DNA from: Opitutus sp. GAS368
GTDB lineage: Bacteria; Verrucomicrobiota; Verrucomicrobiia; Opitutales; Opitutaceae
Length of the DNA stretch: 32,658 bases
Assembly: GCA_945869845.1 (NCBI GenBank)
Contig: CAMBRG010000027.1
Location: 1 to 32,658 of the forward strand
Reading direction: 5' to 3'
The position numbers and the translations under genes were made by a program. The notes below the pieces were generated by a model that saw only the letters and a program-made list of their open reading frames with translations, had not been told where the DNA came from and did not search any database. Shown here piece after piece: positions 1-32,658 of the stretch (positions within the stretch are counted from its first letter, which is position 1; the number at the start of each line of letters is the position of its first letter).

Positions 1-42
1 ATACCCGGCACCCTCGCAGAAAACCCGCCGGCTCACAACGGG

Positions 43-1233
43 GTGTTCGGCACTACATCGCTCCAAAAAATCAACTTCCCTCGTAAACCGCCCCGCTGGA
101 AAAATCGCTCTCCTCTGAAACTATTTTCACTCCCTGCTCCAACTGCGGAACTCGGGCTACCCCGACAGCCCGAACCACCGAGCCAAATCCCACTCACCAC
201 CGCCGAGGGCTTCGCGGTGCCGCAGCCGGGAAAAGTGTTTTCGTTTCCCCGCGACCACGGCTCGCATCCCGCATTCAAACTCGAGTGGTGGTATCTCACC
301 GGGCACCTCTACACCGAGGCGGCCGAGGGAAAAAGCGCCCGCCGCTTCGGTTTTCAGGCGACGTTTTTCCGCCAAGCTGCCACCGACAAATCGACGCAGT
401 TGCAACTCGCGCACATGGCGCTGCTCGACGCAGCCACGGGAAAATTTCTCCACCAGGAACGGCTCGATCGCTCCGGCTGGGACGCCGCCGCGTCCACCGA
501 AACGCTCGACGTGCGGCAAGGTCCTTGGTCCCTGCGGCTCACCGATCCCGCCTCGATCGCCGGCGCCGAACGCATCGAACTGCGCGGCGGCATTCAGGCC
601 GAGGCCGCGCTCGCCCTCACACTCGTGCCCGCCAAACCGCTCGTGGTCTTCGGTGAAAACAGCGTCTCGCGCAAAGGCGCCGCGCCGACCGCCGCGAGTT
701 ACTACCTCACGTTTTCCCGACTCCGCGCCGAGGGCGAACTTACGCTCGGCACCGAGAAACTCAGCGTGCGCGGCGAAGCGTGGATGGATCACGAGATCAG
801 CAGCAGCCAGCTCGACACGAACCAAGTCGGCTGGGATTGGGTGAGCATCCAGTTCACCGACGGCCGCGAGCTCATGGTGTATCAGCTGCGCGCGCGCGGC
901 GGCGGCACTGACCCCGCTTCCAGCCTCACCTGGGTGGACGCCGCCGGAAAACCCGAGAAACGGAGTTTCAAATGGGAGGTGCTCGACACCTGGAAGAGTC
1001 CCGAGACGGGAGCGGTGTATCCCGTGCGCATCGCCCTCGCGACGATCGATCCGGCCACCGGCGCGGCGGTGCGCTACACGCTGGAACCGCTCGCGCGCGC
1101 GCAGGAACTCGCGGGCAGCGTGGGCGGCATCGCGTATTGGGAAGGCGCGTGCCGCGTGTTCGACGCGACGGGCCGCGAGGTCGGCTCCGCCTACATGGAA
1201 CTCACCGGCTACGCGGCGGAGTTGAAGTTGTAA
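43..1233 (+). CDS. AttH/CrtC-like lipocalin-fold secreted hydrolase-family protein (5' end uncertain)
   Basis: The protein resembles the AttH / 'predicted secreted hydrolase' family, which is related to carotenoid 1,2-hydratase (CrtC) and has a tandem lipocalin-like fold. Family hallmarks seen are SFPRDHGSHPAFKLEWWYLT (about residues 67-86), WMDHE (about 247-251) and GWDWVSIQF (about 263-271). In other bacteria such genes often sit beside FtsX/MacB-type ABC transporters and are exported, but the biochemical role is mostly unknown. A GTG at 43 gives 396 aa, but the frame is open to the left edge and the first 40 or so residues (basic, proline-rich) look neither like a signal peptide nor like the family, so the true start may lie outside the window or further downstream. 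The gene ends with TAA just before a Fic-gene remnant in the same frame. The family assignment is firm; the start is not. Confidence 0.8.
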   Translation: MFGTTSLQKINFPRKPPRWKNRSPLKLFSLPAPTAELGLPRQPEPPSQIPLTTAEGFAVPQPGKVFSFPRDHGSHPAFKLEWWYLTGHLYTEAAEGKSARRFGFQATFFRQAATDKSTQLQLAHMALLDAATGKFLHQERLDRSGWDAAASTETLDVRQGPWSLRLTDPASIAGAERIELRGGIQAEAALALTLVPAKPLVVFGENSVSRKGAAPTAASYYLTFSRLRAEGELTLGTEKLSVRGEAWMDHEISSSQLDTNQVGWDWVSIQFTDGRELMVYQLRARGGGTDPASSLTWVDAAGKPEKRSFKWEVLDTWKSPETGAVYPVRIALATIDPATGAAVRYTLEPLARAQELAGSVGGIAYWEGACRVFDATGREVGSAYMELTGYAAELKL

Positions 1234-1284
1234 GCCGCTTCCATCACAGGCTGCGCTTCCAACTCCACCCGTCGACCAGGGGCG

Positions 1285-1452
1285 CAGCTCAATTTCGCGG
1301 CGGCTGGGTCTCATCACCGGTTCGCATGCGTTCATCCCTTTCAAGACGGGAACGGGCGTGTGGTCCGTCTCTTCACGCAGGCTTATCTCGCGAAAGCGGG
1401 CATCGAAACAGGCGGCCTGTGGGATATCTCGCGGGGCTTGGCGGAGCGATAA
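1285..1452 (+). pseudogene. 3' remnant of a Fic-family (AMP transferase) gene
   Basis: Frame 1 downstream of the AttH-like gene encodes a short stretch ending at TAA 1450-1452 that contains AAAGSHHRFACVHPFQDGNG followed by RVVRLFTQAYLAKAG. HPFxDGNGRxxR is the catalytic signature of Fic proteins, in which the His deprotonates the target hydroxyl and the DGNG loop binds nucleotide phosphate. The preceding HHRF and following LF.QAYL also match the family helices. Complete Fic proteins usually exceed 200 aa, and nothing upstream resembles the rest of the domain: the frame runs back directly into the stop codon of the AttH-like gene. No convincing start codon precedes the motif. I read it as the surviving 3' end of a truncated gene, pointing towards the 3' end of the adjacent hsdR. 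Motif identification is strong; expression is unlikely. Confidence 0.75.
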
Positions 1453-1566
1453 CTCTCGACTCGTGCATCGGCTAACTGGAGTCAGCCATGCGGGACGCGA
1501 GTAGTTAGTGAGTTTTATGCACGCTATTGGCGAAAGCCCGCTTCTTTAGCCTCAACGGCACCAAGT

Positions 1567-4500
1567 TTATTTCTCGTAGGTCATTCCAAACACGGTGTCC
1601 GTAAGCCAACCGCGGAATGATTCGTTGTCCTGGAATTGCTTGAAGAGCTGGGCGTCGTCTTTGAAGAGCGCAGTGATGACTCGCTTGAGCGCCTTGTCGT
1701 GCTCGATCTTGGCGTTCTGTCGGTCGGAGTTTTTCTTGGCGTTCTGATATTTCGCATCGGCTGCCACCTTCTGGGGTATCTCGCCAGTGATGCGTTGCTC
1801 CATCCGTTTCGCATCGGCGAAGAGACCACCGAACTGGTCGTTGAACGCCTTCACGATGTTCGAGAGCCTATCTAGTTCTGGTTCGGCTTTTCGCCCTCCG
1901 CCTGATGTCGGCACGGGCTCGATCTCGGCATTCGCATCCGGCAGCGCGATGGCCATCGTCGCCTTCTTCTCGGCCCGGTAGCTGTCCATGTCGATGGCTT
2001 CGAGGATGCCTTTGGCGAGGTCTTCCTCGATGGGCGCAGGCAGTTTCGAAATGAGGAAGTTCAGGAAGATCGAGAGCTTCTCCCAGTCTTGCACGCCATA
2101 CGGCAGGATCGTGGCGAGGAAGTCGTAAGTGCGGGTAAACGCCTTGGCCTTGCCCTTGAAATCCACCTGTCCGTCTTCATCAAGGTCGTTCACATAGACG
2201 GCCACGCACGCGTCGAGAATGGGGTCGAGTTTGTCACGGTCGGCGCCGCCCAGATACAACTCCACCAGCGCGTTGATCTGGTCGGGCGAATAAACCTGAT
2301 ACTTGTCCAGTTCACCCTTGAGCGTGTGGAGCTTGTTCGGGTCGGTCTCCTTGCTGAGGATCGTGGTGCGGTAGTAATCGGCGAAAGACTTCTCAATGAC
2401 CTCGGTGTCGTTCTGGAAATCGAGCACGAAGACATCGTGCTTCTTGGGGTGCGCCCGGTTCAGACGGGACAGTGTCTGCACGGCTTTGATGCCGCTGAGC
2501 GCCTTGTCCACATACATGGTGTGCAGGAGCGGCTCGTCGTAGCCGGTCTGGAACTTGTCCGCGCAGATGAGGAAACGATAGGGGTCCTCCTGAATCCGGT
2601 CGGCTATTTCACCGCTGGGGAAGCCATTGAGTTTCGATTCGCTGACCTTTTCGCCTTTGTATTCCGGCTCGCCGGAGAAAGCGACGATGGGGCGGTAAGG
2701 GCTTTTGATCTCGGTGAGGTAGGCGTTGAACGCCATGAAATACTCGATCGCCCGTTGGATGCTACCGGTAACGACCATCGCCCGAGCCTGGCCACCGATT
2801 TTATTCTGACCGCTGACCTGTTCGAGGAAGTGGTCCACCATGATCTCCGCTTTGTCACGGATGGCCTTGCTATGGCTCTCCACATAGACGCGTAGCTTTT
2901 TGCGGGCCTTCTTTACGTCATATTCGGGGTCGCCCTCCACGGTCTTGGCGAGGCGGTAGTAGCTCGCGACGGGGGTATAGCTTTTCAGCACATCGAGGAT
3001 GAAGCCTTCCTGAATGGCCTGCTTCATCGTGTAGGGATGGAAGGGGCGGTGCTTCACCTCGCCGCCTTCGGAATACTCGACGCCGAACATCTCTAGCGTC
3101 TTGTTCTTCGGCGTGGCGGTGAAGGCAAAGTAGCTGGCGTTCTTGGCGAGCTTCTTCTTTTTGATCCTTTCATCGAGGGCGTCGTTGATCTCGTCCTCAC
3201 TATCCGTCACCGCCTGGCTGACGGCGGAGGACGTCTTGCCGCTCTGGCTGGAGTGCGCCTCGTCGATGATGATGGCGAATTTTCCGCCGCGATGCTCGTC
3301 GCCGATGCTGTCGAGCACATGGGGAAAGGTTTGCACCGTGGAAATGATGAGCTTCTTGCCGTCCGTGAGATATTTCGTGAGCTGCTCCGTCTTGGAAGTG
3401 CCTCCGCCTTCCTTCACCGCGCCGATGATGCTGCCCACCTGGGCAAAGCCCTTGATCGTCTCGCGGATTTGTTTGTCGAGCAGGCGGCGGTCGGTAACGA
3501 CGATGACGGAATCGAAGACCGTCTTCCCGTCCTTGGTCAGGCTGATCAACTGATGCGCCAGCCACGCGATGGAGTTCGACTTTCCGCTGCCCGCGCTGTG
3601 CTGGATGAGGTAGCGCTTGCCCGCCCCGTGCTCCTGCACATCGGCCAAAATCATCCTCACCACATCGAGCTGATGGTAGCGGGGGAAAATCTGCACCTGC
3701 TTCTTCTTGCCCGTCTTCGGGTTTTCCTCCTCCACGACTTGCGCGTAGTTCTCTAAAATCTCCGTCAGCCGCGCCGGGGTGAGGATGCGCTTCCAAAGGT
3801 AGTCGGTCTTGAGGCCGTCGGGATTCGGGGGATTGCCCGCGCCATCGTTCCAGCCTTGATCGAAGGGCAGAAACCACGAGTCCTTCGCCGTGCCGCCCTT
3901 GCCTTTGAGCGCGGTGCACATCGCCACCTTATTGTCATCCACCGCAAAATGGACGACACAGCGGCCAAACATGAAGAGCGGCTCGCGGGGATCGCGGTCG
4001 CGTTTGTATTGCTCGATGGCGTCGTCGACCGTCTGCTTGGTCAGGCTGTTCTTCAGCTCAAACGTGATGACAGGCAGCCCGTTGATGAAGGCACACAAAT
4101 CCAGCGACCGCTTGTTTTCCCGGCTGAAGTGCAGTTGCCGCGTGATGCTGAAGCGGTTCTTCGCATGGCGCTCCACTGCCTTCGCGTTCTCCGCCGAGGG
4201 CTTGCCGTAGAAAAGATCGAAACTCAGCGCCCCGTGCTTGATGCCGTGGCGCAGCACATCGATCACCCCGCGTCGAGTGATCTCCCCTTGTAGTCGGGCG
4301 AGGAACTTCTGCCGCGCCATGCCCTCTTTGTCTTTGTAATTCCCGACGCCCAGCTTCGCCCATTCCTCCGGCTGCGTGGCCATGAGAAAGGAAAAGAGCT
4401 GCTCCGAATCCACGGCAAATTCGTGGTCATACGCCGCATCATTTCCCGCCAACCAACCACTGCCACCCTTGGCGGGAGCAGCCTCGGCCACGACACCCGC

Positions 4501-4587
4501 CGCGCCGGAGGCCAAACCAACCGTCCCGGTCATGTGGCGCATGATCAGGGTTTCAAGTCCTTTTTCGGTGGTGTCGGTTTTCTTCAT
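1567..4587 (-). CDS. hsdR: Type I restriction enzyme R subunit (HsdR): nuclease and DNA translocase
   Basis: HsdR powers the type I restriction complex: it pumps DNA using ATP and cuts it when translocation stalls, working with HsdM2S. Visible elements are an N-terminal PD-(D/E)xK nuclease core with ITFELKN (about 174-180) and the following QY (about 193-194). The SF2 motor has Walker A SAGSGKS (331-337), DEAH (442-445), FTATP (489-493) and motif VI QTLSRLNRAHP (704-714). A helical C-terminus, presumably for complex assembly, follows. The start was set at ATG 4587 (MKKTDTTEKG), giving 1006 aa, normal for HsdR. An upstream in-frame ATG at 4725 would overlap the PIN gene by more than 130 bp. 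The gene begins only 4 nt after the PIN toxin stop, so it is probably co-transcribed with the HTH/PIN pair rather than lying directly behind hsdS. No disruption is seen. Confidence 0.95.
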   Translation of the reverse strand: MKKTDTTEKGLETLIMRHMTGTVGLASGAAGVVAEAAPAKGGSGWLAGNDAAYDHEFAVDSEQLFSFLMATQPEEWAKLGVGNYKDKEGMARQKFLARLQGEITRRGVIDVLRHGIKHGALSFDLFYGKPSAENAKAVERHAKNRFSITRQLHFSRENKRSLDLCAFINGLPVITFELKNSLTKQTVDDAIEQYKRDRDPREPLFMFGRCVVHFAVDDNKVAMCTALKGKGGTAKDSWFLPFDQGWNDGAGNPPNPDGLKTDYLWKRILTPARLTEILENYAQVVEEENPKTGKKKQVQIFPRYHQLDVVRMILADVQEHGAGKRYLIQHSAGSGKSNSIAWLAHQLISLTKDGKTVFDSVIVVTDRRLLDKQIRETIKGFAQVGSIIGAVKEGGGTSKTEQLTKYLTDGKKLIISTVQTFPHVLDSIGDEHRGGKFAIIIDEAHSSQSGKTSSAVSQAVTDSEDEINDALDERIKKKKLAKNASYFAFTATPKNKTLEMFGVEYSEGGEVKHRPFHPYTMKQAIQEGFILDVLKSYTPVASYYRLAKTVEGDPEYDVKKARKKLRVYVESHSKAIRDKAEIMVDHFLEQVSGQNKIGGQARAMVVTGSIQRAIEYFMAFNAYLTEIKSPYRPIVAFSGEPEYKGEKVSESKLNGFPSGEIADRIQEDPYRFLICADKFQTGYDEPLLHTMYVDKALSGIKAVQTLSRLNRAHPKKHDVFVLDFQNDTEVIEKSFADYYRTTILSKETDPNKLHTLKGELDKYQVYSPDQINALVELYLGGADRDKLDPILDACVAVYVNDLDEDGQVDFKGKAKAFTRTYDFLATILPYGVQDWEKLSIFLNFLISKLPAPIEEDLAKGILEAIDMDSYRAEKKATMAIALPDANAEIEPVPTSGGGRKAEPELDRLSNIVKAFNDQFGGLFADAKRMEQRITGEIPQKVAADAKYQNAKKNSDRQNAKIEHDKALKRVITALFKDDAQLFKQFQDNESFRGWLTDTVFGMTYEK

Positions 4588-4591
4588 GGCA

Positions 4592-5161
4592 CTACTCGTT
4601 CGAATCTCCGAGAATTTCGAGCACCCGTGAGGAGAAGGCCGGGACGCTCTTGCCGAGGTGGATCGCGACATCGCGGGGATCACGTCCGTCCTCCATCGCG
4701 ATCGCCGCGATTTTGCCGATAACAATCCCTTCGCTCATTGCGAGGAGGGTGAGGAGATAATCCTGCGGATGACATGCCTCAATGCTCCACGGCAGCAACG
4801 CCTCCGCTGGAAAATGTTTCAGATTGAACGTGACGATCAGGGTGGCCCCGCCTTTCACCGCGGCGGCGACTACGTGCCGGTCCTTCTCGTGATTGGTCAT
4901 CACGGGCAGAAGCCGGTCGTGACCAAGGACGTCGGCCTCGGGAAAGGCCCGCGTGACCTCGCTCCGCCAATAGTCGGCGAGCTCCGACGGATACGGCCGC
5001 TTCAACTTCGTCGTCTGCGTATGGTGCACCTCGTCGAGTATGGTATGCGACCATTGCGGGAGAAACAGCCGGGGAGGCTCGGCCAGGCGAAGGAAGAGAT
5101 CGCACACACCGGCATTGGCGAGTACGCAGGCATCCAGAACTACTTTGAAGTCAGCTTGCAT
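4592..5161 (-). CDS. PIN-domain toxin (ribonuclease-like) embedded in the hsd locus
   Basis: This 189-aa protein has the PIN-fold layout: VVLDACVLANAG near the N-terminus (D10 as first acidic residue), ILDEV (D43/E44), NHEKDRHVVAAA (D94), and the strand-turn TFNLKHFP (111-118) typical of PIN proteins that use Mg2+ to cleave RNA. ATG 5161 was chosen because it places the acidic motif at the usual distance from the N-terminus and overlaps the upstream helix-turn-helix gene by only 11 nt. An ATG at 5245 would lie deep inside that gene. The pair has antitoxin-toxin order and coupling typical of type II TA modules. It lies immediately before hsdR (4-nt gap) and probably shares its transcript. RNase activity and the TA role are inferred from family and layout. 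Confidence 0.85.
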   Translation of the reverse strand: MQADFKVVLDACVLANAGVCDLFLRLAEPPRLFLPQWSHTILDEVHHTQTTKLKRPYPSELADYWRSEVTRAFPEADVLGHDRLLPVMTNHEKDRHVVAAAVKGGATLIVTFNLKHFPAEALLPWSIEACHPQDYLLTLLAMSEGIVIGKIAAIAMEDGRDPRDVAIHLGKSVPAFSSRVLEILGDSNE

Positions 5162-5606
5162 CCCCCGTGTAGTCGGTGTCGTAGCGATCGTTGGCCTTGA
5201 GCTTCTTGAAGAGGCGACTGAGTGCGGCGCGCCGGTCTTTATCACGGACCTGCTGGCAGGTGCGAAGGTCCTTGAGTGTCACGCGGCGGTGTGTTCCGAC
5301 GCGGGTGTGGGGGACTTCGCCTTTGTCCATCAGGTTGACCAGGTGCTGCCGCGACATGCCAAGAAACGTTGCGGCTGCTTGGGTCGTAAAGGTCTCGTCC
5401 TCCGGCATCAGCACGACGGAGCGCCCCTGCTGCATCTGCCGGATGATGTTGACGAGCACATGAAAGATCGGGTCGGGCAGGTCGATTCTCACGCCTTCGC
5501 GACCGACCAAAGCGGGTCGTTCCTCGCGGCTGACAAGGATCATCAATTGGTCCAGCTCGGCTGGATCCATGACGGAGGGATCGAGACGATTTTCTGTTGA
5601 GTTCAT
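5151..5606 (-). CDS. Excisionase-type helix-turn-helix protein, probable antitoxin of the PIN toxin
   Basis: The 151-aa product has a MerR/excisionase-like winged helix at about residues 72-114 (FTTQAAATFLGMSRQHLVNL, then GEVPHTRVGTHRRV and LKDL). This pattern is common in DNA-binding antitoxins and excisionases. The N-terminal 70 residues are mostly helical and contain DPIFHVLVNIIRQMQQG, which might mediate dimer or toxin contact. The C-terminus is basic and then acidic. It overlaps the downstream PIN gene by 11 nt, supporting a TA pair. It probably represses its own promoter: an imperfect inverted repeat and a promoter-like sequence lie in the 60 bp upstream. Because the pair precedes hsdR by 4 nt, this regulator could also control restriction subunit synthesis. 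An excisionase of a lost element is the alternative reading, but the PIN partner argues against it. Confidence 0.8.
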   Translation of the reverse strand: MNSTENRLDPSVMDPAELDQLMILVSREERPALVGREGVRIDLPDPIFHVLVNIIRQMQQGRSVVLMPEDETFTTQAAATFLGMSRQHLVNLMDKGEVPHTRVGTHRRVTLKDLRTCQQVRDKDRRAALSRLFKKLKANDRYDTDYTGDAS

Positions 5607-5666
5607 GTGGCTACTATGGGCAAGAGAAGTCGAATCTCAACACTATAAACGCCACAGACGCTATAT
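5607..5666 (-). promoter_or_regulatory. Candidate promoter and operator for the HTH-PIN-hsdR transcript
   Basis: On the minus strand, TTGAGA (plus positions 5635-5640) and CATAGT (5613-5618) are separated by 16 bp, like a sigma-70 promoter ending just before the HTH gene. Upstream of it is the imperfect inverted repeat TATAGCG-7 nt-CGTTTATA (5644-5665), a plausible binding site for the HTH protein. The stretch is more A/T-rich than its surroundings. This is pattern-based only. Confidence 0.35.
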
Positions 5667-5915
5667 TCACCAATCGCTGGTTTCATCCGATTTCGGATCA
5701 ATTTCATCGTATTTAGGCGCTTTTTGCGAGTCCTGCGAGGTTTCGGCGGGCGGGGCGGGGAGATGGGCGGCGGCTTCGCGCACGTCCAGCTTGCCCGTCA
5801 CGAGGTCGGCGGTCAGGCGCGTCCGGTATTCCTGCATCAGCGCGATTTCTCGCTCGGTGCGGGCGATGGCGGTGATTCGCTCACCAATTTTGCCGCTCAA
5901 CGAAGTTAGTATCAT
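5667..5915 (-). CDS. 82-aa HsdS C-terminal-like ORF, probable remnant of a former hsdS
   Basis: The ORF begins with an ATG overlapping the stop of the methyltransferase-HEPN gene (ATGA, 5912-5915). It encodes MILTSLSGKIGERITAIART, then EREIALMQEYRTRLTADLVT and GKLDVREAAAHLPAP. The part from IARTERE onward is almost identical to the end of the HsdS encoded at 8230-9642, but the first residues (LSGKIGERITA) differ from that protein's equivalent, so it seems to derive from a different hsdS allele. It corresponds to the conserved distal helix of HsdS, without any target-recognition domain. It then has its own acidic tail ending at 5667. It could be a silent leftover of allele replacement, or a small coiled-coil peptide able to compete in HsdM/HsdS assembly. 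The sequence relationship is certain; function is not. Confidence 0.6.
   Translation of the reverse strand: MILTSLSGKIGERITAIARTEREIALMQEYRTRLTADLVTGKLDVREAAAHLPAPPAETSQDSQKAPKYDEIDPKSDETSDW
5744..5874 (-). repeat. 131-bp direct repeat of the hsdS 3' region, copy A
   Basis: By eye this segment matches 8298-8428 over 131 bp with four mismatches and no gaps. It encodes the distal helix of HsdS (EREIALMQEY, LTADLVTGKLDVR) in the same orientation. The two copies bracket the methyltransferase-HEPN gene and could support deletion or exchange of that gene by homologous recombination. Confidence 0.9.
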
Positions 5916-8233
5916 GGCTCAACATCCTTCGAAGCTGGTGCGGCAGTGCCAAACGGCCGCATTCCTTCCAGAGCCGCCTGCGTATCGGCATAGAACTCTT
6001 CAACCTCAGAGTCAGCCTCGAAGTGGTAGGAGACGAACTTCTGGTTAGAAGCTTGCCTGCGGTTGTAGAAGTAGCAGGCGTTTGCTTCCGTCTTTGGAGA
6101 GGGCATAACACGAATGAACGCGAGGAGCTTGAGTGCGCGTTCACCGTCTGGATCGAGCAAGTGAAGCGCTCCATCCTCCATGCCTTCGATGATCTTGCGT
6201 TCCACGGTAGCGAATGGAGTTCGGGTGCCCATCACACGGCGCACCTTGTAGTCAAACTGGCCGCCGACGAAACGACATTCGCCGGGCTGGACGAGTTCAT
6301 ACCTTTCCCAAGTCATTCCCATCACACTTCGGCAAGTTTGAATGAGATCGGCCAATTGAGCGTGCGCCATCTCAATGTCCCGAACACTGGCTACACCGCT
6401 ATGCGCATGATCGTTTCGGATGCTGTTGGAGCTTTGAAGGACGGTTAGCAGTCGGCGATCAAAGAGCATTTCAAGCACATCACGGGCGTTCGTTCGGAAC
6501 ATTCCTGTGCAGCGGTCCGCATCATCATTGAGCAATTTGCGAAACTTCGTGCTCAGAAATTCGACCACGCATTTCCACAACCCAAATGTGGCACGATCAA
6601 ACGAAAGCTTCCCGCGCTCCACGGTCGCGGCAAGTGAAGTCACATTGTCCGCCCAGAACTCGCGGTCAGACTTCGCTGCGCTGAGATAGATTGTGGCCCA
6701 GAACTCGGCAACAGCCTCGAAGAAGTGGAGAAGGATTTCATTCTTGTCCTTAGTGGATCCATTGGACGCCCGGTAACGCCATAGGATTGAGGCCAGCGGA
6801 AAGGGCAATCCCTCCAGCCAATTCTCCAGGGTGTCTTCGTGATTCACGCGGCGGAGTTGCTGGATTTGCTTCTCCACCTGACTTGGATGCGCCCACACGC
6901 TTGACTCGATCTCATCCAGTGCTGCGCGTAGCGCATGCACGCGGGACATCGCCTCCAGTGCTTGATTCTGCACCTGGACACTCGGCAGAAAAAAGGTGCC
7001 TTGAAGCAACAGCTCCATGCTGATTTGTTTCAGAATCGTCGACGGGGGGCTTATCGTTTCGATGAAGAGCTGGCCGATCTCGCTATTGAGCGACGCGGCA
7101 ACAAATCGCGCATCCGCCAATTCCCCATTGATGACCAAGCGTGCCACCTTACCAGACTTCGCCGTTAAAGCCCCAGGATGAAGAACGGCTTCACAGCGTC
7201 CGGTCAGTGGCAGATAGAGGTCATTCGCTGCATCCTCGACCGATGCTTCAGAGCCTTTCAGAACCTCGTGAGCCTTAATCAGGCTCTGCATCGGGACAGC
7301 TTGGAGTCCTTTCCGCTTAGCCATTTCCTCTAGCCGCTCCGTGGCCTCCAGAGACTTGAACCCTTGAAATGTCGAAAACTCAACCAACCGCCCTTGAGCA
7401 GGTCGTTTTCCCGCTCGATGAGCCTCGAAGTTCGCGGTGATCTGGCATTGCAGATCGGCATCGATTCCAAACTGAGCTGTAAAAACCTTCTCCCTGGATG
7501 TCCGATCAACGACCGCTATGTAGGACTCGATGGCAGCGGCTTTGAGATGGCCTGAGGGGACATGAATCAGCGCTCTGACATGGACTCCCTCCGCCGAAAG
7601 GTTTTTCCACAAACGGTCCCCTCGGGAGTTCAGACACGAAGCCGACACCAGAAACACGCCCCTTCCTTGGGTGGAAAGCTTCGACGCGGCCCAGCAAAGA
7701 AGCGCGTCACCTGTTTCCGTTAGTATCTCGCCACCTTTGGACGGCGAATACGGGGTTTTCAAGCGGTGACCAAAAGGAGGTTCCGAGATGATGAGATCGT
7801 ATTCACGTTCCAACGGGAAAGTTCCATTCAAGGTGTTTCCAGTGAAAATCTTCGCAGGTGCGGGGAGCAGCAGCTCGGCCATTCCAGCCACCTGTGTGTT
7901 CAACTCGATTCCATGAATGACAGAAGCGCCCAGCCCTTCCGACGCCAACGAGAGGAGCAAGCCGACGCCACAGGCGGGATCAAGGACTGACGTCCCTCCT
8001 CCCACCAAACCCAACTTTGCCATAAAGCTGGCAACCTCAGCCGTGGAGAGAAACTCGCCAGCTTCGCTGAAACGAGCTGAACCCACCGAGGCGAGCCACA
8101 CTTTCAATCGTTCGCGGCGACGGGTGACATCGCTGGCTTGTTCGAGCCAGCCCCACAGCTGATCGGACAATGCAAGATCCCCTCGCCGCTTATCGAGATA
8201 CTCAAACAGTTCCTTTGCTAGATCCTCGTTCAT
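5912..8233 (-). CDS. Fused N6-methyltransferase-like / HsdS-like TRD / HEPN-like protein
   Basis: I do not recognise a named family for this 773-aa protein. Residues about 60-245 form a Rossmann methyltransferase like HsdM, with SAM motif I VLDPACGVGLL (83-93) and GIELN (108-112). The catalytic motif reads SEPPFG (150-155), where N6-adenine enzymes have NPPF or NPPY, so Glu replaces Asn and activity is doubtful. Residues about 345-460 resemble one target-recognition half of HsdS with its helix (SLNSEIGQLF, FFLPSVQVQNQALEAM). The C-terminal part (about 500-640) is helical and contains RNDHAH (606-611), the R-x4-H spacing of HEPN ribonucleases; a further segment to 773 is unassigned. It overlaps hsdS by ATGA (8230-8233) and the 82-aa ORF by ATGA (5912-5915), so it is made with the RM subunits. 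Base composition is more A/T-rich than neighbours, suggesting transfer. A role as sensor or effector attached to the type I system is inference. Confidence 0.7.
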   Translation of the reverse strand: MNEDLAKELFEYLDKRRGDLALSDQLWGWLEQASDVTRRRERLKVWLASVGSARFSEAGEFLSTAEVASFMAKLGLVGGGTSVLDPACGVGLLLSLASEGLGASVIHGIELNTQVAGMAELLLPAPAKIFTGNTLNGTFPLEREYDLIISEPPFGHRLKTPYSPSKGGEILTETGDALLCWAASKLSTQGRGVFLVSASCLNSRGDRLWKNLSAEGVHVRALIHVPSGHLKAAAIESYIAVVDRTSREKVFTAQFGIDADLQCQITANFEAHRAGKRPAQGRLVEFSTFQGFKSLEATERLEEMAKRKGLQAVPMQSLIKAHEVLKGSEASVEDAANDLYLPLTGRCEAVLHPGALTAKSGKVARLVINGELADARFVAASLNSEIGQLFIETISPPSTILKQISMELLLQGTFFLPSVQVQNQALEAMSRVHALRAALDEIESSVWAHPSQVEKQIQQLRRVNHEDTLENWLEGLPFPLASILWRYRASNGSTKDKNEILLHFFEAVAEFWATIYLSAAKSDREFWADNVTSLAATVERGKLSFDRATFGLWKCVVEFLSTKFRKLLNDDADRCTGMFRTNARDVLEMLFDRRLLTVLQSSNSIRNDHAHSGVASVRDIEMAHAQLADLIQTCRSVMGMTWERYELVQPGECRFVGGQFDYKVRRVMGTRTPFATVERKIIEGMEDGALHLLDPDGERALKLLAFIRVMPSPKTEANACYFYNRRQASNQKFVSYHFEADSEVEEFYADTQAALEGMRPFGTAAPASKDVEP

Positions 8234-9642
8234 GCTTCGATTTCCTCGGTTTCGATTTCTTCCAGCGGGTCGGCGGGGGCGGGTTCGGTGGGGGCAGCGG
8301 CGGGCGGGGCGGGGAGATGGGCGGCGGCGGCGCGCACGTCCAGCTTGCCCGTCACGAGGTCGGCGGTCAGGCGCATCCGGTATTCCTGCATCAGCGCGAT
8401 TTCTCGCTCGGTGCGGGCGATGGTGGTGTCGCGGGCAGCCAACTGCGCATCCAAATAATTGACGATGTTCTGCTGTTCAATAGGCGGAGGTATTGGGATC
8501 GAGACACCAAGAATCGCCCCTTGAGAAAGGCCATAGCGGGTAACACCATTGGCCTCCACATGGAACTGCGTCGCGATGAAGCGACTATCGAGCGCCCGAT
8601 GAAGAAAACTCCCGAGTAAGCCAGGGCGCGGACGTAAAATTGCGAGGTGGTAGCCGCAAACCAAGTCCGGGGCTTCATACTCCACAAGCGCTGGCACGCC
8701 GATGTCGTTCCACTCCTCAGAGTCCTTCGTGATCAGCACATCGCCCTTGCGAAGCCCGAATCGAAAGCGCTCATCTTGATTTGCTGTAGCGGCCATGAAT
8801 CGGGTCGATTCGCTGATACGCTCGTTCTTGTAGACCTCAACGTAGTTGCACAGGCGCACCGGAGTTTCGCCTTGTTTTGTGTGTTTATCGACGTTGCTCA
8901 CTCGCATTTCACACGCGTGTCGCAATCGGCTCACTTCCCAATGCTTCGGAATGTCGCCGAGCCAGGGGATGCCGGAGGGTTTGAGGGGGACGTCGGGGTG
9001 GAGGCCGCGGGTGACGGCGCGGTGGATGATGGCCTGCTTCTGTTCGTTCAGCAGCCCAATCAGCTTCCGCTTGGCGCGGATGAAGCCGTCGATCTTCCGG
9101 TTCGCGTGGTCCAGAAACCGCACGATGGCCGCTTGTTCGTCGGGCGGCGGACAAATCAATGGGATCTGGCCAAGCTGGTCAAAATAGAGCCTCAGTCGCA
9201 TATCCATGATGCCGCGTGACCGGCTCTTGAATAACTGAAGATACAACTTGGTTCGGAACAGCAGATGGTAGAAATCTGGTTCTAGTTTTTGAATGGGGCG
9301 GAGAATGTCATACGCGGGACTCGTCACTCCATCGAAGTGCGATACGCCGACTGCTCCCATCCACGCCAGCAGCTTGTTCACGATGATGTCGCCTTGCCGA
9401 ACAACCCAGTAGTCGTCTGTTGATGAAGCCTTGTTCCCTCGTTGCTCAAGGTCCTTTCGCGGGCGAACTCCAATCCGAGTATAGACAGACAGCAGCTCCT
9501 TGCCGTGATTGAGTCCGGACTTCTCCATGCTGAGTCGGAAACGAGTTTTCGTTCGCTTCGTTTCCCACGAGGCGGGGATTTGGCCCAACCAAGCCAGCCC
9601 CGACTCCTTGTATTCTGCATACGGCTTGAGTCCCTCGATCAT
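8230..9642 (-). CDS. hsdS: Type I restriction-modification specificity subunit (HsdS)
   Basis: HsdS determines the bipartite recognition sequence and joins two HsdM and the HsdR subunits. The 470-aa product has the classic tandem layout. TRD1 spans about 20-165 (WLGQIPASWE at its start, DQLGQIPLICPPPDEQAAIV at its end) and is followed by a spacer helix (about 170-215, LLNEQKQAIIHRAVTRGL). TRD2 spans about 228-390 (WLGDIPKHWE to IPIPPPIEQQNIV) and is followed by a second helix (about 395-440). A Pro/Glu-rich tail ends EEIETEEIEA. ATG 9642 was chosen because it overlaps the hsdM stop as ATGA and starts with the standard MIEGLKPYAEYKESGLAWLG; upstream extension would run inside hsdM. Its 3' end is duplicated at 5744-5874. 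The target sequence cannot be predicted from the protein by eye. Confidence 0.95.
   Translation of the reverse strand: MIEGLKPYAEYKESGLAWLGQIPASWETKRTKTRFRLSMEKSGLNHGKELLSVYTRIGVRPRKDLEQRGNKASSTDDYWVVRQGDIIVNKLLAWMGAVGVSHFDGVTSPAYDILRPIQKLEPDFYHLLFRTKLYLQLFKSRSRGIMDMRLRLYFDQLGQIPLICPPPDEQAAIVRFLDHANRKIDGFIRAKRKLIGLLNEQKQAIIHRAVTRGLHPDVPLKPSGIPWLGDIPKHWEVSRLRHACEMRVSNVDKHTKQGETPVRLCNYVEVYKNERISESTRFMAATANQDERFRFGLRKGDVLITKDSEEWNDIGVPALVEYEAPDLVCGYHLAILRPRPGLLGSFLHRALDSRFIATQFHVEANGVTRYGLSQGAILGVSIPIPPPIEQQNIVNYLDAQLAARDTTIARTEREIALMQEYRMRLTADLVTGKLDVRAAAAHLPAPPAAAPTEPAPADPLEEIETEEIEA
8298..8428 (-). repeat. 131-bp direct repeat of the hsdS 3' region, copy B (inside hsdS)
   Basis: Within intact hsdS, this segment encodes the distal conserved helix and is the partner of 5744-5874 (four mismatches seen in 131 bp). 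The identity stops abruptly on both sides, as expected for the edges of a recombination tract. Confidence 0.9.
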
Positions 9643-11981
9643 GCCGTGGCTCCTTTCGTGATTTCGTGGAGCAGGCCTTCGGTCTGCTGCTCCAGCGCGA
9701 GGATGTCGGCGCTGATCTGGGCGAGGGTGCGGAGCTGGGGCGGTTGGTAGAAGTGGCGGGTGAAGCTGACTTCGTAGCCAATCTTGGTATCCGCCTCGAC
9801 GAGCCACGCGTCGGGCGTGTAGGGCAGGACTTCGCGGCGGATGAAGGCTGGAATGCCGCCTTCCTCCAGCAGCGGGATTTGCTCGAAGTCGCGGAGTTCG
9901 CTGTCGGGCTCGTATTCGACGACGCAGGTCTTGCCGTCGATCTTCGCCTCGAAGAGTCCGCGCAAGGGGTCGGGCTGCGCTTTGCCGGGCTTGTGGACTT
10001 TCTTGATGACGTGGGGTGCATCCTCAGCGCGCCAACTAACGGCGTTTACGATGAGTTTGAGTTCGGAGGCACTGGGTTCGAGATCGAGTTTCTTGAGCGC
10101 CGCATCGACCTTTTCAAGGAAGACGTTGTGGTCCTCGAAGAGGTCGTCGCCGAGGGCCTTGCGGAGCTGGTTCGCGACATCGAGGAGCATGGCGTCGCGC
10201 TTCCAAGTGGCTTCGCTGAGGAGCTTCTTTTTCTTTTTGTCGGAGAGGGTCTTCTTCGGCGTGTCGGCTTCGCCTTCCTCGTCCTCCTCGCCTTCGCTGT
10301 CGGCTTTGCCCCAGTCGTTGACGAGCTTCTCTAGCTGCGGGCGGACGGAGGCGGGATCGGTGAAGAGAGCCTCGCCGAGTTCGGCGTAGAGGGCGGCGCG
10401 GATGTCCTCGTCCCCCGAGGCGAAGCGCAGGGGCTCGATGCGCGGGCGGGTGAGCTGGCTGTGGAGGCGGAGCGGGCGCTCGACTTTCACTTTCCAATAA
10501 CCGAAGGCGGCATTGGGGAAGAGCTTCGACTGCGGCGTTTCCGCGAAGGCGAGGAAGGTGTCGCAGATGCGCTGGATGTCCTCGGCGGCGAGTTCGCAGT
10601 TTTTTTTGCCCATGTTCTTGCGCAGAGGCCGGAACCATTGGGTGGCGTCGATGAGCTGCACCTTGCCCCGGCGCGGCGCGGCCTTGCGATTGGTGAGCAC
10701 CCAGACGTAGGTGGCGATGCCGGTGTTGTAGAACATGTTTAGCGGGAGAGCGACGATGGCCTCCAGCCAGTCGTTCTCGATGACCCAGCGGCGGATGTTG
10801 CTCTCGCCCTGCCCGGCGTCGCCGGTGAAGAGGGAGGAGCCGTTGTGCACCTCGGCGATGCGGCTGCCGAGCGGGGTATCGTGCTTCATCTTGCTGAGCA
10901 TGTTGGCCAGAAAGAGCATTTGGCCGTCGCTGCTACGGGTGATGAGGGAGTATTCGGGATCGCCGGCGTGCTCTATGAGGAAGCGCGGGTCTTTGACATC
11001 CTTCTTTCCACCTTCGCCGCTCATGCGCTCCAGGTCGCTCTTCCAGCTTTTGCCGTAGGGCGGATTGGCGAGCATGAAGTCGAAGGTGCGGGAGCGGAAC
11101 TGGTCGTTCGACAGGGTGGAGAAGGCGGGGCCGCCGACGATGTTGTCCGCCGCGTCGCCGTCGCCTTTGAGCAGGAGGTCAGCTTTGCAGATGGCGTAGG
11201 TCTCGGCGTTGATCTCCTGCCCGTAAAGGTGGGTGGCGACCTGCTTGCCGTGGTCTTTCGCGATCTCCTGGAGGGTTTCCTCCGCGACGGTCAACATGCC
11301 GCCGGTGCCGCAGGCGCAGTCGTAGAGCAGGTAGGTGCCGGACTCGATTTTGTCGGCCACGGGCAGGAACATGAGGCTGGCCATGAGCTTCACGGCATCA
11401 CGCGGCGTCCAGTGCTGGCCGGCTTCCTCGTTGTTGTCCTCATTGAACATGCGCACGAGGTCTTCGAAGACGGTGCCCATGGAGTGATTGTCGAGGCCAG
11501 GCAGGTCGCCCACGGGGCGGGGGCTGAGGTTGATGTCCTTGTCGAGGAACTTCTCGATGAGCTGGCCGAGGCCGTCGGACTCGGAGAGTTTTCCGATCTG
11601 ATTCCGAAATTCGAAATTTTTGATGATGTCCTGCACATTCGGCGAGAAGCCGTCGAGGTAGGCGATGAAGTCGTCCTTGAGTGTCTGCTGCGTCTTGCGG
11701 GACTTGAGGTCGCGCAGGAGAAAGGGCGAGGTGTTGTAGAAGGCTTGGCCGGAGGCGGAGCGGAGGGCGTCGTCCTGGTTGGTGATCTTTTCCTTGTCGA
11801 GGGCCGCCTTCATTTCGAGGACGGCCGCTTTGGTCGGCTCCAGCACGGCATCGAGACGGCGGAGAACGGTCATCGGCAGGATCACGTCGCGGTATTTGCC
11901 GCGCACAAAGACGTCGCGCAGGGTGTCGTCGGCGATGCCCCAGATGAAATTGGTGATCCAGTTGAGTTGGGCGGTGTCCAT
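9639..11981 (-). CDS. hsdM: Type I restriction-modification methyltransferase subunit (HsdM), long form
   Basis: HsdM methylates adenine N6 in the target half-sites and protects host DNA. The N-terminal helical domain (HsdM_N) opens with MDTAQLNWITNFIWGIADDT. The SAM site is DCACGTGG (221-228) and the catalytic motif is ANPPYG (305-310), so the subunit looks active. At 780 aa it is longer than the classical roughly 500-aa HsdM. The extra C-terminal part includes a charged linker (EGEEDEEGEADTP then KKKKK, about 565-590) and a roughly 190-aa region ending in helices, a form found in many large type I operons. ATG 11981 was chosen over an in-frame ATG at 12161 because the intervening residues do not resemble HsdM. 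It is the first gene of the locus and overlaps hsdS by 4 nt. An eight-base A run (minus strand, 10600-10607, encoding GKKN) is present in frame. Confidence 0.95.
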   Translation of the reverse strand: MDTAQLNWITNFIWGIADDTLRDVFVRGKYRDVILPMTVLRRLDAVLEPTKAAVLEMKAALDKEKITNQDDALRSASGQAFYNTSPFLLRDLKSRKTQQTLKDDFIAYLDGFSPNVQDIIKNFEFRNQIGKLSESDGLGQLIEKFLDKDINLSPRPVGDLPGLDNHSMGTVFEDLVRMFNEDNNEEAGQHWTPRDAVKLMASLMFLPVADKIESGTYLLYDCACGTGGMLTVAEETLQEIAKDHGKQVATHLYGQEINAETYAICKADLLLKGDGDAADNIVGGPAFSTLSNDQFRSRTFDFMLANPPYGKSWKSDLERMSGEGGKKDVKDPRFLIEHAGDPEYSLITRSSDGQMLFLANMLSKMKHDTPLGSRIAEVHNGSSLFTGDAGQGESNIRRWVIENDWLEAIVALPLNMFYNTGIATYVWVLTNRKAAPRRGKVQLIDATQWFRPLRKNMGKKNCELAAEDIQRICDTFLAFAETPQSKLFPNAAFGYWKVKVERPLRLHSQLTRPRIEPLRFASGDEDIRAALYAELGEALFTDPASVRPQLEKLVNDWGKADSEGEEDEEGEADTPKKTLSDKKKKKLLSEATWKRDAMLLDVANQLRKALGDDLFEDHNVFLEKVDAALKKLDLEPSASELKLIVNAVSWRAEDAPHVIKKVHKPGKAQPDPLRGLFEAKIDGKTCVVEYEPDSELRDFEQIPLLEEGGIPAFIRREVLPYTPDAWLVEADTKIGYEVSFTRHFYQPPQLRTLAQISADILALEQQTEGLLHEITKGATA

Positions 11982-12346
11982 GCGTGGTTGATTCGAAGTT
12001 TTAGAGTGATTCAGGAGCTGAATTTTGCTCGGAAATTGCAGGCTGCACGCGTGGGAGCCATTTTTGAAAGCAGCGCTGCAGAAGCCCTTCTCGTGTGGGA
12101 GGTATGGGGCATAGGCTGTTGATAGGAAAATCCCCGAGCACGGCGCGAGGGTATTCCGCACGGATTCGAGGATTCACACGGATAGACCTGCGGGACCCGC
12201 GCGTGGAAGCGCGCAAACCAAAGGGCAATCTAGCGGCCCATGGATCCAATACTCGACGCTTATCAGTCTTAAACCGAAAATCCAAAAGCCTAGGGATTTC
12301 AATTTGAGGCCCTATTGCCCGTTGGGAGGACTCTACGTCCCCGTTT
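11982..12346. promoter_or_regulatory. Upstream region of hsdM with a perfect inverted repeat
   Basis: This 365-bp stretch separates the end of dsbD from hsdM and holds no convincing gene. It must contain the hsdM promoter, reading leftward. A perfect inverted repeat ATTCAG-3 nt-CTGAAT lies at 12009-12023, about 28 bp upstream of the hsdM ATG, a sensible place for a repressor site. Further right are the loosely repeated words cacggatt/cacacggata near 12168-12184. No clear dsbD terminator with a T-run was seen. Confidence 0.35.
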
Positions 12347-14530
12347 TCAGCCCTTGATCGCGTCGAGGACGATACCGGGGGTGAGCAGTTCGGGGAGGAG
12401 GAGGGGCTCGGGTTTGCCGGGTTTCCAGATGACGTTAAACGGGACGGCACTGCGCTGATACTTCGCGAGCTCGGTGGTGATGGCGGGGTCTTTGTTGGTC
12501 CAGTCGGCGCGGAGGGTGACGATTTTCTTGGCCGCGAATTCGCGGAGGACGGCGTCGGAGGTGAAAACGATTTTCTTGTTGGTCTGGCAGGTCGCGCACC
12601 AGCGGGCGGTGAAATCGACGTAGATCATACGGCCCTCGGCGCGGAGTTTCTCCACGGCGGCGGGGCTCCATTTTTCCCAGACGACTTCGGGCGCGCCGGC
12701 GGCTTGGGCGGCGGCGATTTTCGCTTCCGTGTTTTCGGGCCAACCGGTCCAGACGCCGAGGGCGAGAACGAGCGCGCCGGTGACCGTGCCGAAGCGGACT
12801 TTGCCGGGCTTGGTGCCGGGCTGGTTGTAGCGGCCGTAAAACCAGACGCCGAGGGCGATGAGGACGAGGCCGAAGAGGGCCATGAGCGAGCCGTTCTCCG
12901 TGGTCTGGCCAGCGAGCACCCAAGCGAGGTAGGCGACGGTGGCGTAGAGCGGAAACGCCATGAACTGCTTGAACGTTTCCATCCACGCGCCGGGACGGGG
13001 CAGGATTTTCACCGCGGCGGGGAAGATCGAGAGCAGCAGATACGGCCCGGCGAGACCGACGGCGATGGCGGTGAAGACGGCGAACGACTCGATGGTACTC
13101 AGGGTGAGCGCGGCGCCGAGCGCGGGCGCGAGGAACGGCGCCGAGCACGGCGTGGCGACGACGGTGGCGAGCACGCCGGTGAAGAACGAGCCGGCGAAAC
13201 CGGATTTGCTTTGGAGATCGGAGCCGACGCCGGTCGCGCTGAGGCCGAACTCGAAGACGCCGCTCATGTTCATCGCGAAGATGAGCATCACGGCGGCGAG
13301 GCCGAAGACGAAGAGGGGCGACTGAAGTTGAAACCCCCAACCGAGCTGATCGCCACCGGCGCGGAGCACGGCGAGGACGGCGGCAAGGGACCAGAACGAG
13401 AGCAGCACGCCGAGGGCGAAGACGAGGCCGTGAAGAATGACCTTTTTCTTGTCCTGGCCCGCCTGATTGACGAAGCCGAGGATTTTTATGCCCAGCACGG
13501 GGAAGACGCAGGGCATCAGGTTCAAGATCAGGCCGCCGACGAGGGCGAGGAACAGGGTGCTGATGAGAGAAACGGGGGCGGAGGCTGCGCTGGGTGCGGC
13601 TGTAGGCCCGACCGCGGGTCGGGCGTTTGCGTCGGGGGTGCCGGAAGCCCGACCAACGGTCGAGCCTACCGCGGCGGGCGCGGCGGCGAAGGGCAGGTCG
13701 ACGCGGAGGCCGCGGAGGGAGCCGTCGGCGAGCCAGCCTTTTTCGTTGGTGAGCACGCCGGCGAGTTTCGTGGCGTCTTTCGGGGCGTCAGGGGAAATGG
13801 AGAGCGTGAGCACGTAGCCGCCGGCGCCGTCGGGGGTGATGGTTTGCGGGAGTTCATAGGCGACGAGGTTGTCGTCGGCGAAGAAGCGGAGATCAGCGGG
13901 GGTGGAAGCCCGACCGGCGGTCGGGCCTACAGGGGACACCTTGAGGGTGATGGTTTTGGTGTCGCGGGAAGCCGAGGTTTTCCAAGCTGCATCGGCGCGG
14001 GGGAGGCCGGCGACGACGGCGGAAACGCGGGAGCCGAACGCGGCGTCGGGCGCGGCGGTGGCGGCAACGGGAAGGGTGAGCGTGACGTCGGCGTTGCCGG
14101 GCATGCAGACGTCTTCACACATGAGCCACTCGGCCGAGGCTTTGAGGGTAATCGTGGAGCCGGCGGTGAGACCGGCGGGCGGGGTGAGCGTGATGGGCAA
14201 GAACGTGTCGTTTTCGAAACCGTTGCCGGTGATGGCGCCGGCTTTGTCTTTGATGACGTAGGGGGCGGGCCACTGGATCGCACTGGCAGTCCAGCCGGGC
14301 GGGAGCGACCACTTGATCTCCGTGACGAGGCCGGTGCCGGGATTGATCCAGTACGTGTGCCAGTGGGGTTGATGGACGAGACGGAGGGCGACCTGCACGG
14401 ATTTCCCGGGGACGATAGCGGTCTCGGCGGCAACGAGAGAGGCCTTAACCTGAGCGCGGGCGACGGCGGGCAGGAGCGCGGCGAGGCCGAGGGCGAGCAA
14501 GGACAGAAGAGAAAGGCGGGGAAATCTCAT
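12347..14530 (-). CDS. dsbD: Thiol:disulfide interchange protein DsbD/ScsB-like (transmembrane electron carrier)
   Basis: DsbD-type proteins carry reducing power from cytoplasmic thioredoxin across the inner membrane to periplasmic thiol proteins. The 727-aa product has a signal peptide (1-26), an N-terminal periplasmic domain with CEDVC (138-142), a CcdA-like core from about 322 with the paired membrane cysteines in NLMPCVFP (C341) and VVATPCSAPF (C462), and a C-terminal thioredoxin domain with WCATC (644-648). All three cysteine pairs are present, so it should be functional. ATG 14530 is preferred over an upstream in-frame start because the signal peptide begins there. The periplasmic domain carries three insertions of a palindromic element, translated as VGPTAGRAS (201-209), VGSTVGRAS (288-296) and RPAVGPT (304-310). 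It could supply electrons to the TlpA-like proteins encoded further right. It is divergent from the sigma factor gene. Confidence 0.92.
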   Translation of the reverse strand: MRFPRLSLLSLLALGLAALLPAVARAQVKASLVAAETAIVPGKSVQVALRLVHQPHWHTYWINPGTGLVTEIKWSLPPGWTASAIQWPAPYVIKDKAGAITGNGFENDTFLPITLTPPAGLTAGSTITLKASAEWLMCEDVCMPGNADVTLTLPVAATAAPDAAFGSRVSAVVAGLPRADAAWKTSASRDTKTITLKVSPVGPTAGRASTPADLRFFADDNLVAYELPQTITPDGAGGYVLTLSISPDAPKDATKLAGVLTNEKGWLADGSLRGLRVDLPFAAAPAAVGSTVGRASGTPDANARPAVGPTAAPSAASAPVSLISTLFLALVGGLILNLMPCVFPVLGIKILGFVNQAGQDKKKVILHGLVFALGVLLSFWSLAAVLAVLRAGGDQLGWGFQLQSPLFVFGLAAVMLIFAMNMSGVFEFGLSATGVGSDLQSKSGFAGSFFTGVLATVVATPCSAPFLAPALGAALTLSTIESFAVFTAIAVGLAGPYLLLSIFPAAVKILPRPGAWMETFKQFMAFPLYATVAYLAWVLAGQTTENGSLMALFGLVLIALGVWFYGRYNQPGTKPGKVRFGTVTGALVLALGVWTGWPENTEAKIAAAQAAGAPEVVWEKWSPAAVEKLRAEGRMIYVDFTARWCATCQTNKKIVFTSDAVLREFAAKKIVTLRADWTNKDPAITTELAKYQRSAVPFNVIWKPGKPEPLLLPELLTPGIVLDAIKG
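13602..13628 (+). repeat. 27-bp palindromic element inside dsbD, copy 1 (degenerate end)
   Basis: The copy reads GTAGGCCCGACC-GCG-GGTCGGGC and then diverges. The arms GCCCGACC/GGTCGGGC are perfect. It is in the opposite orientation to the other two copies and is translated as RPAVGPT in DsbD. Confidence 0.75.
13643..13669 (-). repeat. 27-bp palindromic element inside dsbD, copy 2
   Basis: The plus strand reads GGAAGCCCGACC, AAC, GGTCGAGCCTAC. One arm carries a G-to-A change. It is translated as VGSTVGRAS and lies 14 bp from copy 1 in inverted orientation. Confidence 0.75.
13904..13930 (-). repeat. 27-bp palindromic element inside dsbD, copy 3
   Basis: The plus strand reads GGAAGCCCGACC, GGC, GGTCGGGCCTAC, with perfect 8-bp arms. 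It is translated as VGPTAGRAS. Its 27-bp length equals nine codons, so the frame is kept. Confidence 0.8.
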
Positions 14531-14723
14531 GAGGTGATTTTGGGCGAGACAGATCGGAGGCGCAAACCGGCAGGATTGTTCCCGCAGCGGAGGCGGCGAG
14601 GCAAGGATGGTAACGGGAACGTTAGCCAACCGGGCGGGAAAAATTTGTTTAGCGGAATTTCGGGCTTCGCGTGTTCAAGCTCCGTAGGTTTCTTCAGGCA
14701 AATCGCCGCCTGCTCTGTTTTTC
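14531..14723. promoter_or_regulatory. Divergent promoter region between dsbD and the ECF sigma gene
   Basis: These 193 bp lie between divergent start codons, so they must carry promoters for both dsbD (leftward) and the sigma/FecR pair (rightward). I see no reliable -35/-10 pair or strong ribosome binding site on either side, in keeping with the generally weak Shine-Dalgarno sequences in this window. Confidence 0.4.
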
Positions 14724-15266
14724 ATGCCGCCTTCAGATCCAGAATCATCCCGTTGGTTTGCCGAGGAAGTGCTGCCGCACGAACCGAAGCTACGGGCGTG
14801 GCTGCGCGGGCGGTTTCCCGGCGTGACCGACACGGACGACCTCGTGCAAGAGGCCTACGCGCGGCTGATGCAGGCTCATGCGACGGGGCCGATCGCGTGC
14901 CCGCGGGCGTTTCTTTTTGTGACGGCGCGCAATCTCGCCCTCAACCACCTGCGCCATCGGCGGATCGAACGGCCGGAGGGCGCGGCGGAGATCGATGTGC
15001 TGTCCGTGGCCGACGAACGGGTTGGGGCTCCGGAGGCGCTCGCGCACGCGGAGGAGTTTCAGATCCTGGTCCGGGCGATCGAGTCGCTGCCGGAGCGCTG
15101 CCGCCAAGTCATCACTTTGCGAAAAATCTACGGGCTGTCCCAAAAAGAAGCGGCCGAGCGGCTCGGCCTCTCGGAGCATACGGTTGAGGCGCAGGGGAGC
15201 ATCGGTTTGCAGAAGTGCATCGAATATTTTCGTCGTCACGGCCACGGGCCGCGCTCCCGCCCATGA
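14724..15266 (+). CDS. ECF-type RNA polymerase sigma factor (FecI-like)
   Basis: This 180-aa protein has the two domains of an extracytoplasmic-function sigma factor. Region 2 is at about 12-80 (DTDDLVQEAYARLM at 36-49, then FLFVTARNLALNHLRHRR). Region 4 is at about 113-170 (SLPERCRQVITLRKIYGLSQ, then KEAAERLGLSEHTVEAQ), a helix-turn-helix for the -35 element. The TAR-like NLALNHLRHR pattern and the FecR partner place it with FecI-type sigma factors that activate a TonB receptor gene in response to its ligand. Its stop overlaps the fecR start as ATGA (15263-15266), so the two are translationally coupled. The likely target is the TonB receptor gene at 16458, and perhaps its own operon. Confidence 0.92.
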   Translation: MPPSDPESSRWFAEEVLPHEPKLRAWLRGRFPGVTDTDDLVQEAYARLMQAHATGPIACPRAFLFVTARNLALNHLRHRRIERPEGAAEIDVLSVADERVGAPEALAHAEEFQILVRAIESLPERCRQVITLRKIYGLSQKEAAERLGLSEHTVEAQGSIGLQKCIEYFRRHGHGPRSRP

Positions 15267-16342
15267 AGCCCGAACCGACACAACCGCGTTCGCGGGAGGA
15301 AATCGAGCGGACCGCCGCAGAATGGGTGCTGCGGCGGGACCGTGGGCTCACGGCGACGGAGCAGGACGAACTCTCCCAATGGCTCGCGGCCGATGCGCGT
15401 CACGGCGCGGCGCTGGCGTTGCACCGTTGGGGTTGGGACGAACTCGACCGGCTCGCTGGTCTGCAAACTTCGCTCGGGGCCGTGCCCGACCCGGACCTGT
15501 TCGCGCCCCGGACGAAGGTGCGGGTACGGCGCTGGTGGTGGCTCGCGGCCACGGCTTCGCTGGCGGCGGCCGCAGGGGGCGCGCTGCTGATCACCACGCG
15601 CTCGCCGCCCGTCGCACCGGAGCAGGCAACGCCAATGGTTGCGGTATCGACGGTGCTCGCGGCCCCTTGCGAACGCCTGACCTTGGAGGACGGATCGGTG
15701 GTCGACTTGAATCGTGGGTCGAGCGCCGAGGTGGACTATTCGGCGACCGAGCGGCGCGTGCGGTTGGTCCGCGGCGAGGCGAGTTTCACCGTCGCGAGGA
15801 ATTCCGCGCGGCCGTTCGTGGTGAGCGCGGGCGGCGTCGATGTGCGCGCGGTGGGCACCGTCTTTAATGTGCGTTTTGCCCGTGAGGCGATCGAGGTGGT
15901 CGTCTCGGAAGGCCGGGTGAAATTGGAAAACTGGAGCGGCGACGCCCTCGTCGCCGGGGCCGCAAACGCGACGGGGGCGACGCGTCCCCAGCCGGCATCG
16001 GATATCCTGCTCTCGGTCGGCGAGAGTGCGTTGGTCTCTTTGGGGCCGTCGTCGCCGACGCAGTTCGCCACGCTTTCAGCGGACGAGATCGCGGCGCGGT
16101 TGGCGTGGCAGCCGCGCCTGCTGGATTTTACGGATGCGGCGCTCGCAGAAATCGTGGCGGAGTTCAACCGGCGCAACCCGGTGCAGCTTGTGGTGGGCGA
16201 TCCCGAGTTAGGTGCGGTGCGACTCAGCGCGACGTTTCGATCGGACAACGTCGAGGGCTTCGTGCGCTTGATGGAATCGGATTTCGGCATGCGCGCGGAG
16301 TGGCGGAGCGAGCGCGAGGTCGTGCTGCGACGGGCGAAGTGA
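15263..16342 (+). CDS. FecR-family anti-sigma/sigma regulator, membrane-anchored
   Basis: FecR proteins span the inner membrane and pass the signal from a ligand-loaded TonB receptor to the cognate ECF sigma factor. The 359-aa product has an N-terminal cytoplasmic domain of the DUF4880 type (about 14-56, EWVLRRDRGLT, ELSQWLAADARHGAALAL), one membrane segment (about 91-111, WWWLAATASLAAAAGGALLI), and a periplasmic FecR domain (about 130-230, LEDGSVVDLNRGS, GEASFTVARN, GTVFNVRF). Near the C-terminus a short STN-like region (LAEIVAEFNRRNPVQLV) is typical and may contact the receptor. The start at 15263 overlaps the sigma stop; an in-frame ATG at 15215 would lie inside the sigma gene. It is followed 115 bp later by the receptor it presumably serves. 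Confidence 0.92.
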   Translation: MKPEPTQPRSREEIERTAAEWVLRRDRGLTATEQDELSQWLAADARHGAALALHRWGWDELDRLAGLQTSLGAVPDPDLFAPRTKVRVRRWWWLAATASLAAAAGGALLITTRSPPVAPEQATPMVAVSTVLAAPCERLTLEDGSVVDLNRGSSAEVDYSATERRVRLVRGEASFTVARNSARPFVVSAGGVDVRAVGTVFNVRFAREAIEVVVSEGRVKLENWSGDALVAGAANATGATRPQPASDILLSVGESALVSLGPSSPTQFATLSADEIAARLAWQPRLLDFTDAALAEIVAEFNRRNPVQLVVGDPELGAVRLSATFRSDNVEGFVRLMESDFGMRAEWRSEREVVLRRAK

Positions 16343-16457
16343 ACGCGGCGTTGTGACGTTTCGGTGACGGCGTGCCAGACGGAGGATTTTTCTTAGCGGA
16401 AAGCGGCGGCTCGCGGTTTGTTGGTTCGAATCCGAACCACTCCGTTTCGCTATCACC

Positions 16458-19388
16458 ATGCACTTCCTCGCTCCCGTTTTGATCACTCGCCTCGCGCGAT
16501 TTGCGCTTCCGCTGCTCCTCGCGGCGTTTTCCATGCCCACGCTTAGCGCGGCCGAAGAGGCCAGAAAATCCTTCAGCGTGCCCGCCGGTGCCGCCGCGCA
16601 AACGCTCAAGCAGTTCGCCCAACAGGCCGCGCGCGAAATCGTATTTTCCCCGGAGGTCGTCGGTGATGTTAAGACAAACGCAGTGCAGGGCGAGCTAACG
16701 CCACGGGCCGCGCTTGACGCGATGCTGGCGGAAACCGGCCTGGTCGGTGCGCAGGAGCAAAAAACGGGTGCCTTCGCCGTGCGGAAAGCAGAACTCCCAA
16801 ACGCGCCGCGGGCGGAGCTGACAGGCGCCCGCCCGGAAAAATCTAGCAAAGCGGACCGAGGCCCGGTGGTTGAGCTCGTTCCGTTTGTTGTCTCGGGTGT
16901 CAGAGGGAGCCTGGCGAAGGCGATCGAGACGAAACGAGAGAGTGTCACGGTGGTCGATGCAGTCAGTGCCGAAGACATTTCAGTCTACCCGGACACGAAC
17001 ATCGCGGAATCGCTCCAGCGCATCAGCGGCGTGACCATCAATCGCACCAATGGCGAAGGGGAGCTTGTAAGCATCAGGGGGCTTTCGCCGCAATTCACTC
17101 TCGTGACGGCGCAGGGGCTGAGCGTCTCGTCGACCGCGATCAATGATGACGGCAATGTCCAGAACGGCCGCGCCATCAGTTTCGACATTTTCCCCTCGCA
17201 GCTGTTTGCGGGCGCCACGGTCGCCAAGACTCAGTCCGCAGAAACGATGGACGGTGGGCTTGCCGGGATGGTGGACTTGAAGCTGCCGCAGCCGTTTGCC
17301 TACAAGCACAACACCGCCGCCGTCTCCGTGTCGGAATCCTACTCGGATCTGACCAAAAAATGGGACCCGTCCGGCACGTTTTTTTGGTCGGCGAAATTAA
17401 ACAACACGGTTGGTGTGCTCGTGCAGGGGGTCTATACGCGGGACCTGCTCTACGCGGGAATCTCGGAAGGAACTCGTTGGAACACCTTCAATTTTCCGGC
17501 CCTGAACGCAACGAACGTGGAAATCGCCCGGCTCCCGCGGGTCGGCGAGGAGATCTACGAGAGGACGCGTCGCGCAGTGTCGACGACACTGCAATATCGG
17601 CCGTCGGACAAACTGGCGGTCAGCGTGTTCGGAATCGTGGGCGAATCCGCGAAGGATCGCTCGCGCGTGACGTTGCAGGGCAATCTGTTTGGTCCCGTGA
17701 ATCCGTCCGCCTTGGTCTTGGAAGGCAAACAGGCCGTCGCCGCGACTTTTGGCGCTGGAACCCAGGTGCGTTCGGGCGGGGACTTCAATTCGGTCGATAC
17801 CAATACGATTCTGGTCGGGCTGACCGCAGACGCGCTGGTGGGCAGCGATACGGCGGTCGCATTCAAGGCGTCGGCTTCCTCGGGCAAATTTGACCGTACG
17901 GTGGCCGCGATGGTCGGCCAAGCCACCGTGAACAACTTCACCTATGATTTTCGCGGCCATTCCGAGTATCCCACCATGACGTCATCAGCCATGGACTTTT
18001 CCAATCCGGCGGCGTTTTCGGTGATTCAGAATCAAAAAACCCGCGACCTACAGGAGGACGACGCCAAGCTGGTCAATCTGGCGGTCGATCACGGTTTGAG
18101 AGGAGATTTTCTAAAGAGCATCAAGGCGGGCTTGGAGTTCCGCACTCAGGAACGCACCCGTGACACGACTCGCGCCAACCTGCCGATTCCCGCCGGATTG
18201 GTCGCCCTGACCTCAGTCGCCGGTTTGCCCCGCTACGGCTACCTGCCCGACGCGCCATCGGGCGTGAACAAGACCTTTGCGGCTTTTGATCGTGGGCTTA
18301 CCTACAAAAACTTGATCGATCCGTATGCCGCCGTTCCGCTGCCGGTTCTGCCGAGCCTGACGTTTGGGATCAAAGAGGAGATTGTTGCGGGATTTCTTCA
18401 GGCGGATTTCAGCACCGAGTTGGCCCAGCGCCGGATTTCGGGCAATGTGGGCGTCCGTTACGCCCGCACCGAGCAAAATGCCTCGGGGTTTTCCGCGCAG
18501 GGAGCGCTCTCGACGCCGGTCAAGTTTAGCCGCGCCTACGACAATGTTCTCCCCAGCCTCAATCTGCGCAGCGAATTGAACGACGAAATGGTTCTGCGGT
18601 TCGCGGCTTCGCGCGGTATCACCCGACCGTCGCTCTCGGACCTCGCGCCCTCCGAAACGGTGAGTGCAGTCAATCCCACGGTCACCAAGGGTAATCCGAA
18701 CCTCGACCCGTATCTCGCCACTCAAATGGACCTCTCGTGGGAATGGTATTTTAAGAAAGACGCCCTCATCTCACTCGCGGTGTTCAACAAACAAATCGAC
18801 TCGCTGATCGTCACGAAGGCCGTGGTCGAACGTTACGTGCCTTACGATACGAACCGACCGGCCGGTGATTTTATCATCACGACCCCGGTGAACGGCGACA
18901 AAGCGACGGTCACCGGACTTGAGGCCAACTACCAGCAACCGTTCAGTTTTCTACCCAGTCCTTTCGATGGGTTCGGACTGCTCACGAACGTGACGGTCGC
19001 CACCAGCGAATCCACGTCGACCGTGGTGACGAACGCGACCACCGGCGTGACCCGCCAAGTCTCGACGCGGGTGCAGGGCCAATCGCCGGTTTCCTACAAC
19101 GCGATTCTCTACTACGACAAAGGACCGTTCCAGGTACGCATGGCCTATCATTGGCGCGACGATTACCTGATTCTCCTCCTCGGGGAAACGGAGGAACGCA
19201 TGAAACGCGCGACGGGAAATCTCGACCTGTCGATCAACTGGCGGGCCACCAACAAGCTCACGCTTTTCATGGAAGCACTCAACCTGACGAGCGAGGACAG
19301 CTATCTCTATGATCGCACCGAGTCGCGAAACATCGCCTTCGCCGACTACGGACGCACGATCAACTTTGGCGGGCGTTTCAAGTTCTGA
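16458..19388 (+). CDS. TonB-dependent outer-membrane receptor with STN signalling domain
   Basis: The 976-aa protein starts with a signal peptide (about 1-32, cleaved near LSAAEEA). An STN signalling domain follows (about 37-110, KSFSVPAGAAAQTLKQFAQQ through TPRAALDAMLAETGL), which talks to FecR in the periplasm. The plug is at about 140-280 (SVYPDTNIAESLQRISGVTI, VSIRGLS) and a 22-strand barrel ends with the aromatic terminus NFGGRFKF. The plug resembles large TonB receptors of the Caulobacter/Xanthomonas type, often used for sugars, oligosaccharides or phosphorylated compounds rather than only siderophores. Gene order sigma-FecR-receptor supports ligand-induced expression. The gene immediately downstream is an exported glycerophosphodiesterase, so a glycerophosphodiester or phospholipid-derived ligand is a reasonable guess. 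Substrate cannot be read from the sequence. Confidence 0.93.
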   Translation: MHFLAPVLITRLARFALPLLLAAFSMPTLSAAEEARKSFSVPAGAAAQTLKQFAQQAAREIVFSPEVVGDVKTNAVQGELTPRAALDAMLAETGLVGAQEQKTGAFAVRKAELPNAPRAELTGARPEKSSKADRGPVVELVPFVVSGVRGSLAKAIETKRESVTVVDAVSAEDISVYPDTNIAESLQRISGVTINRTNGEGELVSIRGLSPQFTLVTAQGLSVSSTAINDDGNVQNGRAISFDIFPSQLFAGATVAKTQSAETMDGGLAGMVDLKLPQPFAYKHNTAAVSVSESYSDLTKKWDPSGTFFWSAKLNNTVGVLVQGVYTRDLLYAGISEGTRWNTFNFPALNATNVEIARLPRVGEEIYERTRRAVSTTLQYRPSDKLAVSVFGIVGESAKDRSRVTLQGNLFGPVNPSALVLEGKQAVAATFGAGTQVRSGGDFNSVDTNTILVGLTADALVGSDTAVAFKASASSGKFDRTVAAMVGQATVNNFTYDFRGHSEYPTMTSSAMDFSNPAAFSVIQNQKTRDLQEDDAKLVNLAVDHGLRGDFLKSIKAGLEFRTQERTRDTTRANLPIPAGLVALTSVAGLPRYGYLPDAPSGVNKTFAAFDRGLTYKNLIDPYAAVPLPVLPSLTFGIKEEIVAGFLQADFSTELAQRRISGNVGVRYARTEQNASGFSAQGALSTPVKFSRAYDNVLPSLNLRSELNDEMVLRFAASRGITRPSLSDLAPSETVSAVNPTVTKGNPNLDPYLATQMDLSWEWYFKKDALISLAVFNKQIDSLIVTKAVVERYVPYDTNRPAGDFIITTPVNGDKATVTGLEANYQQPFSFLPSPFDGFGLLTNVTVATSESTSTVVTNATTGVTRQVSTRVQGQSPVSYNAILYYDKGPFQVRMAYHWRDDYLILLLGETEERMKRATGNLDLSINWRATNKLTLFMEALNLTSEDSYLYDRTESRNIAFADYGRTINFGGRFKF

Positions 19389-19490
19389 TCGCGTGCTGAC
19401 GGCCATGACCGCTTGGTTCGCCGGCGGCGTGGACGGCCGGGTCGGAAGCGGTTTTGACCCGGCACTGAAGGAACGAATCGAATTCTCCAA

Positions 19491-20426
19491 ATGATCTCAT
19501 CGCTGCGTTTTCGATTCTGGCCCGGATTCGTGGCCGCCTTCGGCCTCGCCCTTTGCGTTGCGACTGGAGCCGGGCCGCTGCGAGCTGCACCGACCCGGGC
19601 GGAAACCTTGCGGGCGACGTTGCTGCAAGGATCGCACTCGGAAATTTTCCTGGTCGCCCATCGGGGCGATTGGAGGAATTTTCCGGAGAATTCCCTCGCT
19701 GCGATTGAGGGCAGTATCGCGGGAGGCATGGAAATGGCCGAGATCGACCTGCAGCGCACGAAGGACGGCCATTTGATTCTCATGCACGACCCGTCCGTTG
19801 ACCGAACCACGACCGGGAAGGGCAACGTCTCCGACCTCACGCTAGAAGATATCCGGGGTCTTCGCCTGCGCGACGGGCTGGGGAGTCCCACGTCGTTTGC
19901 GGTTCCGACGCTGCGCGAGGCTCTCGTCGTGGCCCGTGGTCGAATCCTCCTGAATCTCGACAAGGGGTATCGGTATTGCGGTGAGGTGATGCCGCTGCTG
20001 GAGAAAACCAACACGCTAGGCCTCGTGCTGTTGAAAGGTCCTCTTTCGGTGGAGGAGGTGATGGCCGAGCAGGGGGATTTGCTGTCACGCGTGGCCTACA
20101 TGCCGGTGATTAATTTTGGGAAACCCGGCGCTGCGGACCGGTTGCAAGGGTGGCTGGAAAAAGCGAAGCCCTGCGCGGTCGAATTCGTGTTTACCGATTG
20201 GAGCACCGAATTGGCGGAAGCATTCGCCGAATGTCGCCGGCGGGGAGTGCGAATCTGGGTGAACGTGCTGTGGCCGCACCTGGCCGGCGGCCTGTCGGAT
20301 GATCTGGCCCTTAACAAACCTGACGAAGTGTATGGAGTGCTGCTCGATCGTGGGGTCAGTATCCTCCAAACGGATCGCCCGCGTGAGTTGCAGGCTTACC
20401 TCCGTCAGCGAGCGAGTCGCCTGTAG
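19491..20426 (+). CDS. Exported glycerophosphodiester phosphodiesterase
   Basis: GDPD enzymes hydrolyse glycerophosphodiesters to glycerol-3-phosphate and an alcohol, using two catalytic histidines and a metal in a TIM barrel. In this 311-aa protein the motif AHRGDWRNFPENSLAA (about 56-71) supplies the first His and the metal-binding Glu/Asn. EMAEIDLQRTKDGHLILMHD (81-100) supplies the acidic ligands and the second His (H99). DRTTTGKG and a C-terminal RGVSILQTDRP also fit the family. A signal peptide (about 1-32) indicates export. It lies 102 bp after the TonB receptor on the same strand and probably processes its ligand or feeds it phosphate and glycerol. Length is normal for the family. Confidence 0.93.
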   Translation: MISSLRFRFWPGFVAAFGLALCVATGAGPLRAAPTRAETLRATLLQGSHSEIFLVAHRGDWRNFPENSLAAIEGSIAGGMEMAEIDLQRTKDGHLILMHDPSVDRTTTGKGNVSDLTLEDIRGLRLRDGLGSPTSFAVPTLREALVVARGRILLNLDKGYRYCGEVMPLLEKTNTLGLVLLKGPLSVEEVMAEQGDLLSRVAYMPVINFGKPGAADRLQGWLEKAKPCAVEFVFTDWSTELAEAFAECRRRGVRIWVNVLWPHLAGGLSDDLALNKPDEVYGVLLDRGVSILQTDRPRELQAYLRQRASRL

Positions 20427-20509
20427 TTCATTTGCCGCGGCTTATCGCGGGCGGAGCATCGCAGTTTTTCGCGGAATAGGGTGAGGCGTGAGCGATGGCG
20501 GGCATGTTG

Positions 20510-20629
20510 GTGGCGCTTGGATTTTTGGTCTAAGAGGATGGTGACGACGCGGGATTCGGGGCTCATCCCGACGGCAGTGCGGCGGGCGGCGACGATCTTG
20601 GCGCCGCTCGACGTGCGGACGCCGAAACC
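20510..20629 (-). pseudogene. Decayed 3' fragment of a cysteine synthase-like gene
   Basis: On the minus strand this segment encodes VRTSSGAKIVAARRTAVGMS, then PESRVVTILLDQ. The intact cysteine synthase at 21306-22232 has VGTSSGANVIAALRTAVELG, then PESRVVTILCDR. At DNA level a 27-bp core (20534-20560) is identical to 21354-21380, while the flanks differ at many positions. The copy lacks the rest of the enzyme and has a scrambled end (DQKSKRHQ) in place of the usual ERYYST. It lies in the same orientation as intact cysK, with the DUF433/DUF5615 pair between the two copies. Confidence 0.8.
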
Positions 20630-20669
20630 CGGACTTGCGAGCGATGTGTTTTGGGGCAGCGTTGACGTT

Positions 20670-20921
20670 ATGAACCGCGAACAATTGCTCCAGCGCATCT
20701 GGATCGACCCCGGCCGTTGCAGCGGGCAGCCGTGCATTCGCGGGCATCGGATTTGGGTTTCGCTGATCCTCGATTTGCTCGCGGCGGGCGAATCGGTGGA
20801 GACCATTTTGAAGGACTATCCCGGCATTTCGCGTGAGGACGTGCAGGCCTGTATCGCTTACGGTTCGGAGATGGCGCGTGAACGGTTTGTCGAGATTCCG
20901 CTCGAGCCGGCCGGCACGTGA
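20670..20921 (+). CDS. DUF433-family antitoxin
   Basis: The 83-aa product shows the full DUF433 pattern: WIDPGRCSGQPCIRGHRIWV (11-30), then a segment with LILDLLAAGESVETILKDYP and an ISREDVQACIAYGSEMARER tail. DUF433 proteins are small helix-turn-helix antitoxins, typically paired with PIN-like DUF5615 proteins. ATG 20670 begins exactly at the family N-terminus; a longer reading frame upstream passes through the cysteine-synthase fragment and is not credible. It is coupled to the next gene by a GTGA overlap. It probably binds its own promoter, which would lie between the fragment and 20669. Confidence 0.9.
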   Translation: MNREQLLQRIWIDPGRCSGQPCIRGHRIWVSLILDLLAAGESVETILKDYPGISREDVQACIAYGSEMARERFVEIPLEPAGT

Positions 20922-21283
20922 AACTCAAGCTGGACGAGAATCTGGGCGAGCGTGGCCGGCAGGCGCTCATCGCCGCCGGCCATGATGTTTGCACCGTCGT
21001 CGTGCAAAAGCTGGAAGGTGCAACCGATGCAGAGTTGCTGCGCCGCTGTGCGGCAGAGCAGCGTGCGTTGGTGACGCTGGACATGGATTTCGCCAATCCG
21101 TTGGTCTATCCGCCCGACTCCCACGCGGGGGTCGCTGTCCTACGGCTGCCGCGCAAGCCCACGCGCGCCCATCTCGATCACGTCATCGCCACACTGGCGG
21201 AGGCGCTCCGCCGGCAATCGCTGGAAGGGGAACTCTGGATTGTCGAAGCCGGACGCATCCGGGTTCATTTGCACGAGGGTTGA
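20918..21283 (+). CDS. DUF5615 PIN-like toxin
   Basis: This 121-aa protein begins MKLKLDENLGERGRQALIAA, with the D6/E7 acidic pair near the N-terminus, and carries VTLDMDFANPLVYPP in the middle (conserved TxDxDF), both hallmarks of PIN-like DUF5615 proteins. These are predicted metal-dependent ribonucleases acting as toxins of DUF433 antitoxins. The GTG start overlaps the antitoxin stop (20918-20921). The gene ends 22 nt from the 3' end of convergent cysK. The motifs look intact, so the module is probably functional; activity itself is inferred. Confidence 0.88.
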   Translation: MKLKLDENLGERGRQALIAAGHDVCTVVVQKLEGATDAELLRRCAAEQRALVTLDMDFANPLVYPPDSHAGVAVLRLPRKPTRAHLDHVIATLAEALRRQSLEGELWIVEAGRIRVHLHEG

Positions 21284-21305
21284 CCGGATTACGGAGCCGC
21301 CGGGC

Positions 21306-22232
21306 TCAGTTGGCGAAAAGTTTCGTGGAGTAGTAACGCTCGGCGCGGTCGCAGAGGATGGTGACGACGCGGGATTCGGGCCCCAGCTCGACGGCGGTGC
21401 GAAGGGCGGCGATGACGTTGGCGCCGCTGGAGGTGCCAACGAGCAGCCCGAATTCGCGGCTGAGGCGGCGGGTCATCGCGATGGCGTCGGCGCTGGAGAC
21501 CTTGATCGCGCCATCGAGTTGAGCGCTGCGCAGTAGCGGGGGAACGTAACCGCCGGCGACGCCTTCGATGGAGTGGCAGCACGGCATCTCGCCAGAGAGC
21601 ATGGCGGCCTCGGCGGGTTCCATCGCGAGGATGCGCACCTTGGGGTTGGCGGCGCGGAGGGCGCGGCCGCAACCGGTGAGCGTGCCGCCGGTGCCGTAGC
21701 CGGCGACGAAGGCGTCCACGAGGCCGTGCATTTGGGAGAGAATCTCGCGGCCAGTGAAGTGCTCGTGGTCTTGGGCGTTGATGGGATTCTCAAACTGACG
21801 CGGGAGAAAAATATTGGCGTCGCGGGTGGCCATTTCGCGGGAGAGATCGATGCCGGTGGCGTAGCCGTTGGTGGCTTTGAAAAGTTGGACCTCGCCGCCG
21901 AACTGGCGGATGAGGTGGCGGCGCTCGATGCTGGCCGACTCGCTCATGAGGATGTGGACTTGGTAGCCCTTGGCGGCACCGACCATGGCGAGGGAAATCC
22001 CGGTGTTGCCGCTGGTGCATTCGAGGATGACAGAGTCGGCGTGGAGGAGGCCGCGGTCTTCGGCGTCTTCGACGATGCAGAGGGCGAGCCGGTCCTTGAT
22101 GGAGCCTGAGGGATTGAGGAACTCGGCCTTGGCGTAAAGGGTGCGGTCGACCTCGGCGAAGTGCAGCGGGATGAGCGCGGTGTTGCCGATGAGGGAAAGG
22201 ACCGGCGGGCGGGAGCGGGCGAGAGTGACCAT
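21306..22232 (-). CDS. cysK: Cysteine synthase family enzyme (PLP-dependent beta-replacing)
   Basis: Enzymes of this family make cysteine from O-acetylserine (or O-phosphoserine) and sulfide, using pyridoxal phosphate. Visible are the PLP lysine in NPSGSIKDR (K46), the substrate/phosphate loop TSGNTG (73-78), the PLP phosphate loop GYGTGGT and the C-terminal GTSSGAN. The 308-aa length is typical. ATG 22232 gives the standard N-terminus (VLSLIGNTALIPL); a GTG at 22301 would add 23 poorly fitting residues. It is last in a run of minus-strand genes after two exported redoxins and a TonB receptor, so it may act on sulfur gained through that system, though it could be separately transcribed (144-bp gap with a hairpin). 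A CysM-type or cystathionine-synthase-like specificity cannot be excluded. Confidence 0.88.
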   Translation of the reverse strand: MVTLARSRPPVLSLIGNTALIPLHFAEVDRTLYAKAEFLNPSGSIKDRLALCIVEDAEDRGLLHADSVILECTSGNTGISLAMVGAAKGYQVHILMSESASIERRHLIRQFGGEVQLFKATNGYATGIDLSREMATRDANIFLPRQFENPINAQDHEHFTGREILSQMHGLVDAFVAGYGTGGTLTGCGRALRAANPKVRILAMEPAEAAMLSGEMPCCHSIEGVAGGYVPPLLRSAQLDGAIKVSSADAIAMTRRLSREFGLLVGTSSGANVIAALRTAVELGPESRVVTILCDRAERYYSTKLFAN

Positions 22233-22329
22233 GGGAGCGACGGGTCGGAAGGGCAGATGAAGACCGAGGATTCGGCGACGGGCCGGAGGGGTCAACTTCA
22301 CCTCTGGTCCGCGGAGCCGGGTGTGAGGC

Positions 22330-22350
22330 GGGCGCCGACCAGCGGCGCCC
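22330..22350 (-). terminator. Strong hairpin between the two-domain redoxin gene and cysK
   Basis: The perfect inverted repeat GGGCGCCG-ACCAG-CGGCGCCC starts about 27 nt past the stop codon at 22377. It may end or attenuate the upstream transcript. There is no T-run after it, so intrinsic termination is uncertain and a dispersed palindromic repeat is an alternative. Confidence 0.35.
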
Positions 22351-22376
22351 CGACACGGAAAACGGTCGAGCCGGCG

Positions 22377-23618
22377 TTATTGGGTCTTGGGAGCGACGGC
22401 AGGTTTGATGGTCGAGCCGGCGGGATAGAAACGCTTCGGTTGGTCGGCGGGGGCGATTTCGACGCCGGCGATCATGAGCAGGTTGGCGAGGGCTTGTTCG
22501 GTGGCGGGGCTGTAGCCGGCGTACATGCCGACGAATTTGCCCGCGGAATTGATCACGAGGGTCGTGGGCAACGGCGACATGACGCCTTGGGTGAGTTGCA
22601 CCATGACCGTCTTGGCCGAGGCCGCTCTGTCGCCGCTGGCGGGTTTGCCAATGGGATCGAAGACGGTGGGGAAGGTGTATTTCTCGCGGTTGGCCGTGAC
22701 CCACTTGTCGTAGGCCTCGCGGGTGTCGAACGAGCACACGCCGAGGACAATCACGTTTTTATCGGCGTAGCGGCGGGAAATTTCTTGGTAGTGCGGCATG
22801 GCTTGCAGGCAGGGCCCGCACCAGGTGGCCCAGAAATCGAGGATGACCGTCTTACCTTTGGCGAAGTCGGAGAACTTGCCGGGTTTACCGTCGGCAGTGA
22901 TGACGTCGAAATCGGGGATGGCGTCGCCGGCCTTGAGTTTACCGTAGCTCTCGCGGAAGGGGGGCGGTGGGTTTTTGGCTTTCTCGGCAGCGGCGGCGGC
23001 CGAGGCTTTGGCCTTGGCGTCGGCGGCGGCCACGATGGCGGCATCGACCTTGATGCCGGCGGTGGCGAGGGCGGCCTCGGTGCGCGGATCGGTGGCGCCG
23101 CCGTTGCCGACGATCACGCCGGCGATCTTGCCGTCGCGGCCGATGACAAACTGGGTGGGGATGCCGGTGACGCCGTAGAGCTTGCTGGACGCGCGCTCGG
23201 CGAAGGTGGCGGAGTCGCGCTCATTGGGGTCCCACGCGAAGATGAGGTCGGGGTATTTCGGCTGGTTGACGGGAATCCACTCGCGGAATTTGGCGATGGT
23301 ATCGCTGGTGCCGGAGGCGAGGACGACGACGCCCTGGTCCTTGTATTTGGCGGCGAGGGTTTGGGTATGGGGGAAGGAGGCGATGCACGGTCCGCACCAC
23401 GTGGCCCAGAAATCGAGGACAACGACCTTGTCTTTGTAGTCGCTGAGGCGGACGTCGGCACCCGCGAGGTTTTTCATGACGAAGTCGGGGGCGATTGCCC
23501 CGACGCGCAGGGTCGCCGGCGCGGCGACCGGGGTCGCGGCGTGGGCGGTGGTGAGGACCGCGGCGGCGAAGAGGGCGGTCGCCGGAGCGAAGAGAGAGCG
23601 GAGAAAAACGGTTTTCAT
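22377..23618 (-). CDS. Exported protein with two TlpA-like thioredoxin domains
   Basis: The 413-aa product has a signal peptide (about 1-28, ending TAHAA) and two redoxin/TlpA domains. Domain 1 (about 40-190) carries DFWATWCGPC (C75/C78). Domain 2 (about 228-380) carries the same DFWATWCGPC (C267/C270). They are joined by an Ala/Lys-rich linker (about 195-220). Each has the cis-Pro-containing segment expected of thioredoxin folds (TGIPTQFVIG in domain 1, SPLPTTLVIN in domain 2). Domain 1 is very close to domain 2 of the larger neighbour at 23724-26186, and the signal peptides also match, so the two genes arose by duplication. The probable role is reduction of disulfides in the periplasm, with electrons perhaps delivered by a DsbD-type protein. 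Specific targets are unknown. Confidence 0.88.
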   Translation of the reverse strand: MKTVFLRSLFAPATALFAAAVLTTAHAATPVAAPATLRVGAIAPDFVMKNLAGADVRLSDYKDKVVVLDFWATWCGPCIASFPHTQTLAAKYKDQGVVVLASGTSDTIAKFREWIPVNQPKYPDLIFAWDPNERDSATFAERASSKLYGVTGIPTQFVIGRDGKIAGVIVGNGGATDPRTEAALATAGIKVDAAIVAAADAKAKASAAAAAEKAKNPPPPFRESYGKLKAGDAIPDFDVITADGKPGKFSDFAKGKTVILDFWATWCGPCLQAMPHYQEISRRYADKNVIVLGVCSFDTREAYDKWVTANREKYTFPTVFDPIGKPASGDRAASAKTVMVQLTQGVMSPLPTTLVINSAGKFVGMYAGYSPATEQALANLLMIAGVEIAPADQPKRFYPAGSTIKPAVAPKTQ

Positions 23619-23723
23619 GGGGAGTTGATTTTAAAAAAAAGTAACCCGCGCGAGCGGGCGCGGGCGACTTGGGAAGGTGGAGGAGTTTAGGGGACGCGGC
23701 AGACGCGGTTGGCGCGGAGCCAA

Positions 23724-26186
23724 TCAGCGCATCGCGTCGCGGTTGGCTTGATCGAGTTTGGCTTTGGCCAGGATCTCGGGAGCGACCTTGATGCCGGCTC
23801 GGGCGAGGGCGGCTTCGAGGAGGACTTCGCCCTTGAGGTAGCCGGTGCAGAGGGCGGCGATCTTGCCGTCGCGCCCGATGATGAATTGCTGCGGAATGCC
23901 GCCGACGCCGTAAAGTTTATGCGAGGCGCGATCGGCGCCGCGTTCCTGCGGGTCGTGGGAGAACAATATCTCGGGGTAGGTGGCTTGGTTTTTCTTTACC
24001 CAGGCTTCGAAGGCGGCGCGGGGGTCACTCGTGCACGAAGCGAGGACGACGACTCCTTGGTCTTTATAGCGGGCGGCGACTTCGTTGGTGTGCGGCATCG
24101 AGGCGATGCAAGGTCCGCACCAGGTGGCCCAGAAATCCAAGATGACGACTTTCCCGCGGAAGTCGGAGAGTTTCACGGCTTTGCCGTTGAGATCGGTCGC
24201 GGGGAAATCGGGCGCGGCCGCACCGACCTTGAGCATTTCTACTTTCGCTTCTGGAACCGGCGGTTTGGTCTCCGCGGCGGTCCAGATTTTTTTCGGCATA
24301 TCGTCGGTCGCGAGTTTGACGCCGGCGCGCAGGAGGAGATTGCCGATGCCTTCAGCGACATGGGCACCGCCACCGACGACGATGCCGACCATATCGCCTT
24401 GGGCGTCGATGACGTAGGCGTGGGGGACGGGCGCCATGGCTCCGCCGGTGAAGACCAGCGGGGCGACTTTCTTCATGTGCTCACGTTGGAGGGTTCCGAA
24501 TGCCTTCTTTTCCTCCGGAGTCATCCCGTTGAAATCTTTCGCGGGTTGTGGGCCGCGGCCGGCGGGATCGAAGTAAACGGGAAAACTGATTTTGCCGGCA
24601 TTCTTCTCCCGCCACTGTTCAAAGTTCTCGCGCGTGCTGTAGGCGGAGAGCGCAACGACCACGACGCCTTGGCCGGCATACTTGCGCGACAGATTATCGT
24701 AGAACGCCAAGCCGTCGGCCTGCAGGCCGCCGCCGGAGCTGATGGAGAAGATGGCGGTCTTGCCCTTGATGATCTCGGACAGATTCACCGACTGGCCGTC
24801 CACGTTTTGCAGCGTGACGTTCGGCACGGGCTGGCCGGCAACCAGCTTGGCGTAATTTTCCATGAAGGGTGCCTGCGGAGGCGCGGATGCCGCCGCCTTG
24901 GCCGCTGCGGCTTCATCCGCCGCGGACTTTATGAGCGCAGCTTTGCCGGCGGTGGCGGTGGCTTCGTCGACCTTTACGCCGGCGAGGGCGAGGGCGCCCT
25001 CGGTGCGGGTGTCGGTGTCGCCGCCGTTGCCGACGATGCTGGCGACGATCTTGCCTTCGCGACCGATGACGAACTGCGTGGGAATCCCGGTTACGCCGTA
25101 AAACCTCGAAGAGGCGCGCGCCTCAAACGTTGCTGAACCGCGCTCGTTCGGATCGAAGACGAAGACCATATCGGCATACTTCGGCTGGTTGACCGGGATC
25201 CATTTTTTGAACGCCGCGATCGTGTCGCTCGTGCCCGAGGCGAGCACGACTACGTCCTGATTTTTATATTTCGCCGCCAGCTTCTGCGTGTGCGGGAAGG
25301 AGGCGATGCACGGTCCGCACCACGTGGCCCAGAAGTCGAGGATGACGACCTTGCCCGTAAAATCCGCCAGTCGGACCTCCTTATCGTTCAGGTCGCGCAT
25401 CACAAAGTCCGGCGCAACGGCGCCCGCCGCCAGCAAGGTTGCTCTGGGGGCGACCGCAGCCCCGCCCGCCGCCGCGCTTGGCGATGGCTGGATGGCCGCC
25501 GCCGCGCTTGCGCCGCCACCGCTACCCATGCTGCCGGCCCGAAATCCTCCGCCCGCGGCGATGAGAGCGTCCCCGTGCGCCTCCGTGATCTCGATGCCGG
25601 CCCGTAGGAGCGACGAGTAAGTCATCGCCACGACCTTCTCTCCCACCCCGATGAAACCGCTCCAGAGTTTGCCGTCGGGCTTGATCACGGCCGTTGCGGG
25701 CTGCATGCCCACCCCCAACACGGTGTTGGTGACGTTTTCCGCCGAGGCCTTGCCGGCCGGGTCCCACGCGGCGGTGAAGCCGGGGTTGGGGTTGGCTGCG
25801 ACCCACTGGTCGAAGGTGTCCTTCTCGGTCCCGGAGAACACGACGAGGGCGACGAGCCCCTGATTCTTGTAGGCGGCGGCGATCTGGCCGACCCAGGCCT
25901 GCGGTCCTTCGCTGGTGCAGAACTGGACGAGCAGGGGTTTGCCGCGGAACGAGGAGAGCTTGACCGGCTTGCCGTCGGTGCCGGTGACGGTGAAGTCCGG
26001 CATCAGGGCATTGCGTGCGACCTTGCCGAACTTGTCGGGGGTGAAGCCGCTGCCGCCGCCCGGCGCGGGCGAGCCCATGCCAACCATGGCGGTTTTGGAC
26101 TCCGCGGCCATGGCGGGGGAGAGGAGAGCGAAGGCGAAGAGGGCGGTCGCCGGGGCGCGGAGCGAGCGGATGAGCGGGTTTTGCAT
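23724..26186 (-). CDS. Exported protein with four thioredoxin-like domains, two lacking the CxxC
   Basis: This 820-aa protein has a signal peptide (about 1-28) and four redoxin folds in tandem. Domain 1 (about 55-205) has only QFCTSEGP in place of WCxxC. Domain 2 (about 250-405) has ATWCGPC (C290/C293). Domain 3 (about 445-625) has SISSGGGLQA and no cysteine at the site. Domain 4 (about 650 to the end) has ATWCGPC (C690/C693). Catalytic and non-catalytic domains therefore alternate, as in protein disulfide isomerases where inactive domains bind substrate. A Gly/Ala-rich linker lies at about 205-245 and an Ala-rich helix at about 405-440. ATG 26186 was chosen because it starts the signal peptide. 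It lies 73 bp after the TonB receptor gene and 105 bp before its two-domain paralogue, same strand, so probably one operon. Confidence 0.88.
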   Translation of the reverse strand: MQNPLIRSLRAPATALFAFALLSPAMAAESKTAMVGMGSPAPGGGSGFTPDKFGKVARNALMPDFTVTGTDGKPVKLSSFRGKPLLVQFCTSEGPQAWVGQIAAAYKNQGLVALVVFSGTEKDTFDQWVAANPNPGFTAAWDPAGKASAENVTNTVLGVGMQPATAVIKPDGKLWSGFIGVGEKVVAMTYSSLLRAGIEITEAHGDALIAAGGGFRAGSMGSGGGASAAAAIQPSPSAAAGGAAVAPRATLLAAGAVAPDFVMRDLNDKEVRLADFTGKVVILDFWATWCGPCIASFPHTQKLAAKYKNQDVVVLASGTSDTIAAFKKWIPVNQPKYADMVFVFDPNERGSATFEARASSRFYGVTGIPTQFVIGREGKIVASIVGNGGDTDTRTEGALALAGVKVDEATATAGKAALIKSAADEAAAAKAAASAPPQAPFMENYAKLVAGQPVPNVTLQNVDGQSVNLSEIIKGKTAIFSISSGGGLQADGLAFYDNLSRKYAGQGVVVVALSAYSTRENFEQWREKNAGKISFPVYFDPAGRGPQPAKDFNGMTPEEKKAFGTLQREHMKKVAPLVFTGGAMAPVPHAYVIDAQGDMVGIVVGGGAHVAEGIGNLLLRAGVKLATDDMPKKIWTAAETKPPVPEAKVEMLKVGAAAPDFPATDLNGKAVKLSDFRGKVVILDFWATWCGPCIASMPHTNEVAARYKDQGVVVLASCTSDPRAAFEAWVKKNQATYPEILFSHDPQERGADRASHKLYGVGGIPQQFIIGRDGKIAALCTGYLKGEVLLEAALARAGIKVAPEILAKAKLDQANRDAMR

Positions 26187-26259
26187 GGAGGAAAAAGGGC
26201 GAGGCCTGCCCAAAATGGGCAGGCCTCGTAGCGATTGGACGGACTACGGTAAGAACGGC

Positions 26260-29235
26260 TTATTTGATCGGGATACTGAAGGACAGTTCGTAAGTGCGGC
26301 CCAAGATAAGTTCCCGATGGAGCCCGGCGTTGAAGCCCCAGAGCGTGGCGGAATAGGGCGGCTTCTTGTCCAAGATATTGCTGACGCCGACGCTCACACG
26401 AACGCCCTTGCCGTAGCTGCGCCACAGGCCGTTCTTGAAATCGTAGCCGCCGCGCAGGTCGATCTTGGAGACGGCCGGCGTGGGGAAGTAGGTAACGGCA
26501 GCGCTATTCGCGACGTTGATGCTGCCGGCATTGTTGGAGTTAAATCCGTCGAGGTGCCAAAGAAACGCGGACCCGTTCCACGAGCCTTTGCGCCAAAAGA
26601 CCGACGCGTTGTATTTCCATTTGGGCGGCGACGAGGTATCGCCATCGAGGACAACCTCGGCCTGGCCGGGCGCAACCTTGCGGGTGAAACTCAGGTTGCG
26701 ACTGGCGGAAAAATTCATGCGCCAACGGCCGAACTGCTCCCAAGGCGCGACGTATTCGAGGACGTAGTCCATGCTGCGGCTGCTGATCCGCCCAAAGTTC
26801 ACGAAGACGCGGTTCACCCCGGTAATCTGGCCGGGTTGATTGAGAGCGACATCGGACGGGGTGGTCGCGGCCCGCACCACGCGGTCGGGGAAAAGCGCTT
26901 CGTTGTTAATGATGGTTTGAGCGGTGATAAGCTGGAAGACGTCCTTTTGGATCGTATCGTAGAAGTTGACCTGAAGCGTGAGGCCTTTGGCGAACGTGGG
27001 CTCGTAGATCAGACCCGCGAATGAAGTTTCGGATAGCTCCGGGCTAGCCACACGGTTGGAGCCCCGATTCTCGACGATGCCCGGGGTAGTCGCGGGCGTG
27101 CGGCGCGGATCGGTCAGGGTCGACGTCACGGTCGTCGGTGGGATCAGGTATTCGGTGACACCGGGAGCGCGGAAGCCTTCGCTCCAGCTCGCACGGATCA
27201 ACACGGGCTGCACGGGGCTCCACGAGAAGCCGACCTTGGGCACGGCTTTGGAAAACTCCCGGATGGTCTCCCGGCGACCAGCGACTTGGAAGTCGAGTCG
27301 GCGGAGCATCGGCAGGGAATTGCGTTTACCAAAAGCAGGCAGGAACGCCTCGGCGAAAACCGCGTTGCTGGTCTGGGCTCCCAGCAAGGTGGTGATCGTG
27401 GTGACGGGGACTACGACCGCCGAGAAATTGGTCGAGGTTGTCGTGACGTTCGACCGATTGGTCGAGCCGCCGGCAGCAAGTTTGGCGGTGCCGCCCGGAA
27501 GGTCGAAGACGTCGCCGTCAGCCGTAAAATCGAGGCCCGTGTTCTTCGAGGCCGAATCGATCTTTGGATAAAGCGAGAGGGTTTCAAGTTTGGCGGCCTG
27601 CGACGGCGCGCCGGGGGCGCCGGCGTCGATGAACGGATTGAAGCGCGCATTGACATCGGGATTGGTCAAGAGACCGGCAAGGCCTGCGCCGTTGAAGATG
27701 CGGTTGGTCTGAAGCGCGGTCTGGCGTTGCCAGGATGCGCCCAAGTCCCAGCGCCAAGTCGCGGCCCACTTGCCTTCGACGCCGATGGTGGCGGCTTGGT
27801 CGCGGGTGAGCATGGTCTGCGAAGTCGAACCCCACTCCGGGAGGACCATGGCGACCGTGACGTTTTGATTGAAAGGATTAAACGCGGCCGGCAGGGCCAC
27901 GGCCGTGCCGAAGCCGCCGGTGATCGAAGTGGTTGGTTGCGAGTTGAACTTACTGGCGGAGCGGGACGTGCGATAGTTAGCGTAGAGCGAAACGAGGTCG
28001 TTGAAACGGTAGTTGAGGTTGCCGCTGGCGCCGGAGCGTTCGGACTCGGGAACGAGATCGAGGAAGGACGCAGTGTTCATCCGGCGCTGGGCCGACGCGT
28101 TTACGACGGTAGCCGGCGAAAAGACCGTTTGGGAGGGAATGAATTGGCTGATCGAGGGCGTTGCGGTGGCGCCGGTGGGTACCAACACGACCCGCACCCC
28201 GGGAATGGCGTTGAAGTTACCGACCACGGTGCCGCCGGCGGCTTGGATCACAGCCGGGTAACCCCAGTTAAATCGGTAATCGATGCCGAAGCGCGGGGCT
28301 CCGGTGGCGTTCAGCGTGCCGGAGACGCGGTTGGACTGGTTTTGCTCTTTGGAGTAAGAGCGATCGGAAGCTTTGAGATTTTGGCGGTCGAAATAGTTGA
28401 GGGTGACCGTGCCGCTGAGCTTTCCGTAGGAGAATCCGGAAACGATGGAGGCGCTGCGTTCGCGTCCGCCGCCGTGCTCGGTCGCTTTGTAGCCCGACGA
28501 TAGCTCCGTGCCGGAGTAGTTTTTCTTCAGGATGATATTGATCACGCCGCCGACGGCATCGGCGCCGTAGATCGCGGAAGCGCCATCGGTGATGACTTCG
28601 ATGCGCTCGATCATGCCGATGGGAATCGTGTTGAGATCGACGAAGCCTTGGCGGGTATCGGTTGAGCGGTTGCCGTTGCCGGATTGGGCGGTGCGACGAC
28701 CGTCGACGAGGACGAGGGTCGAGCCTGAACCAAGACCGCGGAGATTGGCGCCGGACACGCCAGTTTGGGCGGGCGGAGCGTCGGCGGCACCCACCACAAA
28801 GTTAAACGCCGGGCTGGAGGTTTCGGTGCGTTGGGCGAAATCTGGGTTAAACTCGTCGGGCGAACTACCCCGGCCCGAGGCGATACCGGCGTAGCTCTGG
28901 GGGATTTGATTGAGGAAGTCCGACAGGGTCATCGCGCCGGAGGAGCGGAGGTATTCCTGATCGAACGAGCTGACGGGCGATGGACCTTCGAGGTCGGTGC
29001 GGCGAATGCGGGAGCCGAGGACTTCGACGGCATCGAGGCGCAGGGCGGCGTTGAGCTTGGCGGCTTCCACTGGGTCGGCCGGTTTTGGCGCCGCCGCAGG
29101 GGCCGCGGTCGTAGTCGGCGCCGGCTCCGCTTTTTTGGCCGGGGCGGCCGCCGGAGTCGTTTGGGCGATGATGCCGGCGGGGGAGAACACGAGGCCGGTG
29201 GTGAGCAGCCCGAGGAGGAGTCGGTTAGGTTTCAT
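26260..29235 (-). CDS. TonB-dependent outer-membrane receptor
   Basis: The 991-aa product has a signal peptide (about 1-24), then a Pro/Ala-rich low-complexity stretch (about 26-55) in place of an STN domain. The plug follows (about 68-240): LDAVEVLGSRIRRTDLEGPS, SGANLRGLGSGSTLVLVDGR and YGADAVGGVINIILKK, all standard plug motifs. The remainder is a beta-barrel ending TYELSFSIPIK, where most receptors end in an aromatic residue. It lacks the signalling domain, so it is not directly tied to an ECF sigma factor. ATG 29235 was chosen at the signal peptide over an in-frame start nine codons upstream. The downstream genes encode exported thioredoxin-like proteins and a cysteine synthase, pointing to uptake of a disulfide-, thiol- or metal-containing compound, which is inference. 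Confidence 0.92.
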   Translation of the reverse strand: MKPNRLLLGLLTTGLVFSPAGIIAQTTPAAAPAKKAEPAPTTTAAPAAAPKPADPVEAAKLNAALRLDAVEVLGSRIRRTDLEGPSPVSSFDQEYLRSSGAMTLSDFLNQIPQSYAGIASGRGSSPDEFNPDFAQRTETSSPAFNFVVGAADAPPAQTGVSGANLRGLGSGSTLVLVDGRRTAQSGNGNRSTDTRQGFVDLNTIPIGMIERIEVITDGASAIYGADAVGGVINIILKKNYSGTELSSGYKATEHGGGRERSASIVSGFSYGKLSGTVTLNYFDRQNLKASDRSYSKEQNQSNRVSGTLNATGAPRFGIDYRFNWGYPAVIQAAGGTVVGNFNAIPGVRVVLVPTGATATPSISQFIPSQTVFSPATVVNASAQRRMNTASFLDLVPESERSGASGNLNYRFNDLVSLYANYRTSRSASKFNSQPTTSITGGFGTAVALPAAFNPFNQNVTVAMVLPEWGSTSQTMLTRDQAATIGVEGKWAATWRWDLGASWQRQTALQTNRIFNGAGLAGLLTNPDVNARFNPFIDAGAPGAPSQAAKLETLSLYPKIDSASKNTGLDFTADGDVFDLPGGTAKLAAGGSTNRSNVTTTSTNFSAVVVPVTTITTLLGAQTSNAVFAEAFLPAFGKRNSLPMLRRLDFQVAGRRETIREFSKAVPKVGFSWSPVQPVLIRASWSEGFRAPGVTEYLIPPTTVTSTLTDPRRTPATTPGIVENRGSNRVASPELSETSFAGLIYEPTFAKGLTLQVNFYDTIQKDVFQLITAQTIINNEALFPDRVVRAATTPSDVALNQPGQITGVNRVFVNFGRISSRSMDYVLEYVAPWEQFGRWRMNFSASRNLSFTRKVAPGQAEVVLDGDTSSPPKWKYNASVFWRKGSWNGSAFLWHLDGFNSNNAGSINVANSAAVTYFPTPAVSKIDLRGGYDFKNGLWRSYGKGVRVSVGVSNILDKKPPYSATLWGFNAGLHRELILGRTYELSFSIPIK

Positions 29236-29639
29236 GGGTGTAGTTCGATCAAAGGAAAACAACGGGATCGGTGAGACAACGTCAGGCCCGAAGTTTTGGG
29301 AAGGATAAGTTTAGAGCCGATGTCGTGCCCAGACCATAGGGCAAAAGTAACAAAACTCCGGCGGGCACGGGCGCAGGCGCGAAGCGGCGGCGACTTTTGC
29401 CGCCAGAGGATTTATGCGCGGGTTGACGGAGCTGATCCGCAAATCGTGGCAAGCAGCTGACGGGGTGCCGCCCCGCCCGCCTCCGTGGCCACGGCGTTAC
29501 GTTACATCTGTGTGAACTCCTCACGAGTGCTCGCCCTCGGCTCGCCGAAACGCCAAGGGTCAATGTCGGAAACAGGCGTCCGCCTGCCGCTGCGCTTTGC
29601 AGCGTCCGTCAGCCCGGGATTCCAGCGGCTCCCTTCACC
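29236..29639. promoter_or_regulatory. Divergent intergenic region between the TonB receptor and the His-rich membrane protein
   Basis: This 404-bp stretch holds no credible gene. It must carry a leftward promoter for the receptor operon and a rightward one for the membrane protein. Two hairpins stand out: GGCGGC-7 nt-GCCGCC (29386-29404) and CGCTGC-5 nt-GCAGCG (29588-29604), the latter 36 nt before the ATG at 29640. I could not match either to a known riboswitch by eye. Confidence 0.35.
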
Positions 29640-30308
29640 ATGCTCCAACAATTGAACACCTATCTTGAGGCCTTAAAGATTCAGCGGTGGGATGACCACC
29701 GCTACTACCACCACAGCCGCATCAACCAGTCGCTCCACTTTATTAGCGCCTGCTTCTTCATCGCTTCCTACGCGATTCTCTTCACCGATCCCGCGTTGGC
29801 CGGCTTGCTCGCTTGGGGCATTTCGATGACCACCCGGCAGTCCGGGCACTTCTTCTTCGAGCCCCGCGACTACGACCACGTCAATCACGCCACTCACGAT
29901 CACAAGGAAGACATCAAGATCGGCTACAACCTCCGCCGCAAAGTCGTCCTCATGTCCATCTGGGCGGTCTCGCCCCTCGTGTTGTTCCTCAGCCCGTCGC
30001 TCTTCGGCCTGATCGAGCCCGCCGTCGGCCTGAACGGCTACCTCCACGATGTCGGCCTCGCATGGCTCTACATCGGCATCGGCGGACTGCTGTTCCGCAC
30101 GATCCATCTCTTCTTCATCAAGGACGTGATGACCGGTCTCGTCTGGATGTTCAAAATCGCAACCGACCCGTTCCACGATTTCATGCTCTATCGCAAATCA
30201 CCGCTGGCCCTGCTCAAGGGCGAGCTGATCGACCCGATGGATCACGTCAACGCCCAGGGCGACGAGATCACTTCCGAACAAGAGACCGAGGCCAAAACGC
30301 TTCCTTGA
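29640..30308 (+). CDS. Histidine-rich multi-pass membrane protein of unknown function
   Basis: This 222-aa protein is not one I can name. It has three or four hydrophobic segments (about 33-60, 103-125, 138-160) and many histidines facing the loops: DDHRYYHHSR (18-27), SGHFFFEPRDYDHVNHATHD (68-87), HK (88-89), H136, H156, H179 and H202. Clusters such as HxxxxxxxxxH and HxxHxHD are reminiscent of non-haem iron membrane enzymes (fatty-acid hydroxylases, Mpo1/DUF962-type oxygenases), in particular the GHxxFE pattern. That would suit a lipid-modifying role beside an aminotransferase and phosphatidylserine decarboxylase. The C-terminus is acidic. Its last 41 bp overlap the convergent aminotransferase gene end. 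Function is a hypothesis from motif resemblance. Confidence 0.8.
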   Translation: MLQQLNTYLEALKIQRWDDHRYYHHSRINQSLHFISACFFIASYAILFTDPALAGLLAWGISMTTRQSGHFFFEPRDYDHVNHATHDHKEDIKIGYNLRRKVVLMSIWAVSPLVLFLSPSLFGLIEPAVGLNGYLHDVGLAWLYIGIGGLLFRTIHLFFIKDVMTGLVWMFKIATDPFHDFMLYRKSPLALLKGELIDPMDHVNAQGDEITSEQETEAKTLP

Positions 30309-31929
30309 GCAGGCTGCGCCGGATGAGGCGGTTGGTCGCTCCGGGGTTCTCCCACCACCAACCGTCTGCCTGCATCGCTTGAGCCGCCCGAACAAACCTC
30401 GCGGCCACTTCCTCGAAATCGGCCTCGGTGTAATTCAGGCTAAAAATCAGCCGCCCCGTGCCGATCCAGCTCAACGCCAGACCCTCCGCCCGCAGATAAA
30501 ACTGGAACATCCAGTGGTAGCGGGAGGGCATCGTATAAAAGACGGTCCACACCGTGGAGAGATTGGCCACCTGCACGGGCACTTGGGCCGACCACAGGCG
30601 TTCGTTGAGCCGCGCCGCCCGGCCGTTCCAGCGTTCGTCGATCCCGGCGTACAGCGCTTTGACTTCGTCCGTTTCCAGACGCTCCAGAAAAACCTGCATC
30701 GCCGCCATCACGTGCGGATGCGCGTTGAAGGTGCCGCGCGCGAAACAGATATCTGCCGGCCGCTCCTCTCTAAACCGCCGCATCAGATCCTTCCGCCCGC
30801 AGATCACGCCGACCGGGAAACCTCCGCCCAGCGTTTTCCCGTAGGTCACGAGATCCGCGCGGACGCCGAAATACTCCTGCGCGCCGCCCCGGGCCAACCG
30901 GAAGCCCAGAAAAACTTCGTCAAAAATCAGCACGATGCCGCGCGCCGTGCAGACTTCGCGCAGTTGTTTCAACCAAGCCGTGTAAGCCGCCCGGTCGAAG
31001 GCCGCCCGCCGGCTGCCGTCCACGAGCGACGAGTCTCCCGGTGCGGCGACGTTGGGGTGCAGCGCCTGGATGGGATTCACGAGCACGCAGGCGATGTCGT
31101 TCCGCGTGCGCAGCACCCGCAACGTCGCCTCGTCCATTTCCTTCAGCGTGTATATTTTTCCCGGCGGCTGGGGATTGCCCGGACCCGGCTGCACGTCGTC
31201 CCACCAACCGTGGTAAGCCCCGCAGAACCGCACGATCTGCTTCCGGCGCGTGTGGTAGCGCGCCAGCCGCACCGCCTGCATCACCGCCTCGGTGCCCGAC
31301 ATGTGGAACGACACTTCGTCCAGCCCGGAAATCTCGCAAAGCCGCTCTGCATTCCACGCCACGCACGGATGGAGACCGCCGAGCACCGGCCCGAGTTCCT
31401 TCACCCGCTCGCTGCCTTCGGCCATGCAGGATTTGTAGAAATCGTAGCCCATCAGGTTCACCCCATACGAACCCGTCAGATCGTAGAAACGCCGGCCGTC
31501 GAGATCGGTCACCATCACACCGTCGCTCGACGCCAAGAATCCGCCCAGCTTCAAGTGCTCGCGGAAATATCGGCTAAACGGAAACGGCACCCGGTAGGTT
31601 CGCGTAAACTGGAGGTCGGAAATCCGTTCACCGGCCGCGACGGATTGCGCGATGGATCGCGGATGCTGCTCGGCGAAATGCCGCGCCAACCGGCCGAACC
31701 TTTCCCGCCGTTGCGCCTCCACGTCCGCCGGCGCATCGTCCGCCGAGAAAAACCGGTCCTCATCATACGAGAATCCGGGCAGCAGCCCCGCCACGCGCTT
31801 GGCCATCCGCGAATGCCCCGCGAGCGACCGATGCTTCGCGAACGAAAGTTGGAGCCGGCGGCGGGCGAGGTGAAAAATCGACCCCGCCGCGACAAAACCC
31901 ACCGCATACTTCAGCAATAAAACGTCCAT
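30268..31929 (-). CDS. Membrane-anchored class III (GSAM-like) PLP aminotransferase
   Basis: The 553-aa product belongs to PLP fold-type I, class III aminotransferases, close in pattern to glutamate-1-semialdehyde aminomutases. SGTEAVMQAVRLAR (211-224), GAYHGWWDD (237-245), LIFDEVFLGFR (334-344) and the Schiff-base lysine in TYGKTLGGGFPVG (K365) are all present. Unlike soluble relatives it begins with a hydrophobic helix (about 3-19, VLLLKYAVGFVAAGSIF) followed by arginines and a roughly 100-residue helical extension before the catalytic domain, suggesting a membrane anchor. ATG 31929 was chosen at this helix; the frame stays open upstream to 32172 but there runs antisense to the phosphatidylserine decarboxylase gene. 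The start codon overlaps that of the divergent psd gene. The substrate is unknown; a lipid-linked amine is plausible from context. Confidence 0.88.
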   Translation of the reverse strand: MDVLLLKYAVGFVAAGSIFHLARRRLQLSFAKHRSLAGHSRMAKRVAGLLPGFSYDEDRFFSADDAPADVEAQRRERFGRLARHFAEQHPRSIAQSVAAGERISDLQFTRTYRVPFPFSRYFREHLKLGGFLASSDGVMVTDLDGRRFYDLTGSYGVNLMGYDFYKSCMAEGSERVKELGPVLGGLHPCVAWNAERLCEISGLDEVSFHMSGTEAVMQAVRLARYHTRRKQIVRFCGAYHGWWDDVQPGPGNPQPPGKIYTLKEMDEATLRVLRTRNDIACVLVNPIQALHPNVAAPGDSSLVDGSRRAAFDRAAYTAWLKQLREVCTARGIVLIFDEVFLGFRLARGGAQEYFGVRADLVTYGKTLGGGFPVGVICGRKDLMRRFREERPADICFARGTFNAHPHVMAAMQVFLERLETDEVKALYAGIDERWNGRAARLNERLWSAQVPVQVANLSTVWTVFYTMPSRYHWMFQFYLRAEGLALSWIGTGRLIFSLNYTEADFEEVAARFVRAAQAMQADGWWWENPGATNRLIRRSLLKEAFWPRSLVRK

Positions 31930-32658
31930 GGAAAAGAAACCCTTACCCACCGAATCCGCCGTTGCCAAACCGACAACGCACTCCCGATTGAAACAATTGC
32001 GCGACAAACTCCTCCTGCAAGAGGACCTGAACTTTCTCCTCACCAACCGCCTTCCCCGCGTGTTTCTCACGCGGATGATGGGCCGCTTTAGCCAAATCCG
32101 GCACCCCTTCGTCGCCCGCTGTTCCATCGCCACCTGGCGCCTGTTCACCGACTTGGATCTCACCGAGGCCAAACCGCAGCACTACGCGAGCCTGCACGAC
32201 TGCTTCACCCGCGAACTCCGCCCCGGCGCCCGTCCGGTCAACCCAGACCCCGCCGTCATGGTGAGCCCCTGCGACGGGATCATCGGGGCCTGCGGCGCCG
32301 TCGAAGGCACGCGGATTTTTCAGGCCAAAGGCTTTCCTTACCTGCTCGCCGACCTCTTCGGCAGCGAGGCCGCCGCCGAACCGTTTCGCGACGGCTGCTA
32401 CGTCACGTTGCGGCTGACCTCGACGATGTATCACCGCTTCCACGCGCCGGCCGACGCGCTCGTCGAGCACGTCACCTACATCAGCGGCGACACTTGGAAC
32501 GTAAACCCCATCGCCCTGAAGCGCGTCGAACGACTTTTTTGCCGCAACGAGCGCGCCGTCGTCCACCTGCGCCGCGACGACGGCCGCCCCTTTGCCCTCG
32601 TCGCCGTGGCCGCGATCCTCGTCGCGGCCATTCGCCTGCATTTCTTGAACGTGCTCCT
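31928..32658 (+). CDS. psd: Phosphatidylserine decarboxylase, partial (right edge)
   Basis: Psd converts phosphatidylserine to phosphatidylethanolamine at the inner membrane using a self-made pyruvoyl group. The 243 codons present show LNFLLTNRLPRVFLTRMMG (about 34-52), FTRELRPGARPV (93-104), SPCDG (113-117, with the catalytic Asp), LRLTSTMYHRFHAPAD (161-176, with the conserved histidines H169/H172) and IRLHFLN near the edge. The LGST-type self-cleavage motif lies beyond the window. The reading frame is open to the last base. ATG 31928 is the first in-frame start giving a family-like N-terminus after about 30 extra residues; it overlaps the minus-strand ATG of the aminotransferase gene. A later non-ATG start cannot be ruled out. 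Confidence 0.88.
   Translation, partial: MEKKPLPTESAVAKPTTHSRLKQLRDKLLLQEDLNFLLTNRLPRVFLTRMMGRFSQIRHPFVARCSIATWRLFTDLDLTEAKPQHYASLHDCFTRELRPGARPVNPDPAVMVSPCDGIIGACGAVEGTRIFQAKGFPYLLADLFGSEAAAEPFRDGCYVTLRLTSTMYHRFHAPADALVEHVTYISGDTWNVNPIALKRVERLFCRNERAVVHLRRDDGRPFALVAVAAILVAAIRLHFLNVL

Follow-up and report, generated by a model that had tools for sequence, protein, structure and literature searches.

The question raised by this locus is why a bacterial redoxin should carry, on one predicted exported chain, active redoxin domains alternating with domains that have lost the catalytic CxxC motif. The gene lies in the window, the 32,658-nucleotide stretch of Opitutus sp. GAS368 (family Opitutaceae, phylum Verrucomicrobiota) analysed here. 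The first-pass annotation had likened its product to the a-b-b'-a' plan of eukaryotic protein disulfide isomerases (PDIs) and had proposed that the inactive domains may hold substrate. Searches of an open-access library of papers turned up no account of such an alternating redoxin family.

Domain layout of the four-domain redoxin

Four TlpA/ResA-type redoxin domains (AhpC-TSA/Redoxin) were found in the window protein, with the Pfam AhpC-TSA model matching four times along the chain (1e-63 for the whole protein). The CxxC motif was kept in domains 2 and 4 and absent from domains 1 and 3. The first-pass annotation had placed the open reading frame, the number of domains and the motif stretches correctly, with WCGPC in domains 2 and 4, QFCTSEGP in domain 1 and SSGGG in domain 3. 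Its term 'cysteine-less' is accurate for domain 3, which contains no cysteine, but only partly so for domain 1, where both catalytic cysteines are absent and Cys90 is present. The remaining cysteines of the protein are Cys290 and Cys293 in domain 2 and Cys690, Cys693, Cys718 and Cys780 in domain 4, the last two lying outside the motif.

Cys90 was considered as a possible one-cysteine active site and ruled out, as it aligns (QFCTSEGPQ) with the Trp of FWATWC rather than with either catalytic cysteine and is unconserved, the equivalent position across relatives being Cys, Ser, Asn, Ala or Val. The N-terminal signal-like stretch resembles that of the downstream two-domain gene, and export of the window protein to the periplasm is predicted from this N-terminus. 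The features of the locus are listed in Table 1.

Table 1. Features of the redoxin locus in the window, with class letters as used for the family (+, active; -, dead)
Feature	Coordinates	Strand	Remarks
TonB-dependent receptor	26260..29262	-	Upstream, same strand; zero cysteines
Four-domain redoxin, predicted exported, 820 aa	23724..26186	-	B-C+D-E+; ATG at 26186, stop ends at 23724
Signal-peptide-like N-terminus, aa 1-27	26106..26186	-	Read from sequence comparison
Domain 1 (class B), aa 54-207	25566..26027	-	Inactive redoxin fold, retains cis-Pro
Former active-site stretch of domain 1, Cys90-Gln96	25899..25919	-	CTSEGPQ
Domain 2 (class C), aa 250-413	24948..25439	-	Active redoxin
Active site of domain 2, aa 290-293	25308..25319	-	CGPC
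Domain 3 (class D), aa 446-632	24291..24851	-	Inactive redoxin fold; conserved helical insert precedes cis-Pro
Former active-site stretch of domain 3, aa 483-487	24726..24740	-	SSGGG
Domain 4 (class E), aa 650-808	23763..24239	-	Active redoxin
Active site of domain 4, aa 690-693	24108..24119	-	CGPC
Two-domain redoxin, predicted exported	22377..23618	-	WCGPC in both; classes c and d (sister clades of C and D)
CysK-like enzyme (cysteine synthase family)	21306..22301	-	Second CysK; housekeeping copy lies elsewhere
DsbD	12347..14629	-	N domain, membrane domain and C-terminal thioredoxin domain

Fold of the inactive domains

Both inactive domains have a redoxin fold, as the first-pass annotation had assumed, and the outcome it had named as refuting its reading, a structure other than the thioredoxin fold in domains 1 and 3, was not observed. 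The class B profile (alignment A2) matched ResA/TlpA structures with a best E of 3.5e-15 and the class D profile (alignment A3) with a best E of 9.6e-10. In hhalign comparisons with the active domain-4 profile, A2 and A3, representing the classes of domains 1 and 3, gave 99.9 and 99.5% respectively with most of their length aligned. Both dead classes keep the cis-Pro without exception (P115 in A2 and P148 in A3). Domain 3 predicted alone had a pLDDT of 95.9 and a pTM of 0.91 and resembled ResA/TlpA-type chains. For domain 1, the fold is based on the sequence profiles and on the full-chain model, within which its pLDDT was about 75–91; the pTM of that model was 0.37, which is uninformative on domain packing. 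Foldseek with the full chain returned ResA and DsbE/CcmG-type chains, a whole-chain match in which the aligned domain is unspecified.

Distribution and architectures of the family

Strong family matches were found in 68 of the 252 Opitutaceae genomes and 17 of the 49 genera, some of the genomes entering the count through a shorter member or the two-domain gene. With strict cut-offs and evenly drawn samples, the D profile, searched across the phylum, and the B profile, searched across the order, had matches solely in the Opitutaceae, and within these searches the family is confined to that family of Verrucomicrobiota. Genome contigs were also scanned with alignment A1, the patterns of which are the WCGPC stretch, and the matches listed were mostly single-domain TlpA homologues from other phyla. 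Among the matches listed were Poribacteria redoxins of 821–831 aa with two active domains (L053 and L057) and a redoxin with an active–inactive pair from a Kuenenia MAG (L105).

The domains of about 70 proteins were typed using profiles for classes A to E and for classes c and d of the two-domain gene. The commonest architecture, present in 25 proteins, was A+B-C+D-E+, in which A, C and E are active and B and D dead. Three proteins had the seven-domain form A+B-C+d+C+D-E+, and the further architectures A+B-d+C+D-E+, C+D-E+, D-E+, B-E+ and c+d+ were also found, giving a size range of two to seven domains. The motif cysteines were missing from all 42 B and all 54 D domains, and CxxC was kept in 41/41 A, 55/56 C, 58/58 E, 6/6 c and 18/18 d domains (178/179 in total), where domains scoring below 120 bits against their own class were left out, among them two whose motif is not intact, a d-like domain and a degenerate D-like one. 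L042 and L167 are one contig entered twice, which inflates a few of these counts by one. Chance or a sequencing artefact was ruled out as the source of the pattern in the window, as the same positions lack cysteine in all relatives examined. The sole damaged C-class motif among the typed domains was WSAPC, in L169 at 9507–11384.

The loops that once held the active site in B and D vary between genera, and no conserved binding motif substitutes for the cysteines. Linkers are variable and rich in Ala and Pro, with large differences in how far spacing is constrained. The D–E spacer is near constant, at six residues between profile envelopes in 41 of 52 cases, and the C–D spacer is 23 residues in 30 of 47, whereas the A–B and B–C spacers are widely variable. 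The occurrence of D-E and B-E as separate two-domain proteins suggests that dead-plus-active pairs may behave as units.

Cysteine loss and selection

The domain-wise phylogeny suggested in the first-pass annotation was carried out under a mixture model, and it set B and D apart as distinct lineages. A, B, C, D, c and d formed separate clades, C with weaker support, and E came close to doing so without being recovered as one. D was sister to the active class d, and C grouped with c. Since B and D are separate clades, the cysteines would have been lost about twice. A circular class assignment was ruled out, as with the active-site columns removed the tree of 272 domains required only four changes of cysteine state, a number that fits roughly two main losses, in B and in D, plus isolated later ones.

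Median dN/dS values were 0.20 for B, 0.21 for D, 0.10 for C, 0.08 for E and 0.19 for A. B and D evolve about twofold faster than C and E, yet at dN/dS far below one, and are under purifying selection. The alternation of active and inactive domains on one chain, as first described for the window protein, recurs in the family, and the inactive domains are kept by selection. With this pattern fixed in dozens of related Opitutaceae proteins, the dead domains are probably functional components of a putative periplasmic thiol-reducing system.

The window genome also encodes a five-domain paralogue. In the window protein, the signal-like segment is followed by residues matching the A–B linker of five-domain relatives; judged from these residues, the B-C-D-E arrangement is a derived form of the five-domain protein in which domain A has been lost. 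In the mixture-model tree, the branch of window domain 1 measured 0.30 compared with 0–0.06 in its sisters, indicating faster evolution in the copy that has lost domain A. The orthologue in G009, which is split across two contigs sharing a 170-base overlap (99% identity), is apparently a five-domain protein.

Gene neighbourhood

On the minus strand of the window, the TonB receptor, the four-domain redoxin, the two-domain redoxin and the CysK-like gene follow one another with gaps of 73, 105 and 75 bases. DsbD lies further along, beyond plus-strand genes; in G009 and G001 it comes directly after CysK. The plus-strand genes (15215–20921), which encode a FecR-like regulator, a second TonB receptor, a glycerophosphodiester phosphodiesterase and a DUF433 protein, apparently split a cluster that is contiguous in those two genomes.

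A TonB receptor was immediately upstream of at least 26 of the 57 family genes with enough flank, a lower bound as the window receptors served as queries. In 18 of 34 cases CysK2, the second copy, or DsbD was no more than 11 kb away, and several loci had neither CysK nor DsbD nearby. These loci share descent and the two counts are not made up of independent cases. FecR was often among the neighbours of family genes. Against the cysteine synthase model, the locus CysK2 scored about 330 bits compared with about 427 for the housekeeping copy elsewhere. Seven of eight genomes had one DsbD_TM match each. DsbD was at the redoxin locus in the window genome, where it is the only DsbD_TM match, and in G019 and G096, and on another contig in G032. 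For G005 (96% complete, five-domain protein present), neither a DsbD match nor a CysK2-type match was found.

Two further Opitutaceae loci had a TonB receptor followed by a single-domain redoxin predicted to be exported (L028 at 2885–14824, with FecR in front, and L038 at 1923–15027), and receptor–redoxin pairing seems to be a wider theme within the family. The window also holds a type I restriction-modification cluster on the minus strand (1567–12161) with two methylase-like genes, comprising an HsdR-like gene (1567–4725), an N6-methylase-like gene (5912–8233), a specificity subunit (8230–9807) and HsdM (9639–12161).

Oxidative disulfide machinery

Matches to DsbB were absent from all eight genomes searched, and VKOR and a strong DsbA were each found in one of the eight, both in G096. 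Weak partial DsbA matches were obtained in the window genome, G010, G005 and G019, and no DsbA match in G188, G179 and G032. For the window genome, the assembly of which is 83% complete so that absences in it carry little weight by themselves, the weak partial match to the DsbA model was 24.7 bits (29.3 with neighbours), and DsbB and VKOR had no match; in G188, a single contig rated 100% complete, DsbA, DsbB and VKOR were all unmatched. Overall, seven of the eight genomes, including the window genome, lacked the combination of a convincing DsbA with either DsbB or VKOR. This scarcity argues against an oxidative folding role, although an unrecognised oxidant is conceivable. The presence of DsbD in the neighbourhood, as the sole DsbD of the window genome, likewise points to reduction rather than oxidative folding.

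Proposed function and alternative explanations

The reading we favour, to which we give roughly an even chance of being correct, is a DsbD-fed periplasmic reductase of the TlpA/ResA type, tied to a TonB receptor and using B and D as docking modules. DsbD would be the electron donor for the active domains C and E, together with A in the five-domain form, and these domains would in turn reduce something associated with the adjacent TonB receptor, at a disulfide or at another oxidised sulfur group. B and D would exchange no electrons and would serve as docking or positioning modules at fixed positions, each bringing a substrate or partner beside the active domain that follows, with D–E as the most rigid pair. 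Substrate holding by inactive domains 1 and 3, the role first suggested for them, is a plausible candidate. The adjacent CysK copy suggests that the sulfide or thiol released may feed cysteine synthesis. Several observations count against this reading, namely the five-domain protein of the 96% complete G005 genome with neither a DsbD nor a CysK2-type match, the position of DsbD on another contig in G032, the loci with neither CysK nor DsbD close by, and the unconserved former active-site loops of the dead domains. The neighbouring genes may also be co-inherited without a joint function. A more specific version, tentative and in our view rather doubtful, is a TonB-linked, DsbD-fed sulfur-scavenging reductase in which the dead domains would have the dedicated task of loading substrate into the active domains beside them, a system arising in the Opitutaceae independently of PDI.

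A DsbD-fed reductase with docking dead domains fits the observations better than a PDI-like oxidative folding enzyme or isomerase, in which the active domains would shuffle disulfides of exported proteins and the dead domains would bind unfolded substrate as PDI b' does. The alternation of active and dead folds and the variable, Ala/Pro-rich linkers would suit such an enzyme, and a DsbD-type reducing partner is no obstacle, given that E. coli DsbD has the isomerase DsbC among its partners. A domain order other than a-b-b'-a', domains of the TlpA/ResA type, an adjacent receptor containing zero cysteines and the seven of eight genomes short of oxidative machinery nevertheless make it distinctly unlikely. 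It is also unlikely, if slightly less so, that the dead domains are spacers only, which would determine how far apart the active domains sit, or how long the chain is, and bind nothing specifically. Their roughly twofold faster evolution relative to C and E and their unconserved former active-site loops would be expected of spacers; purifying selection at dN/dS of about 0.2, the invariant cis-Pro and the conserved insert in D would not, B-E and D-E two-domain proteins have nothing to space apart, and classes B and D never include an active domain.

A role in cytochrome c maturation, as a ResA/CcmG-like reductase, is suggested by the best named family, ResA (NF002854, 218 bits for the whole window chain against a cut-off of 170, a score summed over several domains), by top structural matches to ResA and DsbE/CcmG-type chains, and by the supply of CcmG by DsbD in E. 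coli. We consider this role very unlikely, as none of the window genes was recognisable as encoding a cytochrome c or a Ccm/Res protein and the recurrent neighbours are the TonB receptor, CysK and DsbD. Least probable of all is a decaying tandem duplication in which domains 1 and 3 are functionless, degenerate leftovers. The long branch of window domain 1 after the loss of domain A is what decay would produce, but B and D lack the cysteines and are under purifying selection in all relatives across many genera, which contradicts decay for the family, and D folds confidently.

In combining active and inactive domains the family is a bacterial counterpart of PDI, and the plan is fixed in its members throughout the Opitutaceae. 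Its natural variants of two to seven domains, probably soluble, make the role of non-catalytic thioredoxin domains testable by domain removal. If the favoured reductase reading is correct, it would point to a thiol-reducing periplasmic system linked to TonB uptake in the Verrucomicrobiota.

Comparison with known systems

The closest likeness is to the ResA/TlpA/CcmG (DsbE) reductases, which share the domain fold, the WCGPC motif (in A, C and E here), a signal-like N-terminus and a nearby DsbD gene, in agreement with the ResA score above. Those reductases are single-domain, whereas the Opitutaceae family has two to seven domains per chain and two classes that permanently lack the cysteines.

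The likeness to eukaryotic PDI is limited to the combination of active and inactive thioredoxin folds on one chain, predicted here to be exported, and this part of the first-pass comparison stands. The order, the subfamily and probably the pathway differ. PDI is a-b-b'-a' with classical thioredoxin domains; the window protein is inactive-active-inactive-active, a truncation of the canonical A+B-C+D-E+ of its relatives, in which B and D are dead and the domains are of the TlpA/ResA type, so that the a-b-b'-a' plan first proposed does not apply. Against the PDI model TIGR01130 the window protein scored 48.6 bits, far below the cut-off of 344.25, and most of the genomes checked here apparently have no oxidative pathway. 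The DsbC/DsbG isomerases with DsbD resemble the Opitutaceae system in having DsbD as a possible reductive partner; they are dimers with one active domain in each subunit, whereas in this family the multiplicity of domains is achieved within one chain.

Follow-up and report, generated by a model that had tools for sequence, protein, structure and literature searches.

Lipid remodelling by PlcP and Agt, described in Phaeobacter, SAR11, and Pseudomonas aeruginosa (PMC4796936; PMC8528852), is among the closest known counterparts of the gene cassette reported here. In P. aeruginosa, PlcP and Agt are reported to be responsible for glycolipids made under phosphorus stress, with Pho boxes (PMC8528852). 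Verrucomicrobial methanotrophs are reported to have no PlcP (PMC9239053). The words "aminotransferase" and "decarboxylase" have no occurrence in the main texts of the three papers (PMC4796936, PMC8528852, and PMC9239053). The cassette resembles PlcP/Agt remodelling in its putative Pho-box-like control, its lipid-type GT4 glycosyltransferase (GT), and a PlcP-like gene in the genomes that carry it; it differs in adding a membrane-anchored aminotransferase (AT), an Mpo1-like protein, and a dedicated phosphatidylserine decarboxylase (PSD). No description of the cassette was found in the accessible part of the open-access literature. We conclude that the cassette represents a new branch of lipid remodelling under phosphate starvation.

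Further known systems are relevant to single members of the cassette. The Pfam family PF06127 takes its name from Mpo1, a 2-hydroxy-palmitic acid dioxygenase of yeast that oxygenates 2-hydroxy fatty acids in an Fe(II)-dependent reaction. Aminotransferases of the MycA type act on beta-keto fatty acyl chains.

The window, that is, the whole stretch of Opitutaceae DNA analysed, is 32,658 nucleotides long and ends with the three genes listed in Table 1. Because the window is a whole contig, the self-processing C-terminus of psd2 lies outside it. The cassette DNA is 77-82% identical to three related loci (L117, L118, and L037; 10.8-11.4 kb each; blastn, E ≤ 1e-5), and the rest of the window has no DNA similarity to these loci at the same threshold. 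A CATG in frame for both psd2 and AT, which would allow their start codons to overlap, is present in 25 of 78 loci. A defence system was rejected, with no PADLOC match at E ≤ 0.001.

Table 1. Features of the cassette in the window.
Feature	Position	Strand	Length	Remark
His-rich helical Mpo1-like (DUF962-type) polytopic membrane protein	29640..30308	+	222 aa	all three trio genes confirmed present
Class-III PLP aminotransferase (AT)	30268..31929	-	553 aa	membrane helix at the N-terminus; conserved extension ahead of the catalytic fold
psd2, the second phosphatidylserine decarboxylase gene, represented by its 5' part	31928..32658	+		contig ends at 32658
Palindromic CATG	31927..31930			able to give the ATG of psd2 (+) and of AT (-) on opposite strands (sequence)
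Mpo1-like and AT reading frames overlapping at their 3' ends	30268..30308			from ORF coordinates
Cassette extent	29638..32658			blastn similarity to three related loci, from the Mpo1-like start to the window end

The part of psd2 in the window scored 148.6 bits against PF02666 (PS_Dcarbxylase; cut-off, 22) and 134.6 bits against TIGR00163 (cut-off, 111.75), which bears out the psd assignment made in the sequence-only reading. Like the bacterial PSDs 6l06 and 7cnw, psd2 has a PSD domain. The catalytic Asp and His of 6l06 align in psd2 of the relative L036, and the Gly-Ser-Thr processing motif is present in the full-length psd2 of Sphingomonas. It differs from these enzymes in being a paralogue that stands apart from the housekeeping copies and is tied to the AT gene. 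At least two psd genes were present in 28 of the 29 whole genomes with the cassette, and the window's genome has two. In the psd tree, a 99/91 branch separated psd2 of several phyla from 15 housekeeping psd; these are 15 of the 29 housekeeping psd, the other 14 having been left out by a motif filter, and one of the sequences included (psd1_L107) stands on a very long branch. The PSD encoded by psd2 is an additional one, specific to the cassette.

AT matched Aminotran_3 (PF00202) with 119.9 bits (cut-off, 30.5), and K365, at the PLP-lysine position, was invariant in 41 of 41 aligned sequences (alignments A1 and A2 comprise 40 and 41 chosen rows, a part of the homologues). Among the matches listed, 6kfm, an AMT domain from mycosubtilin synthase, was the nearest solved relative in sequence and in fold. 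The protein shares the class-III PLP fold with MycA AMT (6kfm, 6kfu) and HemL/GSAM, its closest relatives in sequence and fold. Unlike the MycA domain, it is a stand-alone protein of 553 aa with no PKS/NRPS megasynthase context; unlike both, it carries a membrane helix, with an extension that reaches about residue 125. In the AF2 model, the N-terminal helix spans residues 2-31 and a helical region residues 39-125, and homologue comparison revealed a conserved motif after the first helix; the helix had rightly been singled out as unusual from the sequence. The description of AT as GSAM-like did not hold as an identity, since AT scored 172.1 bits against the hemL equivalog TIGR00713 (cut-off, 527.3) and 183.6 bits against the curated model NF000818 (cut-off, 398). 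There was no class-III phospho-lyase among the 60 of 154 PDB matches listed.

For the His-rich protein, PF06127 (Mpo1-like) was the sole Pfam family at E ≤ 1, and a fatty-acid hydroxylase was rejected. The sequence-only reading had proposed a fatty-acid-hydroxylase-like histidine pattern; the His/Glu pattern is instead that of Mpo1/DUF962 proteins. The window protein scored 19.1 bits (E 0.0014), below the 24-bit cut-off, three relatives scored 24.0-24.4 bits and were taken as over it, and 40 of 40 aligned cassette proteins matched at E ≤ 1 (best, 1.4e-5). H20, H24, H33, and H70 were invariant in 73 of 73 homologues, so the histidines are conserved. The His/His/His/Glu core (H24, H33, H70, and E74) was present in all 73 cassette proteins and likewise in each of the 9 DUF962 proteins aligned, these being nine of ten proteins well over the cut-off, with the tenth (L163) left out. 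Cassette proteins share H24, H33, G69-H70, E74, and membrane helices with bona fide Mpo1-like proteins. In the comparison with the nine DUF962 proteins, D18, H20, R21, D79, N82, K89, and E90 were invariant in the cassette proteins alone, which makes H20 specific to the subfamily; the C-terminal half of the window protein is also longer. Foldseek placed no solved structure close to the AF2 model (pLDDT 89.5, pTM 0.84; best E 1.6), and a second search with VIA-align 2 gave Z of at most 3.7, a result that excludes nothing.

The cassette was found in Verrucomicrobia, Betaproteobacteria, Bradyrhizobium, Sphingomonas, and one Vicinamibacteria MAG. A scan of genome contigs reported 242 relatives, of which the best 80 were kept; among the 80 AT loci, psd2 was present at 78 and the Mpo1-like gene at 72. 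At 30 loci located by the Mpo1-like gene only, the 3.6 kb of sequence examined contained AT in 26 cases, and GT was present in 27. In the Limnohabitans family, a search by the Mpo1-like gene detected the cassette in 57 of the 200 genomes sampled. From these, 40 of the 57 genomes with the gene and 40 of the 143 without it were taken in listing or number order, and AT was present in 40/40 and 0/40, respectively. In Opitutaceae, the cassette is rare: AT and the Mpo1-like gene occurred in the identical 3 of 150 genomes. Within this family the trio is therefore no general feature, whereas its joint occurrence elsewhere, across several phyla, was clear. The distance matrices of the four cassette proteins correlated with r of 0.67-0.89, uncorrected for species kinship (psd2-AT, 0.86; the GT matrix covers 48 loci). 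That the Mpo1-like gene, AT, and psd2 are a true unit and not a local coincidence, as had been suspected from the window, is strongly supported. psd2, AT, the Mpo1-like gene, and often the GT4 gene are co-inherited across phyla with a patchy distribution.

The fourth member of the cassette, GT, lies outside the window; it is similar to lipid glycosyltransferases and was present in 40/40 carriers and 0/40 non-carriers (at least 400 bits). Neither the window nor L037 has a GT beside the trio. For the window's genome, the best GT homologue (44%) is unlinked to the trio, and no GT was in view in 10 of 66 informative loci. A PlcP-like metallophosphoesterase was encoded in 40/40 carriers versus 23/40 genomes without the cassette (Fisher p 1.7e-6); in 19 of the 40 carriers its gene lay no more than 10 kb from the Mpo1-like gene. 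One member scored far under the LpxH cut-offs, and the identity with PlcP is putative.

Pho-box-like repeats (at most 3 mismatches of 14) occurred in 27 of 50 regions between the Mpo1-like and GT genes, compared with 15 of 182 other intergenic regions and 12 of 1000 shuffles, and CTGTCAT ranked first of 420 permuted repeats. Among the regions without a Verrucomicrobia label they were found in 25 of 35, against 2 of 15 with that label; the signal is essentially proteobacterial. The window copy has no Pho box (best match, 5 mismatches of 14). In the psd-AT region, the repeats (9/70) were not clearly over the control.

The cross-phylum conservation of the trio, the separation of psd2 from the housekeeping psd, and the frequent lipid-type GT make a role in lipid metabolism likely. 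This part of the proposal that the locus modifies an aminolipid stands; the aminolipid itself is what we infer, and the product is probably an amine-bearing polar lipid. GT, the PlcP-like enzyme, and the Pho-box-like repeats of relatives point to phosphate-starvation remodelling. We give roughly even odds (about 0.5) that the trio is the core of a co-inherited cassette remodelling membrane lipids under phosphate scarcity. PlcP would free diacylglycerol from phospholipid, and GT would add a sugar to it. The Mpo1-like protein, as an Fe(II) oxygenase, could introduce an aldehyde or keto group into a membrane lipid, the anchored AT would convert this carbonyl into an amine, and psd2 would decarboxylate a serine-type amino acid linked to a lipid, as in phosphatidylserine or an analogue. 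The resulting amine-bearing polar lipid may replace phosphatidylethanolamine (PE). The substrates and the order of the steps are guesses. Several observations count against this reading: the near restriction of the Pho-box signal to Proteobacteria, the lack of a Pho box and of an adjacent GT in the window, the PlcP-like gene in 23 of 40 genomes without the cassette, the reported absence of PlcP from verrucomicrobial methanotrophs (PMC9239053), the loci with no GT in view, the exceptional layouts of G602 and L155, and the ordinary PSD features of psd2, which is compatible with phosphatidylserine, a lipid that contains phosphorus.

A specific form of this proposal is a phosphorus-free aminolipid route under PhoB control, in which diacylglycerol freed by PlcP would be glycosylated, oxidised by the Mpo1-like protein acting as an Fe oxygenase, and aminated within the membrane by the anchored AT, while the substrate of the dedicated PSD-type decarboxylase would be not phosphatidylserine but another amino acid linked to a lipid. 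It is a tentative and somewhat unlikely version. The ordinary PSD features of psd2, with the Pho-box-like repeats and the PlcP-like gene, would suit phosphorus salvage by the dismantling of PE: psd2 would make PE from phosphatidylserine, PlcP would cleave it, AT would deaminate the head group or phosphoethanolamine for phosphate recovery, the Mpo1-like enzyme would shorten the released 2-hydroxy fatty acids, and GT would cap diacylglycerol. A water-soluble head group, however, would need no membrane anchor, the nearest relatives of AT are the MycA AMT domain and HemL, and the PDB matches listed include no class-III phospho-lyase; we consider salvage quite improbable. We are equally doubtful that the Mpo1-like protein, AT, and GT alone form the pathway, with psd2 a conserved neighbour with a divergent start that supplies ordinary PE. 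Its PSD features would permit this, and the comparison with cassette-free genomes covers AT, GT, and the PlcP-like gene; yet its near-constant place beside AT (78/80), the extra psd copy in 28/29 genomes, the 99/91 branch, and the correlation with AT distances speak for membership.

The cassette might alternatively build a sphingolipid-like or fatty-amine backbone, the Mpo1-like oxygenase turning a 2-hydroxyacyl chain into a fatty aldehyde from which AT would form a long-chain amine by amination; a phosphoethanolamine or phosphocholine head group would be completed by psd2 and a PmtA-like methyltransferase. The chemistry of the Mpo1 family, the fold match of AT to MycA AMT, and the beta-keto fatty acyl substrates of MycA-type enzymes agree with such a scheme. 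So do a PmtA-like methyltransferase gene that adjoins the Mpo1-like gene in Sphingomonas and in two Bradyrhizobium loci (NF045882, 136 bits; cut-off, 390), and a Sphingomonas serine palmitoyltransferase (SPT) about 10 kb from the cassette. Against it, the scheme leaves GT unexplained, and by the NF047599 model alone SPT was under the cut-off (500) in 30 of 30 cassette genomes, of which three scored 340-351 bits and eight had no match above 30 bits. Classical sphingolipids are therefore not required, and a sphingolipid pathway was rejected as the common denominator; the backbone scheme as a whole is unlikely.

If remodelling under phosphate scarcity is the true role, over a quarter of the sampled Limnohabitans-family genomes and scattered members of other phyla would carry a phosphate-scarcity lipid pathway, with candidate enzymes for unidentified amino- and glycolipids of freshwater and soil bacteria. 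It would also assign a biochemical role to one group of Mpo1-like proteins in bacteria, and PSD enzymes would gain a second role.

The layout of the cassette varied in single cases. In the carrier genome G602, about 17 kb separates AT from the Mpo1-like gene, and in locus L155 the strand of AT is opposite to the usual layout. An LplT neighbour was seen mainly in related Burkholderiales loci and was set aside as local synteny; UDP-glucose dehydrogenase, 5'-nucleotidase, and TonB/ExbBD neighbours, likewise mainly from related Burkholderiales, were regarded in the same way.

The three genes lie together at the end of the window (table). The His-rich membrane protein is referred to below as Mpo1-like, the class-III aminotransferase as AT, and the second phosphatidylserine decarboxylase gene as psd2. 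The window spans contig C27 in full, and the trio occupies its final 3 kb. The Mpo1-like and AT genes converge, their 3' ends overlapping by 41 bases. The CATG at 31927-31930 is a palindrome from which opposite strands can supply the start codons of AT and psd2; hence, the promoter of each would sit within the coding region of the other. The CATG is usable as a double start in 25/78 related loci. DNA similarity to three related loci (10.8-11.4 kb each) extended from the Mpo1-like start to the window end, and none was detected in the remainder of the window; the trio is therefore a discrete cassette.

Coordinates of the cassette genes in the window
Feature	Position	Strand	Remark
His-rich membrane protein (Mpo1-like)	29640-30308	+	222 residues
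Class-III aminotransferase (AT)	30268-31929	-	553 residues
Phosphatidylserine decarboxylase (psd2)	start 31928	+	truncated by contig end

Genome contigs were scanned for AT, and the best 80 of 242 relatives (64-86% identity) were kept. By record title, these 80 belong to Verrucomicrobia, Betaproteobacteria, Bradyrhizobium, and a Vicinamibacteria MAG. Among them, psd2 was present in 78/80 loci and the Mpo1-like gene in 72/80, with a constant strand layout in which AT is opposite to psd2 and the Mpo1-like gene. Eight loci lack the Mpo1-like gene. In six of these, approximately 1.5 kb or less of sequence lies past AT; the exceptions with longer sequence are L071 (3.4 kb) and L096 (3.9 kb, psd2 also missing). 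The Mpo1-like gene is not always adjoining: it lies 0.7-5 kb from AT in several Comamonadaceae loci and approximately 17 kb away in genome G602. In a Sphingomonas plasmid record, the three cassette genes are followed by a PmtA-like methyltransferase.

The Mpo1-like gene was found in 57/200 genomes of the Limnohabitans family, 80 of which were compared for AT. AT was present in 40/40 carriers of the Mpo1-like gene (at least 683 bits) and in 0/40 non-carriers (best match, 145 bits). In the window's family, 3/150 genomes have the Mpo1-like gene, and the same three have a close AT. A search of 387 Verrucomicrobiota genomes gave no match besides the window's own. Six further genomes sampled from the window's genus lack the cassette; hence, it is possible that the cassette was transferred into this genome or that the contig was misbinned.

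At least two psd genes were present in 28/29 whole genomes carrying the cassette, the other (G170) having one. A tree was built from 30 psd2 and 15 housekeeping psd sequences, 14 further housekeeping psd having been missed by the script's filter; in it, psd2 formed one side of a 99/91 branch and spanned phyla. Pairwise distances of the three cassette proteins and the partner glycosyltransferase described below were correlated (r 0.67-0.89, permutation p 0.001, uncorrected for species kinship).

The His-rich protein, in which the sequence-only reading had seen a fatty-acid-hydroxylase-like histidine pattern, matched a single family at E≤1, PF06127 (Mpo1-like), at 19.1 bits, under the 24-bit cut-off; PF06127 was matched by 40/40 of its aligned relatives. 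H20, H24, H33, and H70 are unchanged across 73/73 homologues. In 9/9 aligned Mpo1-like/DUF962 proteins, taken from carriers and non-carriers alike, H24, H33, G69, H70, and E74 are likewise unchanged; H20 and several charged residues, by contrast, are peculiar to the cassette proteins. The AlphaFold2 model is helical and confident (pLDDT 89.5, pTM 0.84), and no close relative was found among solved structures. Genomes G699 and G720 each have two Mpo1-like copies, those of G699 lying approximately 11 kb apart on a single contig.

The nearest known sequence and fold to AT is the aminotransferase domain of mycosubtilin synthase. Assignment as HemL was rejected, the scores being far under the HemL cut-offs. 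K365, the PLP-lysine position, is kept in 41/41 aligned sequences. The predicted N-terminal helix comprises residues 2-31, and an additional helical region is modelled up to about residue 125. By eye, a hydrophobic stretch followed by an Arg/Lys-rich motif was recognized in 79/80 loci, the exception (L059) starting at a contig edge. Within the motif, R25, L28, S29, K32, H33, S35, L36, G38, and H39 are invariant (41/41).

A GT4 glycosyltransferase (GT) is the fourth partner, present in 56/66 loci with the Mpo1-like gene and sufficient flank, and directly adjoining that gene, divergently, in 50. Among NCBIfam models, it scores best against lipid glycosyltransferases, namely GlcNAc-phosphatidylglycerol synthase (139.5 bits, cut-off 480) and glucosyl-DAG synthase (100.8 bits, cut-off 400); it is thus a relative rather than a member of these families. 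GT was present in 40/40 Limnohabitans-family carriers (424 bits or more), whereas 0/40 non-carriers gave a match at 400 bits; a paralogue in one of the latter scores 330 bits, and two more match at about 150 bits. A putative PlcP-like metallophosphoesterase was found in 40/40 carriers versus 23/40 non-carriers; in 19/40 carriers, it lies no more than 10 kb from the Mpo1-like gene. No GT adjoins the window's trio; a 44% homologue lies elsewhere in its genome.

CTGTCAT-N4-CTGTCAT-like repeats (≤3 mismatches), resembling Pho boxes, were found in 27/50 Mpo1-GT intergenic regions (23/43 after near-duplicate removal), compared with 15/182 other intergenic regions and 12/1000 shuffles at the same threshold. 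CTGTCAT ranked first of 420 permuted repeats. The repeats occurred in 25/35 loci not labelled Verrucomicrobia versus 2/15 Verrucomicrobia-labelled loci, a split that rests on titles, since the organism labels of several metagenome records look unreliable ('Akkermansia muciniphila', for example). The window copy has no such repeat; the motifs in relatives suggest that the cassette may be under phosphate control.

PlcP and Agt, with Pho boxes, constitute a known phosphate-starvation remodelling system (PMC4796936, PMC8528852); the words aminotransferase and decarboxylase are absent from both main texts. Another paper reports verrucomicrobial methanotrophs without PlcP (PMC9239053). The cassette appears to represent a new branch of phosphate-starvation remodelling, differing from PlcP/Agt in bringing amine chemistry. 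PlcP would release diacylglycerol, to which GT would add a sugar; the Mpo1-like protein would generate a carbonyl, the anchored AT would aminate it, and psd2 would decarboxylate a lipid-linked amino acid. Alternatively, psd2, whose features are those of ordinary PSD, may act simply on phosphatidylserine. A sphingolipid pathway as a requirement for the cassette was rejected because the serine palmitoyltransferase model scored under cut-off in 30/30 cassette genomes, 8/30 having no match above 30 bits.

Several other genes were also recorded. In locus L120 (14039-31351), on a 385-kb plasmid record, the Sphingomonas parapaucimobilis cassette lies approximately 10 kb from a serine palmitoyltransferase, which is accompanied by an acyl carrier protein, an NAD(P)H-binding protein, and lptFG. 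In the window, a FecR-type anti-sigma gene, a TonB-dependent receptor, and a glycerophosphodiester phosphodiesterase are consecutive at 15215-20426; they may form a phosphodiester-scavenging unit, and this would be consistent with phosphate stress. HsdR-, HsdS-, and HsdM-like type I restriction-modification genes, judged by reading only, occupy 1567-12161 with an additional methyltransferase-like gene among them. At 22377-29262, a TonB-dependent receptor adjoins two thioredoxin-like multi-domain proteins, the larger with four AhpC/TSA stretches and the smaller judged by reading.
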